64,000 nt of DNA from Paenibacillus amylolyticus (lineage in GTDB: Bacteria > Bacillota > Bacilli > Paenibacillales > Paenibacillaceae): assembly GCF_029689945.1 (NCBI RefSeq), contig NZ_CP121451.1, positions 5,208,001 through 5,272,000 of the forward strand. Direction: 5' to 3'. The notes under the pieces were generated by a model that did no database searches, had not been told where the DNA came from, and saw nothing but the letters and a program-made list of their open reading frames with translations. Every line of letters starts with the position of its first letter. The first letter of the stretch is position 1. The position numbers and the translations under genes were made by a program. Positions 1 to 64,000 of this stretch are shown here, in pieces.

Positions 1-36
1 AATGGGAACGGTCTTTGGACTCATTGTCTCTACATT

Positions 37-1351
37 CTATTGATTCTGCTTCAGCCAGTCATTATGACGTTTGACCATGTTCTGTACCGTAACTTCGGCA
101 GTCTGGTTCCCAAGGAAGAACTTTTCATACTCCTGTGCACGCAGATCGACCAATTCCTGTGCAATACTGCGGACAAACGTAGGTGTCTTATCACCATACA
201 ACACGAATTCAAGTGACTCTTTGTCATAAGAATCGGCATAATCGCCCAGCAGATGATCAATAGCCGTCTGTTGATCAACTGCATTCGAGGACGGCAGGCG
301 GCCACCCGAGCCATCGGCATCATTCCACCATCCGCATACCATTTCAGGAACTCCCATGCGGCTTCTTTATTTTTCGACTTGGAATTGATCGCAATAAAGT
401 CACCCAGTCCCCCACTCTTCACCATATCCGCTTCCTGTGCAACCAGTCTCGGTACAGGGGCAAAGGCGATTTTCCAATCCCGAGGGAATTCGGTCATATT
501 GTTCGACGTGCGGATCAGCCATTCACCGATATTAATCATGGCAGACTCGCCGCCAAGGAACATGTTCTCCACCGGCATTTTGGAAGTCAACTGCTCACCA
601 AGTGGTGGCGTGGTTGCATCCTCCTTCATCATTCCGTTCAACGTCTCCAGCCATTTGGTAACGAGCGGATCGTCAAGGTTGGAGGTTCCGTCCGCCTTAA
701 CATAGCCGTTCTTCACCAGAACGGAGTCGAGCGGGTCCACATAGGAAGCGGTATGCTGCACCAATCCGTACTTGAACCCAGCGGACTTCAGCTTGAGCGC
801 ATATTCACGGGCTTCATCCCAGGTCCAGGCTGTAGGTACGCTCAGTCCGGCCTGATCAAGCGCTTTCATATTTAACGCGAAGAAGGCAGCGTTTTCTTGG
901 TCGGCATCCCGTAGTATTTGCCATCCACTTTCCAGGAAGCCGCATCTTCACCCATTTTCTCATCAATGTTGTAGTCGGTGAACTCGCTTAGATCCAGAGC
1001 TGTTCCGCCTTTGATGCGTTTGTCCAGATTGGTGAGGGTATAGTTGACATACAGGTCAACGTTCTGACCGGTGGACAGCGCTGTATCCAACTTCAGGTTG
1101 CCATCATCATCATTCACAAACCGCACATATTCCACCTGAATATCCGGATGCTCCGCATTCCAGGTATCCACGACTTCCTGCGGACCATTCTCGGGCGGCA
1201 CCGCGCCCCACATGGTGAGCTTCACTTTTCCCGTCGCCGCTCCACCTCCGTTATCTCCACCGTTCGTCTCATTTTTACCAACACAGCCGGCAAGCAAGCC
1301 CAGCATCAGCGCACCTACGATTAACCCGGTTAATCCTTTTCTGATTCTCAT
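37..1351 (-). pseudogene. Family 1 sugar-binding lipoprotein of an ABC importer, frameshifted twice
   Basis: Extracellular solute-binding lipoprotein that would hand a sugar or oligosaccharide to an ABC permease, which is not in the window and may lie past the left edge. The chosen ATG has GGGAGG about 12 bases upstream and gives a lipoprotein signal ending in LLAGC (Cys23). A Gly/Asn linker and KVKLTMWGAVPPENGP, typical of family 1 binding proteins, follow. The frame breaks near 892-895, where an A run looks one base short (TKK, then NAAFFALNMKALDQAG in the next frame). It breaks again near 304-312 (GGMMPMA, then GGRLPSSNAV). Joined, the pieces give about 438 residues, normal for the family. 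It follows a YesM/YesN-type sensor pair on the same strand, which probably controls it. Real decay cannot be excluded, but indel errors seem likelier. Confidence 0.82.
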
Positions 1352-1522
1352 CTGGTCACATGACCTCCCTGAATTGAAAGTGTACCTTCCGTTACATCGT
1401 AGCAGGGACCTTGCTGGGTTCATAAGATACATATCCATGATTTGAATGGAACAAAAATACGGATTTTACTCTACCTTGTCTAAACACTTGGGTACACATA
1501 TTCCTTCTATTCATCCTGTGCG

Positions 1523-2374
1523 TCATGAGCGGTGGCGATATTGGCTGGGCGTGTAACCGGTCCAGCGCTTAAATATTTTGATAAAATAATTATCGCTTCC
1601 GAATCCTACCCGGTAACCAATCTCCTGTACAGGAAGATCCGTCTCGCGCAAGTATTCAGCCGCTTTCTCCATCCGTACCCCATGCAGGTAATGAATCAAG
1701 GTATGACCGGTTTTCTTTTTGAACAAAGCACTCACATAATTCTCGCCCATCATCACATATCGTGACATGGATTTGACGGTAATGTCCTGATCGTAGTGCT
1801 GTCCAATGTACTCAATGATTTTGCTAATCTCCGGATGCTTCACAACCGGCTCACGCACAGGTATGAACGGAAGATCCGTATCAGACGACTGCGCAGAAGA
1901 GACAGTAATAGAATCAGGTGAAGCTGGCGTTGAAGTGAGAACCGGTGTGGATGATGGCACTTCATGATGAGTTGTTTCTATGCGGGCTTCCGCCGAAGCT
2001 CCCAGTTCCGCACTTACTTTGCGTAGTGTATCACGCAGTGAATTCACACTCATGGACAGCTTTAGAATATAATTCGAAGCCCCGTATTCCATCGCTCGGC
2101 GTACATATTCGAACTCCCCCATACAGGTGAGCATCACAAACTTGGTTTTCAACCCGGCCTGACGGGTCTGCCTAAGTAATTCCAGACCGTCCATGCCTGG
2201 CATGACAATATCGGTCAGCACCAGATCGGGTGTATCCTGTATGATCATCGCCAGCGCTTCAGTTCCATTACCGGATTCTCCGATGACCGTGAAGCCCAGC
2301 TCCTCCCAGGAAATAATCTCTCGCACCGACTCCCGTACAAATACCTCATCCTCTACAAGCAATACCTTCCACAT
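1523..2374 (-). CDS. AraC-type response regulator (YesN-like)
   Basis: Cytoplasmic response regulator of 283 residues. The receiver domain (about 1-120) shows the acidic pair at E8/D9, phospho-acceptor Asp55 in LTDIVMPGMDG, and the conserved Lys in NYILKLS. A variable linker rich in Ser/Thr/Pro follows. The C-terminal 100 residues are an AraC/XylS double helix-turn-helix (IGYRVGFGSDNYFIKIFKRW, then TPSQYR). It starts 27 bases after the end of the sensor kinase gene on the same strand, so the two form one transcription unit. The usual target of such pairs is the adjacent sugar ABC transporter, here the binding-protein gene downstream. The sugar sensed cannot be read from the sequence. Confidence 0.92.
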   Translation of the reverse strand: MWKVLLVEDEVFVRESVREIISWEELGFTVIGESGNGTEALAMIIQDTPDLVLTDIVMPGMDGLELLRQTRQAGLKTKFVMLTCMGEFEYVRRAMEYGASNYILKLSMSVNSLRDTLRKVSAELGASAEARIETTHHEVPSSTPVLTSTPASPDSITVSSAQSSDTDLPFIPVREPVVKHPEISKIIEYIGQHYDQDITVKSMSRYVMMGENYVSALFKKKTGHTLIHYLHGVRMEKAAEYLRETDLPVQEIGYRVGFGSDNYFIKIFKRWTGYTPSQYRHRS

Positions 2375-2400
2375 GCCCGATTCCCCTCTCCAGTAGTCGG

Positions 2401-4221
2401 CTAGTCTGAGCGCTTCTGTACATAAGGCGTCGACAATAAAAAAGGAATGCTGAACCTCACTAATGTCCCTGGCTCGGTATCGATCACTTCAAGTTCACTT
2501 TGGCCTTTGAACAATAACCGCAATCGTTCCCTGAGGTTGGACAGACCAATCCCCGGACGCGTGCGGGTTGTCTGCTGACGGCGGGATTCCGCCATTCCAA
2601 TTCCGTTGTCTGCCACCTCCAGCATCAGCATGCCTGTGTCTTGCCTATAAATTTCGATGCGGATCTGACCAAGCTGCTCCAGTGGCCCGACACCATGATG
2701 AATGGCATTCTCCACCAGTGGCTGCAAGCTCAGCTTGGGCACCAACGCATACTCCAGTGTATCGTCAAATTCACAAGTCACCTCAAAACTATCGCGGTAT
2801 CGAATCCGCTGGATATGAAGATAGGCTTGAACCAACTCGATCTCATCCTTTAGGTACACCAATTCAACCTGTGAATTCAGGCTGACTTCCAATAACTTGC
2901 CCAAGGAAACACACATCTCGGAAATCTCCTCATTCCCGCTGCGGATCGCACTCCATTTCATTGTATTCAACGTATTTAGAAGAAAGTGCGGATTCATCTG
3001 GGCGAGAAGCATGTGAAAATGTACCGCTTCCTTCTGGCGTTCCTCCGCCTTGAGTCTGTTAATCAGCTGATTGGCATCATCAAGCATCGTATTGAAGGTA
3101 CGTGTCAGTTCCAGTACTTCCCCGCGGCTGCGGCCTTCCGGAATACGAATCTTGAGGTTTTTGCGGACAACCTCTTTCATCTTATTCTGCAAGTGCGACA
3201 AAGGGCGCGTAAACGTTGCCGAGATCATAAAAGCCATCACTACAAATGCGCCTGTGAAACCAAAAAAGGTCAGAAAGTATCGCTGTTTAAGCTCGGATAT
3301 CTCTGTAAACAGAATGGAAAGTGGAATGCGGTTCACCATATACCAATCCAGTGATTCGATGTACACGTAGTTAATCAGCGTATCCGAGGCTGGATCGGTC
3401 AGATAAGCCTGTGCCGGATGAAGAGCAATTTCACGCGTAACGTCCGGGGAAAGCGCGGCTGTTTTGGATGAACTGGCTATGGTCTCTCCACTGCCTGTAA
3501 TCAGGTAATACTCCTGGTTGCTCTGGGAATCCTTCAACATGGTCTGGAACCAGTAGGAGTAATCGATGCTAATTCGGGCCAATCCATATCGCTTGCCGCC
3601 GCTATCTTTCATGTAAGCATACAGCGACAACAGGTACGGGCTGGAGGATAACTCCCTGAGCACAGGATTGGTATCCCGTGCATCCCAGCGATAGAAGAGT
3701 TCTTCCGGTTGACTCGGTTGTGACTTCGCACCGCCTTGTGGAATGGTTATCTCTCCCAGCCGATCACGGAATTGTTCCAGATAGGGACCGTAAGACAGCG
3801 CTTCTTTCGGCAAATACGAAGTGTAAACGCTATCATGAAAGTCCAGTAAGGTAAAGTATACGGAAGGATTATATAGAAAAAAACTGTTGTTGATCATTTT
3901 GAACTTTTCTTCCACCAGTGACTTGTTCTCCAGCGGTGTGCGACTGTCCGGGGAGGTTAGCACACTTCTTACCGCGGAATCCTGTTCCAGAAAAATGAGC
4001 GTTTTGAAGGCAATGCTCATCTGGTCCTCCAGAGAGCGGTACATCTGGACGAGCTGCTCATGACTCTGCTCACTGATTTTTTGCTCCACCAGCGATTCAA
4101 TCTGCTGATAATTGTAAACATTCAATGCACTGAACGGCAAGAGAATCAACACTACAAACGCACCGAACAGGCGGTACCTGAGCCGCTGTGGCAACCAATT
4201 CTTCCAATATGGCTTTTTCAT
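2401..4221 (-). CDS. Membrane sensor histidine kinase (YesM-like)
   Basis: Histidine kinase of about 606 residues, partner of the AraC-type regulator downstream. A first membrane helix (about 18-36, FGAFVVLILLPFSALNVY) is followed by an extracellular sensor region of about 270 residues, a second helix (FFGFTGAFVVMAFMIS) and a HAMP segment. The His_kinase domain carries QMNPHFLLNTLNTMKW with the phospho-acceptor His. The ATPase domain has LVENAIHHG and DNGIGM. An in-frame ATG exists 41 codons upstream, but the start at MKKPYWKNWLPQRL fits the family: a short basic leader, then the helix. AGGGGAG lies about 12 bases upstream. The ligand is unknown, probably a sugar given the neighbouring binding protein. 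Confidence 0.9.
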   Translation of the reverse strand: MKKPYWKNWLPQRLRYRLFGAFVVLILLPFSALNVYNYQQIESLVEQKISEQSHEQLVQMYRSLEDQMSIAFKTLIFLEQDSAVRSVLTSPDSRTPLENKSLVEEKFKMINNSFFLYNPSVYFTLLDFHDSVYTSYLPKEALSYGPYLEQFRDRLGEITIPQGGAKSQPSQPEELFYRWDARDTNPVLRELSSSPYLLSLYAYMKDSGGKRYGLARISIDYSYWFQTMLKDSQSNQEYYLITGSGETIASSSKTAALSPDVTREIALHPAQAYLTDPASDTLINYVYIESLDWYMVNRIPLSILFTEISELKQRYFLTFFGFTGAFVVMAFMISATFTRPLSHLQNKMKEVVRKNLKIRIPEGRSRGEVLELTRTFNTMLDDANQLINRLKAEERQKEAVHFHMLLAQMNPHFLLNTLNTMKWSAIRSGNEEISEMCVSLGKLLEVSLNSQVELVYLKDEIELVQAYLHIQRIRYRDSFEVTCEFDDTLEYALVPKLSLQPLVENAIHHGVGPLEQLGQIRIEIYRQDTGMLMLEVADNGIGMAESRRQQTTRTRPGIGLSNLRERLRLLFKGQSELEVIDTEPGTLVRFSIPFLLSTPYVQKRSD

Positions 4222-4394
4222 TCCTTTGGCTCGCTCCCCTGCAATTAATGACCCCATTATAGCACCACCCTGCCATATACAGCCGGAGTTGATTGATTTG
4301 CATGGATTTGTGATATTCGCTGCCTGCATCCATGGGAAATGCACAGATATGTTCTATTGATGTTCGGAAAAACTTGATGTATCGATCGTTCGAT

Positions 4395-4442
4395 TGAATG
4401 AATGAATGAATGAATGGATGGATGGATGGATGGATGGATGGG
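4395..4442. repeat. Tetranucleotide microsatellite (TGAA)5(TGGA)6
   Basis: Five tandem TGAA units followed by six TGGA units and a partial TGGG, in the gap between the sensor kinase start and the end of the AraC gene. Short reading frames through it only encode the repeat and are not genes. Copy number could vary by slipped-strand mispairing. It lies upstream of the kinase/regulator pair. Confidence 0.9.
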
Positions 4443-4451
4443 ACTCTTACC

Positions 4452-5218
4452 TTACACTTGATGCCGTCTCCGATATTCAGAGGGGCTTATTCCTATGGAA
4501 GACGAGAATACACGGCTCAGATAAAATCCGTTCTCATATCCACATCTCTCGGCGATCTGCGTCAGGGTCAGACGGCTATTGGCCAGCAAGGCTTTTGCCT
4601 TTTTGAGACGAATCGCTTTCAGATAATCGGAGGGTGTCTCTTGAAAGGCCTCCCGGAACCTTCGGGTAAGCTGGACTGGACTCAATGCCAGATGTTCCGC
4701 CAACGTTCGGAGACTCACTGCCTCTCCAGCCCACTCTTCCAACATCACTGCCGCTTCAGCCATCAGAGTATCCTCCGTGAACTTCGTTTCCATTATACTG
4801 CTCTGCCTGCGCTCCCATTGATACAGCCGCCACAAATCCATCATCAGATGGGTTTTCCATCCTGTTGCAGCCTCATCATTGTCCTCACTCGCCAGACGCA
4901 GATAGGCATAGGTAGAAGCCAGACGCTTTGTATCATTAATGAGGGATTTGCCGATGGGTGGCAGGAGGTCTCGGCATCTGCGGAGTGACAACGGAACAGC
5001 ATATAGTGAAATGTCAGCGGGGTTACCGTCTCTCTGCGAAAAGGAACGCGGGGTGGGCACAACACCAGATCAGCAAAACCCGCCTCTCCGCTCTGTCCAT
5101 CAATCTCGTAACGAAAAACGCCCTCTTCCACGGCAAAGACCACCCAAGCGTCGTAGATATCTTCTGCCAGAGCAAATTCAGCTTTCTTCTTCCAGTAGAT
5201 GTGATTAAGAAGCTCCAT
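4452..5218 (-). pseudogene. AraC family transcriptional regulator, frameshifted
   Basis: One-component AraC regulator of about 255 residues when joined. The N-terminal part (MELLNHIYWKKKAEFALAED, then a cupin-like ligand-binding region) ends in the wrong frame near 4956-4973. The correct continuation (LLPPIGKSLINDTKRLAS) is in the next frame and leads to a C-terminal double helix-turn-helix: VSLRTLAEHLALSPVQLTRR, then LTQIAERCGYENGFYLSRVF and SPSEYRRR. One missing base restores the frame. The start has AGGTGTGTC before the ATG. It is divergently oriented to the FAD-dependent oxidoreductase, which is its likely target. Effector unknown. Confidence 0.82.
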
Positions 5219-5370
5219 GACACACCTGCCTTTGTTATGAAATAAAGTATATGCTCGATGATAATATAGTGTATTTGAAAAGTAAATATATAGAACTATT
5301 ATGAAATTATAGATATGAACTATGAAATCTTGGCTAAGGCTTATCCATATTCAATGAGAGAGGTGTTCGT

Positions 5371-7634
5371 ATGAAGCATGAACTCGTTACACCGGATATC
5401 ACCGTCATCGGGGGTGGGCTTGCCGGCGTATGCGCCGCCATATCTGCTGCCCGGCTGGGCCAACAGGTCGCTCTGGTGCAGAATCGTCCTGTACTCGGCG
5501 GCAATTCCAGCAGTGAAGTACGCGTATGGGTCTGCGGCGCTACCGCCCACGGGATTAACCGTTATGCCCGCGAGACAGGCATCATGGGGGAACTGTTTGT
5601 AGAGAATCAGTATCGTAATCCGGAGGGCAATCCCTATCTCTGGGACTTGATCATTCTGGAAGCCGTTCGAGCTGAATCCAACATCAGCCTGTACCTGAAC
5701 ACGGATGTCCATGAAGTTGAGGCCACTGGGGATGGCGAGGAACGTATGATCACCTCTGTTACCGGGTGGATGATGGGCTCTGAGCGCAAAATCCGATTCG
5801 AGAGTCAGATCTATCTGGACTGTACGGGTGATGGACTGGTTGGTTTTCTGGCAGGTGCCAAGTTTGCACTCGGCCGGGAAGCCCGCAGCGAATATGGTGA
5901 AGAATGGGCACCGGAGGTGGCCGACCAGATCACGCTGGGCAGTACACTGCTCTTTTATACCAAAGATACAGGTGCGCCCGTCCGCTATATCCCGCCTTCT
6001 TTTGCCAAGGATATCACGCAGACGAGTATTCCCATTCGCCGGGTTATTCGCAGCGGGGATTCCGGTTGCCATTATTGGTGGATTGAATGGGGCGGTGAAC
6101 ATGACACCGTTCATGACAATGAGCTGATCCGTGATGAGCTGTGGTCCGTGATCTATGGAATCTGGGACTATATCAAGAACTCCGGCAAGTTCGATGCCGA
6201 TCATATGACGCTGGAGTGGATTGGTTCGCTGCCTGGCAAAAGGGAGTACCGCCGCTTCACAGGTGACCATGTACTCACCCAGAACGATATTATAAGCCAG
6301 CGGGAGTTCCCGGATGCCGTTGCCTTTGGCGGCTGGTCCATCGACCTGCATCCCCCGCAGGGCATGTACGCCGAAGCGAGCGGCTCGAAGCATATGCATG
6401 CCGACGGCATATATCACGTGCCGTTCCGCTCGCTGTATTCCGCCAATGTGCGGAATATGCTCATGGCCGGACGCGACATCAGCGCATCGCATGTCGCTTT
6501 TGGCACGACCCGCGTCATGGCCACATGCGCGGTCATCGGCGAAGCCGCGGGTACGGGCGCGGCGCTCTGCGCGGCCATGGGGGTATCGCCGCGCGAACTG
6601 CACGCGCGGCATCTGGCGGCGCTGCAGCAGACGTTGCTGCGGCAGGACGCTTCCATCATCGGCGTGCGCGCCGCGATGAGCTGGATCTGGCCCGGCGTGC
6701 CCAGGCTACCGCCTCCAGCACGCTGATGGGCATTGCTCTTGAGCAGCCTGGCGAGACGTACCCGCTGGGTACGGATGTTGCCCTGCTGCTGCCAGTGCAT
6801 CCATTGCTCAGCGGCCTGGAGCTGCTGCTGGATGCATCCGGCGATACCACGCTAACGGTAGAGCTATGGGATACGGGGCGTAAGGAGAACTACGTCCCGC
6901 ATTCATTACAAGTTACGGCGACTGTTAACGTAACAACAGGAAGTAGGCAGTGGGTGAAGGTTCCGCTCGAATGGCGACCGGAAGAACCGCAAAATGCTTT
7001 TATCATTATCCGGGCAAATGAAGCCGTCACCCTCTACCATTCCACGGAAGCACATAGCGGGGTACTGATCTTCTTCCGAACAGAAGAGAATCATGTGTCC
7101 AAAAATCTGGAGGATCATGCCACAGATCAGCCTGTTGTCTTGTGGTCCATGCAAGGGTTGGCGCGCCAGCCCTTCTGCTGTCGTACCCTCGCTGAGACTT
7201 CTGCCTATTCAGCGGACAACACGATCAACGGTTATCATCGCCCTTACGGCGGGCCTCAGCAGTGGATGTCGCAACCGATGCAGTCTGGCAAGCCGGAATG
7301 GGTGCAATTGGCATGGGAAGAGCCACAAACGGTGGCTGAACTGCACCTGACGTTTAATGATGATGTGAACGAGGATCTGGTTAATTTGCATCACCATCAG
7401 ACTGCATTCCGTGTGATGCCTGAGCTGGTGCGTGATTATCGAGTCGAGGTATTGGCTCAGTCTGGCGAGTGGATCGAGATTATCAACGCTACGGAAAATC
7501 GCAGAAGAAAAATCATTCATCACCTGGATGTTCCTATGTACGCGCAAGCATTTAAGGTTATCATTCATGCGACCAATGGCAGCAAGTACGCGGAGTTGAT
7601 CGAGATTCGGGCGTACGGGGAAGGTACACAGTAG
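5371..7634 (+). pseudogene. FAD-dependent oxidoreductase with C-terminal beta-sandwich region, frameshifted
   Basis: FAD_oxidored-type flavoprotein of about 755 residues when repaired. The N-terminus has the dinucleotide-binding motif VIGGGLAGVCAAISAARLG, then PVLGGNSSSEVRV and LDCTGDG. The flavin-binding end of the domain (MLMAGRDISASHVAFGTTRV, then GEAAGTGAA) lies around residues 365-410. Near 6663-6672 the frame shifts. The continuation (RDELDLARRAQATASSTLMG) leads to about 300 residues of likely carbohydrate-binding or discoidin-like folds, common in secreted-polysaccharide-degradation loci. One missing base in a GC-rich run explains the break. No signal peptide, so cytoplasmic. GAGAGGTG precedes the ATG. 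The divergent AraC gene may regulate it. Substrate unknown. Confidence 0.82.
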
Positions 7635-7648
7635 GAAGACTCAAGCAA

Positions 7649-7688
7649 AAAAGACAGGTTGTCTTGATCATCAAGACTGCCTGTCTTT
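7649..7688. terminator. Intrinsic terminator between convergent genes
   Basis: Arms AAAGACAGG and CCTGTCTTT, with a second inner pairing TGTCTTGAT/ATCAAGAC, form a long hairpin between the ends of the oxidoreductase (+) and the phosphotransferase (-). A-rich and T-rich flanks suit termination in both directions. Confidence 0.75.
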
Positions 7689-7791
7689 ACGTCATCATGT
7701 TCATGCGATAGATTGAACGTTTTATTTTCTCCAATGATTCATACTTGTAATGATATGTACCGAATCCAATAGTTGATAGGCACTGTCCTTT

Positions 7792-8592
7792 TTAAGTCCA
7801 ATCATCAAAATGCTTTTCAAGAAAGATAAGCTCTCTCTCATAGTGTGCAAGATGACCTTCCTCTACCATGTTTATAAAAGCGCGTTCCCCGGCAGCAGCA
7901 CGATCAGATAGGGTTTGACACATAAAACGAATGCGGGCCACAATCCACTCCTTCAAGTCTGCCGGAACACCCAGACCGTAATTGGTCATGAATAATGCAA
8001 TGCGATTCTTTCGAATAGCTCCGTGCAGCTCGCTAGCGTATGTTATAACACCTTTTCCATTCAGCTCTGGTGAGAAATTTGCAAGTGGCACGGATGTATA
8101 CAAGGTATAAGCGATATCCCACATGCGCGGACCCGGGCCCGCCATATCAAAATCAATAATTCCTTGCGGATGGCCAGCCTTATACACCATATTATATGGC
8201 GCAAAATCGTTGTGACATACAACCTCATCTTCAGTGATATCTGGATATCTGTTCGTTGATTCTGATGTTGTTGTAAATCCAATGGTCGCATCATGATAAC
8301 TTCTCAACAGTTTAGCGACTTCAATCAAAGATTCGTCTGACCACATATACTCTTCCAGATCGGGATAATCATTGCCTGGAACGTGTCCGTCAAGATAGGA
8401 GAGTATTTCTCTTCCCTCTTCATCTACTCCCAGATATCGAGGAGCATGATCGTATCCAACTTTTTCGAGATGCACCAGCAGCTCCTGCACATAAGGATCA
8501 GGTCTGGCACTCCGGCGAACTGTCGCTCCGATTCTGACAACCTGATTCACATTACCGCCCGTTAATACTTCCTCCTGTTCGGACACTTTCAT
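7792..8592 (-). CDS. Aminoglycoside phosphotransferase (APH) family kinase
   Basis: Cytoplasmic kinase-like protein of 266 residues (APH, PF01636 type). The catalytic loop is VVCHNDFAPYNMV, with the catalytic Asp and the Asn that binds metal. The metal-binding segment is GIIDFDMAGPGPRMWDIAY. The N-lobe is short (GGNVNQVVRIGATVRR). Such proteins phosphorylate aminoglycosides, macrolides or small metabolites; the substrate here is unknown. GGAGGA precedes the ATG and overlaps the end of the small membrane-protein gene 11 bases upstream, so the two are probably cotranscribed. Confidence 0.85.
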   Translation of the reverse strand: MKVSEQEEVLTGGNVNQVVRIGATVRRSARPDPYVQELLVHLEKVGYDHAPRYLGVDEEGREILSYLDGHVPGNDYPDLEEYMWSDESLIEVAKLLRSYHDATIGFTTTSESTNRYPDITEDEVVCHNDFAPYNMVYKAGHPQGIIDFDMAGPGPRMWDIAYTLYTSVPLANFSPELNGKGVITYASELHGAIRKNRIALFMTNYGLGVPADLKEWIVARIRFMCQTLSDRAAAGERAFINMVEEGHLAHYERELIFLEKHFDDWT

Positions 8593-8603
8593 TCCTCCTC
8601 TAG

Positions 8604-8879
8604 CTACACTTCCTTGCTATGCCTATGATTACGATTTTTCTTGTAACTCCCCGGAAATCCCGCAACCAATAGTATGAATCCCACGAAGAACATGAAGTAT
8701 ACAAGCAAACCTGTTGGATGCTCGTTCGTCTGAGCGAACTGGGGTACATTGGTTCCTCCCGAAGCATATCCTGCTTCTACTATAGCAACAGATACTCGAA
8801 TTGAGATTCTTTCTATTGTCGAAATGAACACACTGCCAAGCATGAGTATCACACCCAAAATTTTATTGATATTGTTCAT
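8604..8879 (-). CDS. Small two-helix membrane protein, unknown function
   Basis: Protein of 91 residues with two predicted membrane helices (KILGVILMLGSVFISTI and LLVYFMFFVGFILLVAGFPG), a roughly 30-residue polar segment between them containing EAGYASGG, and a basic tail. GGAGGAGGTG precedes the ATG. It sits directly upstream of the APH-like gene. A protein of similar size and topology, also with a Gly-Tyr-Ala patch between two helices, lies at 32270-32593; the similarity is loose. No function recognised. Confidence 0.7.
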   Translation of the reverse strand: MNNINKILGVILMLGSVFISTIERISIRVSVAIVEAGYASGGTNVPQFAQTNEHPTGLLVYFMFFVGFILLVAGFPGSYKKNRNHRHSKEV

Positions 8880-9054
8880 GATACACCTCCTCCATCAACC
8901 ATACACCCTATTGCATACGCTTTATCCATTAAGTGTCTTTCGATTCTCCATTCCATATTCCTGCATTTAAGTCCAAATATGTTCCATCTTTAATCTCATC
9001 ATAACAAAATAGCGCCGTCATCACTGACGCCGCTGTTAATCCTCCCCGAATAAG

Positions 9055-9593
9055 TTACGTAGCCACCACTTGGTGCAGATCCATACTAATTTCGAAAAAG
9101 ACTGACCGTTCAACATAATACAGATCATATATCTGTTCATTTCTATTAATCCGCTGATAGACTTCTGGATACAGCTCATTGGCTAATTTCACATAAGGCA
9201 GTTTTTGGACCGCTTTTCTGGATCTTATATTTTGCTTGCGTATCTTCATATATACCGTTTCAATGTCATGTTCTAGAAACAATTCCACAAAGAAAGCTGA
9301 TTTGGCTCTTTGGCTATACCCATTTCCGAAAAAGGTGATCCAATCCATGTCGCTAAAAAACCAGTATGCCGCTCAATATGATACAGATCAATCGTCCCAA
9401 TAGGCTGTCCTGTCTCATTCAAAATGGTTCGGGAAATTACTGTCTTTTGCTCTTCTTCGGCCATCAATTGTTTCGTGAGAAATAGATACTCTTCATACGA
9501 TTGATATAGATAACGAACGTAAGGCGAAACCGCGGGGTCCCTCATTAAGCTGTACAGTGAATGGCATTCCTGCAAATCACGTTTTTTTAACAT
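9055..9593 (-). pseudogene. GNAT N-acetyltransferase, frameshifted
   Basis: RimJ/RimL-like GNAT acetyltransferase of about 179 residues when joined. The N-terminal part (MLKKRDLQECHSLYSLMRDP) runs to FLATWIGSPF and then loses frame. The next frame resumes as FGNGYSQRAKSAFFVELF, the acetyl-CoA pyrophosphate-binding region (G-N-G-Y-x-x-x-A). IRKQNIRSRKAVQKL, typical of the GNAT C-terminus, follows. The break is at an A run on the plus strand (9329-9333) and needs one extra base. The start is the ATG preceded by AGGTGG at about 8 bases. Substrate unknown. Confidence 0.8.
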
Positions 9594-9734
9594 TCTGTCT
9601 ACCACCTAGTCCTTTTAGTTCGCTATATCAAGCAAATTAAGTATATAAAAGCTATTGTGGAGTTTAATGAATTCTGTATATGTCTTATGTAAAATGCATT
9701 GGCAAATGTTGTTTTAGATCACCTTCCGGTAGCA

Positions 9735-9773
9735 CAAAAAACGGCATGTCCCTTTTGCAGGAACACGCCGTTT
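9735..9773 (-). terminator. Terminator of the endoglucanase gene
   Basis: On the minus strand AAACGGCGTGTTCC and GGGACATGCCGTTT pair around a short A-rich loop and are followed by a T run. It lies 25 bases after the endoglucanase stop. Confidence 0.8.
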
Positions 9774-9797
9774 GCACGGATTGAGCGGGTTCGTCTA

Positions 9798-10984
9798 TTA
9801 TTGCATACCTTGCATGATCGCATTAATGATATTTTGTTGCGTCACGGTATTATTCTGACGGTTAAACAATGCGAATCCATGTTGACCGTTATATCCGTTA
9901 TCCCAATAAACAGGAACCATTTTGTATTTCTTGGCTTTTGCTGTAACTGCTTTGGCGTAAGCGGCGCGATATACATTGTTGGTGGAATCGTACGACGTTT
10001 TATCAATGGAACCGAACTCACCAATCACTACAGGATAGCCTTGAGTCACAAATTTATCGTACATGGACTTGAACTGCGATTCCAGATAATCTTCTTGTCC
10101 CCAAGTCGACTTTTTGGAAGGATTCGTTGCCGTTGCCCCCCATTGCGTGATATTGCCATTTTCCTCACCAGCGAAATCCCACGGAGAGTAATAGTGTGCC
10201 GAGATCATGATTCTCTTCTGTGAGCTAGGAATTGCAGAGGATCTGTAATTATCTGTCGGAAGAGCAAAACCATAATTACCAACAGTGTAGTCAATATTGG
10301 TGTTCCAGCCCGGAATCAGCAACCATCTGGCACTGTTGTTACCTCCAGTCTGACGAACCGTATCCACGAAGATTTGATTGTAGGCGTTCAGATTGGCATA
10401 ATACGCCGAGTTCGGGTTGCCATAGTTGCCGTCGAATACTTCGTTCATGGATTCAAAGATAAGACGATCATTATAGTTGCTGAACTTGGTAGCAACCTGC
10501 CGCCACACCTTTTATACTTTTCTTTAATGGCCGTCTGATTGCCACTATTCACGAGCAGCCATCCACCCTGTACAGAATTGTAACCATCGCCATGAATGTT
10601 GATAATGACATACAGACCTTCATTGTAGGCATAATCTACGACTTGTTGAATTCGATTCAGCCATGCTGCATTGATTGTATAATTGGGAGCGCTTCCAATG
10701 TTGCTCAAGTAGGAAATGGGAATACGAATCGACTTGAAACCCGCCGCTTTTACCTTTTTGATCAACTCTGGAGTCACTGTAGGATTGCCCCATGAAGTTT
10801 CATTCGGTGTGCCGTTCACGGATGCTTCCAGCTGATTGCCCAGATTCCATCCTGCACCCATCTCAGCCACAATTTGCGAAGCGTCTGCTGCGGATGCTTT
10901 GGGACTCCATCCGGTGAAGGCCACCGCAGCCACTAACATAATCGCCAAGCTGCTGACGCCAAATTTTTTCCATTTTTTGAACAT
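9798..10984 (-). pseudogene. Secreted endoglucanase, glycoside hydrolase family 5, frameshifted
   Basis: Secreted beta-1,4-glucanase (GH5 cellulase) of about 395 residues when joined. A Sec signal peptide (MFKKWKKFGVSSLAIMLVAA, cleavage after ASA) precedes the catalytic domain, which begins with MGAGWNLGNQLEA. Catalytic features are SIRIPISY, the acid/base Glu in FESMNEVFDG, the SAHYYSPWDF histidine/tyrosine region and the nucleophile Glu in PVVIGEFGS. No carbohydrate-binding module follows. The frame breaks at the T run 10510-10513 (AIKEKYK, then VWRQVATKFSN); one added A on the coding strand repairs it. GGAGG lies 7 bases before the chosen ATG. An upstream promoter region of about 280 bases separates it from the alpha/beta hydrolase. 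Probably an active enzyme in the organism. Confidence 0.88.
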
Positions 10985-11269
10985 AACCATACCTCCGCTT
11001 ATTCTATTATTTTTTAACAAGCAGTGCAGTTAATCTATTGATACAGATTGAATGATTCGAGAATCCATGCCTCCTCTCCCTATCGATCAAACAAATGAAA
11101 TTGCCGTCTTTCATCAACATAATAACACATTTATGGAAAATAAAGCGATATATCCGATCTTTTTTTTACTATTTATTACAAAAATCTTCATTTAACTATC
11201 TAAGTTGATTGCATGAATTGGTTCTCAATATCAACAAAATAGCATTGAACTTTCTACTCTCCATACATC

Positions 11270-12298
11270 TTAAAACCGCTCATTCAACCACTTGACGAAT
11301 TTCTCTTTCTCCTCAAACTGCGGGTAATGCGCTGACTCGTTGAATACTATGAAGTCTTTGATCGGTGCATTCAATACATCAAAATAATCACGTGCTGCAT
11401 TCGCCGTGGTCATATAATCATATTTACCCATCACAAAATAAGTGGGAATCTCCAGATGATCAACAACATCGGGTAAATTTTGATCAAATGCTTCCTTCAG
11501 TAAGATGTCTTGTGAACTGAACATCCCTGTATAAAAGCGAATCATATCCAGCCCATTGTATTCGGGATTAAAAAGGAAGCCTGAAATATAATCTCGATTC
11601 TCACTGATGAGTCTGGCTGCACCTCCATACTTTTGCAACAATATTCTAGGTGTAAGTCCTGTTCCTTGCTCGATCGAGTCTCGAACCAGTTCCAATTTTT
11701 GTACGTCCTTGATGTTACCGGCCTGTTTCGCTTGTTCTAACGTGTACGCCGAGCTCTCCAGTTCGCTCTGAAACGTATTAGCCATCTGTCCAATACCTAT
11801 ATAAGCTTGAAACTGAACAGGTGCTTTAGCCGCAGCTTTCATCCCGATGTATGTACCAAATGAATGACCGATTAATATAACCTTCTCTTGATTTAACTCC
11901 TTAGATACAACATCACTTAAAGCTATCAGATCATCTACTAATACATCTGTTGTCAGATTCGAGTAATCCTCAAAAAAATGATAGGACTTTCCACTCCCAC
12001 GTTGATCGTAATGCACCACAGTAAAGTGCTGCTCCAGCTCTTTCTGATACTTTCTTACGTAAGGGATCTCCGAGCATCCCGGCCCCCCATGCACAAAAAT
12101 CAGGATAGGATTACTTCGATCAACACCCCTAATCATGACTTCGTGTCCTGCACCGTTAATTTCGACCTGCTCTATCCTGCTGATGCTGTGCTCACCTTTA
12201 ATTTTGGGTGTCCATGTGGGAAATATCAGAGCTACGATAATCATTAAAATGATACTCAATAAGCTGTACTTGAGTGTTTTACATATTTTTTTGCGCAT
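11270..12298 (-). CDS. Membrane-anchored alpha/beta hydrolase (proline iminopeptidase-like)
   Basis: Protein of 342 residues. An N-terminal hydrophobic segment (LKYSLLSIILMIIVALIF) anchors or exports it. The alpha/beta hydrolase fold has the oxyanion motif FVHGGPGCSE, HYDQRGSGKS, and the nucleophile elbow IGHSFG. The acid Asp is in GKYDYMTTA and the His in ESAHYPQFEE. HGGPG plus DQRGSGKS is the pattern of the S33 prolyl aminopeptidase group, though membrane-tethered members often have other substrates. The start was moved to the ATG preceded by AAGGAG at 6 bases. Substrate unknown. Confidence 0.85.
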   Translation of the reverse strand: MRKKICKTLKYSLLSIILMIIVALIFPTWTPKIKGEHSISRIEQVEINGAGHEVMIRGVDRSNPILIFVHGGPGCSEIPYVRKYQKELEQHFTVVHYDQRGSGKSYHFFEDYSNLTTDVLVDDLIALSDVVSKELNQEKVILIGHSFGTYIGMKAAAKAPVQFQAYIGIGQMANTFQSELESSAYTLEQAKQAGNIKDVQKLELVRDSIEQGTGLTPRILLQKYGGAARLISENRDYISGFLFNPEYNGLDMIRFYTGMFSSQDILLKEAFDQNLPDVVDHLEIPTYFVMGKYDYMTTANAARDYFDVLNAPIKDFIVFNESAHYPQFEEKEKFVKWLNERF

Positions 12299-12358
12299 GT
12301 AATGCTCCTTCATTGATAAGTTTCATATGTTTCGTATGTAATTCTGCCAACAGATCCT

Positions 12359-12995
12359 TTATCGTAACGGATACAGCAATTCAACGGGTTCTTTCATCAG
12401 TTCTTCTTGGAAGATGTAATTATGATCGGCTCCTACAATACAGAGGATTCGTTTTCCTGAATGTGCTTCAATTGCATTTTTGACTCTTTGAATCATAATC
12501 TGATTACGGACCACCCAGCGAAAGTTCTGTGCCTTGGCATTTACCTTATGCAACCATTCATATTTTTGTCTGGTTACGCGATCGAACTCTTTTGAATTAA
12601 AAGGAATCTCTCCAAACCGATACGTCTCCCATTTGCTCCGCAAACCAATGATCATCCTGTTGTTCAAGTTCCTGGCGTTCCTCGCCCGAATAACCGTTAA
12701 ACGGATCAAAAGCATTCCACACATCCAACTCAAACCAATCAATAGGGACAAATGGGATATTATGCTTCTCGCATAAAGGAAATACCAACTCCCAATATTC
12801 ACTGGCCGGTTCTCCCCAGTATCCTCTATCCTGTCTGTCCTTCAAATGCCTCAACCAACTCTGTGGATGAACTTCACCGCAAATAAGATCTGGCTTAAAC
12901 TCAGTTATCACATTCTTGTAAAGGGAAAGCGAACAATGATATCGCTCCCTGAGTTCTGGATTATGAATGGTGCCAAGTATGCCAACCGATGTCAT
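12359..12995 (-). pseudogene. TraB/GumN-like protein of unknown function, frameshifted
   Basis: About 211 residues when joined. The start has GGAGCTGGGCAC before the ATG. VGILGTIHNPELRERY and CGEVHPQSW near the N-terminus, and ILCIVGADHNYIFQEEL near the C-terminus, resemble the GxxH, GE and G-x-x-H motifs of the TraB/PrgY/GumN group; assignment is by motif only. The frame shifts near 12632-12634 (FAEQ, then WETYRFGEIPFNSKEF). Here an extra base in an A run, or two missing bases, fits better than one missing base, unlike most breaks in the window. No neighbours suggest a pathway. Confidence 0.6.
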
Positions 12996-13011
12996 GTGCC
13001 CAGCTCCTTTA

Positions 13012-13524
13012 TCATGTGTATATCTTTCGGCTCTTTGTCGTAGAGTTCTTGATCAATCTCACCAGTAATCTGGCTGCCCTGGCTTCTGTAAAAGGATACT
13101 GCCGATCTCGTCTCTGTGGAGGAGATATACAGATCTGTGCGCCACGTTTCTTAGCCTCTTCACCTAATTGGTTTAGAATACGTTTTCCAATACCTTGTCT
13201 TCTGTACCCGCGTGTGACATACATCAAGTCAACTTGTAATTGATTTTGTTCTCTTCCTCTAAGTTGATGTGCCAGCACTCCAAATCCAATTAATAGATCG
13301 TCAGCAAACGCGCCATAGGCCATGCCACCTTGTTCTAATTCGTAGACGTATCGATTTTGAATCTCTTGCAAAAGCTTTTCATCCCAGTTGGAGCACTCAT
13401 GATCTTGTTCAAGCTCAACCAATCGGTTCTCTCTCATTTCATAGATGAGATCAATATGTTCCGAGCGATCTATTGCCTGCAGTTGATTCACATCATCCAG
13501 GGTCAATGTTCTATACGTTATCAT
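13012..13524 (-). CDS. GNAT family N-acetyltransferase
   Basis: Protein of 170 residues with the GNAT fold. The acetyl-CoA-binding motif is VTRGYRRQGIGKRILNQLGE (Q/R-x-x-G-x-G/A), preceded by LQVDLMYV. The C-terminal RLLVRLIKNSTTKS is compatible with a GNAT end. GGAGAGAGG precedes the ATG. It ends 17 bases before the TraB-like gene on the same strand. Substrate unknown; these can acetylate antibiotics, polyamines or proteins. Confidence 0.83.
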   Translation of the reverse strand: MITYRTLTLDDVNQLQAIDRSEHIDLIYEMRENRLVELEQDHECSNWDEKLLQEIQNRYVYELEQGGMAYGAFADDLLIGFGVLAHQLRGREQNQLQVDLMYVTRGYRRQGIGKRILNQLGEEAKKRGAQICISPPQRRDRQYPFTEARAARLLVRLIKNSTTKSRKIYT

Positions 13525-13573
13525 GGTCGTTGCCTCTCTCCTTTATTTTCAAAACAGAGTTCTTCAAGTTAAA

Positions 13574-14044
13574 TCAGCTTATTGTAACTACGGGTAACTC
13601 ATTCACATGATTTATTTCGATGGTGTATTTCTTAAGCCCATCATCGTTCTCAAGTCCATCCCATCTTTCCGAGAAATGATAAAACATATCCCCGAAATTC
13701 ATGCCTTCAGGTAAAACATCCACAAGCTTTATCTCATCAATTTCCGAATCGGGTAAGCTACCGAGCGATATAACCTCAGCGTACGAGACCATACCAAAGC
13801 TCCCATTCCATTCATATACGCCATAAGGTGTTAATTCAAATCGTACTGCGCCTGTCTCTTCATAGAGTTCTCTACTTGCCGTATGTAAGAGGGTTTCCCC
13901 TATTTCTATGTTGCCTCCCGGGATCTCCCAACCTCCTCTTTTTCTATTTTTTATAACAATGAATTGATGGTTGTATTTAGCGACCACAACTGCAAATTTG
14001 ATTAACGCTGGATCAAGTTTATCTAGATCATACCATTGGCTCAT
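13574..14044 (-). CDS. NUDIX hydrolase
   Basis: Protein of 156 residues with a complete NUDIX box (GNIEIGETLLHTASRELYEE, then TG), whose Glu residues bind the metal for hydrolysis of a nucleoside-diphosphate-linked substrate. GGWEIPGGN leads into the box. Such proteins clean up oxidised nucleotides or act on nucleotide sugars; the substrate cannot be told. GGAGGAATGAG precedes the ATG. It follows other small enzymes on the minus strand but is separated from the upstream kinase by 77 bases. Confidence 0.9.
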   Translation of the reverse strand: MSQWYDLDKLDPALIKFAVVVAKYNHQFIVIKNRKRGGWEIPGGNIEIGETLLHTASRELYEETGAVRFELTPYGVYEWNGSFGMVSYAEVISLGSLPDSEIDEIKLVDVLPEGMNFGDMFYHFSERWDGLENDDGLKKYTIEINHVNELPVVTIS

Positions 14045-14121
14045 CTCATTCCTCCATTCTCTCGTGAGACCAGTTAAATGTTTTTATATCCTGCAGTTTC
14101 TCCTCCTTCGGTAATCCTCGA

Positions 14122-14661
14122 TTAATGCTTGCTAACGTTCTTTTCACTCTCACTTACAACCTCTTGCAAATGACGTTCAATCAACTGTATCACTTGTTTT
14201 TTATTCTTCGTGATTATTGCAGTCTTACGGTTTTCGTTAACTGTACATCTAACTTCTTCTATATTATATTGATGGTTCCATTTCACAATCATCTTGCCTA
14301 AGTTCTTGAATGACTGCTTGTAATTCCACGGCTGCAAACCCATTCTGGACAATACAAACCTCTTGATAATTCGATAATCTCTAATGAAAACATTGGGGGC
14401 TAATATAAAAATCAAATCCGCTTCCTGAATGGACTTTAATGTCCAATCTTTGCACTGTGCTCCTTCTATGATCCAAGCCTCTGAACTGACAATAGATTGC
14501 ACGGATTCATCCCTCACACTTTCAGGGTATCTCAGATTTTCGGCGCTTCTGTCCCAGATGAGATTGTCTAATTCATAGGAAGGAATACCGTATTGATCCG
14601 ATAATTCTTTGGCTAATGTTGATTTCCCGCTGCCGCAAGATCCGATAATTCGAATTCTCAT
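14122..14661 (-). CDS. P-loop kinase-like ATPase (FlaR/topology-modulation type)
   Basis: Cytoplasmic P-loop protein of about 179 residues. Walker A is IGSCGSGKSTLA, followed by ELDNLIWDRS, the pattern of the adenylate-kinase-like group often annotated as DNA topology modulation protein (FlaR). IIEGAQCKDW and ADLIFILAP are further family features. The start is taken as the ATG overlapping the stop of the upstream GNAT gene (ATGA), giving MRIRIIGS. The biochemical role of this family is poorly known. Confidence 0.75.
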   Translation of the reverse strand: MRIRIIGSCGSGKSTLAKELSDQYGIPSYELDNLIWDRSAENLRYPESVRDESVQSIVSSEAWIIEGAQCKDWTLKSIQEADLIFILAPNVFIRDYRIIKRFVLSRMGLQPWNYKQSFKNLGKMIVKWNHQYNIEEVRCTVNENRKTAIITKNKKQVIQLIERHLQEVVSESEKNVSKH

Positions 14662-15200
14662 ACACAATCTTTCTTCAACAATGCATAGATGACATTATCG
14701 ACAAATCGATTTTTCCAATAATAGTTTTCTTTCAAGATGCCTTCTGCCCTGAAACCAATTTTCTCAAGCAACGCTCTTGATCCCTCGTTCTCTGGCTCTA
14801 CAAAGGCTTCAATCCGGTTTAATTCAAGGGAGTTTAATCCATACGCAACAATTGCCTGAGCGACCTCGGTCATGTGACCCTGATTCCAGAATTCCGGTGC
14901 TAACTCATATCCCATCGCGGCTTTATAATGTTGTTTCATCCAACCATGAAATCCACATGTTTCAATAATTCTGTTGTCTGACTTCAAAGCAATTCCCCAA
15001 CGGATGACCTGACCATGCTCGAATCGTTCATTCCATCTTTGTATGAGTTCTTCTGCTTGTTTTATATTCGTAAAACTTTCTACATCATAGAACTTTGTAA
15101 CTTCATCTGAAGAGAAAATTTGAAATATGTCTTGCGAATCACTCTGTTTAATCTCTCTTAATAGCAATCTTTTGGTTTCTAATTGAGGAAAAGGAATCAT
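14658..15200 (-). CDS. RimJ/RimL-type GNAT N-acetyltransferase
   Basis: Protein of about 180 residues. ETKRLLLREIKQSDSQDIFQ at the N-terminus and EAFVEPENEGSRALLEKIGF near the C-terminus are classic for RimJ/RimL-like acetyltransferases. The CoA site is APEFWNQGHMTEVAQAIVAY. GAGGTG lies 8 bases before the chosen ATG, just after the stop of the preceding GNAT gene. It overlaps the next gene by 4 bases (ATGA), so 15703-14122 is one three-gene operon. Substrate unknown. Confidence 0.87.
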   Translation of the reverse strand: MIPFPQLETKRLLLREIKQSDSQDIFQIFSSDEVTKFYDVESFTNIKQAEELIQRWNERFEHGQVIRWGIALKSDNRIIETCGFHGWMKQHYKAAMGYELAPEFWNQGHMTEVAQAIVAYGLNSLELNRIEAFVEPENEGSRALLEKIGFRAEGILKENYYWKNRFVDNVIYALLKKDCV

Positions 15201-15202
15201 AT

Positions 15203-15703
15203 TCACTTCACCTCAATGGCGTAAACCCCAACATTTTTCCCAATGATGTCTACGTCCTTCTCGTGTTTCATGCCATTCTTTTGCGCGACTTTCATAGAAC
15301 CCACATTGCCCTGTTGAATTAAAGATATTAATCGTCTCTGATTCAAGTGATCCAAGCCATAAACTTTCCATGCTTTAGCTTGTTCATATCCGTAACCCAT
15401 TCCCCAGTATTGCTCGATAACCCAGTAACCAACTTCAAGCTCATCAGTGCCTTCAATGATTTGAGGAATCAGTCCGGAGGTTCCAATCAACTTGTTATCC
15501 CCTTTATTGAATGCGAGGAACAGCCCTTTATCGTCTTTGTTCCAGTTGATGAACTTTTCCAGGCTTTGCATGGTTTCTTCCTTCGTCCAGGGACCTCCAT
15601 GTCTTATAAATCTCATCATATTCGGCTCACGTGTCATCTCAAAAAGAAAATCAAAATCATTTTTGGTATATCTCCGAAATATAAGTCGCTCTGTCTCTAT
15701 CAT
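15203..15703 (-). CDS. RimJ/RimL-type GNAT N-acetyltransferase
   Basis: Protein of 166 residues beginning MIETERLIFRRYTKNDFDFL, with VGYWVIEQYWGMGYGYEQAK as the CoA-binding region and LISLIQQGNVGSMKVAQKNG near the end. All are standard GNAT (Acetyltransf_3) features. AAGGAGATGAGAGT precedes the ATG. First gene of a tightly packed group with a second GNAT and a P-loop kinase. Substrate unknown. Confidence 0.87.
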   Translation of the reverse strand: MIETERLIFRRYTKNDFDFLFEMTREPNMMRFIRHGGPWTKEETMQSLEKFINWNKDDKGLFLAFNKGDNKLIGTSGLIPQIIEGTDELEVGYWVIEQYWGMGYGYEQAKAWKVYGLDHLNQRRLISLIQQGNVGSMKVAQKNGMKHEKDVDIIGKNVGVYAIEVK

Positions 15704-15798
15704 ACTCTCATCTCCTTTTTCTTATATTTCACTTCAAAATCGTTTGTTCGCGATCTACTGTCGATGTGAAAAATTTTTGTCTAGTTTCTGCTATACAC

Positions 15799-16719
15799 CT
15801 ATCTCGTCACGATCCCCGATGTAATTTTCATGTTTGGGGCATAGGTTAACCACGAGTTCTCATTAAACTCCTTAGCAAATACACTCTCTGCTTCATATTG
15901 TCTATTCGCTTCTTCTGAATTCAGTCCTCTTTCCATCAATTGAGTAACAACTTCATGTCTGGCATTCGGTTCTTGTCCCAATCCTTCTTCTTTTAATGCA
16001 TGAAATAGTTTTTCTTTATCTAAAGCTACCAAGTGTTGATCTAAGAAGTTAACCTTGTCACTCACCCGGCATTCTACATTTCTCAAGCCAAGCTGGCTAA
16101 GCAGGATTGGAATCTTCATACCGATATTTCCATCTTTTCCACTCCGTTTGCAATCCTTCTCAAACAATTTTTGGAGTGAACCCAACTGAATCATCTTGGA
16201 TTGTTCAAGTCCATGTAATTCATAGTTGGACATATTAGCAATCCAATGGGGTTCAAAACATATTATTTTACCCTCATCTACTACACTTTCGATCATCTTC
16301 TGAAGAATGGTGATCGGCTCTGTCATATGTAATAAGAAGGCATGACTTATTGCAATATCGTATTGCCGTTTCACTTCTACTGTTTCAATGTCATCTACAA
16401 TAAAAGTCGTTTGATAAGAGGTCTTTGAGAAAATCTCTTTGGCCTGCTTTATCAATTCCTCACCCTTGTCTAATCCGGTATAGGTTGATCCTTCGGGTAA
16501 TAGAGGAAGTAGCTTCAATCCGAGATAGCCATAACCACATCCATAGTCGATAATATCTACTGACTTTTCAATCTTCCATACACGTTCAACCAAAAATTCA
16601 AGATAATCATCGTTGTAATACAGCCAACGCGTATTTCTCAGATATTCCATTTGGTCATCCCAATCGTAATCAGACAGAAAAGTCCCTCCTTCATACGATG
16701 TAATCGTATTCATAAACAT
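15799..16719 (-). CDS. Class I SAM-dependent methyltransferase
   Basis: Protein of up to 306 residues. SAM-binding motif I is VDIIDYGCGYGYLGLKLL, followed by GLDKGEELI (motif II) and YDIAISHAFLLHMTEP (motif IV region). The C-terminal half probably recognises the substrate. No good ribosome site precedes the first ATG. GAAGGAGGG lies 6 bases before an in-frame CTG at 16677, which would start the protein as SDYDWDDQMEYLRNT. That shorter form fits homologue-style starts and may be the true one. Target molecule unknown. Confidence 0.82.
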   Translation of the reverse strand: MFMNTITSYEGGTFLSDYDWDDQMEYLRNTRWLYYNDDYLEFLVERVWKIEKSVDIIDYGCGYGYLGLKLLPLLPEGSTYTGLDKGEELIKQAKEIFSKTSYQTTFIVDDIETVEVKRQYDIAISHAFLLHMTEPITILQKMIESVVDEGKIICFEPHWIANMSNYELHGLEQSKMIQLGSLQKLFEKDCKRSGKDGNIGMKIPILLSQLGLRNVECRVSDKVNFLDQHLVALDKEKLFHALKEEGLGQEPNARHEVVTQLMERGLNSEEANRQYEAESVFAKEFNENSWLTYAPNMKITSGIVTR

Positions 16720-16771
16720 TCAAATATCACGAGTAGAAGGGCTAGAGTGTGTTTTAAACTTCGGTGATTTT

Positions 16772-16966
16772 CTAAGGAACACAGGACGTCCTATTCGGCC
16801 TTCAAGTCCTCCTTTTACATTGTAAGGAACCTGAGACATCTTATTTCCTAAAATCATCTGACAAAAACGCTACAAAAGGCTATTTATCCCCTTATAGCGT
16901 GTCTCAGATTCCTTAGATTTCGGAGAGCGTCTCAAATCCCCGAATAAGACGTCTCAGGTTCGTTAG
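16772..16966. repeat. Cluster of five degenerate copies of a roughly 25-bp motif
   Basis: The gene-free stretch 16720-17030 holds five related segments built on CTAAGGAACCTGAGACGTC, usually followed by TTATTCGG or similar. Copies 1 (16772-16798) and 2 (16822-16850) read on the plus strand. Copies 3 (16881-16916), 4 (16920-16941) and 5 (16938-16966) read on the minus strand. The opposed copies could pair into a large cruciform or RNA hairpin. Apart from this, no gene, terminator or promoter stands out in the stretch. Confidence 0.7.
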
Positions 16967-17030
16967 AAAAATTACTTAAGTTTTACTTGCGACAACAGAG
17001 GGGTGGTCTAGTTCATCTCAAGTACCTTTA

Positions 17031-17498
17031 TCACCAGACCGATAGTTTTGTCCTCGTATCGTTCTCATCAGTTAAATATTCAAGAAATTCGAATCCTTGT
17101 CTACTTATATGATTATATAATTCCTCGACTTTTTGTAAATCTTTACAATAAACTGTGACGTAGATACTATCAATTACAAGAAGAACCACTTGACAGTCAC
17201 TTAACATATAATCTTCATAGGTGATTACATCTGTTATTTTCACAGCTTTTGGAAATGCTTTTAAATTCGCAAATATCAAATAATACTCGTTGTTATCAAT
17301 AATTTGTTGTAATTCTTCTCCATTCATACCAATAATCATATCTGGAAAAAGTTCATCCCCTAATGTATCGTCCTCAATGAAATAGGATTCTTCTCCACCA
17401 ATAAACCAATCGTAATTAGATACTCCCATTGGTCTTAAAATCTCCCCAAGAAAGCGACCATAGGCATTTGGTATTTCAAAACGTATTCCTCTGATCAT
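17031..17498 (-). CDS. DUF2691 family protein
   Basis: Protein of 155 residues starting MIRGIRFEIPNAYGRFLGEI, the signature opening of the DUF2691 family found in Bacillales. No transmembrane segment or signal peptide. GAGGGTGAACC precedes the ATG. The function of the family is unknown. It is separated from the upstream P-loop ATPase gene by about 50 bases on the same strand. Confidence 0.75.
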   Translation of the reverse strand: MIRGIRFEIPNAYGRFLGEILRPMGVSNYDWFIGGEESYFIEDDTLGDELFPDMIIGMNGEELQQIIDNNEYYLIFANLKAFPKAVKITDVITYEDYMLSDCQVVLLVIDSIYVTVYCKDLQKVEELYNHISRQGFEFLEYLTDENDTRTKLSVW

Positions 17499-17546
17499 GG
17501 TTCACCCTCTTATCATTATTACAATTCGTAGCATAGTAGCATGCAT

Positions 17547-18077
17547 TTATTTCAATCGATACTTCTCATTATTTATAATTTCACTGACGATTTCAGGCAG
17601 TTGATCTTCTGTAAAATGATGAGTATACAGCTTGTTATCTGCGCTCAAATTCAGATGATTTTCATACTCATCCAGCAGAAGCACACTTCTTTCTTTCATT
17701 TGATATTCTGTTGCTCTTAAACGGTCTCTATGAATAACGGTCTGACGATCTACCATTAATACAACATAGATTATACGAACAGGATAGTCTGCCAAATCTG
17801 CCATTAATCCATCGACATCTTCTGGAAAGGACACATAATCCAAAACTACATCGTATTTATACTCCAATAAGTTTTTCACTAGACTAGATATATTTTTCCA
17901 CGTTAAGTCGTTTGTATCCTTATCCAGCCAGGGTTTACCTCGCCCTTTAACCGGAAAGTGACTAACCGCATCTCCAGAGATGTATGCACTTCTATCTAAA
18001 GTCTGAACCAGCAGCTTGGAAGTTGTAGATTTCCCTACTCCTGGGGGGCCAGATACAATATATAGGTTGTTACTCAT
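17547..18077 (-). CDS. P-loop ATPase/kinase (AAA_18-like)
   Basis: Protein of 176 residues with Walker A VSGPPGVGKSTTSKLL near the N-terminus, YDVVLDYVSFPEDVDGL as a probable Walker B/substrate segment, and VDRQTVIHRDRLRA in the lid region. This is typical of small kinases related to shikimate, gluconate and chloramphenicol-phosphotransferase-like proteins. GGGGA precedes the ATG. It starts 12 bases after the end of the GNAT gene upstream, so the pair is probably cotranscribed. Substrate unknown. Confidence 0.78.
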   Translation of the reverse strand: MSNNLYIVSGPPGVGKSTTSKLLVQTLDRSAYISGDAVSHFPVKGRGKPWLDKDTNDLTWKNISSLVKNLLEYKYDVVLDYVSFPEDVDGLMADLADYPVRIIYVVLMVDRQTVIHRDRLRATEYQMKERSVLLLDEYENHLNLSADNKLYTHHFTEDQLPEIVSEIINNEKYRLK

Positions 18078-18089
18078 TTCGTATTCCCC

Positions 18090-18584
18090 TTACAATATCT
18101 TTTGGAAACTTCCAATATCCAATTTTCTATCAAATTTATATCCGATCTCTTTAAACAGAGCACATTGTTCATAACCATTTTTCTCGAATAATGATTTACT
18201 TCTCGTATTCTCCATGCAAATCGTCGCAATTAAGGTATGGAATCCTTGTTCTTTTGCAGCCCTCTCAATAAAACGAAGTGCTTGTTTGCCCAAGCCTTTC
18301 CCCAAAATATCGGGCTTCAAATATATAGTGACTTCTCCGCAGATGTCGTAAGCCTGCTTGCTCTTATATTGGGTGATCAGAACATAACCCACCATTTGAT
18401 TGTTTTCAAGAATTACGTAAGTTTTATACCGCTTATCCTTGTTCATCACAGAGGATCTAATCTGATCAAGATCTAATTCCTCCGTATGAAACGAAATCGT
18501 TGTATTCCTTACATAATAGTTATAAATCACTCTAATTTCAGGAAGGTGCTGTTCGGTTACCTCTTCAAAAGTCACTGTCGTCAA
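18090..18584 (-). CDS. GNAT acetyltransferase (phosphinothricin acetyltransferase-like)
   Basis: Protein of 164 residues. IRVIYNYYVRNTTISFHTEE at the start, VTIYLKPDILGKGLGKQALR as the CoA-binding motif and CMENTRSKSLFEKNGYEQCA near the end match the phosphinothricin/methionine sulfoximine acetyltransferase subgroup. The start is read as a TTG, with only a weak GGATGG upstream. First gene of a small group with the P-loop kinase downstream. Substrate assignment is by motif only. Confidence 0.82.
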   Translation of the reverse strand: MTTVTFEEVTEQHLPEIRVIYNYYVRNTTISFHTEELDLDQIRSSVMNKDKRYKTYVILENNQMVGYVLITQYKSKQAYDICGEVTIYLKPDILGKGLGKQALRFIERAAKEQGFHTLIATICMENTRSKSLFEKNGYEQCALFKEIGYKFDRKLDIGSFQKIL

Positions 18585-18663
18585 TTACCATCCATCCCCT
18601 GCTGTTCGTTTTTTCCCAACCATACTACATCTATCTAAAAAATCCGAAATCACTGCATGCTCT

Positions 18664-18999
18664 CTAAATCAGCAGGTAGCGAAAATTCCCTTCTTCATTC
18701 GGTTCAAAATCATATGTATGCAATACGGCGTCCAGATTTAACTCACCGTAAATATGAGGATATTCCCTGCCTTCATTATACAGATCTTCCCATATAACTT
18801 CTGCTTTTATTTCGGAGGTATCCAAGCAAAGCAGTACTAACCCCTTTATCCCACGGTAGTTATAATTAGCCACAGCTACAATCTTATCTACAGGTGAACA
18901 ATGAATGAAACCTTCCTTTTTCAAAGATGCTGCTGTGTAAACCCCATTAATCAACGCGACTTCCCAATCTTTTCTTAAGAGTGCATGTACAATCATCAT
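18664..18999 (-). CDS. DUF952 family protein
   Basis: Protein of about 111 residues. VYTAASLKKEGFIHCSPVDK and EGREYPHIYGELNLDAVLHT are the two conserved blocks of DUF952. The His and Cys in FIHCS are typical of the family. The start is the first of two ATGs, with GGAGGG about 7 bases upstream; an earlier in-frame ATG overlaps the preceding TmrB-like gene. Probably cotranscribed with it. Function unknown. Confidence 0.82.
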   Translation of the reverse strand: MMIVHALLRKDWEVALINGVYTAASLKKEGFIHCSPVDKIVAVANYNYRGIKGLVLLCLDTSEIKAEVIWEDLYNEGREYPHIYGELNLDAVLHTYDFEPNEEGNFRYLLI

Positions 19000-19028
19000 C
19001 CTTAATCCCTCCTTATTAGAAAACATCA

Positions 19029-19559
19029 TTATTTGGATAGGACCTGCTTCAATATGAGCTCTATGATTTCACTGGTCTCCAGATGATCAGTAACAATGTG
19101 GGTTTGAAATCGTTCATCCTTGAAAGCTTCAACACACTTGGGTGCTTGTTGATACTGCCAGCCGCCCAATTTATCTCCGCGTTTAGCCAAACGATGATAA
19201 ATCGTCTCTTCTGTAGCCGTTAGGCAAAAATGATGAATGTCCTGATCGATCTCTCTCATCCCGTTATAGATGTAATCGAAGTTTTCCTCTTTATAAATGG
19301 TCATGGGGATGATTAAATGTTTGTTGTATTTCTGCTTTACTTCTTTGGCCGTTTTTACGGTTAGAATTTTCCATAGTTCGATATCTTGAAAATCATCCGT
19401 CCGTTCCTTTTCCTCTCTACAACTCTCCGGAAGAAGTTTTCTCAACATATAACCTATTTCTTCAGGATCATAGATCATGCTGTTGGCAATTAAAGGCTGA
19501 AGTGCTCCTGCTGTAGAAGTTTTTCCCGAACCAAATGCTCCATTAATCATAATGATCAT
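19029..19559 (-). CDS. TmrB-like P-loop ATPase
   Basis: Protein of 176 residues resembling TmrB of Bacillus subtilis, an ATP-binding, membrane-associated protein that confers tunicamycin resistance. Shared features are the opening IMINGAFGSGKTSTAGAL (Walker A), YDPEEIGYMLRKLLPE, DDFQDIELWKIL, LIIPMTIYKEENFDYIYNGM, HHFCLTATEETIYHRL and FQTHIVTDH. AGGAGTG lies about 12 bases before the ATG. Whether this homologue protects against tunicamycin or a related nucleoside is inference. The DUF952 gene follows directly. Confidence 0.8.
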   Translation of the reverse strand: MIIMINGAFGSGKTSTAGALQPLIANSMIYDPEEIGYMLRKLLPESCREEKERTDDFQDIELWKILTVKTAKEVKQKYNKHLIIPMTIYKEENFDYIYNGMREIDQDIHHFCLTATEETIYHRLAKRGDKLGGWQYQQAPKCVEAFKDERFQTHIVTDHLETSEIIELILKQVLSK

Positions 19560-19678
19560 TGAATCAATTCACTCCTATTCCATAAATGGCTTCAATATAC
19601 ACCAGATTCTTCCTATCTGCAATTTCATCCATTATAAGTGTTTTCTTTCCACTTTTGTGTTACAAAATGCCCAAAACA

Positions 19679-19718
19679 GGATGAAATCCCATGGGATCAA
19701 CCCAACGGGATTTCATCT
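19679..19718 (-). terminator. Hairpin downstream of the polysaccharide deacetylase
   Basis: GATGAAATCCC and GGGATTTCATC form a perfect 11-bp stem in the gap after the deacetylase stop. The T-rich tail is weak, so it may act in either direction or only stabilise the RNA. Confidence 0.6.
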
Positions 19719-19751
19719 TAGTGCATTATTTTTCAATTAAACCTGCGATAA

Positions 19752-20815
19752 TTAATTTATTTCCAAGTAATCAATGTACACGTCCCATGTTCCATCATCT
19801 GCAGTTACAACCAGCTGAATCTCCTGGTTTCCGGTACCGTGACTAATATTATTGAGGGTATACACCGCAGGACTGTTTCCTCCGAAGTAAAAGGTCCCCT
19901 TGGTCTGTCCACCAATCTTCAGATCAACTCGGGCCATGTTGGCATTGTTGGAAGCTCCACGTAGTGAAAAATTGTGAGTGCCCGTTGCAAAATACTGCGT
20001 GTATTTAACCAGATCATTGTTAGCATATAGGGCCACACCATTGAAAGGAGAACTGATATTGCCGGTGTATTGTCCACCTTTAGTCATATTCTCCGCTTCC
20101 ACTTTGGTTGTGTTACTCGGGGATTGGTAGTGCTACCATCCGGTGCGACTGCCCGACCAGTAGTTGGTGAGATCATGCCAGAGCAGAGGCCACGATTCTT
20201 CAGATTTTGAGCAATCTGCGGAATCGCCTGAAGTGTTGTCTGGTACTGATCATGCATTAGAATGACGTCACCACTTTTCATCGTGTTCACAGCCGCTACA
20301 ATCTGAGCTGCACTGGCGCCATTCCAGTCTTGGGAATCTACGTTCCACAGTACCTCCGTCAGGCCATTTTGGGCTACAACGGATTTCAAGGTTGCGTTAG
20401 TCGCACCGTAAGGAGGTCTGAACAGTTTAGGTGAACTCCCGGTAATGGACTGAATTGTTTGCTGTGTGCGTGTGATCTCTAACGACATCTGAGCGCTGCT
20501 TAATGTTGTCATATTCGGATGAGTATAGGAATGATTGCCAATCCACATGCCAGCTGCCACCTGAGCAGCAACCAGAGATTGATTATTTTGCGCATTTTGC
20601 CCAACATTAAACATCGTTGCCCGTAAACCAGCCTGCTTCAAGGCGTTAAGTATGTTTGTTGTATTCCCGGATGGACCATCATCAAACGTCAGACCTACAT
20701 AACCATTCGGACAACTTGCATCTGCTGCACGAGCGTCAGGCACCGCCGGAATGGAAAACAAGGTACCGAAAAGTGCGAGAGATATTACCACCTTTGCCAA
20801 CTTTACTTTAAACAT
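19752..20815 (-). pseudogene. Secreted polysaccharide deacetylase (CE4) with CBM36-like module, frameshifted
   Basis: Secreted carbohydrate esterase of about 354 residues when joined. A signal peptide (FKVKLAKVVISLALFGTLFS, cleavage after ARA) is followed by the NodB domain with all five motifs: TFDDGP, HSYTHP, RPPYG, the WNVDSQDW region and VILMHDQ. The frame shifts at an A run (plus-strand 20103-20105): TQPK, then VEAENMTKGGQYTGN. The second part is a beta-sandwich ending DDGTWDVYIDYLEI, resembling the calcium-dependent xylan-binding CBM36. With that module, the likely role is deacetylation of xylan or a related wall polysaccharide. AGGAGG lies 7 bases before the ATG. One added base restores the gene. 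Confidence 0.85.
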
Positions 20816-21027
20816 CAAAATACCTCCTCATATTATATTCACAGCACAATACTTTCTACACTCCCTCTCTTTATCGAACTTCCACCTCTCAAAAAAGCGC
20901 TTTCAAATATATCTGGTCCTCTGCGTACTTTCTCTCAGATATGCACTTTTGTTCAAGGTGAATTCAGTATAAACGATACCTATATTTAAAGTAAATTCAA
21001 TTTTATCCAAAATGTTCTATTTTTTTG

Positions 21028-22083
21028 CTAGAATCGCCTGTTGTACATCTCCCTACGAGCACTCTCCTGTGTAAAAATGTCCTCCGGGGGCACCATACGT
21101 TTCGGAAGTGTTCGTCCTGCAATAATTTCTTTGGTAGCCTGCATAAGCTGAGGGCCAAGCAACGGGTTACATTCCACCACAGCGTTAATTTTTCCACTGG
21201 CCAGAATTTCAAGTGCTTTGCGAGAGCCGTCCACCGAGACAATGATAATGTCCTCTCCCGGCTTCAGCCCAGCTTCTTCGATCGCTTGAATGGCGCCAAA
21301 AGCCATCTCATCATTATGGGCAAAAAGGACCTGTGGCCTTTCTTCTTCCGGAACCTGAAGGAACTCTTTCATCACTTGTTTACCATTATCCTCCATAAAA
21401 TCAGCGGGAGCACTTTGTGAGAAAATGATATCTGCTCTGGTGTCCAAAATGCTTCGAAATCCCTCACCACGCTGGATGGAAGGCGTAGAACCACTCGTGC
21501 CCTGCAGTTCGGCAATTCGTATCGAACCCGGATGATTACGCATCCGATCCAGAATGTACTTCCCTGCCTTCACCCCTTCCTCATAGAAGTCCGATCCAAT
21601 CGTTGTCACAAAAAGTGAAGTGTCTTCCACATCGACTGACCGATCTACAATGATCACGGGTATGCCTGCATCCTTGGCCTCCTGAAGAATGCCATCCCAG
21701 CCCGATTCCACAACAGGTGCAATGGCAATGACATCCACCTTTTGCCTGATGAACGACCGAACAGCCTCGAACTGTTTCGTCTGAGACTGTTCTGCATTTT
21801 TTATCACTAGGGAGATTCCCGATTCTGCCGCAGCATTGCGTATTGAGGTGGAGTTTGCCAGCCGCCAGGCACTCTCTCTGCCGAGTTGTGAAAAACCCAA
21901 GACAATCGGTTTCGTAGAGGTATCCCTTGCCACTGTTGATTCCATCCATTCCTCAACAGAAGGGAGAGTTTCCAAGTTGTTAGATGAGATGGGAGAAGGC
22001 ACAGATTCAGACTCAGGTGTTGTGCAACCGACAAGCAGTAGCAGCAGTATGAACAAGCACACCCCATTCACATATCTTCTCAT
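21028..22083 (-). CDS. Second YtfQ-like sugar-binding lipoprotein
   Basis: Periplasmic-binding-protein type 1 lipoprotein of 351 residues, last gene of the importer operon. Lipobox LLVGC lies at about residues 16-20. The mature protein shares VLGFSQLGRESAWRLANS, VIAIAPVVESGWDGILQEAK, AELQGTSGSTPSIQRGEGF and LFAHNDEMAFGAIQAIEEAG with the YtfQ-like protein at the head of the operon, so it is a diverged paralogue. GGGGGA lies 7 bases before the ATG. It may widen the ligand range or act as a regulatory decoy; that is inference. Confidence 0.87.
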   Translation of the reverse strand: MRRYVNGVCLFILLLLLVGCTTPESESVPSPISSNNLETLPSVEEWMESTVARDTSTKPIVLGFSQLGRESAWRLANSTSIRNAAAESGISLVIKNAEQSQTKQFEAVRSFIRQKVDVIAIAPVVESGWDGILQEAKDAGIPVIIVDRSVDVEDTSLFVTTIGSDFYEEGVKAGKYILDRMRNHPGSIRIAELQGTSGSTPSIQRGEGFRSILDTRADIIFSQSAPADFMEDNGKQVMKEFLQVPEEERPQVLFAHNDEMAFGAIQAIEEAGLKPGEDIIIVSVDGSRKALEILASGKINAVVECNPLLGPQLMQATKEIIAGRTLPKRMVPPEDIFTQESARREMYNRRF

Positions 22084-22198
22084 TCATGCTTCCCCCATCC
22101 CTCAATTAGTCTCTACAGCCACCGATACAGAGCAACTATTGTTATATCATTATTCAATAAATTTTGTTCAATATCAGTCATTCGCCCATTCTTTGAAC

Positions 22199-23173
22199 TT
22201 AATGCAGTGATTTCGAAGACACTCGCCGGCCGCTCAGAAGTCGTTGGAACAAAATAAAGACAAACAGCATCAGGCCAATCACAATCTTGGTCCACCATGA
22301 ACTGAGCGTGCCTTCGAAGCTAATTATAGTTTGGATAGCCCCCTGGATCAACACGCCAATAAAGGTTCCCGCCACATACCCCACACCACCTGTTAGCAGA
22401 GTACCACCGATCACAACAGCCGCAATGGTATCGAGTTCAAGACCCATGGCGTGTAATCCATAACCGGATAACATGTAGAAGGTGAAGACGACACCCGCCA
22501 GCGCGGAGCACAGACCGCTGAACGTGTACACCAGGATTTTGGTACGTGCAACCGGCAGTCCCATGAGCAGCGCGGATTGTTCGCTTCCGCCGATAGCGTA
22601 AACGTTGCGTCCGAACCGGGTATAGTGTGCCAAGTAAATTGCCAGCAGTAGAATGACCAAAGCAATAATTACATTAATGGAGACAAAACTGCCGCCTGGC
22701 AGAGAAATTTTTGCCTGTGCAACCTGCGTGTAAAATGGATTCGTAATCGTGATCGTGTCGAGACTGATGACATAACACAGCCCCCGCGCCAAAAACATGC
22801 CGGCCAGCGTCACGATGAAGGGCTGAATTTTAAAATAGTGAATGATTGCACCCATGACTGTGCCAAACAACGCACCCATGACCAACACCATGGGTATAAC
22901 GATGGCAGGTGACCAGCCCTGTTTTTCGATTAGACTTGCACTAATAATGGTTGTCAACGCAATCACAGAACCAACCGACAGGTCGATCCCTCCCGATACA
23001 ATGACAAAAGTCATGCCAATGGCTGTGATAATCAGAAATGCGTTATCAATGAGTAGATTAAACAGGACCTGGGTGGAAAAGAAACCCGTATACCGGAAAG
23101 AACCTATGGCAAACATCACGGCCAGCAAGCCGAAGGTGACCAAGACCGGGAGATACTTACGATTAAGAAACAT
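22199..23173 (-). CDS. yjfF: Sugar ABC transporter permease (YjfF-like)
   Basis: Inner-membrane permease of 324 residues with about nine to ten hydrophobic segments. The BPD_transp_2 signature is GMTFVIVSGGIDLSVGSVIA, and the EAA-like loop region reads GGSEQSALLMGLPVARTKIL. In E. coli the YtfQ-YtfR-YtfT-YjfF importer takes up galactofuranose; this is the YjfF-like partner of the ATPase-permease gene, which it overlaps by 11 bases. AGGGGGTT precedes the ATG. The sugar carried here is not known; furanoses or arabinose-type sugars are plausible. Confidence 0.87.
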   Translation of the reverse strand: MFLNRKYLPVLVTFGLLAVMFAIGSFRYTGFFSTQVLFNLLIDNAFLIITAIGMTFVIVSGGIDLSVGSVIALTTIISASLIEKQGWSPAIVIPMVLVMGALFGTVMGAIIHYFKIQPFIVTLAGMFLARGLCYVISLDTITITNPFYTQVAQAKISLPGGSFVSINVIIALVILLLAIYLAHYTRFGRNVYAIGGSEQSALLMGLPVARTKILVYTFSGLCSALAGVVFTFYMLSGYGLHAMGLELDTIAAVVIGGTLLTGGVGYVAGTFIGVLIQGAIQTIISFEGTLSSWWTKIVIGLMLFVFILFQRLLSGRRVSSKSLH

Positions 23174-25721
23174 GGCGGTTAACCCCCTGTTCGGCTGGAA
23201 ACTTCCGTTTTTTCCAACGAATTATCATGGAATTGCGGAATGAATCGGATTGAATCAAACATACGGCCAGTACAACAAAGGCTTTGACAACCAGTGTAAC
23301 TTCTGGTGGTACACCAATCATATAGATCGTCGTTGTTAAGGTTTGAATAATAAGCGCTCCAACAACGGTACCCATGAGATAGAAACGACCGCCATTGAGC
23401 GAAGTCCCCCCAATAACGACAGCAAGAATGGCATCGAGTTCATACCACAGACCTGCGTTATTTCCATCCGCACTGGACACATTTGAGCTGAGAATAAGCC
23501 CGGCAATGCCGGCACACAGACCACAGAAGACATACACCGTGAGAATTACCGTTCTTGACCGAATACCTGCCAGTCGGCTCGCACTCGCGTTACTTCCGAC
23601 CGATTCGATAAACAGTCCCAGTGCCGTTTTTCTCGTTAACAGCGAAGCAACCAACAGAACAGTCAATACGATGAAGATGGAAAAAGGCAATGCCGCTAAC
23701 GAACCTGCCCCGATATAAGCGTAGTTCGCGTTGGATACCGTAATAATCTGTCCGCTCGTAATTAATTGCGCAATCCCGCGTCCGGCTACCATCAGAATAA
23801 GCGTTGCAATAATGGGCTGGATTCGTGCAACCGAAACCAGCGCCCCGTTCCATATGCCCAAGATCAGGGAGAGACCTATCGATAATGCAACTGCACCCAA
23901 TACAAGGCCAAAGGAACTCTGATCTACTCCTCTGCTGATGCTCATACAAGCCACGGCACCGGAGATCGCTACAATGGAGCCCACGGACAGATCGATACCT
24001 CCGGTCGCAATCACCAGCGTCATGCCGATCGATACCAGAATTAAAGGTGCTCCGAAATTGAGAATATCAATCAAGCTGCCATACAGATTTCCTTCACGCA
24101 TGACCAGAGAGAAGAAATCCGGAGAGTACAGCAAATTAAAAATCAAAAGTAAACCAAGCATACATAACGGCCAAAACAAATGATGTTTACGCATCTTGCC
24201 CGCCATTCCTTCACCCCCTGCCATTGCTTTCATAATTTGCTGTTGGTGGATCTGATCCCCGCTGAGCTCTTTCACTTTTTTGCGGTCCCGAAGTACGGCA
24301 ATCCGCTGGCTAACACGAATCACTTCTTCCAGCTCGGACGAAATGAACAGCACGGCCATACCCTGCTGAGACAGAGAGAGCACCAGTTTCTGAATTTCGG
24401 TCTTTGCACCAATATCAATGCCACGCGTAGGTTCATCGAGAATCAAGAGATCGGGATTCATCAGCAGCCACCGTGCAAGCAACACCTTCTGCTGATTGCC
24501 TCCGCTCAGATTTTTAATTAAATGCTCCGGGTTTTTCGGGTGGATATTTAACAGGTTGATGTACTTTTCGGCGATCTCATCCTGCTTCTTGCGTGAAATC
24601 GGTTTGGACCAACCTCGCGTAGCCTGTAAAGCCAGAATAATGTTCTCCCGGATGGTCAGATCATCGATGATGCCTTCGGTTTTACGATTCTCGGAGCAAA
24701 AGGCAATATTCTGATCAATCGCATGACGCGGCGACTTGACCGTACTTCCTGTATCCACAACGAGCAGCTTGCCTTCGTCCGAACGATCTGCACCAAAGAA
24801 AAGGCGAGCGATCTCGGTTCGACCAGACCCCAATAACCCAGCCAAACCCACGACTTCTCCCTTGCGAATATCCAGATCGAACGGCTCAATTGCACCTTTC
24901 CGTCCAAGTCCCTTGGTGGTAATTAACAGTTCGCCCGACTTGTTCTCGATAACATCCGTTTCCTTCGGAAGCTCCTCCAACACTTCAAGCTCCTTGCCGA
25001 TCATCTTGAGCACCAGTTCCATGCGTGGAAGTTCTGCGGCTATGTACTCTCCTTCCAATTCCCCGTTACGGAGCACCGTTAGACGATCCGACATCTCGTA
25101 TACCTGATCAAGAAAATGAGTAACAAATAGAATGGCGAGACCTTCATTCTTTAATTTGTGCATAATTCGAAACAGTTGCTGAACCTCGTTTTTGTCCAGA
25201 CTGGACGTGGGTTCATCCAGTATGAGCACTTTTGCCGAGATGCTGAGTGCTCTTGCAATCGCAATCAGTTGTTGAATTGCGACCGAGTAGTTCTGTAAAG
25301 GAGCCTTAACGTCGATGGACAGATGTAATCTGTCTCGCAGCAGGTTCTCCGCATCTTGGTTCATTTGCTTCCAATTGATTTTGCCAAATCGCATCGGTTC
25401 CCGCCCGATATAAATATTCTCAGCGACCGTTAAATTCGGGCAGAGATTAACCTCTTGGTAAACGGTACTGATTCCCGCCTTTTGTGCTTCGAGTGGACCG
25501 GAGATCGAAAGATCACGGTGATCCATCGTTACCGCTCCTTCGTCAATGGAATAAACGCCAGTCAGAACTTTAATCAGCGTCGACTTCCCCGCTCCGTTCT
25601 CACCCATCAGGGCATGAATCTCGCCTGGAAATAAGCGAAAGCTGACACTGGATAGCGCTTTAACCCCGGGAAATTGTTTCGTGATGCCTGTCATTTGCAA
25701 GATGGGTGCTTGCTCGGCCAT
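23163..25721 (-). CDS. Sugar ABC transporter ATPase (YtfR-like) read in frame with permease (YtfT-like)
   Basis: Open frame of about 852 residues with two proteins' worth of domains. Residues 1-510 are a double sugar-importer ATPase: Walker A MGENGAGKSTLIK, Walker B VLILDEPTSSLD, second signature NLSGGNQQKVLLARWLL and second Walker B LLILDEPTRGID. Residues 515-852 are a permease with GMTLVIATGGIDLSVGSIVA. The joint reads MKAMAGGEGMAGKMRKHHLF. If the C run at 24214-24218 is one base short, the ATPase would stop at GGGTGA just after MAGG. The permease would then start at the ATG 4 bases later, preceded by GGGTGAAGGA. The fusion is therefore doubtful. GGAGAGGG precedes the chosen ATG. Confidence 0.88.
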   Translation of the reverse strand: MAEQAPILQMTGITKQFPGVKALSSVSFRLFPGEIHALMGENGAGKSTLIKVLTGVYSIDEGAVTMDHRDLSISGPLEAQKAGISTVYQEVNLCPNLTVAENIYIGREPMRFGKINWKQMNQDAENLLRDRLHLSIDVKAPLQNYSVAIQQLIAIARALSISAKVLILDEPTSSLDKNEVQQLFRIMHKLKNEGLAILFVTHFLDQVYEMSDRLTVLRNGELEGEYIAAELPRMELVLKMIGKELEVLEELPKETDVIENKSGELLITTKGLGRKGAIEPFDLDIRKGEVVGLAGLLGSGRTEIARLFFGADRSDEGKLLVVDTGSTVKSPRHAIDQNIAFCSENRKTEGIIDDLTIRENIILALQATRGWSKPISRKKQDEIAEKYINLLNIHPKNPEHLIKNLSGGNQQKVLLARWLLMNPDLLILDEPTRGIDIGAKTEIQKLVLSLSQQGMAVLFISSELEEVIRVSQRIAVLRDRKKVKELSGDQIHQQQIMKAMAGGEGMAGKMRKHHLFWPLCMLGLLLIFNLLYSPDFFSLVMREGNLYGSLIDILNFGAPLILVSIGMTLVIATGGIDLSVGSIVAISGAVACMSISRGVDQSSFGLVLGAVALSIGLSLILGIWNGALVSVARIQPIIATLILMVAGRGIAQLITSGQIITVSNANYAYIGAGSLAALPFSIFIVLTVLLVASLLTRKTALGLFIESVGSNASASRLAGIRSRTVILTVYVFCGLCAGIAGLILSSNVSSADGNNAGLWYELDAILAVVIGGTSLNGGRFYLMGTVVGALIIQTLTTTIYMIGVPPEVTLVVKAFVVLAVCLIQSDSFRNSMIIRWKKRKFPAEQGVNRHVS

Positions 25722-25806
25722 ATAACCCTCTCCTTTGTTATGGAAAAAAGTCATTTAGCGACAGCCTGGTCGAAAAATGACTTTTCGTTGTTATACGAAT
25801 CTGCTT

Positions 25807-26829
25807 TTAATATTCGCGTGTTGGCAATGCTTCTTTGGCTTGTTCCGATGTGAACGTGGTCTCGTCCGTTACGATTCGGGCTTCGATGTCTTTCCCGTCC
25901 ACTACCGCTTGAACCGCTTCCATTAATTGAGGTCCCAACAACGGATTACATTCGACGATAAAGTTGATCTTGCCATCAGCAGCAGCCTGCATTCCATCCT
26001 TCACAGCATCAACAGAGATAATGGTGATATCTACACCTGGTTTCAATCCTGCCGCTTCAATGGCCTGAATTGCACCAAGTGCCATATCGTCATTATGTGC
26101 ATAGAGCACATCTATTTTTTTATGTGCTTTGAGGAAAGCTTGCATAACTTCTTTGCCTTTGGCACGTGTAAAGTCACCCGATTGTGAAGCAATCACTTTA
26201 AGCTTTGAATTGGAAGCAATCAATTCCATAAAGCCCTCTTGACGGTCATTCGCCGGTGCGGAGCCTGTTGTGCCCTGCAGCTCCACGATATTGATCTCCT
26301 CTTGTGTGTCCTTGTATTGGTCACTAAGCCACTGACCTGCTTTGCGTCCTTCTTCTACAAAGTCGGAGCCGATAAAGGTTTTGTAAAGGGTTTTATCCGG
26401 CGAATCCACAGCACGGTCCGTCAAAATCACGGGAATGCCTGCATCCTTCGCTTCCTTCAATACGGTATCCCAACCGGATTCCACTACAGGGGAAAAGGCA
26501 ATCACCGTCACCTTCTGCTGAATGAAGGATCGCAACGCTTTAATCTGATTTTCCTGCTTCTGCTGCGCATCGGAGAATTTCAAGTCATAACCTGCTTCTT
26601 TGGCTGAATCCTGAATTGACTTGGTATTTGCCGAACGCCAGCCACTCTCCGCACCAACCTGCGAAAAACCGAGCGTAATTGTTTTGGCGCTGGCGGGTGT
26701 ACTGCCTTCTCCGCTCGATGAAGTTGTATTATCGGAGCCTGCTCCTCCATTCGTACTGCTACATGCCGTGCTGACCAGCATCACCATAGCCAACGTTATG
26801 GCAAGTCCCCACTTTTTTTTGATTCGCAT
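25807..26829 (-). CDS. ytfQ: Sugar-binding lipoprotein (YtfQ-like)
   Basis: Lipoprotein of 340 residues, first gene of the importer operon. The signal ends at LVSTAC (about residue 23), followed by a Ser/Gly linker. LGFSQVGAESGWRSANTKSI, DAQQKQENQIKALRSFIQQK, VVESGWDTVLKEAKDAGIPV, QSGDFTRAKGKEVM and YAHNDDMALGAIQAIEAAGL are very close in pattern to E. coli YtfQ, which binds galactofuranose. GGGAGGATC precedes the ATG. A cre-like site lies 47-60 bases upstream and a TATAAT box at 26873-26878 (minus strand). The divergent kinase/regulator/binding-protein operon probably controls it. Confidence 0.9.
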   Translation of the reverse strand: MRIKKKWGLAITLAMVMLVSTACSSTNGGAGSDNTTSSSGEGSTPASAKTITLGFSQVGAESGWRSANTKSIQDSAKEAGYDLKFSDAQQKQENQIKALRSFIQQKVTVIAFSPVVESGWDTVLKEAKDAGIPVILTDRAVDSPDKTLYKTFIGSDFVEEGRKAGQWLSDQYKDTQEEINIVELQGTTGSAPANDRQEGFMELIASNSKLKVIASQSGDFTRAKGKEVMQAFLKAHKKIDVLYAHNDDMALGAIQAIEAAGLKPGVDITIISVDAVKDGMQAAADGKINFIVECNPLLGPQLMEAVQAVVDGKDIEARIVTDETTFTSEQAKEALPTREY

Positions 26830-26875
26830 GTTGTGATCCTCCCTTTTTCATTTCACCTTGAGGTGTGACCACATT

Positions 26876-26889
26876 ATAGAACGCTTTCA
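26876..26889 (-). promoter_or_regulatory. cre-like catabolite repression site
   Basis: TGAAAGCGTTCTAT matches 12 of 14 positions of the CcpA operator TGWAANCGNTNWCA. It overlaps a TATAAT -10 box of the importer promoter, a position that would give direct carbon catabolite repression. Confidence 0.5.
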
Positions 26890-27071
26890 TTCCAAGCTTA
26901 TATGGAGTTTCATGCTTTTTTAATGTAATCATTTGGCAATTTCAAAAATAGAGTTCCAAAAAGTGTAATTTCTTTGTTTAATGGTGTAGTATTTAGCGAT
27001 TCTCTTATATATTAGAAAATCATGTTATACTAATGGTACATTTATGATCCCTTCAGATGGAGTGGAATACG

Positions 27072-28883
27072 TTGAAACTCATTCAGTGGATTACTTCAAG
27101 CCTCAGGCTTAAATTGCTCAGCATGTTTATCATCCTCAGTTCAGTACCACTGATCGTGGTTGGATTAATTTCGTACCACAAATCCTATACGGTCGTATCG
27201 AATCACAACAAGGCCTCGACACAACTGGTCGCTGACCAGCTTGCCAGAAACATTGACATCTTGTTTGAGGATACGGAACGGCTGCTCGAACTGGGCAAGA
27301 ACCCGCAAGTGCTTCAATACCTGTATTCCCAATCGGAATCTTATCCGGAAGCCAAGGCCATCCTACAGACGTACAATCTTTACCGGGAAACCTACAAGTA
27401 TGACAAGGTACTTAATATCTCCTTCGTGAATTTTTATGGAAAAGGCATCAGTGAACGAAAAGGCGTGTTCAAGCTGGAACGGAATCCGCTGCGTAACCCG
27501 TACTTCAAGTATCTGATACAGTATCCGGATGCCATTCTGCGCATCCCTCATTCTGCAGCCTATGCCGAATACAACAGGCTGGATGGTTTTGCTTACCCTA
27601 AACAGAATGCGCTTTCAATTATAACCACGGTGAAAGAGCGAATTACGCATGAGGTCATCGGATTTATCGTGATTGATTTAAATGATGCGTTCATTGATGA
27701 TTTTTTGACGAGCACTCCCATTAAGGATTCCGGTTTTTTCTACATTAGTGATCAGCACGGAAATACACTCTTCAGGCCAGATGCCACCCCGGCATCCATA
27801 ACCATGATGGATCAGATTCGATCGATCCCTTTACATCTAGAGCATGACAGCTTTATCCTGTCGGCAGGATCCAAGCCCCAGTTTGTTGTATACAGCACCT
27901 CTAAACAGACCGGCTGGAAAATGATCGGGGTGGCTCCCTATCAGGAAATAATTGCAGAGGCCAATAGCATTCGCCAATTGATCATTATTACCGTTTTGTT
28001 AAGTGCGTTCTTTGCGATATCGTTATATTTTTTCCTGAATAATCGACTGATTCTTCCCATCCAAATTCTGATGAACAAGATGCGTAAAGCTGCAAACGGT
28101 TACTTGGAAGCCAAAGTCACGCCACACGGTTCGGACGAAATTGCTGATCTGGGCAAAAGCTTCAATGTGATGCTGGATAAGCTCAAAATGTTAATCGAAA
28201 AGAGCATTCGAGAGAATGAACAGGTAAAAATCGCTGAACTACGTACGCTGCAAGCTCAGATCAACCCTCACTTCCTCTATAACACATTGGAATCCATTCT
28301 ATGGATGGCTGAAGCAGAGAAAAAAGAACATGTAATCCAGCTTGTGCAGGCCCTCTCGAGGTTCTTTCGTTTGAGTCTGAATAAAGGCTTCGACTGGGTA
28401 TCCATTCAAACCGAGCTTGAGCATGCGCGCAGTTACTTGGTCATTCAACAGATGAGGTACCACGATATTCTCACCTACGAGATCAGCGTGGATCGTGAGC
28501 TTCAGGATTATCCCATTTTGAAAATGACCTTGCAGCCCTTGATTGAGAATGCGCTCTACCATGGCATCAAGAACAAACGCGGTCAGGGACTGATATCCAT
28601 ACACGGATATATAGAGGACCATAGCATCATTCTCACCGTACAAGACAACGGAATCGGCATGTCAGCGGATCGATTGGCCCAATTACGTGAAGAGCTGGAG
28701 AAGCCGGCAGGTTCCCGTTCCCCACAGGATGACGATCAGGAAGGCGGATTCGGTCTGCTCAATGTGCACCACCGGATTCGGCTCTATTTCGGCCCTGCTT
28801 ATGGTGTTGAAATGGAAAGTACGTATATGGAAGGAAGCACTTTTATGATTCGTATCCCCAGAAGCAAGGAGGTTAATCGTTGA
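27072..28883 (+). CDS. Membrane sensor histidine kinase (YesM/LytS-like)
   Basis: Kinase of about 603 residues. Helix 1 (LKLLSMFIILSSVPLIVVGL) and helix 2 (LIIITVLLSAFFAISLYFFL) flank a roughly 250-residue extracellular Cache-like domain. HAMP follows (NRLILPIQILMNKMRKAANG). The His_kinase domain has LQAQINPHFLYNTLESILWM, and the ATPase part has LIENALYHG and DNGIGMS. A TTG at 27072 is chosen because GGAGTGG lies about 8 bases upstream; the ATG 15 bases earlier has no ribosome site. It overlaps the regulator gene by 4 bases. A TATACT -10-like box lies near 27032. Probably senses a sugar through the binding protein encoded two genes on. Confidence 0.9.
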   Translation: MKLIQWITSSLRLKLLSMFIILSSVPLIVVGLISYHKSYTVVSNHNKASTQLVADQLARNIDILFEDTERLLELGKNPQVLQYLYSQSESYPEAKAILQTYNLYRETYKYDKVLNISFVNFYGKGISERKGVFKLERNPLRNPYFKYLIQYPDAILRIPHSAAYAEYNRLDGFAYPKQNALSIITTVKERITHEVIGFIVIDLNDAFIDDFLTSTPIKDSGFFYISDQHGNTLFRPDATPASITMMDQIRSIPLHLEHDSFILSAGSKPQFVVYSTSKQTGWKMIGVAPYQEIIAEANSIRQLIIITVLLSAFFAISLYFFLNNRLILPIQILMNKMRKAANGYLEAKVTPHGSDEIADLGKSFNVMLDKLKMLIEKSIRENEQVKIAELRTLQAQINPHFLYNTLESILWMAEAEKKEHVIQLVQALSRFFRLSLNKGFDWVSIQTELEHARSYLVIQQMRYHDILTYEISVDRELQDYPILKMTLQPLIENALYHGIKNKRGQGLISIHGYIEDHSIILTVQDNGIGMSADRLAQLREELEKPAGSRSPQDDDQEGGFGLLNVHHRIRLYFGPAYGVEMESTYMEGSTFMIRIPRSKEVNR

Positions 28884-30475
28884 AAAAGGTGATGATTGTG
28901 GACGACGAAATTGGAATTCGGGAGAATATACGCAGTTGCATTGATTGGGAAAAGGAAGGTTTTCACTATTGCGGGGATGCACCTGACGGTGAGCTGGCAT
29001 TACCTTTAATTCAAGAATGGGCTCCGGATATTCTGATTACGGATATCAAAATGCCATTTATGAACGGATTGGAACTGACCTCCATCGTTCGCACTCAACA
29101 ACCTGATATCAAAATCATTATCATGAGCGGTCATGATGAATTCAGCTATGCACAGGAGGCCATCCGGCTCGGTGTGACCGAGTACTGTCTGAAGCCCATT
29201 AGTGCAGCAGATCTGATCCACATGCTTCATAAGGTCAGCAAACAAATGGACGAAGAACACCAACGCATGACAAGCCGGACGATCACCAAAGAAAAACTGC
29301 TGGCCGATCTGTGCGGAGGACTCATTGGCACAACCGATGCGATTGAATCAGCCAAACAACTCTCGCTTCCTCTCTCAGCCAGGTATTATACCATTGTCAT
29401 CATCGACGTTCGATTAACAGAGGATTCCCGGGACTCGGAATCCTTGATGAAGAAGCTGATTCCAATATTAGAGGAAACCCGTGATCCCCTTGTAGAACTT
29501 CTCCCTTATATTCAAAGCCGGACGCAACTTGTGCTTCTGCTCAAGTATAACGCCGATGACAGCATCTCCGTATATTTGGAGCGGCTTCGCGGACAGGTTC
29601 GTATGGAACTTGAGCATATGTTCAAATGTAAAATTATTGTGGGCATAGGCACTCAACAGGAACGTCTGCAAGGCATTCATGTCTCATATCTGGAAGCGGA
29701 GGAGGATAAGTATATTACCCGGCTCACCCTTCAGAACAGAGCTTCTCTGGGTGAATTCCACCTGGATGAGCAAACGACTCTTTTTCTCGACAGGAATTCG
29801 TTTCTTGAATTTCTCAAAATCGGCAGCTCCAATCTGCGTGACCCTTATGTGCAGGAGTTTGCCGATCCATTACAGTCTTTCGACTGGAAGTCCTCATCAT
29901 ATGGCTTCTATCTGTTGAATGATCTTACGCTGGAGTCGTTTCGGCTCGCGAATCAGCTGTTCCGCATGAGTGACCATTCGGATGAGAGCATTACTTCCCT
30001 GCAACAGACCATCCGGGAGATTACGTGCTGGGAGGATTGCATTCAATATCTGTGTTCCCTGCTTGACCTGTTATGGGAGAAGAGAGCGTGCTCCGGGAAA
30101 TACAGTGATGTCATTGATCAGGTGAAAGCCTATGTATCTCGTGAATACAATAACGATCAGGTTTCGTTGAAGATGATCTCTGCACATGTCCGAATCAGCC
30201 CAAGTCATTTAAGCAAGATTTTCAGTCAGGAGACTGGTCAGACGATAACGGAGTATCTAACCCGGATTCGAATCGGCAAAGCCAAGGAATTGCTGAAAAC
30301 GACCAGCCACAAAACCTTTGAGATTGCTTACAAAGTTGGTTACAACGATTCTCACTATTTTTCTAATATATTCAAGAAAGTAACAGGTTTTACGCCAAGA
30401 GAATACCGAACTCAAGGAACCGAGGAATCGCAAGCCAGACTTTCAGAACTAAGAAAAGAGCCCATGTATGAATAA
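28880..30475 (+). CDS. AraC-type response regulator (YesN-like)
   Basis: Regulator of 531 residues. The receiver domain has D8/D9 and phospho-acceptor Asp55 in LITDIKMPFMNG, and Lys in YCLKPIS. A roughly 280-residue middle region follows, of the kind found in long YesN-type regulators. The C-terminus is an AraC double helix-turn-helix (VSLKMISAHVRISPSHLSKI, IAYKVGYNDSHYFSNIFKKV, TPREYR). TTG start with AAGGAGG about 7 bases upstream, overlapping the kinase stop. It most likely activates the divergent sugar importer. Confidence 0.92.
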   Translation: MKKVMIVDDEIGIRENIRSCIDWEKEGFHYCGDAPDGELALPLIQEWAPDILITDIKMPFMNGLELTSIVRTQQPDIKIIIMSGHDEFSYAQEAIRLGVTEYCLKPISAADLIHMLHKVSKQMDEEHQRMTSRTITKEKLLADLCGGLIGTTDAIESAKQLSLPLSARYYTIVIIDVRLTEDSRDSESLMKKLIPILEETRDPLVELLPYIQSRTQLVLLLKYNADDSISVYLERLRGQVRMELEHMFKCKIIVGIGTQQERLQGIHVSYLEAEEDKYITRLTLQNRASLGEFHLDEQTTLFLDRNSFLEFLKIGSSNLRDPYVQEFADPLQSFDWKSSSYGFYLLNDLTLESFRLANQLFRMSDHSDESITSLQQTIREITCWEDCIQYLCSLLDLLWEKRACSGKYSDVIDQVKAYVSREYNNDQVSLKMISAHVRISPSHLSKIFSQETGQTITEYLTRIRIGKAKELLKTTSHKTFEIAYKVGYNDSHYFSNIFKKVTGFTPREYRTQGTEESQARLSELRKEPMYE

Positions 30476-31433
30476 AGCCAGATGTGCACTTTTACTCACA
30501 CTTATACTGCTGTTCCCGATGATTCTCTCATCCGGTTCCGCACACATCGGCCCACAGCAAATGGCTGCAACACGTCCTGCAACTTCACCCGCAGAGAAAC
30601 CTGTAGCAAGCAAAACTTTCGGAATTATATATCCAATGACATATCCAACGTATGAGATGATTACGAAGGATGCAACGGAATATGCAGGCGAAAACCATAT
30701 CACGTTAATCGTAAACGCACCTGATGAAGCCAATACTGAACAACAGGTCCGTATCATGGAGAATATGATCAAACAGCATGTGGACGGAATAGCGATATCT
30801 CCTGTGGACGCTGCTGCACTTACACCTGTTATTAATGCAGCCCACGCCGCGGGTATTCCCGTCATTACATTTGAGTCAGATGTTCCATCCAGTCATCGAA
30901 TCGCTTATGTGGGTGCCGATAACTATCGCACTGGCCAACAGTTTGCGATAACGACCACACGACTTTTGCATAATCAGGGCATGATTCTTGTCGAGAATGG
31001 TTTGCAGGAGATGCAAGGTTTGCAGCAGCGGCTTAATGGATTCATTGACTATATCCGCAGTGAAACAGACATCGAAATCTTGGAGGTTCGTTACCATCAA
31101 GGGAATGAAGATCAAGCCATGTCCGATATGGAAAACATGATTCAAGCTCACCCTCACTTCAATGCCATTATCGGGCTCGATTTTGTTTCGGTCTCTGCCT
31201 CTACCCTGATCTGGAAAGCAAAAGGGCTTAACCGGCATTTAATCGCGTTCGGTGATAGCCCGACCAGTGAGAACGGGTTGCTGAACGGTCAATTATCTGC
31301 CGTTATTTCACAGAATGAAGGAGTCTGGGGCGCCAAAATGATGGAAACCTTGTTACTCGCAAGCGACGGTGAGCCTGTGAAGGAATTTATTGATACGGGG
31401 ATCATTGAAATAAATCAGGAAGGAAGTCATTAA
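30468..31433 (+). CDS. Sugar-binding sensor protein (periplasmic-binding type 1)
   Basis: Protein of 321 residues with an N-terminal hydrophobic signal or anchor (CALLLTLILLFPMILSSGSA) that lacks a clear lipobox. The rest is a periplasmic-binding type 1 domain: FGIIYPMTYPTYEMITKDAT, MIKQHVDGIAISPVDAAALT, AGIPVITFESDVP, AYVGADNYRTGQQ. It overlaps the regulator gene by 8 bases. Binding proteins encoded with LytS/YesN pairs, such as XylFII with LytS in clostridia, act as the ligand-sensing subunit rather than in transport. The same role is inferred here. A terminator follows at once. Confidence 0.85.
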   Translation: MNKARCALLLTLILLFPMILSSGSAHIGPQQMAATRPATSPAEKPVASKTFGIIYPMTYPTYEMITKDATEYAGENHITLIVNAPDEANTEQQVRIMENMIKQHVDGIAISPVDAAALTPVINAAHAAGIPVITFESDVPSSHRIAYVGADNYRTGQQFAITTTRLLHNQGMILVENGLQEMQGLQQRLNGFIDYIRSETDIEILEVRYHQGNEDQAMSDMENMIQAHPHFNAIIGLDFVSVSASTLIWKAKGLNRHLIAFGDSPTSENGLLNGQLSAVISQNEGVWGAKMMETLLLASDGEPVKEFIDTGIIEINQEGSH

Positions 31434-31487
31434 GGGGATGTCCGCCTGTCATTCAGATGACAAGCGACAATCCCCATTTTAATTTTC
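31434..31487 (+). terminator. Terminator of the sensor operon
   Basis: GGGGATGTCCGCCTGTCAT and the nearly complementary ATGACAAGCGACAATCCCC form a long stem followed by ATTTTAATTTT, directly after the binding-protein stop. Confidence 0.85.
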
Positions 31488-31706
31488 GTACACGTCGTTA
31501 TTACATCCGTTCATCAAGTGTTTCTCAAGAAAGATGACCTTTTTCTGAGAATTGCTCATATCTACTATTTACATTTAAGCTTGATAATGAGCCGATCCAG
31601 AATGAACCCCACTCCGCCTGACAAACCAAAAAGTCAGCTTTTTCACTATGTTCAGCATGACGAGTGGGTTAACCTCCCTCTCAAGTGTATGATCCCTTTT
31701 GAGAAG

Positions 31707-32231
31707 CTATTTTTTCCATTCATCCTCCAGAATGCTCATCTCGATCAGATTCCAGAAGGTATCTTCATATCTTCTCGCATCACGAATAAGTCCTTCATAT
31801 ACAAAGCCCGCTTTTTCATAACATCGGATGGCCGAGGTATTAAAATCAAATACGCCCAGACTGATCCGGTGTAACTTCTCCTCTTCAAATCCAATTCGAA
31901 GTGCCTCATCGATCATTTGCTTCCCATAACCTTTACCCTGATAGGGCTTACCGAGAAGCACCTTACTGATACGCCCTGAACGATTATATCGATCGATACC
32001 GCCAAGAGCAATATGGCCCACAATCTCCTGAGTCTCTTCATCCATCACTTTATAAATGAACTTATTCGAAGTGTTCTTATCATTTGCATCTTGCAAATAA
32101 TCTGATAGCTGTTCCTTGGAAAGTGGATATTGAAATCCCGGTCCGGCCCACTGGAGCAGAAACGCTTCATCTCCACTCCATTCGATTAGTTGATCAAAAT
32201 CTTCCGGTTCAAAGTATTGGAATGTAATCAA
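31707..32231 (-). CDS. RimJ/RimL-type GNAT N-acetyltransferase
   Basis: Protein of 174 residues. VLLGKPYQGKGYGKQMIDEA is the CoA-binding motif, and GVFDFNTSAIRCYEKAGFVY with EGLIRDARRYEDTFWNLIEM is the standard RimJ/RimL end. The start is a TTG with weak AAGGGCAG upstream. The 220 bases between this gene and the sensor-operon terminator hold nothing recognisable. Substrate unknown. Confidence 0.85.
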   Translation of the reverse strand: MITFQYFEPEDFDQLIEWSGDEAFLLQWAGPGFQYPLSKEQLSDYLQDANDKNTSNKFIYKVMDEETQEIVGHIALGGIDRYNRSGRISKVLLGKPYQGKGYGKQMIDEALRIGFEEEKLHRISLGVFDFNTSAIRCYEKAGFVYEGLIRDARRYEDTFWNLIEMSILEDEWKK

Positions 32232-32269
32232 GTTGATCTGCCCTTTCTTTTTTTATGTCATATCATAAC

Positions 32270-32593
32270 TTATTTCAGTTCTCTTGTGTCATCATAATGA
32301 TGAGTTTCATCAAACTCTTTATTTCTTGTATTTATTTCACGAATGGAGTTCTGAATCCAATTCATTCTAGCTAATATAGAGATAATTCCACCCAAAATGC
32401 ATATTGCACCTATCCAATAATTTAGTTCAAAATTCACTTGATAATCACTCGGAGTATAACTGCCAGCTGCTGCTGACTGGAATGCTGCATACCCTAACTT
32501 CGGAATCACCTCTTCAATCATCTTTGAGATTGTAATAATCACAATACCTAACATGATAAAGAGCCATGAGAAAATAATGTGTACATGTTTCAA
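32270..32593 (-). CDS. Small two-helix membrane protein
   Basis: Protein of about 107 residues with helices at HIIFSWLFIMLGIVIITI and ELNYWIGAICILGGIISILA. A polar loop between them contains LGYAAFQSAAAGSYTPSDYQ, and the tail is charged. The start is taken as the TTG 7 bases after GGAGGTGC. It resembles the protein at 8604-8879 in size and layout. No function recognised. Confidence 0.65.
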   Translation of the reverse strand: MKHVHIIFSWLFIMLGIVIITISKMIEEVIPKLGYAAFQSAAAGSYTPSDYQVNFELNYWIGAICILGGIISILARMNWIQNSIREINTRNKEFDETHHYDDTRELK

Positions 32594-32647
32594 AGCAAGC
32601 ACCTCCTCTACAATCCAAATCGCGTGAGATTTAGCCTCTTCAATCCC

Positions 32648-33584
32648 TCATGCTAAACCTTTGATATCTGAGAGTTCAGGAGTATGTTTGACAAGATCAG
32701 CTATTCCATAAGCTGCTTCTGCTGCTAAAGCCGCTTTAACTGCCTCAGCTCCTCTTGTCTTCCAGATCGAATATATCATTTTGGAAAAACCATATGCATT
32801 CATGCGGTGACCACGTTCCTGTATCTGCATGAACAATTTCACACTTTCCTCATACCTTTCGATATCCGATAAAATACAGGCCAAATTGTTCAACGCAATG
32901 TCGATATCTCTCTGCGAATTTCTTGAGACATTGATATCCTTCCAGCTACCGACCACTTCGTCTTTTCTTGAAATAGGGGGCGCTCCAATATTGAGGTCCT
33001 CAATCCAGTCCATCGTTTCGTTCACAAGAGTTTCGACTCCGACGACGTCCCCGGCATGATAAAGCCTGGTCATACGCTGTTTGTTGTATGTAATTCGGGC
33101 AAAAAGAATGTTGGACCATGTCTCATCTTCTTGTATGAGCTGGTTCATATTTTCAAGCACACTGTCCATCTCACTGTATCTCCCCAAAACCCAAAGCGAA
33201 CCACCCAAAGCCCGATGGCTCTCGAATCGAACACCTCGGTTGGTATCCAACTTTGGGGCATGATCACAAGCATATTGGTACCAATCCATCCAATGATCAA
33301 AATAGTTCCCCAGAGATAATGATAACGCTTGAGTCGAATCCGAAACGATCCAGTGTAACTGCTCGGGAGCGAGGTTTTCTTTCCCCATTCGAAGAATGCC
33401 CGATGATTGGCATATAGAGGTTCAGGCTCTCTTAACAAGGCGTAACCATCGGAAACATTCCAGAAGACCCAACCTCGTTCATTGACAGATAGCTTGCTGG
33501 ATTGTTCATATTTTTCAGCAAATCAATCATACCTTGATGATTTCCTTGCACTACAGTTTCCTGGAAAGCTTGAGCGATATTCAT
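32648..33584 (-). pseudogene. TPR-like protein of unknown function, frameshifted twice
   Basis: About 312 residues when repaired, soluble and helical. The true start is the ATG at 33584, preceded by GGAGG at 6 bases (MNIAQAFQETVVQGNHQGMI). The frame breaks first at plus-strand 33520-33522 (MIDF, then AEKYEQSSKLSVNERGWVFW). It breaks again at 33383-33386 (EWGK, then ENLAPEQLHWIVSDS). Each needs one base added to a short mononucleotide run. RALGGSLWVLGRYSEMDSVL and NNLACILSDIERYEESVKLF look like tetratricopeptide repeats. Role unknown. Confidence 0.65.
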
Positions 33585-33674
33585 TCCCATCCTCCGTCTC
33601 TTAGGAAGCTTAGTCTGTCATAGACAGTGCCCGAGCACTGAGCAAGTAGTGCTTATTTCAAACGTACACTGCTC

Positions 33675-34383
33675 TTACAAGGGTTTCGTACCGCAAGCTG
33701 TAATGAAATTCATCATGGCATAGGCTTCTGGTGAATGATTTATCGCATCAGAGGCTTGTTGCAGCTGAGCAAACTCCTCTGAACTGATCACAACTTTTTC
33801 AGCAAAATGTACAAAGCGATTAAGATTAAACTGCTGCTTAAACCCTTCTATGCCTAACAGATCACTATGTTGAAGGACAGAATCAATGTCAACATCGATG
33901 TATCCGCACCCTGAGAGGAGACGTGGAAGACTTCTGCCAATGATGCGATTACCGCCGTGTTGTGCCACATACTCCGAAATTTTCATTAATACCGTATGCA
34001 ATGCAGGAACGTCAGGATTCACAGCTCCAAAAACGCCGTCATCCACATCAATAATGGCAAGGCGACCGCCGGGTTTAAGCACACGATATATCTCTTTTGC
34101 AGCTTCATCAGGATGGTTCAAGTGAAGAAAAATAAGTCTCGCCACGACAAAATCAAAAGAATCATCAGGCAGATCCATCTGGTAGATGGAAGACTCTACA
34201 AATTGCAATCGCTCGGAAGGAACAGCTTTCAGCCGTTCTTTGGCTTGTTTTCAAACCATACCATTCCAGATTTCGGAACTCTTTGGGCCACCCCATTAAT
34301 GCCTGTATCTTTAACCTCTCTAATTCCTCTTGTAAACTTAACACTGCTGTTTGGATACTGTATGTTGAACGCGAATCACTCAT
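33675..34383 (-). pseudogene. SAM-dependent methyltransferase lacking its SAM-binding motif I
   Basis: The N-terminal piece (SLQEELERLKIQALMGWPKE, then LEWYGLK) runs directly, with a frame change near 34248, into QAKERLKAVPSERLQFVESS. FVVARLIFLHLNHPDEAAKE and EIYRVLKPGGRLAIIDVDDG follow. In intact relatives the glycine-rich motif I (D-x-G-x-G-x-G) and acidic motif II lie between these pieces. Here about 35-45 residues are missing. This is a real internal deletion rather than a one-base slip, so the enzyme should be dead. It lies next to another methyltransferase remnant and a damaged HAD gene. Confidence 0.7.
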
Positions 34384-34622
34384 ATATTCCCTCCTGTTCT
34401 TTAGTATCTGCGGTGAACTGTGCCAAGTTGCTGCCCAATTGTATAATCCTTGCTCACCAATCCGCCTGTGGCCTGTCCCGTTCCGCAGCCAATCTCAAGA
34501 ATGGAATCCTCTTAATTAAGATTCAGGTATGTAAAAATATCATCAAACATTTCACTCGGATAGACGGGTCTATATCGTTCATATTCATTTGTTACGAGAT
34601 TAAACGTTTCCTTATTTTCCAT
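34384..34622 (-). pseudogene. Remnant of a second methyltransferase
   Basis: Reads MENKETFNLVTNEYERYRPV and YPSEMFDDIFTYLN, then meets an in-frame TAA (34512-34514). It continues in the same frame as DSILEIGCGTGQATGGLVSK, a clear SAM-binding motif I. The frame is lost again soon after, and the catalytic two thirds are absent. It ends where the next methyltransferase piece starts. A true decayed gene: a stop, a truncation and a frameshift in 240 bases. Confidence 0.65.
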
Positions 34623-34777
34623 TTCAGCAACCCCATTTCAATTGTGATTTTCCCATAATACATTGACTAAACTTACCATATATTATTATTATTGATAGTA
34701 AGAGGGTAAACCTTCCAATAAGAAAATGATGATAGTTTAAGTTTAAATTTTTTATCCTGGAGGACTGGGGTGTTCTT

Positions 34778-35227
34778 GTGAAAAGTATATTTGATACGAT
34801 GAATGCTGCTGAAATTAAAGAGCGCATGGATCAGCTTAGTGAAAAATCCGTCCCTGAATGGGGCACGATGCAGGTCTCTCAAATGCTGGCTCATTGTTCA
34901 GCATTTCATGATATCCCCTTAGGGAATGCTTTTCCACCTAGAGGATTACTTGGGAGACTTATCGGACGGTTCGCAAAACCAATGTTTTATAATGACAAGC
35001 CCTTGCCCCATAATATGTCTACGATCCCGACAATCATTATTGACGACCAACGACAGTTTATCGCAGAAAAAGAAAAGCTTGAGCAGCAGATTAATACCTT
35101 TCAGCAAGGTGCATCAAAAAAATTCTCCCGCCACCCCCATCCCTTCTTCGGAAAATTAACAGCCGAGCAATGGGGTAAAGGCATATACAAGCATTTAGAT
35201 CATCATCTCAAGCAATTTGGAGTTTAG
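34778..35227 (+). CDS. DUF1569 (DinB-like) protein
   Basis: Protein of 149 residues. WGTMQVSQMLAHCSAFHDIP at about residues 28-47 and HPFFGKLTAEQWGKGIYKHL, then DHHLKQFGV at the end, place conserved His residues as in DUF1569, a branch of the DinB/YfiT four-helix metal-binding superfamily. Such proteins are often thiol-dependent transferases, but this branch is uncharacterised. CTGGAGGACTGGGGTGTTC lies just upstream. The start is read as GTG, or as the nearby TTG. The only plus-strand gene between 31.5 and 59.6 kb. Confidence 0.8.
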   Translation: MKSIFDTMNAAEIKERMDQLSEKSVPEWGTMQVSQMLAHCSAFHDIPLGNAFPPRGLLGRLIGRFAKPMFYNDKPLPHNMSTIPTIIIDDQRQFIAEKEKLEQQINTFQQGASKKFSRHPHPFFGKLTAEQWGKGIYKHLDHHLKQFGV

Positions 35228-35241
35228 CGGTTATGTACCGT

Positions 35242-35677
35242 CTAAATTAGCAATGACTCAACTTCATTAACCCAATCTCCTTCCTCGTCAGCCAGTAAAG
35301 TCTTCCAACCGAGTAGCTTAGCAGAATGTAAATTCTTCTCTTGATCATCTATAAATAGAACCTCTTCTCCAGCTGCCAGAAAGGTTTCAACCCGTTGGTA
35401 TATTTCAATCTCCGGTTTGCATAAACCCACTTGATTAGAGATGGTTACACTTTTGGTAAATGAGCTTAAACGGCTCAGATTCGGCTCAATCCATTCCTTG
35501 CAATGATTGCTGAGTAGATGGCTATCGGCGGATTCACTCCATCGCTCAAGGTATTGAGCTGCTGGTAAGGGAACAATTGAATTGGTTAAGATGTCCTTCG
35601 CTCGGACAGCACGTCAACGACATATTACTTAACAAAACACCTGCGATATCTAAAACGATCTGAGGTCTGCCTTTCAT
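35242..35677 (-). pseudogene. HAD-family hydrolase, internally damaged
   Basis: The start at 35677 has GGGGAGGCGATAAA before the ATG and reads MKGRPQIVLDIAGVLLSNMS, a HAD motif I variant (D-I-A-G). The frame then fails near 35615. The next frame gives AKDILTNSIVPLPAAQYLER, HLLSNHCKEWIEPNL (motif II, L-S-N), SVTISNQVGLCKPEIEIYQ (motif III) and LFIDDQEKNLHSAKLLGWKT (motif IV). The cap-domain segment expected between motif I and AKDIL (perhaps 40-50 residues) seems missing, so more than one base has been lost. Total coding length is only about 145 codons. Confidence 0.65.
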
Positions 35678-35726
35678 TTTATCGCCTCCCCAAGTTCATC
35701 TAATGCGACGTATAACAGGCCTCAAG

Positions 35727-36661
35727 TTACTTAAAAGCATCATGCGGAAGTACAGCATGTACACCCTTCACGCCATTCACAATTTGGGTGATACGCAGGT
35801 CGATTACCGCGCTTCCAAGTGCAATCGCTTCCACGCGCTGCAAGCCGTATAACTCCCCCATCAGAGTGAGCATCCCGTCTAATGCTTGAACGGTAGCCTC
35901 ATTCAGATCTTCATGAAAACCGAAGGTAAGCCAGCCGGATGGCGTATGTGCACGAGGATTGGTCAGAACCATATCATCAATCACGTTGATCGTAATATCC
36001 ACAACCTCCATTGCACATTCAATGGCCTGACAACTGACTTCACCATCTCCCTGACGTGCATGACCATCACCAATCGCGAGATAACCACCGTCTACAGGAA
36101 TAGGTAAGTATAATTTACTTCCCTGCACCAGTTCCTTGCAGTCGATGTTCCCTCCACAATAACGTGGCGGCCAAGTCGTATGAATTCCTCCAGCTTCAGG
36201 TGGCATTCCCACTACACCCATGAACGGAGAGAGAGATACCGTGAAGGGTTTCCCGTTTATTTACAGGTTCCACTCATCGTGTGGCGATCAAGTGTCCAGT
36301 TCAGCGACAGTTCTTCAACCTCTGTTAGATGTAACTTCTGATTCTGCCAGTTCGGATATCCCCCAGCGGAAGTAAATCCATAACTCCCGGGCACGATTTC
36401 ATTGAAAACGATCTCCAATGTCTGTCCTTGCTTCGCCTCTTCAATATAGATCGGACCGATTAATGCATGACCTCCATCTTTTTCACCTTGTCGCTCAAAA
36501 GGTTTCATGCGTTCCGCATAACTCACCCCGGTTCCCCAGCCCGCATCCAGCGTCTGAAAACGAATGGAGTCACCAGATTTCACGCTCAACATGGGAGTTA
36601 CCTCATTGGTAAATGACCCAATCAGACTTTCTTGAGTTAGTTCAATCGTATGAGTACTCAC
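35727..36661 (-). pseudogene. Acetamidase/formamidase family amidohydrolase, frameshifted
   Basis: FmdA/AmdA-type amidase of about 311 residues when joined; members hydrolyse formamide or acetamide to ammonia and the acid. The start is a GTG with GGGAGGG at 6 bases (MSTHTIELTQESLIGSF). GHALIGPIYIEEAKQGQTLE and FMGVVGMPPEAGGIHTTWPP, then YCGGNIDCKEL, are family blocks. The latter holds the conserved Gly-Gly-Asn-x-D segment. GDGHARQGDGEVSCQAIEC follows. The frame breaks at plus-strand 36260-36262 (SGTCK, then INGKPFTVSLSPF); one added A repairs it. Confidence 0.83.
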
Positions 36662-36747
36662 TACAATCCCTCCCTGGTTTAAGATACGTATTATATTCAA
36701 AGCAAGCCACATGCTGCATCCCATGCTGCCTCTACAGGCTAAATCCT

Positions 36748-37227
36748 TTATGCTTCGAGGTTGGCAAGGTATTTCTTCAATGGTTCCATATGATGCTGAT
36801 CATGCCATATAAAATCTTTCAGGTATTGAGGAATATAAAATACGTTACCCTCTGCGTCCAAATACGTCTGATGAAGTTGCTCTTCCGGTAGCCCTCGAAT
36901 ATCATTCATAATTTTATGGAGGTACGTGATAGCCTTATTTACAATTTCCGACGTCTCTGTGCGGGAACCATACTCAATAGCTTTGCGATTAAACTCTTCA
37001 AAATTGATATGTTTCAACGTAACTGCCTGCTTCAAAGCAATCTTCTCAATCGCTTCTTTGTAAAAATATCGATCCCATAACATGATGTGACTTACGATTG
37101 ATTTTATCGTCCATTTCCCTTCTTCCATACTGGAATTCCAAATCTTTTCTTCAAGATTAGTCAACCTTCTGACAAAGAGCGTCCATTCTTCAAAAGTTTG
37201 AAGCAAAAGTTCAATCTCTTTGGTCAT
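36748..37227 (-). CDS. DinB superfamily protein
   Basis: Protein of about 159 residues. GKWTIKSIVSHIMLWDRYFY carries the first conserved His of the four-helix DinB fold, and LKDFIWHDQHHMEPLKKYLA carries the C-terminal His pair. Three His bind a metal in this superfamily, whose members include bacillithiol and mycothiol transferases. The start is the ATG preceded by GGGCGGG. One of three DinB-like genes within 4 kb. Substrate unknown. Confidence 0.8.
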   Translation of the reverse strand: MTKEIELLLQTFEEWTLFVRRLTNLEEKIWNSSMEEGKWTIKSIVSHIMLWDRYFYKEAIEKIALKQAVTLKHINFEEFNRKAIEYGSRTETSEIVNKAITYLHKIMNDIRGLPEEQLHQTYLDAEGNVFYIPQYLKDFIWHDQHHMEPLKKYLANLEA

Positions 37228-37305
37228 AATTACACCCGCCCTTCTCCAAATAGTCAAGAAGCTGGAACACCATGCTCATGAATGTCCAGCTTCGCAATAT
37301 CATCT

Positions 37306-37845
37306 TCACATATTTTTCAATGGTTCTTGATGGGGCTCGAACAGCGCTGTGATAATCATCTCGGCACATTCCTCAGGTGTATGCACACTCGTATCCACCG
37401 AGTAACTATACTGAATGTCGGAAGCCATGATTTGATGCTGCTCATCCGATTGCTCTACTCTGCGATCCCCACGTTCGATGTTCCGCTGACGGCAGATATC
37501 GAGGGGGCAATATAACTCAATGATATCCAGTGGGTACCCTTCAAAAATCTGTTTGACTTGTTCATAATGCGGCGCAAGCTCCGGTCTTTCCACTAGTATG
37601 CCATCGATCAGAACATGCTTGCCATGGTCGGAAAATACTTTTGCCGTATGATACATCATTAGAATCGCTTCACTCAGATACTTCCAGTAGTCCGTCTGAA
37701 GATGTTTATCACCGATCGTATTTTCAAATAAGTCATTGGCCACCACATAGAAAAACGGATCATCGTATGATTGCATCGCCTCTACAATTGAAGTTTTACC
37801 AGAGCTGGTTACCCCGTTCAAAAATATAATTCTGCCTTTTTCCAT
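37306..37845 (-). CDS. Chloramphenicol phosphotransferase-like kinase
   Basis: P-loop protein of about 179 residues. FLNGVTSSGKTSIVEAMQ (Walker A) and HVLIDGILVERPELAPHYEQ match the chloramphenicol 3-O-phosphotransferase-like family (PF07931). PLDICRQRNIERGDRR is the basic region. In Streptomyces venezuelae such a protein inactivates chloramphenicol; most homologues have unknown substrates. The start is the ATG 9 bases after AGGAAG. Flanked by DinB-like genes on the same strand. Confidence 0.8.
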   Translation of the reverse strand: MEKGRIIFLNGVTSSGKTSIVEAMQSYDDPFFYVVANDLFENTIGDKHLQTDYWKYLSEAILMMYHTAKVFSDHGKHVLIDGILVERPELAPHYEQVKQIFEGYPLDIIELYCPLDICRQRNIERGDRRVEQSDEQHQIMASDIQYSYSVDTSVHTPEECAEMIITALFEPHQEPLKNM

Positions 37846-37901
37846 GATGATCATCTTCCTTTACTTAAGTAAATTTTATAAATGTCATACAGCAGCATGT
37901 G

Positions 37902-38384
37902 CTACGTGTGTTTCATTGATTTTTTGAGCAGCATGATCTGGCCAATATGATAGGCATTATGAATACATAGATTAGATACAACTCCCCACCATGGCGCATT
38001 GAAGTAGGAAGGGATTTCTTGGGTCATTTTATGTTCTTCGCTATCTTCAAGCGCCCTGTTCCAATCACTAAAGACGGTTTTCAGTCTATGTAATGTCTTA
38101 CTCCACTCCACTTCATTCAAGTTAGACAGATCTACGGCAAATGTATCCTCATTGTTCACTGTATGCTGCCCGTCGACCTGTTCGGCAACATATCTCTCAA
38201 GCCACTTCTCGTTCCAGAAAATAAGATGATTGACGATCGCCCAAATGGAGTGATCCCCCTCATTCTTTACATAAGCGGCCTCCGCCGCATTGAGGTCTGT
38301 TAATATATCATGCAGCGGGATAAACCAGCTTTTGTCATGATAGCAGGCGTTCATTTGGTCTATGAGAATCGCTTTATAACTCAT
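37902..38384 (-). CDS. DinB superfamily protein
   Basis: Protein of 160 residues. HSIWAIVNHLIFWNEKWLER and WGVVSNLCIHNAYHIGQIML place the three metal-binding His of the DinB fold in their usual positions; the HNAYHIGQI ending is the family hallmark. GGGAGGTG precedes the ATG. It is more typical of the family than its neighbour at 36748-37227, to which it is only distantly similar. Substrate unknown. Confidence 0.85.
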   Translation of the reverse strand: MSYKAILIDQMNACYHDKSWFIPLHDILTDLNAAEAAYVKNEGDHSIWAIVNHLIFWNEKWLERYVAEQVDGQHTVNNEDTFAVDLSNLNEVEWSKTLHRLKTVFSDWNRALEDSEEHKMTQEIPSYFNAPWWGVVSNLCIHNAYHIGQIMLLKKSMKHT

Positions 38385-38414
38385 CGCTACACCTCCCGCA
38401 GATTAATATAAATA

Positions 38415-39071
38415 TTATGCGTTCATGGACTTCGCAATCTCCATCACGAGATCTTCTGACATGTTTCTGCCAATGATCTCGTATTGCAGCGCCTTCCCAT
38501 GCACATCCTGTTCGATCCATATCAATTGGGAAGCTTCGTTAGCGAAAATATAAAATGCTTGGACGCCACGTATAGCTGTTTGTTTAACCGAAGTTCCACC
38601 ATGATCAGGCAATGCGATCCGGTTCTTCGTTGTCCCAAAAATGTTAAGTGTATACCCACCATATTCTTGATACGTTATGCTGATGCCCACAACCTTCTTA
38701 TTGGGCTTCAGGTCTCGTATCACTACATTTCTGCCTGATCTGTTGCTTTCTTCAATCATTTCATCGATTTCTTGGTGAGTTAAATTATCAAATCCATAAA
38801 AGACACGAATGGCATCTATACCAGAATCAATCGGAAATTTCGGCTGCCATGGAGAATAAAGCTGTTGCAATTGTTCCAAACCATCTTCCCATGGAATGGC
38901 TGCATAATTGCTCTGTTGCGTAAATTGGTTCTCTGTAACATCTGCAGTGTAAATTGCCTTCCCCTCACCAGGCTTTAAGTCAATGACGATCCGATCAATC
39001 GCATGTTCACTACGTATGGATTCAATTTGAATTTTTCCAAGTACATCTCCGCTTTTGTTCTTGATCTCCAT
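38415..39071 (-). CDS. Hypothetical protein with DUF4367-like C-terminus
   Basis: Soluble protein of about 218 residues without signal peptide. The end (QTAIRGVQAFYIFANEASQL, IWIEQDVHGKALQYEIIGRN, EDLVMEIAKSMNA) has the layout of DUF4367 domains found in anti-sigma or lipoprotein contexts, but no membrane segment is present. The start is the ATG with GGAGTG about 10 bases upstream; an earlier ATG inside the ribosome site is less likely. Function unknown. Confidence 0.65.
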   Translation of the reverse strand: MEIKNKSGDVLGKIQIESIRSEHAIDRIVIDLKPGEGKAIYTADVTENQFTQQSNYAAIPWEDGLEQLQQLYSPWQPKFPIDSGIDAIRVFYGFDNLTHQEIDEMIEESNRSGRNVVIRDLKPNKKVVGISITYQEYGGYTLNIFGTTKNRIALPDHGGTSVKQTAIRGVQAFYIFANEASQLIWIEQDVHGKALQYEIIGRNMSEDLVMEIAKSMNA

Positions 39072-39124
39072 TGTTCTTTCACTCCTTTTTTTCATAATAC
39101 CTTTCGATCTTCATGCAATAGAAG

Positions 39125-39661
39125 CTAAGCCCTGCAAAAGATAAAGCAATCATGAGGACTCCAAATATGCAAATGGTCCGCAAGATATCCTCGTAACCAT
39201 AACGTGTCGTTTATTCGCCTGAGATAAAAACCTTTTGGAAAATCATGATCCTCCGTAAGGGCTTCAGATGCTATGGTGATGGAGCCGGACGGAGCTTTGT
39301 TGTCCTCTGAAATATTGGTAGAACACATCTCAGGCTGATCCAAATATTGCATTCTTAGATAAGGTCCTAACTCAACCGGACAACATTCCAACCCCAGATC
39401 ATTTGCTCTTCGAAAGAGATCAAAAGTCGTAGCCCCATCCGAAAATCCAAGTTGTCTGACGGTCAACTCAACCGTTTGCAAGCTTTGCTTCATACTGGAA
39501 ACTATAAATCTCTCATCATTTAACAACTGTTCTCCATATTTATTCAACGATATAGAGTGTTTATCCAGTTGCTGAGTAAGCTGTGGCTTTGTTAAGCCGC
39601 CAATGTCTACAGTTCTTATTTCAACTGAACAGTCAGGGTATACGTTCTCACCTTCAATCAA
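39125..39661 (-). CDS. Hypothetical protein, conserved in bacilli
   Basis: Soluble protein of 178 residues. It reads VEIRTVDIGGLTKPQLTQQL, LQTVELTVRQLGFSDGAT, GLECCPVELGPYLRMQYLDQ, SGSITIASEALTEDHDFPKG and TLWLRGYLADHLHIWSPHDC. These blocks look conserved and belong to a protein type often labelled 'helicase' by transfer, although no helicase motif is visible. TTG start with GGGGG upstream. Function unknown. Confidence 0.6.
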   Translation of the reverse strand: MIEGENVYPDCSVEIRTVDIGGLTKPQLTQQLDKHSISLNKYGEQLLNDERFIVSSMKQSLQTVELTVRQLGFSDGATTFDLFRRANDLGLECCPVELGPYLRMQYLDQPEMCSTNISEDNKAPSGSITIASEALTEDHDFPKGFYLRRINDTLWLRGYLADHLHIWSPHDCFIFCRA

Positions 39662-39826
39662 TATCCGAACCCCCTTAGTTCTGAATCCGTTTACATAAAC
39701 ATCATTAGGATTCGGCCCTCATTAGAGAATTTAAGACTTGGTTTAACGTGTCCTATCGGCAAGCGCACTTTTCCAACCAAAGTTGACCACCTCTCCATTT
39801 CTCTACTATAGAACCAAATCATATCC

Positions 39827-39857
39827 AATATAACCCACAATGTTCCATTTGCGAAGT
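39827..39857. repeat. 31-bp dispersed repeat, copy 1
   Basis: A 31-base segment beginning AATATAACCCACAAT and ending TTTGCGAAGT is 27/31 identical to 54392-54422. In both places it sits just downstream, in minus-strand sense, of an intrinsic terminator, suggesting a mobile or duplicated intergenic element. Confidence 0.7.
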
Positions 39858-39860
39858 GTA

Positions 39861-39898
39861 AAAACGAAAAAGAAACAACCTTTATTCTCAGGCTGCTC
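39861..39898 (-). terminator. Terminator of the yxd/yxeA-type operon
   Basis: On the minus strand AGCAGCCT pairs with AGGTTGTT (wobble pairs included) around a 7-base loop and is followed by TCTTTTTCGTTTTT. It lies 50 bases after the YxeA-like stop. Confidence 0.75.
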
Positions 39899-39950
39899 CT
39901 CTATTGAACTTCTCTCCTATTTGTACCTTCAGCCGTTTCACCTGTAAATT

Positions 39951-40282
39951 TCAGTTCAAATTTGATGGCATTTCATTCTCTTTGATCAACTTATAGTCTG
40001 CTGTGTAGGTACCTTTGGCGAGCACTTTTAAAAGTGTGCCTTGATCGAGTCTGGTACTGGTGCTGAATACCACTCGTTTCGTCTCGCCACTTTCGGTGAA
40101 CCCCTGCTCCCTGTACTTATATCTGCCCTCATCATCTACAGGTTCACTTTGAACCTTAACATATACATATTCCTCTTTCATCATTGGATTAAACCGATCA
40201 AATGGCTCACGCATGAAGATATAGAGACCAGTCATCATGACGATCACAACGAGACAAGAAATGAGGATTCTTTTTTCATCAT
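39951..40282 (-). CDS. yxeA: YxeA family (DUF1093) secreted protein, probable 5' indel
   Basis: Small exported protein of about 110 residues: an N-terminal membrane segment (ILISCLVVIVMMTGLYIFM), then EEYVYVKVQSEPVDDEGRYK and GTYTADYKLIKENEMPSNLN, matching the YxeA family. In B. subtilis yxeA is the last gene of yxdJKLM-yxeA, the same order as here. The best ribosome site (AGAAGGAGG) precedes ATGATGAAAAAA at 40282. The frame from that start enters the protein only if the A run (plus-strand T run 40271-40276) is one base longer. As sequenced, the open frame instead begins at 40304, inside the permease gene. Confidence 0.75.
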
Positions 40283-40293
40283 TTTTCCTCCTT

Positions 40294-42996
40294 CTATAGA
40301 GCATGGATAACGATATTTTTGTAATACCGAATGGTAACGACCGTGAATACTAAATAAATCAAAATGTATGCTGCCATACTGATTAGGATCGGGGTAAGCA
40401 TGCTAGCGGCGATGAGGATAGAACCTACCTTCAAGGCAAAAGCAGCGTGTGTTAACCCAATGACCAGAGGGATTAAATATACGAAGAGTTGTTTACGAAT
40501 GATGCCTTTCATGATGTCGTCTACTTGAAAACCGAGTTGTCGCAGTGTACGATACTGAGTTTTCTCTTGCTCTGCCTCGGTCATTTGTTTAAAGTACAAA
40601 ATACTTCCTGTTGAAAGGATAAACACCAAGCCCAAAAATCCGGCAATGAAAATGAGGAGTCCAAAGTTCTGACGTGATCCCTCGTATGTGGAATAAAAGT
40701 CCCTGAGTAACAGGTCACTTTCCACGCTCGTTCGAAAGATATCCGAAGCGATATCTGTTCTCTCCGCGTCCAACACGTTAAATACTTCAAATGTCACCAA
40801 CTGTTTGGACTCATCCTCCTGAATGCTGTCTCTCATTCGCTCGAAGGTTTCTTCATTGACTATTAATTGATCCCCATGAAGAATGTAATTCATTACATTA
40901 TTAAGCACAGACTTGGAGACGGGTAGTAAATTGGTTTCATCATTAGATGCATATTGGACTTCCCAGGGAGATGAAATCTCCAATCCTTCTATAATGGCCC
41001 GCGAACTATGATAGATGGCCTCACCATCTTGGGGACGTTCCAAATCTAATCCGACCTGCGACATCTGCTCTGCTGAGAAAAGCAAAAATGGTCTGTTCCG
41101 GTGGCTTGGTTTTGAATGCTGATCCTGATCCACCCATGCACCATCAAATCGAAGGGCATGCACTTGATGAAATTCAAATTCAATCTGTGCATCTGCTAAC
41201 TTACTTGTGATCACAGCAGCTTCCTCCGGCATATTTTCCACTGCAAAATCAAAAGGCATCGATAATCGTACATCCTTTTCAATGGAATAATATAAGGAAT
41301 AGGACAGGGAAGTCATCGTAATGGTCATCGCGGACAAGATCGTGATTAAGGTTAGTGAATTGGCATGACCTTTCATTCTGTGCATTAGAGATGCGATCGA
41401 GAGACTATTAACCAGCCCGAGGTTCCCGTTTTGCTTTTTCCGATAAACATAGAGTATCCAGCTAATCGTCGTGTGAAAGACGAAATAGGTTCCCAGTATG
41501 GTACTACCGAGAACAATTAACATGATAAAAACCAACGTATCTGCATTGTACCCAATAAAGGTTGACACATAATAACCAAACCCGATAAGACCTATTCCGG
41601 CCCCTCCTAAAATGGCTGACACGATGCTTGGACGTCTGACAAAACTTTCATGTTGATGATTAGCCTGAAACAATTGCAGTAATGTACTGCGATATACCGT
41701 CCATAGGATCTGTAAGGTTGTAACCGCGAGCAAGCAGGTAAATACAGCAATCGTTTGAATAAATGCCTGGCCAGAGAACGTTAATCCGAACTTGGCATCA
41801 AGCCCTAACAGGTTCATTAACAGCAAGAGAAAGAGCCGTGAGAGCATGGTTCCAACGAATGTTCCGATCAACAAGGCCCCCAGGCCAAGTATGGTGTGCT
41901 CCAGAATCAGTACTCGAGCGACCCAAGCCTTCGACAAGCCAATGAACTGATACAATCCGATTTCTTGACTACGCCTTCTGATAAAAATAGTTGTCGCATA
42001 CATTGTAAACACAATGGTGATCAGAATAAGCAATATGCCTGCGATCTGAAAAGCCGTTGAGAAGTTTACACTGGTTTGAACGGTTTCCATGACGGTTTGA
42101 TCATTTTGTAGAGTTGAAAAGATAAAATACAAGCTGATGCTGAAAATCATCGCGAAAAAATAAAGATAATACATCTTGATGTTTTTCCGCATGCTGCGCA
42201 TCACCAGTTTCCGTATATTCATTTCGGGCTGCCCCTCCAAGAACCGCCTGCATATCCAGAATGTCTTTAAAGAACGTTTCTCTCGTTTTTTCTCCCGGTA
42301 CAATTCAGCAAAAATCTTGCCATCCTTCAGAAAAACGACTCGGCTACAATAGCTGGATGCCAGCGGGTCATGTGTAACCATAACAATGGTGACTTGCCGG
42401 GACTGGTTGATTTCATGTAAATTCTCTAACAGATTAGAGGCTGATTTGGAATCCAAGGCACCGGTAGGCTCATCTGCAAAAACAAGTGAGGGCGAGTGAA
42501 TTAACGCTCGTGCCGCAGAGGTACGCTGCTTTTGTCCACCTGAAATTTCAGTAGGATACTTATCCGCTAATTCCGTAATACCTAAAATCGCTGCAATCTC
42601 ATTAAACTCATATTCAGCTTCCATTGTGCTCATTTTCGTTAAAGACACCGGCAGTAATATATTTTCTTTGACCGTTAACGTATCAAGCAGATTGTAATCC
42701 TGAAAGATAAAACCTAGATGTTGACGACGAATATCTGAAAGCTGTCTATCCTTCATTTTGGAGATCTCGTATGCTTGTATGAAAATTTCGCCATCTGTGG
42801 GACGGTCAATGGTTGCTAAAGTATTGAGAAGGGTGGTTTTGCCAGAGCCTGAAGGTCCCATAATGCCAACAAACTCTCCTTCTGTCACGCGAAGGTTGAT
42901 GCCTTGTAATACCTGTTGGACGTTTCCTTTCGAACCATATGATTTACGTAGTCCTTCCGCAAGTAAAACGGTCTTCGGTGTGATTTGATCTTTCAT
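40294..42996 (-). CDS. Peptide-sensing ABC transporter: ATPase (YxdL/BceA-like) read in frame with FtsX-type permease (YxdM/BceB-like)
   Basis: Open frame of 900 residues with two normally separate subunits. Residues 1-255 are the ATPase: [13 protein letters not shown], signature [17 protein letters not shown], Walker [13 protein letters not shown]. Residues from [14 protein letters not shown] (ATG at 42222) form a BceB-type permease with about ten helices and a roughly 200-residue extracellular domain before the last helices. Between them the frame reads an atypical [16 protein letters not shown]. The next frame gives [16 protein letters not shown], a normal ATPase C-terminus. Adding one base at T run 42286-42291 and one at C run 42232-42235 yields an ATPase stop overlapping the permease ATG. 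Start chosen 8 bases after GGAG. Confidence 0.87.
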
Positions 42997-43086
42997 CCCA
43001 TACACTCCAATCTTGTTGTTCTATACACAGTGTAATCCTTTTGTATCTATTGGTCGTATGCTTTAGGTGATAAAATAAGATCCAAT

Positions 43087-43102
43087 GTGATATTTTTGTC
43101 AC
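43087..43102. promoter_or_regulatory. BceR/YxdJ-type operator
   Basis: GTGATATTTTTGTCAC is an imperfect palindrome. Its core TGATA-TTTT-TGTCA matches the Bce-type regulator box TNACA-N4-TGTNA with one mismatch. It lies about 90 bases upstream of the transporter start, where BceR-like regulators bind. Confidence 0.55.
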
Positions 43103-43110
43103 GTTGCCAA

Positions 43111-43147
43111 AATAAAAAGCAGTCAGGTTTTATCTCCTAACTGCTTT
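43111..43147 (-). terminator. Terminator between kinase and transporter genes
   Basis: On the minus strand AAAGCAGTTAGG and CCTGACTGCTTT pair and are followed by TTATTTT. It overlaps the kinase stop and would separate basal expression of the two-component genes from induced expression of the transporter. Confidence 0.7.
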
Positions 43148-44198
43148 AATCATGCTTATTATCCATAGGTGATCGTCTAATTTGTTCAAATGGATTGTCA
43201 TTTGAGAATACCATCCCAATCGATGTCCCTTCACCAACAGCTGTAGCAACCTCAAGTCGAATGTGTAGCTTCTTGCTTATTTCTTTGGCAAGATAAAGTC
43301 CCATTCCGGTGGCTGCATGCTGAATCCTTCCATTTTCTCCAGTAAAGCCTTTATCAAATATACGTGGCAGGTCATGTGCTTGAATGCCAGGTCCTTCATC
43401 TTTAATCGAGACCATGACATCTTCATTTTCTTGGAGATCCATATGAATGGAGACTTTTCCATCGGTTGGACTGTATTTTATCGCATTTGTTAGAAGCTGT
43501 CTCATTACAAATCCGCACCACTTTTTATCCGTATACACGCTAACCCCGGTATTCCCCGTCACCTCAATGGTTATATTTTTTTCCATGCACCATGTTGATA
43601 ACTCACGCACCTCTTCTCTTATCAAATCTTGCACATTCTGCTTGTCTGGGAGCAAGTCTGACTCTAGGTTAGCTAATCGCGAAATATAAAGCTGCCGGTC
43701 GATCAATAAGTGCATCCTCAACCAGGGGGCATTTAACCTCTGCACTAACTCATTGGAGCGGTGTCCATCAAGGATGATCTTCATCGCAGTAAGGGGCGTT
43801 TTCACTTCATGAACCCATGAAGAGAGGTCATCATGTTCCATCCGCTGGGTTAACTGATCCTCACGACGTTTGTTTTGAGCATGCTCATGAATGTTTTGCA
43901 AAAGGGTATACATCACCCCGTCAGGGAAACGACTTTGGGGTTCGGAAATATTTTCAAACCAGTCATCTTCCACTTCGTTAGACAGGGTATGCAAAGACTT
44001 ATAATAGGCTGTTTCCCTCTGATATCTCCATATTAGAAAAATAATACTGATGGTTAGAAACAACGTATTTAAATAGATTAGTGAATGAGGATCCACATCT
44101 ATACCCGCGTCAAATTGTATCAGAGCATTGGTGAGCAGCAACAGTAACCCGATTAAGCCAATCCAACTTTTTTTATAAACAAGATAAGCGATGAACAC
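43146..44198 (-). CDS. yxdK: Bce-type sensor histidine kinase (YxdK-like)
   Basis: Intramembrane-sensing kinase of 350 residues. Two helices (about 12-25 and 42-58) are separated by only about 15 residues, so there is no sensor domain. Such kinases read the state of their ABC transporter. The phospho-acceptor His is in SSWVHEVKTPLTAMKI (about residue 130), and the ATPase has KWCGFVMRQLLTNAIKYS, VSIKDEGPGIQ and ATGMGLYLAKEI. GTG start with AGGAGG 7 bases upstream, 11 bases after the regulator. With the transporter it probably detects cationic or lantibiotic-type peptides; in B. subtilis YxdJK responds to LL-37. Confidence 0.85.
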   Translation of the reverse strand: MFIAYLVYKKSWIGLIGLLLLLTNALIQFDAGIDVDPHSLIYLNTLFLTISIIFLIWRYQRETAYYKSLHTLSNEVEDDWFENISEPQSRFPDGVMYTLLQNIHEHAQNKRREDQLTQRMEHDDLSSWVHEVKTPLTAMKIILDGHRSNELVQRLNAPWLRMHLLIDRQLYISRLANLESDLLPDKQNVQDLIREEVRELSTWCMEKNITIEVTGNTGVSVYTDKKWCGFVMRQLLTNAIKYSPTDGKVSIHMDLQENEDVMVSIKDEGPGIQAHDLPRIFDKGFTGENGRIQHAATGMGLYLAKEISKKLHIRLEVATAVGEGTSIGMVFSNDNPFEQIRRSPMDNKHD

Positions 44199-44209
44199 TG
44201 TGAAACCTC

Positions 44210-44893
44210 CTAAAGCGTAACGGCCATGTACCCCAGACCTTTTTCAGTTACAATCCCCTCAGCTAAATGGAGAGAAGCGAGCTGTTGCCGTAATCTTGTA
44301 ATGTTGGCAGTGAGCGTGTTGTCATTCACGTATTGATCATCATCCCAGAGTCTTTTCATCAGTTCATGTCGTGAGATGACCTTATTATTGGACCTTATTA
44401 AAATTGAAAGAATAAAGAATTCATTTCTGGTCAGGCCAATCGTCTTCCCATCCTTATGTATTTCGCAACTTTTCAAATCAATAATCGCCTGATTCCACTC
44501 CATTACATCGGAGGATGCTTCTTCATACGTATACGCTCGACGAAGAATAGCCTGGACCTTGGCAAGAAGTACATCCATATGAAAAGGCTTCTGAACGTAA
44601 TCGTCCGCCCCTAAATTCATGGCCATTACCATATCCGTCGGATGGTCTCTGGATGAAAGAAAAATAATCGGAACTTTGGACACGGCGCGTATTTCCCTAC
44701 ACCAATGAAACCCGTCAAACTTGGGAAGCTGTATATCAATAATCACCAAGTGAGGCCGATGATCTGCAAAGGCATCCATCACATGAGAAAAATCATTAGG
44801 GTGACTTACTTCATAAGACCATTGACTTAACCCTTCTCTAAGCGCATCCAGAAGAAGAAGGTCATCCTCAATAATGAAGATATTCATATTCAT
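44210..44893 (-). CDS. yxdJ: Bce-type OmpR-family response regulator (YxdJ-like)
   Basis: Regulator of 227 residues. The receiver has D10/D11, phospho-acceptor Asp53 in VIIDIQLPKFDG and Lys in DDYVQKPF. The C-terminal winged helix includes IGLTRNEFFILSILI and DNTLTANITRLRQQLASL, a hallmark of the OmpR group. GGAGGG precedes the ATG. First gene of the order regulator-kinase-transporter-YxeA, the arrangement of yxdJKLM-yxeA. It should bind the palindrome at 43087-43102 and activate the transporter genes. Confidence 0.88.
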   Translation of the reverse strand: MNMNIFIIEDDLLLLDALREGLSQWSYEVSHPNDFSHVMDAFADHRPHLVIIDIQLPKFDGFHWCREIRAVSKVPIIFLSSRDHPTDMVMAMNLGADDYVQKPFHMDVLLAKVQAILRRAYTYEEASSDVMEWNQAIIDLKSCEIHKDGKTIGLTRNEFFILSILIRSNNKVISRHELMKRLWDDDQYVNDNTLTANITRLRQQLASLHLAEGIVTEKGLGYMAVTL

Positions 44894-44938
44894 GTATAAC
44901 CCTCCTTTTGATGTAAATTACTTACTGGTAAATGTGCT

Positions 44939-44960
44939 CATACAACGACGTCCGATGGGC
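44939..44960 (-). repeat. Cassette-array left boundary motif
   Basis: On the minus strand ATCGGACGTCGTTGTATG closely resembles GTCGGACACATCGTTATATG at 53862-53885. The pair brackets the attC-like array. The GTTGTAT core is one mismatch from the integron core GTTRRRY. A partner core GGCTAAC overlaps the stop of the nucleotidyltransferase gene at 45008-45014, and a perfect 7-bp hairpin (GTCACTC/GAGTGAC) lies between them. Confidence 0.5.
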
Positions 44961-45008
44961 TTAGGGGCTGGATACTGGTCACTCGCTTCTCAGAGTGACA
45001 ATATGCTG

Positions 45009-45776
45009 TTAGCCAGTGGAAGTTCTGGAAGCAGCGATTCTATTTAAGGCATTCTCAAAATAGTCATACACTTGATCTGCAATTTTCAGAAACTCTTCAA
45101 CAGATACATCGCTATCCAAGTAACAAGCATACAGATACTCAACTAAAGCGCCGTCAATCGAGCAATAATTTATTATGGCATCCTTCATCTTAATGATTTC
45201 ATCTTCCCATACCCCTGTATCTTCTAGAACCAAAGAGTATAATGCGCGAATTAATCTCTTCGAGTAACCTTTAATATATCTAGTTTTCATTGCATTATCA
45301 CTAGCATTAGAAAGTGAACGATGTACACGATCAACTTCCTCCTTGGTATCTGTATTCAAGTCTACAATAAATTCTGGAGAAATTATGATCGGTGCTACTT
45401 TTTCACCAATATCCTGCCCATGGATGCATACACAGATGACCTTAACCCAAAAACCCCAATCATTCGGTCTACTCAATACATCATCAATCGAGCAAATAAT
45501 CGTATCCACCTTAGTGACGAATGGATATTCTTTCAACAGCCTGTCTTTGATATTTGACAATCTTTCGTAATCAATATGCTCGGGATTTGCACATACAATA
45601 GTAAAGTCTGCATCTGACTTAAAAGGTGTAGCTGTTCCTTTTGGAATCGAGCCACACATATAAATGCTATGAATCTTATCTTTGAATTCCTTAAGTACAT
45701 ACTCCACATACTTATCAACCAAATCCTTATATTCACTTTGTATGGTAATTCTGTTAATAACCTTCTCTAATATCAT
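45009..45776 (-). CDS. Nucleotidyltransferase (aminoglycoside adenylyltransferase-like)
   Basis: Protein of about 255 residues. The polymerase-beta-type signature CGSIPKGTATPFKSDADFTI has G-S and the metal-binding D-x-D, as in ANT(3'')/ANT(9) and AadK enzymes that adenylylate streptomycin or spectinomycin. The C-terminal half is helical, as in those enzymes. Start at the ATG after GGGAG. It lies in an AT-rich, same-strand cassette-like array, and aminoglycoside adenylyltransferases are classic integron cassettes. Drug specificity is not evident. Confidence 0.75.
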   Translation of the reverse strand: MILEKVINRITIQSEYKDLVDKYVEYVLKEFKDKIHSIYMCGSIPKGTATPFKSDADFTIVCANPEHIDYERLSNIKDRLLKEYPFVTKVDTIICSIDDVLSRPNDWGFWVKVICVCIHGQDIGEKVAPIIISPEFIVDLNTDTKEEVDRVHRSLSNASDNAMKTRYIKGYSKRLIRALYSLVLEDTGVWEDEIIKMKDAIINYCSIDGALVEYLYACYLDSDVSVEEFLKIADQVYDYFENALNRIAASRTSTG

Positions 45777-45806
45777 ATGGACTGCTCCCAACCTAAGAAT
45801 TTTTTC

Positions 45807-45824
45807 GGCTAATGTTCTTGTATC
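45807..45824 (-). repeat. attC-like right-end remnant
   Basis: Minus strand GATACAAGAACATTAGCC corresponds to the conserved right end GAATACAGGAACGTTAGGT of the longer elements. It lies 31 bases upstream of the nucleotidyltransferase start. The left half of the element is absent. Confidence 0.5.
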
Positions 45825-46579
45825 TACTTCTCACCAATCATAAAAAATTGTTTAATCTGTTGGTTTTCCGTATTAAATGGTTGCCCCTCATAATCTACAA
45901 ACCGCACATTCTTGAAACCTGCAGCCTCCATAATTTGTACATAACAATAACTGTTTACATTCTTTGCACCCAATCCTGTCTTATGAATCATTGTATCATT
46001 GGGTATATCAAATATGATCTCTTCGTGTTCCGAAACACATGTCGCTCTATTATATTCGTGTCGTACCAAGCGATAAATTCCATCGCGATATGTCCAAGTG
46101 CGGCAGTCATTGTGTCGTTCATCAGAATGGTATTTAAAATAATTTTCATTCCACATCTCATAGATAAAGATACCAGTTGGCTTTAAAGCGTTGAACACTC
46201 GATTCGTAGATACCCCTGTTAATCCAACAGGATCAGTCCAAATCGCTACATCAAATTCTTTGTCAAAGTTTAACTCATTAAAATCACAAACAAAATAACT
46301 TGCCTTTTCAAAAGCTCTATTGTAATCCCTTGAATATTCAATGAAAGTATTTGAGATGTCTATACCTGTAACCTCATAACCTGGTTCCAACCATACTTGA
46401 TGATACCTAGATATTCCACAGGCAATGTCCAGAATTTTGGTTGAATTCTCAGGAAATAACTTTTGCAGCTTTTCAGCCATAACGATCTGGGTTTCAAGAT
46501 CATCGAAACCCCATTTGATATATTCTTTGTCGTAATCTTGCTCACCATATCGATTGAACTTTTCTACTATAATTTTCAT
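45824..46579 (-). CDS. Class I SAM-dependent methyltransferase
   Basis: Protein of 251 residues. Motif I is TKILDIACGISRYHQVWLEP (the second Gly-x-Gly is relaxed), then YEVTGIDISNTFIEYSRDYN and KEFDVAIWTDPVGLTG. The C-terminal half contains several aromatic and Cys residues. GAGGGGGATAA precedes the ATG. AT-rich and separated from its neighbours by attC-like right ends, so probably an acquired cassette. Substrate unknown. Confidence 0.8.
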   Translation of the reverse strand: MKIIVEKFNRYGEQDYDKEYIKWGFDDLETQIVMAEKLQKLFPENSTKILDIACGISRYHQVWLEPGYEVTGIDISNTFIEYSRDYNRAFEKASYFVCDFNELNFDKEFDVAIWTDPVGLTGVSTNRVFNALKPTGIFIYEMWNENYFKYHSDERHNDCRTWTYRDGIYRLVRHEYNRATCVSEHEEIIFDIPNDTMIHKTGLGAKNVNSYCYVQIMEAAGFKNVRFVDYEGQPFNTENQQIKQFFMIGEK

Positions 46580-46615
46580 TTATCCCCCTCATTTCTTACG
46601 ATTTAAGGTTCTTTC

Positions 46616-46643
46616 CCATAACGTTAATGTATTCACGAACACG
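46616..46643 (-). repeat. attC-like right-end remnant
   Basis: Minus strand CGTGAATACATTAACGTTAT matches the conserved right end (L' GTGAATAC, R' GTTAT) of the array repeats. It lies 37 bases upstream of the methyltransferase start. It overlaps the stop region of the peptidase gene. Confidence 0.5.
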
Positions 46644-47247
46644 AGAGGATATATTCTTCATCTTTAAGCCTTGTCACCTTACATTTCTCATTGAATTCAA
46701 ACTCAACTATTCTCTCTTCAATTGTTTTATTCGTACTAACTTTAAATATGTCCTCTCGATCATAGTGAGGAAAAATAAGCTTGTCTGTCACACCTAATGC
46801 CTTAAAATCCGTTAAATTCATTATGTTCATCTGTGGAGTAAAGAAATCCACAATGTTAATATTCGGCCCCAGTAATAACGTTCCTGCACTTACTCCAACG
46901 ATAATTACATCCTGTGCGGCCAGTGTTCTGATAATTTCATCAGCACCACTTTTCTTAGCGTAATACAATAATGTAAATGGATTTCCACCATTAATATATA
47001 TCACATCTTTATGTAAGAGAATTTTAGGATCATCAAATTCAATATCTACAAAATGGATATGCCGAAATCCCATGTCCTTAAACTCTTGCAATGCCCTTTG
47101 TGCATATCTATTCGTTTCTTTTGAAGGGGACGCTGTCGTAATAATTGAGACCTTTAATTGAGAAATATCTCCATCAATCAAATCCACAAATTGATTTTTA
47201 ATATCTTCAGTATAAAAGCCACAAGAGGTTAGTAACAGGCTACTCAT
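46633..47247 (-). CDS. Peptidase S51 (dipeptidase E-like)
   Basis: Protein of 204 residues of the class I glutamine-amidotransferase-like S51 family. The nucleophile Ser is in IIVGVSAGTLLLG, preceded by IYINGGNPFTLLYYAKKSG. The catalytic His is probably in LIFPHYDRED. Such cytoplasmic enzymes cleave Asp-x dipeptides or cyanophycin-like substrates. GGGGAGTTCA precedes the ATG. A complete attC-like repeat lies upstream. Exact substrate unknown. Confidence 0.85.
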   Translation of the reverse strand: MSSLLLTSCGFYTEDIKNQFVDLIDGDISQLKVSIITTASPSKETNRYAQRALQEFKDMGFRHIHFVDIEFDDPKILLHKDVIYINGGNPFTLLYYAKKSGADEIIRTLAAQDVIIVGVSAGTLLLGPNINIVDFFTPQMNIMNLTDFKALGVTDKLIFPHYDREDIFKVSTNKTIEERIVEFEFNEKCKVTRLKDEEYILSCS

Positions 47248-47314
47248 TGAACTCCCCGCCCTTAACTATTAGTTTATCAATCTTTGTAATTTGATTAGGC
47301 ATTTCTCTAATTTC

Positions 47315-47471
47315 TGCTAACGTTCCTGTATTCACTTTCACTGGCTTAAGGGGATATGCCCCCGGTCAGAAGGCTTTGGATAGTGGAGGGTTGTCCGGCT
47401 AATTCCACTTTCCCGAAATGTCTCTCTGGACCGATAACCAAATGGAATGATACGTGAATATGTGGTTATAC
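47315..47471 (-). repeat. attC-like recombination element D (157 bp)
   Basis: On the minus strand it opens with GTATAACCACATATTCACG (R'' GTATAAC, L'' ATTCAC) and closes with GTGAATACAGGAACGTTAGC (L' GTGAAT, R' GTTAGC). The L boxes TATTCAC and GTGAATA are complementary. Internal short hairpins include GGGG-CATAT-CCCC. It lies between the 3' end of the 47503 gene and the start of the peptidase gene, as an attC site would. Confidence 0.6.
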
Positions 47472-47502
47472 ACAGAACCCTCCTTTACGAACAAGCTATT
47501 CG

Positions 47503-47880
47503 CTATCTGTTTTTTAACTCTTCCAATAACTCTAACTCCTCTTCCTCTGAAAGTTGTTCTTCCGCTCTAGTTATTGTTTCATCTATCTTTCGTACTTTTA
47601 ATCCTCTTTTTATGAGCCATTCTTCACCGGGATGCATTGTAGTTGCTGGATGTGGGTATACATCCTTACTTGTAATTTCCTCATCAATGATGTAAATGTA
47701 TCCACGTAACTTACCATTATGAAGTCTTGTACCATTCTCATCGAAAGCAACCATAGATGGTTTATGTGAAAAGATTCTTGCTAGCTCTCGATCCTGAGTT
47801 ATTGTGCTTCCGACTAGTAGTTCATTTAAGAGCATTGGAGAGCCATGGAACCAAGGTTTACTGTAGTCCCATTCTTTCAT
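47503..47880 (-). CDS. Hypothetical protein, possibly ADP-ribosyltransferase-like
   Basis: Protein of about 125 residues. KPWFHGSPMLLNELLVGSTI, TQDRELARIFSHKPSMVAFD and LRGYIYIIDEEITSKDVYPH, then GEEWLIKRGLKVRKI, give an order reminiscent of small ADP-ribosyltransferases such as Arr: a His-Gly-Ser near the start, then a Tyr-rich strand and a late Glu. This is a weak structural guess. The C-terminus is a Glu-rich helix. The start is the second of two ATGs, 6 bases after AAGGTG. Lies in the cassette-like array; function unknown. Confidence 0.6.
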   Translation of the reverse strand: MKEWDYSKPWFHGSPMLLNELLVGSTITQDRELARIFSHKPSMVAFDENGTRLHNGKLRGYIYIIDEEITSKDVYPHPATTMHPGEEWLIKRGLKVRKIDETITRAEEQLSEEEELELLEELKNR

Positions 47881-47960
47881 CATTATCACCTTCATTTAAG
47901 TTTTATTATCTTTCTTCTTTTTACTTGTTCTTCAGTTTCTTCGCTTCTGTTTACATCAGT

Positions 47961-48833
47961 CTAATATTCAAATTTGAGCTGAAGCGAATCACAAATTGGC
48001 TTATAGCCGATCTTTTGATAGATCTTATTTGAAGTGGAATTTGCTAAGTCTGTATATAAGACGCATTTAGTAAATCCTTTATCCAATGCAAGTTGGCTTA
48101 TTTGCGCAACAATTGAAGTAGCGTAACCCTTTCTACGCTCATATGGAGGGGTATATACGAACGCCACACCGATAGCCGTCTCCATTTCCCTTGTGTATCC
48201 TGCCATAGAAACGGGGATCCCGTTGTCGTCCTCTAAAATATAGAGTTTTTTCGATGCTATTCTGTAGAGGTAAGGCTCTGGATCCTGCGGGATAGACATT
48301 TCTGTTTTGCCATAACTCGCCGCTGCAGAGAATGCTTCAACCCAGTATGGGAAAAAGTGAATATCTTTTTCATTTAGCAATCGAACTCTGCCAAGTTTTT
48401 GGATGTATGGGTTTACTGCTGTAAGTTCATATATACGTTGGCTCATGGTTGTTATAAAAGCAATCCCCTTGCGCTTGGTGTATTCTTTGGCAAAATACTC
48501 TGCCAAGTTTTTTTCAGTTATCACACCAGGAATTTCATGGCCCTGTAGCCCTTCTATCAAACAGCTTATAGCCTCTGCGTTAATTACGTTGTCTGTTGCA
48601 TAAAGTGTAACATTGTGTGGAGGTGTCATTAATGCGGTAAGTTGTATGCCTGTATCATCCGAAATAGTTACCATAAGCCAATTTACAGGGTCACGCCAAT
48701 CTGTTTTGTCTTTTCCTTCATGTCCGATTATGATATTACCAAGAGGAATCATATTTTGTGCCTCATGACGCATCAGCACTTCATAAGTGTCTCTGTAAAA
48801 CTCATGCACATCCGTATACAATTTAAATTGCAT
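47961..48833 (-). CDS. GNAT family N-acetyltransferase (two-domain)
   Basis: Protein of 290 residues. The C-terminal half is a GNAT domain: VAFVYTPPYERRKGYATSIV as CoA motif and CVLYTDLANSTSNKIYQKIG, then YKPICDS. The N-terminal half, with conserved aromatic segments, is typical of longer GNATs of this type. GGAGGAATTTCG precedes the ATG. No attC-like end separates it from the downstream 47503 gene, so both may belong to one cassette with the DUF2834 gene. Substrate unknown. Confidence 0.83.
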   Translation of the reverse strand: MQFKLYTDVHEFYRDTYEVLMRHEAQNMIPLGNIIIGHEGKDKTDWRDPVNWLMVTISDDTGIQLTALMTPPHNVTLYATDNVINAEAISCLIEGLQGHEIPGVITEKNLAEYFAKEYTKRKGIAFITTMSQRIYELTAVNPYIQKLGRVRLLNEKDIHFFPYWVEAFSAAASYGKTEMSIPQDPEPYLYRIASKKLYILEDDNGIPVSMAGYTREMETAIGVAFVYTPPYERRKGYATSIVAQISQLALDKGFTKCVLYTDLANSTSNKIYQKIGYKPICDSLQLKFEY

Positions 48834-48940
48834 CGAAATTCCTCCTTTTATCTGTTCAACGTTTTTCCGGATTCCTCATAAAACCATTCTTCCTTGCGAT
48901 TTGCTTATTAGAAAACAGGAAATTATATTCGTGAAAATGT

Positions 48941-49264
48941 TTAACTATCTCTCATTTTTTCCATTTGAATTTCACGCAATAATAAGAAGAATGGCAATCC
49001 AAATGAAACGCCAACGGTTAATGTTCCAATGATCGGTATCCACTTATGCTTTATGCCAATTCGCTTTCCTTCATATAAAATAAATCCAATCAAAACAACT
49101 GCTGAGATTATTATATCCAACCAAGCAAATGCACTAATTCGATTCTCTGTTGCTTCATTTAATAGGATCTTCAGATTAAATCCGTTCTCACTAATCCAAG
49201 GAATAAACTCCATGTAAGGAATTATTATTCCCAGAATGGTTAACATCCCATAAAAATATTTCAA
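48941..49264 (-). CDS. DUF2834 membrane protein
   Basis: Protein of about 107 residues with three predicted helices (YGMLTILGIIIPYMEFIPWI, AWLDIIISAVVLIGFILYEG, PIIGTLTVGVSFGLPFFLLL). The LLREIQMEK end is also characteristic of DUF2834. The start is the TTG 6 bases after GAGGTG. Function of the family unknown. An attC-like repeat lies 70 bases upstream. Confidence 0.82.
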   Translation of the reverse strand: MKYFYGMLTILGIIIPYMEFIPWISENGFNLKILLNEATENRISAFAWLDIIISAVVLIGFILYEGKRIGIKHKWIPIIGTLTVGVSFGLPFFLLLREIQMEKMRDS

Positions 49265-49333
49265 GCCTCTCACCTCAATAAATCTTAGTTATAAAAGTTT
49301 TCAATGGTCTTTAACGATCTTTACAGGTATTTC

Positions 49334-49444
49334 AGTTAAAGTTTCTGTATTCAATGACCGCACAGGGGTTTCTGCTGAAACCCCTCTTCGAAATCCTTCC
49401 GCAGACCAAGGCTGAAGGACCGCTGCTTGAATATCATGTTAGGC
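49334..49444 (-). repeat. attC-like recombination element B (111 bp)
   Basis: On the minus strand it opens with GCCTAACATGATATTCAAGC, an exact RYYYAAC core, a 5-base spacer and an L'' box, very like textbook attC sites. It closes with CATTGAATACAGAAACTTTA. L boxes TATTCAA and TTGAATA are complementary. A perfect internal hairpin GGGGTTTC-AGCA-GAAACCCC is present. The R' core (CTTTAAC) is degenerate. Confidence 0.65.
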
Positions 49445-49471
49445 GATGCCGGCCTGATCTCCCTATTACAA

Positions 49472-50263
49472 TTAATCCCTAGTCCACGTTGCCCGGGTAT
49501 ATCCGATTCTCATACCTACTCTTTCCATATTCCGATGGCTTTGCGAGCCATATGAGCACTGACTAACAACGAGATTACAATTTTTGTAGGCATCATGAAT
49601 TCGTCTACGTAATAGATTTGTTTGAAATCCTTTATTTCGATATTCCGGTAGTGTTGTCGCAAATGTTAATGAAGCAACATTGTCCTCTATATACATCACA
49701 GCTACTGCAACTGGCTTCCCCTGATCCAATCCCAGATAATAGTGCCATCCCGGACGGGAAAACAATACTCGGTTATTTGCAGCTACGTGTGCTTTCCCAT
49801 CAAGAGATAATCCTGTACCTAAACAATGAATTTCTGCATATGTATCGAACTCATCTTCGTGTAGTTCACGAATTTCCAGCTTCTGATTAGCAAATGAGTT
49901 TAGATTCCCAGGTTCACAAAAAAGCGTTGTATGAAATCCTGTTTGATAAAAGCCTTCATTATGAAGCGTTTTCATTACTTTTTGATCTATCTTACCAGGG
50001 ATGACTTGAATCTCATAATTCCGCTCCCGCTCATTATAAAAGTTTAAGATATCTTCAATGACATCTTCAGAAATTCTGCCCTTAACATTATTAAATAGAC
50101 CCCAGGGCATGGTTTTACTATAAAACGCTGTGCTTTCCCCGAATCGTTTAATTTCAATTCCCTCAGGATTTCCTTCTCGTTCTCTAATTGCAGTCATTCG
50201 ATCAACCATATAATTAATTTCAGATTTTTCTAACCTATCCGCTAGTTCCAAATTCAATATCAT
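49472..50263 (-). CDS. GNAT family N-acetyltransferase
   Basis: Protein of 263 residues. The C-terminal GNAT domain shows VASLTFATTLPEYRNKGFQT, then NLLRRRIHDAYKNCNLVVSQ as the CoA-binding part and RNMERVGMRIGYTRATW at the end. The N-terminal half is a degenerate first domain. GGGGATAAATTGA precedes the ATG. Both sides carry attC-like repeats, making this one of the cleanest single-gene cassettes in the array. Substrate unknown. Confidence 0.8.
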   Translation of the reverse strand: MILNLELADRLEKSEINYMVDRMTAIREREGNPEGIEIKRFGESTAFYSKTMPWGLFNNVKGRISEDVIEDILNFYNERERNYEIQVIPGKIDQKVMKTLHNEGFYQTGFHTTLFCEPGNLNSFANQKLEIRELHEDEFDTYAEIHCLGTGLSLDGKAHVAANNRVLFSRPGWHYYLGLDQGKPVAVAVMYIEDNVASLTFATTLPEYRNKGFQTNLLRRRIHDAYKNCNLVVSQCSYGSQSHRNMERVGMRIGYTRATWTRD

Positions 50264-50321
50264 TCAATTTATCCCCTTCCTTAATTTGCATATCATTGTG
50301 CAATTACTCCTGAGTTGTTTC

Positions 50322-50434
50322 ACCTAACGTTCCTGCGTTCATGAACCCCGAAGAGGTTGTCTGCTGAAATTCATCTTCGAAATCCATCCCAGACCAGGGC
50401 TCCAAAGGAGCCGATGCTTTAATATATGTTATGT
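50322..50434 (-). repeat. attC-like recombination element A (113 bp)
   Basis: Minus strand from ACATAACATATATTAAAGC to GAACGCAGGAACGTTAGGT. The R' core GTTAGGT is an exact GTTRRRY and is complementary at 6 of 7 positions to the R'' core ACATAAC. A perfect hairpin GGCTCC-TTT-GGAGCC lies inside. It follows the stop of the 50469 gene by 35 bases and precedes the GNAT start by 59. Confidence 0.65.
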
Positions 50435-50468
50435 AGAGTATGACTCTTCTTGAGTAAACAACAAATTA

Positions 50469-51086
50469 TTAATCTTGAAGATCCTCAATATGATCAGAAC
50501 TAATCCAACTCATTTCTTTAATTTGTAAAATATCTTTAAATTGGTCCACTAAATTAAAGTAGGATTCGAGAGCGTTAATATATTCATAATTCATTATTGT
50601 TTTTAGCTGATCAATTTTGTCTGATTCCAGTTCAAACAGCTTGAAATTATCCAGTGCACAATCAATGAAAAGATTTTTGATCGAGTTATTAAAATTCTCA
50701 CTCTTTTTTAGTTTTTCCCTCAAGGCTTCTCCTTCAGAATTTGTATATAAGAACTCATGAGGATCTGCCTCTGGAAAATCTTCTTCAATAATTTCAATTA
50801 ATAAATTGTCTTCGAACTCGTAAGACAAATCAAATTTTGAAATAATTTGCCCCTTGAGAATGATTGAATATCCCCAACCATGATCCTCAAAATTATAAAA
50901 ATATAGAATGGGTATTTCTTCTGAAGTAGTAAGAATGTCAATGGGAACTTCATCGTTCACCTCTGTTTCTTTAGTGAAAAACAATAGCCATTTATCATTC
51001 AACTCAGCAAAATAAATGGGGTTACTCTGTTCAATCCTGTCCTTATACTTCGTAATTGTAAGATTTCCCGCAGTAAACTCACTCAT
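50469..51086 (-). CDS. Hypothetical acidic protein
   Basis: Soluble, strongly acidic protein of 205 residues (many Asp/Glu), rich in Ile, Leu and Asn codons of low GC. YFAELNDKWLLFFTKETEVN and LYFYNFEDHGWGYSIILKGQ suggest a small beta-rich N-terminal domain, then a helical C-terminus. GAGGAGAAAAAT precedes the ATG. No family recognised. The size and acidity recall immunity proteins, but nothing in the sequence proves it. Flanked by attC-like sequences. Confidence 0.6.
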   Translation of the reverse strand: MSEFTAGNLTITKYKDRIEQSNPIYFAELNDKWLLFFTKETEVNDEVPIDILTTSEEIPILYFYNFEDHGWGYSIILKGQIISKFDLSYEFEDNLLIEIIEEDFPEADPHEFLYTNSEGEALREKLKKSENFNNSIKNLFIDCALDNFKLFELESDKIDQLKTIMNYEYINALESYFNLVDQFKDILQIKEMSWISSDHIEDLQD

Positions 51087-51117
51087 ATTTTTCTCCTCTA
51101 TCTGTAAGTTTTATTTC

Positions 51118-51140
51118 ACCTAACGTTTCCGCGTTCATTA
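51118..51140 (-). repeat. attC-like right-end remnant
   Basis: Minus strand ATGAACGCGGAAACGTTAGG, continuing to GTTAGGT, matches the right end of element A almost base for base. It lies 32 bases upstream of the 50469-51086 start and just after the end of the next gene. Confidence 0.55.
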
Positions 51141-51143
51141 ATT

Positions 51144-51593
51144 TTATTTAGTCCGTTGAACTTCCTTAATAATTGGTTCAGAAACGGATACAACATCCAC
51201 GATATGGTTAAGACATGCGATGCCATAATGCTTAAAGGGACCTGGGTAATCCTCAGAAGCAAATGTTCCTACTTTAATAAAGTCTAAGTATCTAGATTTA
51301 CTGTAAATCCTAAAGATCTTACCCTCAAACTCTTCATAATCATCCCATGAAGTGTAACTTTCATTTCGAATTGAATATCCAATGTACCATTCAAAATCCA
51401 TTTGTAATAAAGGCAATGTTTCATCTACATCAATCGAATATGTATCTTTGATTTCAATCTTTCCAATTGTTATCGTTTCAGGAGTATCACTAGTTCTACT
51501 TCGACTGAAGAGTAATCTAAGGGTGTTCTCCTCAGGTTCATATATTTGATCGAGATAAATATTCTTTACATTGAACAAATCTGAATACTCCAA
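51144..51593 (-). CDS. Hypothetical protein
   Basis: Soluble protein of about 149 residues with an all-beta look: alternating hydrophobics in LYLDQIYEPEENTLRLLFS-like strands, then TLPLLQMDFEWYIGYSIRNE and FEGKIFRIYSKSRYLDFIKV. The late segment FKHYGIACLNHIVDVVS resembles small immunity-type proteins, by impression only. The TTG start is preferred because AAGGAAG lies 7 bases upstream. Part of the cassette-like array. The 260 bases upstream contain no gene; a weak attC-like TTATAAC core occurs near 51660. Confidence 0.55.
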   Translation of the reverse strand: MEYSDLFNVKNIYLDQIYEPEENTLRLLFSRSRTSDTPETITIGKIEIKDTYSIDVDETLPLLQMDFEWYIGYSIRNESYTSWDDYEEFEGKIFRIYSKSRYLDFIKVGTFASEDYPGPFKHYGIACLNHIVDVVSVSEPIIKEVQRTK

Positions 51594-51865
51594 ATGACTC
51601 ACTTCCTTTTATTTTCTTTTTCGCACTTGCAGAGCATCAACGATGAAGCAAAAATGCATTGTTATAAGCTGCCCTTCTTCTTCGATTCCACATCCTTATA
51701 TGTCTTGTGTGTTTTTGTCTTTAATATGTCTTTCGTATTTTATCTTTTGGTTCTCTCTTTTGCTCCTATCAAATCCGTTTCCGCCCCACCATACGGGACT
51801 TAATCCTTGATATAGAATACATGCTGAACGCACAATCAAAATTCAAGAGGATTGTTGTCCTCCCT

Positions 51866-52306
51866 TTAATTCGCAATAGACAAATATGTATTAATGACAT
51901 GCACAATACCAAAAAGTACTGTTGGTATAATAGCCAGATAATTTTGAAGCCAAATCTCAGCTAATATAAAATATACGACCGGGAGAACGGCCATCCCCAA
52001 AAAAATAATCGAGTTTGCGTTTGATGTAAAATACAATATCCATAGCCCATAATAAAAAATCAACATTATTGCCATACCAATTATATATGGACATCGCATT
52101 TCAGATGCTTGTTCTCTTACAACAAATATCAGAAGAAAGAAAAATATCGCCTGACTGCCGTGCTCCAAAACATCTAAAATCAAATGGCTATTTGCATTAT
52201 TTCCTAATATATCTGACGCAGGAATTAAAAAATAAAATATATTTGGTATCATTGACAATAAAAAGATGATCAGACCCTTCCATGAAAAACCAAAATGATA
52301 TTTCAT
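51866..52306 (-). CDS. Membrane protein of unknown function
   Basis: Protein of 146 residues with four to five hydrophobic segments (GLIIFLLSMIPNIFYFLIPA, AIFFFLLIFVVREQ, YIIGMAIMLIFYYGLWILYF, IIFLGMAVLPVVYFILAEIW, YLAIIPTVLFGIVHVINTYL). GAGAGGATCAA precedes the ATG, which overlaps the stop of a short upstream frame by 4 bases. AT-rich. No family recognised. Confidence 0.7.
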   Translation of the reverse strand: MKYHFGFSWKGLIIFLLSMIPNIFYFLIPASDILGNNANSHLILDVLEHGSQAIFFFLLIFVVREQASEMRCPYIIGMAIMLIFYYGLWILYFTSNANSIIFLGMAVLPVVYFILAEIWLQNYLAIIPTVLFGIVHVINTYLSIAN

Positions 52307-52443
52307 TTGATCCTCTCTTTCGCATAATAGAAATATTCTTTAGTTTGCACTTTATTATGTGATATTCCTCTTGATGGCCAAGGAGCATAACTACGATATG
52401 GAAATTCATTGTTATATGGTACACCTTCTGTTATTCCATTCAT
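52303..52443 (-). CDS. Short reading frame translationally coupled to membrane protein gene
   Basis: A 46-codon frame (MNGITEGVPYNNEFPYRSYA, then PWPSRGISHNKVQTKEYFYY) ends in TGA overlapping the membrane-protein ATG. An alternative upstream frame reads EYIYNVTVEKWDEWNN and would join it if one base were removed near 52425. The real gene may therefore be slightly longer and start after AGGAGA near 52478. Aromatic-rich, soluble, no family recognised. Could be a genuine small protein or a decayed one. Confidence 0.35.
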   Translation of the reverse strand: MNGITEGVPYNNEFPYRSYAPWPSRGISHNKVQTKEYFYYAKERIK

Positions 52444-52531
52444 CCCACTTTTCAACTGTTACGTTGTAAATGTATTCTTTCTCCTATATTTAATATTTGT
52501 TATTAATTGGCCTTCTTCGATTTTGCTATTC

Positions 52532-53113
52532 CTAATATTCAACGTTTAAGTGAGAAATACAATTATATAATTGACAATCCCATCTGAATTGGTCTTTATT
52601 TAAAATGGTTACCGATGTATTATGGAGGTGTTCTTCTGTATCGATGTGCGGAATTAATTTCTTTAAAGTCAGTCCAATCAGTGCTCCATGACTTATTATC
52701 AATATTTTCTTGTCAGGGTGTCTTTCAGAGATGTCCATTAGGCATTCCATTCCTCTTGTGATTATCTCAGCGTTGGATTCTATACCAAGATCTAGTTTGG
52801 ACCATCCGTATCCCCACTTACTAACTCTATCTTGTTCAGTTGTTCCCTCAATAAGACCGCAATTTATTTCTCTTAATCGTGAATCAGTTCTCACTTCAAC
52901 ATTCTTAATCCTTCCTATCATTTCTGCTGTTTCGAGTGCTCTTGATAAATCACTTGAATAAATATAATCCCACTCCTCGTTCTCCATTCTCTTAGATAGT
53001 AATTCAGCTTGTCTTCGTCCCTCATCATTTAAAGGTATATCGACTTGTCCTTGTGCCCTGTATTCATCATTCCAGTTTGTTACTCCATGTCTTATAAGTC
53101 CTATCAATGTCAT
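52532..53113 (-). CDS. Histidine phosphatase family protein
   Basis: Phosphoglycerate-mutase-like phosphatase of 193 residues. The catalytic motif is LIGLIRHGVTNWN (R-H-G). DIPLNDEGRRQAELLSKRME and YSSDLSRALETAEMIG contain the second Arg, REINCGLIEG the acid, and IISHGALIG the second His. Such enzymes dephosphorylate small molecules such as phosphoglycerate, cobalamin precursors or fructose bisphosphates. GAGGAAAAAGT precedes the ATG. Upstream lies an attC-like repeat. Confidence 0.88.
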   Translation of the reverse strand: MTLIGLIRHGVTNWNDEYRAQGQVDIPLNDEGRRQAELLSKRMENEEWDYIYSSDLSRALETAEMIGRIKNVEVRTDSRLREINCGLIEGTTEQDRVSKWGYGWSKLDLGIESNAEIITRGMECLMDISERHPDKKILIISHGALIGLTLKKLIPHIDTEEHLHNTSVTILNKDQFRWDCQLYNCISHLNVEY

Positions 53114-53161
53114 ACTTTTTCCTCTTTCATTTTATGTTTTTAAGGTACTGGCCGATCTTTC

Positions 53162-53274
53162 ACCTAAAGCTCCTGTATTCATGAAACTCGAGGGGTTATC
53201 TGCTGAATCCACTTCCTCGAAAAGAATCTGCAGACCAAGGCTGTTAGGACCGCCACGTAAATACGTTGTTATAA
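53162..53274 (-). repeat. attC-like recombination element C (113 bp)
   Basis: Minus strand from TTATAACAACGTATTTACG to ATGAATACAGGAGCTTTAGG. L boxes GTATTTA and TGAATAC are complementary apart from one wobble position. The opening resembles the V. cholerae repeat start TATAACAAACG. Inside, the stretch around GCCTTGGTCTGCAG is shared with element B. It lies between the 53289 gene and the phosphatase gene start. Confidence 0.6.
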
Positions 53275-53288
53275 ACATTCAGGTCCTT

Positions 53289-53771
53289 CTACGTAATACT
53301 CCCACTATTTGTAGATTTAATTGTTTCAATAGCTTCTTTGGCTATTATTCGTATCCCTTCATTTTTGTGGTTTTCATAATGATTTAATAACGATAAATAT
53401 TTCTTGTTAAAGGTTAAACCCAAAGCATAAATCGCATCTGGAAGTAGTTCAGAATTAATTTGTTCGATATTGTCTGCTAAATAATCCAACGAATTCCTCG
53501 AATAATCAGTAATTAGTTGAAAAATATCTTCTTTAACTTCCTTGTTATGATCAACGAACAAATGCATCTCCAATACTATAATAATCTCATCGAAATAAGT
53601 TAAGTTATATCCAAAATAAGGATCCAGATACTTATCTAAACAAAACAACAAGCTCCGTTTCTCAATAAAATTAGCATTAGTCAAAAATTCATTAATGGCT
53701 ACAGCACCACTGTTAACTATTTCTTCGTGGTGTTTTGTGTATGTCACATAACTTCCACCTGTTTCATTCAT
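53289..53771 (-). CDS. Hypothetical helical (HEAT-like) protein
   Basis: Soluble helical protein of about 160 residues. LADNIEQINSELLPDAIYAL and HKNEGIRIIAKEAIETIKST have the alternation of HEAT or Imm-type helical repeats. The start is the ATG after GAGGGTG (MNETGGSYVTYTKHHEEI); a longer frame upstream lacks a ribosome site. Last gene of the attC-like array on the right. Function unknown; an immunity role is a guess. Confidence 0.6.
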   Translation of the reverse strand: MNETGGSYVTYTKHHEEIVNSGAVAINEFLTNANFIEKRSLLFCLDKYLDPYFGYNLTYFDEIIIVLEMHLFVDHNKEVKEDIFQLITDYSRNSLDYLADNIEQINSELLPDAIYALGLTFNKKYLSLLNHYENHKNEGIRIIAKEAIETIKSTNSGSIT

Positions 53772-53861
53772 TATACACACCCTCTTAATAAAGATGAGAA
53801 CGATCATTTATGTTTATAAAGCTAAGGTTTTGAAAATTATTATATTCACTTGCCTCGATTA

Positions 53862-53885
53862 CATATAACGATGTGTCCGACGGCT
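53862..53885 (-). repeat. Cassette-array right boundary motif
   Basis: Minus strand GTCGGACACATCGTTATATG resembles the motif at 44939-44960 and overlaps the stop of the VOC-family gene. GTTATAT is one mismatch from GTTRRRY. It marks the outer edge of the array. Confidence 0.5.
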
Positions 53886-54264
53886 AACTAAAACAAGTAC
53901 AAATCATTAATATATTCCCATCAGGATCTTTAAATGTGAAATCCGATAAATCAGGGTATGTTTGAATTTCAGTTACAATCTCTGCGTCCAATTCTTTTAC
54001 AAACTGATATGCTGCATTGATATCAACCGCACTCACAGTAAATAATGGTTGATTCGACGTTTTCAGTTCGTATATCTCATCAAAACAATGATTATCAAGT
54101 GTTATCCCCGAACGTCCAGGTCCCATATCGAAGGTATAAATTGGTCCGTGGATTTCATTTTTTACTTCAATTCCAAGAAGTTTGCTGTACCAGTGTACAG
54201 ACTTCTCTAAGTTTCTTACATGAATAAAGATTGTATCTACCCTGTTTGCAATTGGACTGCTCAT
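53884..54264 (-). CDS. VOC family (glyoxalase/bleomycin-resistance-like) protein
   Basis: Protein of 126 residues with the paired beta-alpha-beta-beta-beta modules of the vicinal-oxygen-chelate fold. VDTIFIHVRNLEKSVHWYSK, then LLGIEV, opens the first module with the metal His, and PDLSDFTFKDPDGNILMICT closes the second with the usual F-x-D-P-D-G-N. Such proteins bind bleomycin-type drugs or act as lyases or dioxygenases. GGGAGG precedes the ATG. Substrate unknown. Confidence 0.88.
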   Translation of the reverse strand: MSSPIANRVDTIFIHVRNLEKSVHWYSKLLGIEVKNEIHGPIYTFDMGPGRSGITLDNHCFDEIYELKTSNQPLFTVSAVDINAAYQFVKELDAEIVTEIQTYPDLSDFTFKDPDGNILMICTCFS

Positions 54265-54391
54265 TAATGTTAACCTCCCATGAAAAACTCGAATAAATTG
54301 TTGCTATAAAAATTTGCACTGGTTTTTTATAACATCATATCTACGAACATCGTAAATACATTTCTTTTTTACGATTATCCGAACTACGTAT

Positions 54392-54422
54392 AATATAACC
54401 CATAATAATCCATCTGCGAAGT
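54392..54422. repeat. 31-bp dispersed repeat, copy 2
   Basis: Begins AATATAACCCATAAT and ends TCTGCGAAGT; 27/31 identical to 39827-39857 and, like it, adjacent to a terminator. Confidence 0.7.
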
Positions 54423-54440
54423 CACCAACGTACTCAAAAA

Positions 54441-54511
54441 AGCAGCCCGAGTAAACTATCCCTATGTTAGCCATAACTAACACGTAGGATGCAGTTCACA
54501 CCTGGGCTGCT
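54441..54511 (-). terminator. Long terminator after the Gfo/Idh operon
   Basis: Minus strand arms AGCAGCCC and GGGCTGCT are followed by TTTTTTGAG. The 55-base loop contains a second hairpin TGTTAG-ccataa-CTAACA. It lies 85 bases after the dehydrogenase stop. Confidence 0.75.
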
Positions 54512-54595
54512 CTTTCCTCACTCAACAATAGAAGAATCGCCGATAACCTTCCGTGATCAAACTTTTCTCCCCTTGCGCTACTTCACACAAAGCAC

Positions 54596-55693
54596 TTACT
54601 TTGCTCCACCACTCCAGACCACTCGCTCGCTCATTGCTTTGTGCTGTGCAATCAGGCAGAGTTCTGCCGCTTTGAATGCATGTTCCTGTGTCATGGCTGT
54701 CTCGGTGCGATCCAGACAATCGCGGATGAGCTGACCGAAGAACGGGTAACCGACTTTGCCTTTTACACTGTACCTAAACTCGCCTTCATGGTTTACCAGA
54801 TAGACTTGATCACCTTCCGGCTCTCTCGCTACATCAATATACTTCCGCAGCTCGATATAACCGTCCGTTCCCAGAATAACCGTACGTCCATCGCCCCATG
54901 TGCCCAGACCATCCGGTGTGAACCAATCCACTCGGAAGTAACCGGATGCTCCGTTATCACCAATCAGCGAAGCTTCACCGAAGTCCTCCAGTTCCGGGAA
55001 CTGCGGGTGATTAAAGTTATGCACACGACTGAACCCTACCTCAGCGTCCGTGCATGATGCAAACGTCAGGAATTGTTCGATCTGATGACTCCCGATATCA
55101 CAGAGAATGCCGCCATACTGCTCATGCTTGAAGAACCAGTCGGGTCTTCCTCCGGCATTCAGGCGATGCGGACCTGTACCCATAACTTGCACTACTTTGC
55201 CGATTGCCCCTTGTTCAATGAGCTGCCCCGCATAGATCGCACTTTCTACATGCAGTCGTTCACTGTAATACACCATGTACTTTTTGCCTGTTCGCTTTAC
55301 TTCTTCTCGTGCAAGCTTTAATTGCTCCAACGTGGTAAATGGGGCTTTGTCTGTAAAATAATCCTTACCTGCGGCCAGAACTCTCATGCCAAGCGGCGCA
55401 CGATCTGAAGTGATCGCTGCACTTGTCACCAATAACACCTCATCATCTGCAAGCACTTCTGCCTCAGATCCAGCGGCTTGAGCCTGCGGGAACTGCTTCC
55501 GGAATGCCTCTACCTTCGCCGGGTCGGGATCATATACCCACTTAAGGGTAGCTCCAGCCTCCAACAATCCTCCAACCATGCCGTAGATATGCCCGTGATC
55601 TAGCGCAACAGCAGCAATCGTGAACTCACCCGGACCACATACGACCTCTTTTGTGACACTTTTTGGTGCATAGAACATCCCGTCTTTAGCCAT
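54596..55693 (-). CDS. Gfo/Idh/MocA family oxidoreductase
   Basis: NAD(P)-dependent sugar or inositol dehydrogenase type, 365 residues. The Rossmann start is VALDHGHIYGMVGGLLEAGA with YDPDPAKVEAF. The catalytic-side motif is AGKDYFTDKAPFTTLEQLK (the usual E-K-P-x replaced by D-K-A-P), and YYSERLHVESA follows. GILCDIGSHQIEQFL carries the conserved Asp-x-x-x-His pair. GGGATGGGATGAC precedes the ATG. Last of three genes reading isomerase-dehydrogenase-dehydrogenase, a common sugar or inositol catabolic unit. Substrate unknown. Confidence 0.87.
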   Translation of the reverse strand: MAKDGMFYAPKSVTKEVVCGPGEFTIAAVALDHGHIYGMVGGLLEAGATLKWVYDPDPAKVEAFRKQFPQAQAAGSEAEVLADDEVLLVTSAAITSDRAPLGMRVLAAGKDYFTDKAPFTTLEQLKLAREEVKRTGKKYMVYYSERLHVESAIYAGQLIEQGAIGKVVQVMGTGPHRLNAGGRPDWFFKHEQYGGILCDIGSHQIEQFLTFASCTDAEVGFSRVHNFNHPQFPELEDFGEASLIGDNGASGYFRVDWFTPDGLGTWGDGRTVILGTDGYIELRKYIDVAREPEGDQVYLVNHEGEFRYSVKGKVGYPFFGQLIRDCLDRTETAMTQEHAFKAAELCLIAQHKAMSERVVWSGGAK

Positions 55694-55750
55694 GTCATCC
55701 CATCCCTATTATAAAATTTTGTTTACAATGATTGGTCTAATATAACGTCT

Positions 55751-56921
55751 TCATTTAAACGTCTGACTCAGATCAGCAGGTTGACTGCCACTGAATGCCT
55801 TGTCTTTCTTCGTCGTGGAACCCGCAATGCGTTCCTGCAGATGCTCGTAGAACAGATCCTCGTCGATCGGCAGATCCACCCAGTTATCCGTCCAGGTAGA
55901 CAGCAGCATCGCATTCGACAATGTTAATCCGTGTATACCATCCTCACCGGGAGCAATAAGGGGTGCGCCTGTACGAATCGCATCAACCCAATTGCGAATC
56001 AGACCCGGGTGACCTGTTTCCACACCTGTAATCGGAATCTCGCATTTCCAACATTCAGGCTGTCCAAAACCTCCGGTAAACCGCTGATTGAATTCAGGCT
56101 CGGATTCCCGAAGTCGCCAGAATGTCAGCTTTCCATCTTCGATTACGATTTTACCTCGGTCTCCGTTGACCTCGAATCGGTTCGTACCTGGTGCTTCACC
56201 TGTAGTCGTTACGAAGACACCTGTTGCACCATTTTCATACTCCACATAAGCGGTTACATCATCTTCCACTTCAATGTTCCGATACTTGCCAAACGAACAG
56301 AAAGCACGCATTCGCACCGGCATCATGCCAATGGTCCACTGCCACAGATCCAGTTGATGCGGGTCCTGGTTAATCAGTACACCGCCGCCTTCACCTGCCC
56401 AAGTTGCCCGCCAGCCGCCGGAATCATAGTAACTCTGGGATCGGTACCAGTTCGTAATAATCCAGTTGGTACGCCGTACCTCACCAAGTTCCCCGACGCA
56501 ATCAAGTCTCTTAGTTTAATGTAGAGTGGGTTGGTCCGCTGGTTATACATCATGGAAAAGACTTTACCACTGGCTGCGGCCGCCTCATTCATCTTGCGCA
56601 CCTGTTTCGTATACACCCCGGCCGGCTTCTCGATCATGACATGCAAGCCATGCTGGAAAGCCTGGATGGCCTGTTCCGGGTGGTCATAGTGCGGCGTTGC
56701 AATAATGACTGCATCAATCGTACCCGAAGCCATCATCTGCTCTGCATCCTGCCAATAGGTGACCGTAGCCGGCAGATGACTCGATACCCAGCTCTCCATC
56801 TCTCTTCTTACATCACATACCGCGACCAGTTCTGCACCAGGTACTTCTCCGGCCACCAACGTTCTGGCATGTGCTGCCCCATGTTACCTATGCCAATAAC
56901 CGCTACTCGTACGATACTCAT
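55751..56921 (-). pseudogene. Gfo/Idh/MocA family oxidoreductase, frameshifted twice
   Basis: About 390 residues when repaired. Start at 56921, ATGA-overlapping the isomerase stop: MSIVRVAVIGIGNMG, the Rossmann glycine motif. At the C run 56877-56880 one base is missing (then AHARTLVAGEVPGAELVAVC). At 56491-56494 another is missing (LIASG, then ELGEVRRTNWIITNWYRSQS). MIEKPAGVYTKQVRKMNEAA contains the catalytic E-K-P, and GGGVLINQDPHQLDLWQWTI contains the Asp-x-x-x-His of the active site. Both breaks are in four-base runs. Probably an intact enzyme in the organism, working with its neighbours. Confidence 0.85.
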
Positions 56922-57835
56922 GACTGCTCCTCCTCGTCCACACGACGCTCAATTTCGGCGAATACGTCTGCAAAATGCTGTAACATCGCCTTGGAATCCA
57001 AGGCACCACTAAAGTCCTCAATGCCGTAATATCCGTCATATCCGACGGTACGAAGATCCCGCACCATCTGTACCCAATCGACCATGCCTTCAGTCAGCGG
57101 CGTCCAGTGACATTTCCAGACTGTATTCAGTGCCACTCCACTGCTCTGCTCAGTCACATTAGCTTTTTGCGAATCTTTATCTTCTGGTGCAAACCACCCG
57201 GCATTTTTCACATGCACATGAGCCAGGTAAGGGCCTAGCAGCTCAAGTCCCATCCGATGATTCTCATATCCTTCATGCACCATATTGCCTGGATCGTACA
57301 ATACACCCACATGCTGCGGGTCCAACGATTGCACAAGCCGATAGGCCAGCGACGCCGTCGGTGCAATCGTCTGATGATGCGTCTCAACAATCGCCTTGAT
57401 GTTGTACTGTTTGGCCAGATCCTGTACTTCACTCAGGTAATCAACGGCTTTACGATACAACTCAGGATAACGGGTCTGGCGATCATATCCAGGAACACCC
57501 ACACGCATCATGGATGCTCCCAACCCGGCCGCAGCCTGAAACGCCTGCTCGGTGGCAGACAGATCTCCACAGTTCAGATACGGAACGAGTGCAATGGATT
57601 TTCTGCCTTGCCCTGCCGTCGCTTCACGAAAAACAGGGACCTGTTCTTGCCAGCGGCTTGGATCTACGGAGCATCGATTATTTCTCCAGTAAGAAGGCTC
57701 TTCGGATATCGCATCTTCAGGAATTCCGCGGAAACGCCACTCTATTCCTTCAATCCCCGCTGCTGCCGCAGCCGATGCCAATTCTTCTGCATTCAGATCA
57801 GGGGTAGCCACGGTGAATACAGACAGTTTCATCAT
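56918..57835 (-). CDS. Sugar phosphate isomerase/epimerase (xylose isomerase-like TIM barrel)
   Basis: Protein of 305 residues of the AP-endonuclease-2/IolE-IolI-like barrel. LASAAAAAGIEGIEWRFRGI, IKAIVETHHQTIAPTASLAY (Glu and His that bind metal), VGVLYDPGNMVHEGYENHRM and LAHVHVKNAGWFAP (Asp, His, His), then GYYGIEDFSGALDSKAML (final Glu) outline the metal site. AAGGAGATGG precedes the ATG. First gene of the operon with two Gfo/Idh/MocA dehydrogenases. Likely isomerises a keto-sugar or inositol derivative. Confidence 0.88.
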   Translation of the reverse strand: MMKLSVFTVATPDLNAEELASAAAAAGIEGIEWRFRGIPEDAISEEPSYWRNNRCSVDPSRWQEQVPVFREATAGQGRKSIALVPYLNCGDLSATEQAFQAAAGLGASMMRVGVPGYDRQTRYPELYRKAVDYLSEVQDLAKQYNIKAIVETHHQTIAPTASLAYRLVQSLDPQHVGVLYDPGNMVHEGYENHRMGLELLGPYLAHVHVKNAGWFAPEDKDSQKANVTEQSSGVALNTVWKCHWTPLTEGMVDWVQMVRDLRTVGYDGYYGIEDFSGALDSKAMLQHFADVFAEIERRVDEEEQS

Positions 57836-57849
57836 GATCCATCTCCTTA

Positions 57850-57863
57850 TGTAAACGTATTCA
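57850..57863 (-). promoter_or_regulatory. cre-like or LacI-type operator
   Basis: TGAATACGTTTACA matches 13 of 14 positions of TGWAANCGNTNWCA. It ends just before the ribosome site of the isomerase gene, where CcpA or a LacI-family repressor would block the operon. Confidence 0.6.
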
Positions 57864-58002
57864 TTTTATGTCGTAAAGGCATTGTATCACTCCACTGAAC
57901 GTCCACATAGAGGAAAACGCCAACAGATGAATGACAGATAACGAACAGCGCACATTCCCCATTCAGAGATAACTTCTCAAGATCAGTTTAGGATCTCAAA
58001 TC

Positions 58003-58050
58003 AAAAAGACATCCTTGGGAACAGAGTCAATTCTGTTCAAAGATGTCTTG
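58003..58050 (-). terminator. Terminator of the phosphoesterase gene
   Basis: Minus strand AAGACATC and GATGTCTT with a second inner pairing (ACAGA/TCTGT) form a long stem followed by TTTTTGA, 40 bases after the stop. Confidence 0.8.
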
Positions 58051-58091
58051 TACAATCATTTATTTTATATATAGGATGAACTCATATCTCT

Positions 58092-58592
58092 CTATTCCCG
58101 ATCAAAGAACACGTGTTCAGCCTGTAATTTACCCTGCTCTATTGTCATGATTCCAAATGAATATTGCTTCTGGAAACGTTTATCTGTAGGCGACCCTGGA
58201 TTAAATACCAGTGTATTATCCACGGTATGCATCACCGGGATGTGTGAGTGTCCGTAGATCACAGCATCCACATGCTGGCCTGCAAAGGTATGAATTGCAT
58301 TCTGCTCCGTACCCTTTGATCCCAGATGCCCGTGCACTAGCCCCAGACGAAGTCCTTCCACTTCAACAATACGGGAATAACCCAGTTTTTCAGCGATTTC
58401 AGACGGGTCTGTATTACCAGCTACCCCTTCGACAGGTGCATACTCGCTAAGCAATGGGTATACGCTCCAATCCGACCAGTCACCCGCGTGAAGAATGAGA
58501 TCGGCACTCGCAAGTACATCCACGAGCCTGGCAGGTAATTTCTGTGATTTACGTGAACAATGCGTATCGGAAATGACTACGATTTTTTTCAT
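58092..58592 (-). CDS. Metallophosphoesterase (YfcE/MJ0936 type)
   Basis: Protein of 166 residues with every metal-site motif of the YfcE-type calcineurin-like family: VVISDTHCSR, LILHAGDWSD, GVAGNTDP, GLVHGHLG and VIYGHSHIPVMH, then LVFNPGSPTDKR. These enzymes hydrolyse phosphodiesters in vitro; the cellular substrate is uncertain. GGTGGGGTG precedes the ATG. Monocistronic, with its own terminator. Confidence 0.92.
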   Translation of the reverse strand: MKKIVVISDTHCSRKSQKLPARLVDVLASADLILHAGDWSDWSVYPLLSEYAPVEGVAGNTDPSEIAEKLGYSRIVEVEGLRLGLVHGHLGSKGTEQNAIHTFAGQHVDAVIYGHSHIPVMHTVDNTLVFNPGSPTDKRFQKQYSFGIMTIEQGKLQAEHVFFDRE

Positions 58593-58629
58593 ATGGACAC
58601 CCCACCTTTCCTCTACCTCTTATTACAAT

Positions 58630-59063
58630 CTATTCTGTCTGCGATGAGACAGCTTGCATCTGGGAACTGGAGCGCTCCATATCTTCAAGTGTAATCGATG
58701 CAAAGAACTGCTCCACCTTCTCCTCGGCAACCTGATACAGATTGGTCAGCAGGCTGTCTATATTCAAGCCCACTTCACAATCTGGGTTACAATTTCCATG
58801 AATCGGAAATAATGGACCTTCGTCCTTGGCGGCCTGATAGATCATGGCCAATGTAATTTCACTTGCCGGCTTAGCCAGATAGAAACCTCTTGTTCCAGGA
58901 GAAGAATTCACCAGTCCCGCCTTTTCAGCCCGCCCAGAATACGTCTGACAACGACCGGGTTGGTATTCACGCTACCTGCAATGTGTGCAGACGTGATTCG
59001 TTCAGGCGCGCTGAGTGACAATAACAACAAACAATGCACACTGACCGAAAAATGAGTACTCAT
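58630..59063 (-). pseudogene. Rrf2 family transcriptional regulator, frameshifted
   Basis: About 144 residues when repaired. The true start at 59063 (GGTGG upstream) reads MSTHFSVSVHCLLLLSLSAP. The winged helix follows: ITSAHIAGSVNTNPVVVRRI, then LGGLK. At plus-strand 58922-58925 one base is missing; the next frame continues KAGLVNSSPGTRGFYLAKPA. FPIHGNCNPDCEVGLNID holds two Cys in the place where Rrf2 proteins bind an iron-sulfur cluster or sense oxidants; the spacing recalls YwnA-like members. The frameshift lies in a run, so probably an error. Confidence 0.85.
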
Positions 59064-59105
59064 GATTAACCACCTTTATTTAATATAATCCAGGACATGC
59101 TGACG

Positions 59106-59483
59106 TTATTCAGAGAACAGATCCTTTTCGGGACGTGCTCTGATCTTGAGCTGCCGCACACTGTATTCCAATTGCTTCACAATATCATCCAGCTGTTTGC
59201 GATCAATCTTGGTCGGATCTTCCACCGGTTTCGCGGAAGACTTGAGATCGCGGATCGTTAACTGCTGCTCTTGCCATTTGTCCATCAGATCTGCAATATT
59301 GGCATAGAAACGTTCATAATCTTTGATGACCAGATCAAGATAAGCATCTACCTCATCCGGATCATAACCACGAAGTTTATAATTGAATTGTTTTTCATGT
59401 ATCGATAACGCATCTAGCTGTACACCCAATTGTTTAAACAATTGTCTTTGTTTATCCAATCTTCGTTTCATATGTTCATCCAT
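59106..59483 (-). CDS. DivIVA-domain protein (GpsB-like)
   Basis: Cytoplasmic protein of about 125 residues. IHEKQFNYKLRGYDPDEVDA, then YLDLVIKDYERFYANIADL, is the lipid-binding DivIVA/GpsB domain, including the R-G-Y-D-x-x-E-V-D core. A helical, Lys-rich C-terminus follows. GpsB coordinates cell-wall synthesis at the septum. This one has an extra 25-residue N-terminal helix (EHMKRRLDKQRQLFKQLG), so it may be a related paralogue instead. The start is the ATG after GGAGGTTGTC; longer frames upstream lack a ribosome site. Confidence 0.78.
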   Translation of the reverse strand: MDEHMKRRLDKQRQLFKQLGVQLDALSIHEKQFNYKLRGYDPDEVDAYLDLVIKDYERFYANIADLMDKWQEQQLTIRDLKSSAKPVEDPTKIDRKQLDDIVKQLEYSVRQLKIRARPEKDLFSE

Positions 59484-59682
59484 ATTGACAACCTCCATTA
59501 TAAGCCAAGCCGTGGTCCTTTTATCAATGAAGAACATACGGCATTTTCTCTCTCTATTTTTTATAACACATAATCCGTCAGATATAAAATGATACGACCC
59601 TATTCCTTACGAAAATGATTGCTTTTCGTGCAATTCGGGTAAAGACTCTCTACACCCCACAACGGGAAAGGAGCATGTTGTT

Positions 59683-60249
59683 ATGAGTACATTAACCCAA
59701 GAGCAGATGCAAGAATTAAAAAAAGCCCTTTTAGAGCAACGCGAAAACTTGCAGCGCCATTTTGAATCCAGCATGGAAGACGGTGCTCCAGTCGAGTCGC
59801 TGAAAGATTCAACTGGTGAGCTGTCCTCCTATGATAATCACCCGGCGGATGCCGGTACGGAAACATTTGAACGCAGCCGTGATCTGGCGATTGACGATAC
59901 ATTAACAGACGAATTCAATCAAGTGAACGACGCATTGGAACGTATGGAACAAGGTACATACGGAACCTGTGTAACCTGCGGTGAAGATATTCCTTTTGAA
60001 CGTCTCGAAGCTATCCCCTATACCGCTTACTGTATAGATGACACGCCTAACCGGGATATTAGCAACGATCGACCCGTTGAAGAGGAAGTCATGACTATGC
60101 CTCCAAGCGGTGCTGGAGAAGGAAGACAGCGTAACGCCGGCAAGTTCGACAACGCAGATGCCTGGGAAGCGGTCGAAGAATACGGTACATCCAACTCCCC
60201 TGCAACAGCAGCCAAACGGGATGTGAAGGACTATGATGAGAACATGTAA
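59683..60249 (+). CDS. yteA: YteA-like TraR/DksA zinc-finger protein
   Basis: Protein of 188 residues. LKDSTGELSSYDNHPADAGT, FERSRDLAIDDTLTDEFNQV and MEQGTYGTCVTCGEDIPFER, then LEAIPYTAYCIDD, follow the YteA pattern. The finger shows C-x2-C and only one later Cys, so a full four-Cys zinc site is not visible. NRDISNDRPVEEEV is another YteA block. In B. subtilis yteA is sporulation-associated. AAAGGAG precedes the ATG. Followed by a strong terminator. Confidence 0.85.
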   Translation: MSTLTQEQMQELKKALLEQRENLQRHFESSMEDGAPVESLKDSTGELSSYDNHPADAGTETFERSRDLAIDDTLTDEFNQVNDALERMEQGTYGTCVTCGEDIPFERLEAIPYTAYCIDDTPNRDISNDRPVEEEVMTMPPSGAGEGRQRNAGKFDNADAWEAVEEYGTSNSPATAAKRDVKDYDENM

Positions 60250-60334
60250 GTTCGTTATGAACTGAGACGGACGCGTCAAAAAGTGAATTTAATCCAATAG
60301 GCTGCTCCACCGTCAGCCTTCATTACCACGCATC

Positions 60335-60359
60335 AAAAAGCCGCCAATGGCGGCTTTTT
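60335..60359. terminator. Bidirectional terminator after yteA
   Basis: AAAAAGCCGCC-AAT-GGCGGCTTTTT is a perfect stem with A and T runs on both sides, between yteA (+) and the HTH regulator (-). Confidence 0.92.
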
Positions 60360-60435
60360 CTAGTTTTCTCCAATGTAGTCTTCCACATTTGCCATTACTT
60401 ACTTCCAACCAAATCACTGAACACTTTCCGTACGC

Positions 60436-61128
60436 TTATTCTTCCGAATCATTATCCGATGATGCAGATTCCCGCCGCTTCGAAACAGATCGGGATGCTT
60501 TCGGACTTGATTTGGCCTTACCCGAAGTGGCTTTCTTTTTCTCTTTCGTATCTGTCTTGGAAGCAGGTGTCTGCATTATAGGTTTAGAAAGGGCAGAGAA
60601 TAACTGAAACACCTCATGATCCCCTTGTTGATTCTCTTTCGTTGTATAGGGTTCACAGAGTTTTATAATGTCATTATATAACTGCTCTACTTCCTCACGA
60701 GTTGCATACAGCGTCATGTCCGAGAGAAACATCCGATCTTCGTTTTCTGCCTGATGCATGAACCGCTGACGACTCTGTTCGAACATCTCATTTAATAATT
60801 TGAGCGTTTCGGACCGAAACACCTGTTTCAGTGGTGAGTTTTCATTGTCTTCATCTTCATGACGAAGATGGATTTCTCCGGAGAATGGTTCGTAATATTT
60901 AGCAATAATGCCATTAATCTCACGCGTGGAAACGATGGTCAGCAGACCAATTTTCTCCAGCTTTTTCACATGATAATGAACTTTGGCTGGCACCTCACCC
61001 ATCTGGTCGGCGATTTCTTTGACAGTGGATGGTCTACCCTGCCTGTTAAACATATTCATGATCTGTATCCGATACGGATCGGAGTAGATTTTAATTTCTT
61101 CAATGGTTGAAAGAACCTTGTGCTCCAT
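60436..61128 (-). CDS. ArsR-type helix-turn-helix regulator with basic tail
   Basis: Protein of 230 residues. The N-terminal winged helix has YSDPYRIQIMNMFNRQGRPS, VKEIADQMGEVPAKVHYHVK and KLEKIGLLTIVSTREING. A helical middle follows. The last 45 residues are a low-complexity Lys/Ser/Ala-rich tail (KEKKKATSGKAKSSPKASRS) that could aid DNA binding. GAGGATACAGGA precedes the ATG. It lies downstream of the MFS exporter on the same strand and probably controls it. Effector unknown. Confidence 0.82.
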   Translation of the reverse strand: MEHKVLSTIEEIKIYSDPYRIQIMNMFNRQGRPSTVKEIADQMGEVPAKVHYHVKKLEKIGLLTIVSTREINGIIAKYYEPFSGEIHLRHEDEDNENSPLKQVFRSETLKLLNEMFEQSRQRFMHQAENEDRMFLSDMTLYATREEVEQLYNDIIKLCEPYTTKENQQGDHEVFQLFSALSKPIMQTPASKTDTKEKKKATSGKAKSSPKASRSVSKRRESASSDNDSEE

Positions 61129-61262
61129 TCCTGTATCCTCATTTCCGGGCTACCTGTTGTCCATCAATGTCTCTATTATACCGCTCCGTCTGGGGTTCGG
61201 TCAAAACGAGCCGGAAATGAATGGATTCAGAAAATCAGCTGATGATTGCTTCTGAATATACT

Positions 61263-62551
61263 TCACAGAGCACTTCGAAAACTTTTGCTAAATAACAGCA
61301 TACCTGCTGACATGGCAAGCATAATACCAAAGACGATAAACAGAACAGGCATGCTCATCCAATCTGCAAGTGCTCCCGAAGCCAGGCTTCCAAGGGGGGC
61401 GACACTCACGACGAGCATACTCTGTAGAGCATACACTCTGCCCAGCATTTCGGAAGGGGTAACCTCCATCAGATACGTCGCCAGCGGGGTCGTAGCCAGT
61501 GGAATACCCAATCCCATCAGAAGACAAAAGACTGCTGCAACAGGCAATTGGAAGGACGTCATATACGCCGGGAGTGCGGTCATGGCATAACTGAGACCCA
61601 ACATAACAACACCACTGATAACCAGAACACTTTTGCGGTAATGGGCACCCCTTTGCGTCATCCACACCCCACCAAGCACCATGCCTCCTACCATTAGCCC
61701 ACTGAGCAGACTTAATCCCCCGGCACCAGCGTGCAACGTTTCAATGACATAGGGCGTACGAAGCACATTGAACGGCATCAGGCAGAAATTGACGAAGGCA
61801 AACAACAGGGATACGATCAATAATAAGGCATGTTTACGGAGAAAATAAAAAGCTTCCGCCATTTCGGAGAATATACTGCGTTTATCGGGTGGAACAGAGT
61901 CCGATTCAGATAGTATTTTATTTTCATTGTTAGCAGATGTGGAACCTTCAGGGTAGCCAACTCGACTCATCATCAAAGCACTAAGCGCAAACAACCCCGC
62001 ATCAATCAGGATCGTCCAGGCAATGCCTATTGAAGCAATGAGTGCACCCGCCACTGCCAGTCCTGCGAGTTCGGCTACTCGGGTAGCGGAAGAGGACATG
62101 GCATTACCCGATAGCAGCATCGATGGGGAAGCAGTCTGGGCACACTGGACACCTCTGCAGGAATAGTGAAGCATTCCAGCAAAGAATTCAGAATGGTAAT
62201 GACAAACAGATGCCAGACTTCAAGCTGACCCAATCCAAACAGCAGCGCTGTAATGCCTACGAACAGCCCCCTGCCGGTATTCGTAATCACAATCACTTTT
62301 TTGAGAGACATGCGATCTACCAAAGCCCCCGCAAACAGACCGAGAAAGATACTGGGCAAAAAATTCACCGCTAGCAAAGTACCCATCAGCACTTTTGAAC
62401 CGGTCAGAATGTACACCATCCAGCTGTATGCAATCGAATCAATGGAATCACCAAATCGGGATACAACTTTACTGAGCATAAACTGCATATATGGCCTAAT
62501 TCGTATTAATTCCCCTATACCTTGCTTGCCAACGGCTGTGCTATCATTCAT
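61263..62551 (-). pseudogene. MFS transporter, frameshifted
   Basis: Multidrug-type MFS exporter of about 429 residues when repaired, with 12 predicted helices. The first part (MNDSTAVGKQGIGELIRI to AEVSSVPRLLP) includes LFAGALVDRMSLKKVIVITN, the loop 2-3 signature. At the plus-strand G run 62125-62128 one base is missing. The next frame continues as PSMLLSGNAMSSSATRVAEL, then AGLAVAGALIASIGIAWTIL. LMGLGIPLATTPLATYLMEV lies near the C-terminus. GAGGAGTGG precedes the ATG. Substrate unknown; the HTH gene downstream may respond to it. Confidence 0.85.
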
Positions 62552-62731
62552 GAACTTCCACTCCTCAACGTTAAAATATTTTTCATGTTAATTTTATTTT
62601 AACGCAAGTTAAGCAGAAATCAATACCTTCGTGAAAATAATTTTAACGTTAGGTGAGCAAAGTAAAATCTCGTTCTGCTTTCAAATCAATCGTAATCAAC
62701 ACAAGGGCTTTTTGAACAATCTGCTACAACA

Positions 62732-62758
62732 CAAAAAACAGACCACATGTGGTCTGCT
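62732..62758 (-). terminator. Terminator of the barnase-like operon
   Basis: Minus strand CAGACCACATGTGGTCTG is a perfect palindromic stem followed by TTTTTTGTG, 40 bases after the small downstream frame. Confidence 0.88.
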
Positions 62759-62798
62759 CGGACTGGATTGCATTTACTTGAACTACCTTTATTTGCTG

Positions 62799-62942
62799 CT
62801 ACTTTCCAACACGCAATATAAATCCAGGCTGTTCCGCCTGTACCTCCAACATCAAATCGCGTACCCATCCTGCTTCATTCCCCAGTCGGTCTTCGCTGAT
62901 TCCGTAGTTGGTCCATTCTCCAGCCAGAATCATGAGGTTCAT
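62799..62942 (-). CDS. Small protein (47 aa) directly downstream of the barnase-like RNase
   Basis: A 47-codon frame: MNLMILAGEWTNYGISEDRL, then GNEAGWVRDLMLEVQAEQPG and FILRVGK. GGAG lies about 11 bases before the ATG. It starts 15 bases after the RNase stop and ends before a strong terminator, the place occupied by the inhibitor in other barnase operons. It does not resemble barstar, which is about 90 residues. Acidic and short. Could be an unusual inhibitor, an unrelated small protein or a remnant. Confidence 0.5.
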   Translation of the reverse strand: MNLMILAGEWTNYGISEDRLGNEAGWVRDLMLEVQAEQPGFILRVGK

Positions 62943-62957
62943 GGTCTGCTGTCTCCT

Positions 62958-63398
62958 CTATTTCATGCGTGTAAATGAAGCATAGTGATCTGTCGTTTTG
63001 TAGATGAGTCCATCATTGGAATACACAATTCGATCCGAGTTACGGAAGCCGGAAGTATAGTTAATATCCGCTTCACGCCATGTACGTCCGCTGGCCGCAG
63101 GCAGTAGCCCTTCCCGATTGCCAAATACGTCTCCGCCGATGCTTTTCCCGGGAGCCACTACAGCCAAGTTTCCTTGTGACGCTACCCAGCCGAGTCCTGT
63201 GGCTTGTGATTTGGTAATAAAGTTACATGGCAACGTTCCGTTTGCACTCAAATAGTTTGCGACACCTGTAAACGTATTAATGATGGTACATGATGCAGCA
63301 GATGCCTTCTGCTGTGGAACTGGGGAGAACTGTGAACCTGTGAAGAAAACAAATGTTAACAACAATGCCAGTAAAGCGGTCGATATCAACTTTTTCAT
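62958..63398 (-). CDS. Secreted barnase-type ribonuclease
   Basis: Extracellular guanyl-preferring RNase of 146 residues, homologous to barnase. A signal peptide (KKLISTALLALLLTFVFFTG, cleavage near KASA) is followed by IINTFTGVANYLSANGTLPC, LGWVASQGNLAVVAPGKSIG, GRTWREADINYTSGFRNSDR and IYKTTDHYASFTRMK. The catalytic Glu (WREAD), two Arg (GFRNSDR) and His (TTDHY) equivalent to barnase Glu73, Arg83, Arg87 and His102 are all present. One difference is a pair of Cys residues (AASC and LPC) that could form a disulfide. The start is the ATG 9 bases after GGGAGG. No barstar homologue is seen beside it. Confidence 0.93.
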   Translation of the reverse strand: MKKLISTALLALLLTFVFFTGSQFSPVPQQKASAASCTIINTFTGVANYLSANGTLPCNFITKSQATGLGWVASQGNLAVVAPGKSIGGDVFGNREGLLPAASGRTWREADINYTSGFRNSDRIVYSNDGLIYKTTDHYASFTRMK

Positions 63399-63599
63399 CA
63401 ATCCGGCCTCCCGATCCCTCAAAGTAGATGAACGTTGTCACGATATACGTACTGTAAGCTGTAACTGTCTCGTTGTACGTTCTGCTAGATTATAGTAAAC
63501 AAGTCATCTCATGACTATTTATATCACACCATTTTGGTAGAAATATCAAATTTAAACGCTAAAATTGTAAAATATTATAATTGTAACATTTTAAGACAG

Positions 63600-63632
63600 A
63601 AAAAGAAGACTCTCATCCCTGAAGATGGAGTC
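63600..63632 (-). terminator. Probable terminator of the right-edge dehydrogenase gene
   Basis: Minus strand GACTCCATC and GATGAGAGTC pair imperfectly and are followed by TTCTTTTTC, 38 bases after the stop. Confidence 0.55.
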
Positions 63633-63669
63633 TGCATTATCTAGTATGTTTAAATTCACTTGACCTAAT

Positions 63670-64000
63670 CTAATCAATCAGCTGTACACGTCGACGCGTT
63701 CTAGCTGATTCCAGACAGGCATCAATAACGCGCATGTTTTGTATGGTATTTTCCGGACTGAAAGGCAAGGCTGTGCCTTCAAGCACAGCTGCTGCAAAGG
63801 TCTCTGCCTGAAGAACATAGGAATTGGATACCGACACACGCTCCTCACGGCTGACCGAATCGGTATGAATGATGATCTGAGGTGGAATATCGCTGTTCTC
63901 CCAGCCAAACACTTTTGGCAGTTCAATCCGCCCCTCCGTCCCGAGAATCTCCATCTCCGCTCGCCCTGAAGCCCACATGCCACAGTCGAAGGTTAAGGCC
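63670..64000 (-). CDS. Gfo/Idh/MocA family oxidoreductase, C-terminal part (cut by window edge)
   Basis: Only the last 109 codons are in the window; the gene continues past position 64000. ALTFDCGMWASGRAEMEILG, then TEGRIELPKVFGWENSDIPP, and SYVLQAETFAAAVLEGTALP, then FSPENTIQNMRVIDACLESA, are typical of the C-terminal domain of Gfo/Idh/MocA dehydrogenases. The last helix carries the R-T-R-R-R ending. Substrate unknown. Third member of this family in the window. Confidence 0.83.
   Translation of the reverse strand, partial: ALTFDCGMWASGRAEMEILGTEGRIELPKVFGWENSDIPPQIIIHTDSVSREERVSVSNSYVLQAETFAAAVLEGTALPFSPENTIQNMRVIDACLESARTRRRVQLID

Follow-up and report, generated by a model that had tools for sequence, protein, structure and literature searches.

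A worn gene-cassette array in Paenibacillus amylolyticus, probably the secondary array of a chromosomal integron general in the genus

We analysed a 64,000-nt stretch of the Paenibacillus amylolyticus chromosome (the window), part of which is taken up by an array of small genes and repeats. Sequence comparisons with relatives indicate that the window very probably holds a secondary cassette array, worn and without an integrase, that belongs to a chromosomal integron found generally in Paenibacillus. An earlier note had interpreted the feature as an integron-type gene-cassette array without a nearby integrase in a Gram-positive genome, and this interpretation is supported. Beyond the reach of that note were the array's own attI-like site, the conservation of the secondary array, the complete integrons elsewhere on the chromosome in the genus and their domain-less integrase.

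Cassette genes and attC elements of the window

The ORF listing of the window contains 13 long, non-overlapping reading frames between 45009 and 54264, all on the minus strand (Table 1), where about a dozen had been described. They are AT-rich as claimed, with a GC content of 33–39% across the array and 41–52% in the flanks (40–45 and 54–58 kb). Pfam confirms each family named earlier (nucleotidyltransferase NTP_transf_2, two GNATs, a methyltransferase, Peptidase_S51, a histidine phosphatase and DUF2834) and adds a glyoxalase; the remaining five of the 13, including the 172-aa and 205-aa genes, lack a Pfam match over the cut-off. An aminoglycoside-nucleotidyltransferase type was the earlier note's label for the last gene. 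The array had been drawn from 44939 to 53885 but continues past 53885 to the attI-like site. The host is a soil Gram-positive bacterium.

Four long repeats (47314, 49333, 50321, 53161) and three short right ends (51117, 46615, 45806) lie where the earlier note placed them, and they are not chance resemblances. A covariance model, R2, was built solely from attC of other genomes, located with a right-end matrix derived from the window; it recovers the four long elements at 81, 77, 59 and 44 bits (E 2.9e-17 to 2.5e-8), far above noise. Repeat family D1 has six copies in the window. Finer claims fared less evenly. The exact GTTRRRY end belongs to element 50321 (GTTAGGT) and not, as had been stated, to element 47314 (GTTAGCA). 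The compensatory change between inner boxes (TATTCAA/TTGAATA against TATTCAC/GTGAATA) exists, between 49333 and 47314, but element 53161 pairs imperfectly by eye. A right end 31–68 nt from a start codon is found in six of seven cases, the exception being 45806, which is 15 nt from a TTG start at 45791.

Folding as single-stranded DNA, proposed earlier as a check, singles out element 49333 (z -3.2 relative to shuffles); the other three score -0.35, -1.27 and -0.64, and since only one element folds clearly better than shuffles, the window copies are eroded. The rule that the R'' box of an attC pairs with the R' box of the preceding element is exact in the window only from attI to the first attC. 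By eye, it nearly holds from 50321 to 49333 (7/8 letters) and fails at the other two testable junctions.

Table 1. Features of the window array and its surroundings
Feature	Position	Strand	Basis or remark
Conserved flank, oxidoreductase/TIM-barrel gene cluster beside attI	54596..57835	-	family names by eye
attI-like site, core with G^TTA crossover	54326..54359	-	homologous module extends to ~54421
VOC/glyoxalase-family gene, first after attI	53884..54264	-	Pfam Glyoxalase 1.9e-12
172-aa cassette gene	53289..53807	-	ORF
attC-like element, first of array	53161..53275	-	R2 58.6 bits, E 8.2e-12
Histidine-phosphatase cassette gene	52532..53113	-	Pfam His_Phos_1 7e-47
Possible eroded attC left half (TATAACAATG...)	52392..52417	-	repeat family D5; inference
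146-aa membrane cassette gene	51866..52306	-	92-97% identical in arrays of 5 relatives, orthologous locus
Possible eroded attC left half	51642..51667	-	repeat family D5; inference
152-aa cassette gene	51144..51602	-	63% over 87 aa in array of one relative
attC right end only, eroded element	51117..51147	-	family D1; R2 13.8 bits, E 0.55
205-aa cassette gene	50469..51086	-	ORF
attC-like element	50321..50435	-	R2 76.7 bits, E 3.4e-16
GNAT-type cassette gene	49472..50263	-	Pfam Acetyltransf_1 3.1e-4, barely above cut-off
attC-like element	49333..49445	-	R2 81.1 bits, E 2.9e-17; fold z -3.2
DUF2834 cassette gene	48941..49273	-	Pfam DUF2834 3.3e-31
GNAT-type cassette gene	47961..48833	-	Pfam Acetyltransf_1 3.1e-8
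130-aa cassette gene	47503..47895	-	85-93% identical in second arrays of 3 relatives
attC-like element, long form	47314..47472	-	R2 44.2 bits, E 2.5e-8
S51-peptidase-family cassette gene	46633..47247	-	Pfam Peptidase_S51 5.8e-26
attC right end only, eroded element	46615..46645	-	family D1; R2 14.6 bits, E 0.36
Methyltransferase cassette gene	45824..46579	-	Pfam Methyltransf_31 2.4e-9
attC right end only, degenerate	45806..45829	-	PWM 17.8 bits; missed by R2
Nucleotidyltransferase-domain cassette gene, last of array	45009..45791	-	Pfam NTP_transf_2 7.9e-6
Junction: array cut, joined to response-regulator locus	44907..45009	.	homology with 5 relatives stops at 44892-44913

Complete integrons and second arrays in relatives

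Paenibacillus relatives carry a gene for an IntI-like tyrosine recombinase, an attI about 127 nt downstream of it and then attC arrays in the same reading direction. attC matches occur in 74 of 75 genus genomes and, with all arrays of a genome taken together, number up to at least 41 in a relative among the matches listed. The integrase is found at 1e-60 in 87 of 245 family genomes (fragments counted), and of 20 stretches fetched around its gene, 19 have arrays and the remaining one contains no integrase. The same neighbour genes recur at integron loci in several species. The relatives, and not the window genome, show the marks of a sedentary chromosomal integron: chromosomal location, vertical inheritance, numerous cassettes and attC of uniform sequence. 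Within a phylum sample of 398 genomes, strong attC matches are confined to its four Paenibacillus genomes and seven others have one weak match each (32–42 bits); the earlier note's refuting case of repeats at unrelated sites did not arise. Similar systems were seen on Bacteroidota plasmids.

The oxidoreductase cluster that flanks the window array is present in 59 of 75 genus genomes (58 relatives and the window genome itself). An attI-like site and an attC array adjoin it, as in the window, in 20/20 relatives fetched, a set that is not random: most were the best matches to the cluster, and for some, neighbouring attC were known beforehand. The window site is identical to the form beside the same cluster at 25 of 26 letters and to the integrase-linked attI at 24 of 30. 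The first attC has an outer box complementary to the TTATAAA of this site, and a whole-genome pattern search returns the site as the only attI match in its own genome. In relatives, attI lies at a fixed distance behind the linked recombinase gene and, apart from that, at the second array and a small number of other sites; R'' complementarity extends to attI at 15 of the 17 integrase loci scored and at 15 of 21 second-array loci, the window included. The window thus appears to have an attI adjacent to its array, at a site common to all 20 second arrays fetched. The other end is different: attC matches are absent from the response-regulator loci of five relatives, which hold no cassettes.

Window genes recur in array stretches of both kinds, and 16 cassette pairs, up to 95% identical, are common to integrase-linked and second arrays. 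The nucleotidyltransferase gene is found at 84–88% identity in 14 second-array stretches (one partial) and at 80–82% in four integrase-linked ones, and the S51-peptidase gene at 88–93% in second-array stretches of 15 of 20 relatives (one partial). The upstream GNAT gene (49472) has 94% and 90% identity to copies in the second arrays of G074 and G027 and 90% to a copy in G020's integrase-linked array. The methyltransferase gene reaches 96% in the second array of G045, with partial matches of 91–92% in that of G016 and in the integrase-linked stretch of G020. The other GNAT gene (47961) has counterparts at 84% and 75% identity in the second arrays of two relatives; the 130-aa gene has an additional 19-aa fragment match in relatives' array stretches; and the histidine-phosphatase gene has distant matches only (25–27% identity, four array stretches). 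Among the other 40 array stretches there is no match to the 172-aa, 205-aa or DUF2834 genes, nor, by tblastn at 1e-5, to the VOC/glyoxalase gene. Gene content, which the earlier note expected to vary, indeed differs among the related species compared.

A cassette unit begins with the TTA that follows one attC (or attI) and ends with the G of the following attC. R'' pairs with the preceding R' in 48 of 71 informative pairs from integrase-linked stretches and with its own R' in one, leaving 22 that match neither; over all 80 pairs, 57 fit the preceding R' (permutation mean 5.6, maximum 15 in 10,000). The corresponding figures for second arrays are 66, 3 and 49 of 118 (permutation mean 7.4, maximum 19 in 5000). 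The attC hairpins covary: across 29 gapless attC sites of relatives, 94.7% of cells are paired and 13 of 26 pairs have two-sided changes; none of 500 shuffles scored as high, and slid partners pair at 31–38%. Both the conserved R''/L''/L'/R' folding of attC and cassette-unit complementarity are seen, the latter mainly in relatives. Where alignments of shared cassettes do not run into the left flank, homology starts no more than 21 nt before G^TT in 92 of 132; on the right, 32 of 123 end 0–12 nt after the G, a low count because attC interiors diverge. Neighbours are kept in 64 of 237 slots and the order of the distal tail is constant, which marks part of the array as old and stable.

These patterns bear on whether the elements are attC look-alikes, that is, palindromic repeats, either REP/BIME-like or a non-autonomous transposable element, which dispersal placed between genes by accident. 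The elements are repeated, palindromic and numerous, and the gene order of part of the array is stably inherited, as such repeats would allow. Dispersal of a fixed element nevertheless leaves the complementarity of R'' to the preceding R' unexplained, and all 230 right ends of the second-array stretches lie on the strand of the array, none on the opposite one. With matches adjoining a tyrosine recombinase and shared cassettes mostly starting at G^TT, we consider look-alikes extremely improbable and retain the integron reading.

A domain-less integrase and its relic

The relatives' integrases lack the ~40-residue additional domain by which IntI membership is judged, a domain that lies around patch III according to an excerpted source (PMC9668308). 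GKGxKDR and HxLRH are 59–61 residues apart in the 43 measurable of 44 integrases, against 99–101 in three canonical IntI (100–101 in IntI1 and IntI4). Alignment to IntI4 (2a3v) leaves a gap at the additional domain, and in a structure model residues 273 to 291 enclose no additional helix, while residues 10–65 form an N-terminal alpha/beta extension. The linked recombinase scores 223 bits with the XerA/integron model NF040815 (cut-off 220) and 206 with the integron integrase model TIGR02249 (cut-off 265). Reportedly, going by the title of a 2001 paper by Messier and Roy, the additional domain is necessary for integrase activity, which counts against the integron reading.

Host XerC/XerD or XerA-like recombinases could instead move the cassettes, the linked IntI-like gene being a passenger. 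Besides the model scores, the window genome's combination of Xer-like recombinases with an array lacking an integrase would suit this. It is very unlikely given that attI keeps a fixed distance behind the linked gene and is otherwise found at the second array and a few other places, that arrays go with the integrase gene in all fetched stretches holding one, that the tree separates the linked recombinase from the genomes' own Xer proteins (99/98), and that the genome that lost its integrase has an eroded array.

The linked integrase remains the preferred mover, and in the window genome it survives only as a relic. The earlier note saw no integrase nearby, and the genome search agrees: there is none at 1e-60, the best matches being Xer-like (98 bits). 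In the relic, 35 residues align at 57% identity; it lies, together with one attC remnant, downstream of the gene that in relatives stands ahead of the main integron.

We infer that the integrase would excise cassettes as circles at folded attC, between G and TT, and that these could insert at either attI; a single integrase would then serve two arrays, or sometimes more, acting in trans on the second. With its integrase gene decayed, the window genome is left with an array that can now only be lost, be rearranged or act as donor DNA, and a rearrangement has removed the far end of that array.

Significance and comparison with known systems

Excerpts of the IntegronFinder 2.0 survey (PMC9024848) give one complete integron in all Firmicutes, that of Limnochorda pilosa, found with the program's IntI profile, and call such finds extremely rare; an excerpted review (PMC8946536) suggests that mobile integrons are limited in spreading to Gram-positives by unsuitable host factors. 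Descriptions of integrons present them as mainly a Gram-negative device; in the case reported here they occur through almost all of a Gram-positive genus. The missing additional domain, used to recognise IntI, may be why Paenibacillus integrons were overlooked and integrons are very rare in Bacillota surveys. We somewhat favour a second, structurally distinct integron lineage, with domain-less integrases and complete attI/attC systems in Bacillota (mostly Paenibacillaceae, some Clostridia) and on Bacteroidota plasmids, one integrase serving several attI in trans. Canonical IntI perhaps arose inside it by domain gain, in which case folded single-stranded attC would have been recognised before the additional domain existed and could be recognised without it. 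This opens questions about such recognition, about the evolution of integrons from Xer-like enzymes and about one integrase serving several attI, and points to a large, little-seen soil pool of gene cassettes, partly on Bacteroidota plasmids.

Sedentary chromosomal integrons are known from Vibrio, Xanthomonas and Treponema types. They resemble the Paenibacillus system in their IntI-like tyrosine recombinase, attI, mostly single-gene cassettes, fairly uniform attC, G^TT crossover and older, stabler distal end. The Paenibacillus system differs in its Bacillota host, its integrase without the additional domain and with an N-terminal alpha/beta extension, integrase and cassettes read in the same direction, a second array that lies at another chromosomal place and has an attI of its own, and three inner hairpins in the attC.

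CALINs usually lack an attI. The window array, judged by its sequence, is a CALIN anchored at the attI-like site 54326–54359: it has four full attC-like elements and no integrase near, and differs from other CALINs in that a conserved attI-like site marks its start and that the fetched relatives have it at the corresponding chromosomal place. The term covers two or more attC without a nearby integrase, and a few CALINs are reported in various Firmicutes genera (both from the excerpted PMC9024848). The reported Firmicutes CALINs would suit an origin of the cassettes as canonical IntI cassettes from Gram-negative bacteria, stranded by off-target insertion. We regard this origin as highly improbable: in none of 60 genus genomes does an IntI match exceed the curated cut-off, the linked integrase is of a different, domain-less kind, the attC are genus-wide and of their own sequence type, and the array begins at a conserved attI-like site.

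The genus-wide chromosomal integron that we prefer shares with that of L. pilosa, likened by description only, the standing of a complete integron in Bacillota. XerA and archaeal-type tyrosine recombinases (NF040815) likewise have a core without the extra domain, and the Paenibacillus score is just over their cut-off; the Paenibacillus recombinase differs in its linkage to attI and cassette arrays and in its extra N-terminal domain.

Anatomy of the array and its attachment sites

The minus strand of the window carries an array of thirteen long open reading frames with a GC content of 33-39%, compared with 41-52% in the flanks. The earlier note had described four attC-like repeats in this array together with three right-end fragments (the right end being the R' side of an attC, the cassette recombination site with outer boxes R''/R' and inner boxes L''/L'), and both sets were borne out with small corrections only. 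A covariance search with an attC model (R2) built from 61 sites, all from other genomes, scored the four elements at 81, 77, 59 and 44 bits and gave 14-15 bits to three more stretches, among them two of the right-end fragments. A search of the window against Rfam gave no match above gathering scores, and no tRNA genes were found in it. The last cassette of the array is without an attC.

Coordinates of features in the window, in its own genome (contig C1, 6.83 Mb assembly) and in fetched stretches (L-handles)
Feature	Sequence	Position	Strand	Remark
Thirteen long open reading frames	window	45009 to 54264	minus	
attC-like elements	window	47.3, 49.3, 50.3, 53.2 kb	minus	
Right-end fragments	window	45.8, 46.6, 51.1 kb	minus	
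Rearrangement junction	window	44907-45009		at the last cassette
attI-like site	window	54326-54359		
Oxidoreductase cluster	window	54596-57835		
Right-end match	C1	1971847		surroundings gave no model match
Decayed main integron (L230/L231)	C1	6.085-6.122 Mb		
Radical-SAM/B12 orthologue	C1	6121197-6123239		
attC with an internal run of 14 G	L028	7078-7202		otherwise ordinary
Two attC matches	L078	12760-13191	opposite to rest of array	possibly inverted cassettes
Long low-complexity repeat	L021	585-1184		upstream of the integron in genome G022; minus strand would encode a Ser-Ala run

None of 60 Paenibacillus genomes has a match above cut-off to TIGR02249, the integron-integrase family. Among the matches listed, the best ones in many genomes consisted of two pieces (model positions ~3-177 and 232-315) that scored up to ~115 and 104 bits; the window's own genome gave Xer-like matches only. 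Twenty 20-kb stretches surrounding such recombinases were retrieved. Seventeen of them have an integrase ORF piece of at least 100 residues, two others contain TIGR02249 matches, and L022, the stretch between two copies, contains no integrase match. A weight matrix built from six right ends of the window gave strong matches in the other 19 stretches; L022 yielded no more than two, both weak (14 bits). In these integrase-linked arrays the attC elements share the orientation of the integrase gene, and almost all are located downstream of it. In 16 upstream regions, no SOS box resembling the Bacillus DinR consensus was found at one mismatch or fewer, and two poor candidates appeared at two mismatches. 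Five stretches (L024, L025, L026, L027 and L034) have broken or truncated integrase genes next to an attI (the array insertion site) and arrays that look fresh, which suggests that the integrase is often lost or is provided in trans from another copy.

The last bases of R' in integron cassettes derive from the next cassette, and the R'' of an attC should therefore complement the junction that precedes the attC's own gene. The integrase-linked stretches provided 124 right ends, 101 with a left end and 82 also with an adjacent predecessor, and 80 adjacent pairs were scored. All three variable letters match in 57 of the 80 (permutation mean 5.6, maximum 15 in 10,000 permutations). Where an element's own R' and the preceding R' differ, the preceding one matched in 48 of 71 cases and the element's own in 1 of 71. 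Second arrays, which like that of the window have an attI of their own beside an oxidoreductase cluster, follow the same rule, with 66 of 118 matches to the preceding R' and 3 of 118 to the own (permutation mean 7.4, maximum 19 in 5000). Pairs that fit neither (22 of 71 and 49 of 118, respectively) probably reflect decay and elements that were overlooked.

The same rule located the attI. Scoring covered 17 of the 20 stretches, L022 having no integrase and L023 and L031 no integrase ORF piece, and in 15 of these 17 loci the first R'' complements a conserved site behind the integrase; one of the remaining loci matched another right end and one gave no attI score. This site reads ...TTTACGAAGTACATAAATTAGATG^TTA and mostly stands 126-128 nt behind the stop codon of the integrase, or 100 nt in two loci whose form of the site is divergent.

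A set of 29 gapless 98-nt attC sites from the fetched stretches revealed a common fold, in which the L''/L' stem comprises 8 pairs and bears three hairpins. Within this fold 94.7% of cells are paired and 13 of 26 pairs have two-sided changes; none of 500 shuffles reached the pairing and covariation values of the 29 sites, and slid partners pair at 31-38%. The stem of these 98-nt sites runs without interruption, and between it and the outer box 4 bases on one side lie opposite 7 on the other; a control fold of the canonical aadA1 site gave a stem with a bulged base. Once longer sites are aligned as well, mismatches are frequent at one stem pair (paired in 35 of 61), and we therefore make no general claim that extrahelical bases are absent. 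Judged from sequence, the integrase would catalyse recombination at G^TT on the folded attC.

A second attI-like site, cassette sharing and loss of the integrase

The oxidoreductase cluster beside the window's array is present in 59 of 75 genus genomes, its own included. We fetched the locus from 20 of the 58 other genomes, mostly the closest. Behind the cluster, all 20 carry an attI-like site that has 22-26 of 30 letters in common with the integrase-linked attI (the site in G016 has lost its GTTA), and attC arrays lie behind it, with 231 R2 matches in total. Right ends in second arrays, the window's included, number 230 on the array strand and 0 on the opposite one. Both kinds of attI have in common a ~85-nt module that contains two direct repeats, and a search beside the second attI revealed no integrase relic. 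The window's attI-like site agrees with the others in 25 of 26 letters and is the sole match to the attI pattern in its genome; the pattern matches 64 of the 75 genus genomes, and its reverse produced 7 matches. Of 21 second arrays, window included, 15 have an attI junction that complements the first R''; 5 fail by script (G070 complies only via a one-base shift, by eye) and one is unscored. Several genomes (G039, G061, G047, G048, G053 and others) have 4-5 attI-pattern matches each, several of them tens of kb apart. A variant of the site, TTTTCGAAGTGAATGAATTAGATGTTA, recurs in G025, G067 and G053.

The response-regulator locus on the array's other flank was considered as an anchor and rejected. 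In five relatives that locus lacks attC, and the boundary at the last cassette is thus a rearrangement junction. The distance from this locus to the oxidoreductase cluster is 0.78-2.3 Mb in the three relatives with both on one contig.

Comparison of 299 cassettes from 41 array stretches (one stretch being without elements) identified 149 homologous pairs that join different arrays, and for 152 cassettes the set contains no relative. Sixteen of the 149 pairs link an integrase-linked with a second array, at up to 95% identity, and neighbours are conserved in 64 of 237 cassette slots. In 92 of the 132 alignments of shared cassettes that do not extend into the left flank, homology begins no more than 21 nt before G^TT; on the other side, it ends 0-12 nt after the G in 32 of 123. 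Both arrays could be served by one integrase, a reading drawn from sequence comparison.

Several genes of the window reappear in other array stretches: 14 second-array and 4 integrase-linked ones contain the nucleotidyltransferase, 15 second-array ones the S51 gene, and stretches of either type the methyltransferase and one GNAT. For 5 of the 13 genes these stretches contain no match or distant ones only. The order of the tail, S51 - (methyltransferase) - nucleotidyltransferase, is kept according to match coordinates, as expected of an array's old end.

The main integron of the compared relatives stands behind a radical-SAM/B12 gene (named by eye). At the orthologue in the window's own genome we found a decayed main integron, with an attC remnant (31 bits) ~1.2 kb downstream of the orthologue and an integrase relic ~16.6 kb downstream of it (~15 kb from the remnant), which corresponds to residues 312-346 (35 aligned, 57% identity, E 5e-8). 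No good attI was found near the relic, the best having 19 of 27 letters. The relic and remnant thus indicate that the integrase-less attC array (CALIN) of this genome arose by integrase loss, at a time when the array was already separate from the integrase.

Distribution in and beyond the genus

At E 0.01, R2 matches 74 of 75 genus genomes, with 2 to 41 matches each among at most 49 scored candidates, and at E 0.001, 11 of 398 phylum genomes are positive. Four of the genomes in the phylum sample belong to the same genus and have 4 to at least 9 matches under stricter filters; seven others have one weak match each (32-42 bits), with G444 and G623 also integrase-positive. With the integrase alignment as query, 87 of 245 genomes of the family (14 of 19 genera) and 33 of 398 of the phylum (28 of 266 genera) are positive. 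In roughly half of these 33 (17 by coordinates) the match covers the N-terminal extension, and those without it may represent another group.

From 457 relatives, the best 80 were retained. Among 56 named, more distant loci (L071-L128 minus L116 and L125), R2 exceeds 40 bits in 28. Sixteen of the other 28 end within ~1 kb of the integrase, and 12 have more DNA, none of them labelled Paenibacillaceae. A search for 12-base repeats in loci without model matches gave none that was convincing. A box-pairing scan compared with letter shuffles identified attC-like elements in L096, L108 and L117 of these loci and also in L106, weaker ones in L095, L099, L110 and L112, none in L090, L104 and L113, and matches at shuffle level or in low-complexity sequence only in L100 and L103, which suggests that some, not all, of the 12 R2-negative loci contain attC-like elements. 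Two MAGs (L127 and L128), one from Undinarchaeales and one from Gemmatimonadetes, also contain relatives of the integrase, and both contigs stop less than 1 kb past it.

Systems of the same kind are carried by Pontibacter, Rufibacter and Chryseobacterium plasmids (L225, L227 and L224), where small genes on the same strand and attC-like elements stand behind the integrase relative. The attC are ~54-71 nt long in Pontibacter and Rufibacter and longer in Chryseobacterium. By eye, and with attI included, the complementarity chain holds at 3 of 3, 3 of 5 and 5 of 5 junctions, respectively, though two of the five Chryseobacterium junctions span a ~38-nt palindrome and are hence weaker. Box-pairing matches number 2, 4 and 14 in the three plasmids, compared with shuffle means of 0.4, 0.3 and 1.1, and the same scan found none on a Microvirga plasmid.

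The integrase compared with canonical IntI

Our integrase alignment comprises 44 of 55 translated loci; 8 were not open frames as cut, and the near-duplicates L054, L055 and L057 were dropped. The predicted structure (mean pLDDT 83, pTM 0.54) has a confident N-terminal alpha/beta domain at residues 10-65, which bears a weak likeness to HARP (11 of 44 sequences at E ≤0.1, best 6e-4), no helix between residues 273 and 291, and an uncertain stretch at residues 343-355.

A first tree with all 55 rows sets an IntI-containing group apart from the Xer proteins of the window's own genome (99/98), with long branches. In a second tree, which omits ten dense rows, L128, Microvirga and one own Xer and to which two more own Xer were not added, canonical IntI form one clade. 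A comparison of the integrases without the additional domain as one clade versus canonical IntI nested inside them gave a p-AU of 0.388, again on long branches.

Among the matches listed, we found no paper on these Paenibacillus-type systems by title or abstract start, subscription papers and preprints being outside the scope of the search. The IntegronFinder 2.0 paper reports one complete integron and a few CALIN in Firmicutes (PMC9024848), and a review counts Firmicutes among integron-bearing phyla (PMC8618304). A published definition treats the additional domain as the mark of IntI (PMC9668308); in canonical IntI this part comprises ~40 residues. Surveys may have missed the integrons described here because this domain is absent. 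The best solved relative of the integrase is IntI4 (2a3v), 67 residues of which face 25 of its own. The spacing from GKGxKDR to HxLRH could be measured in 43 of the 44 integrases, where it is 59-61 residues, and in two of the three Bacteroidota integrases, where it is 58, whereas it amounts to 100 in IntI1, 101 in IntI4 and 99 in a phage IntI.
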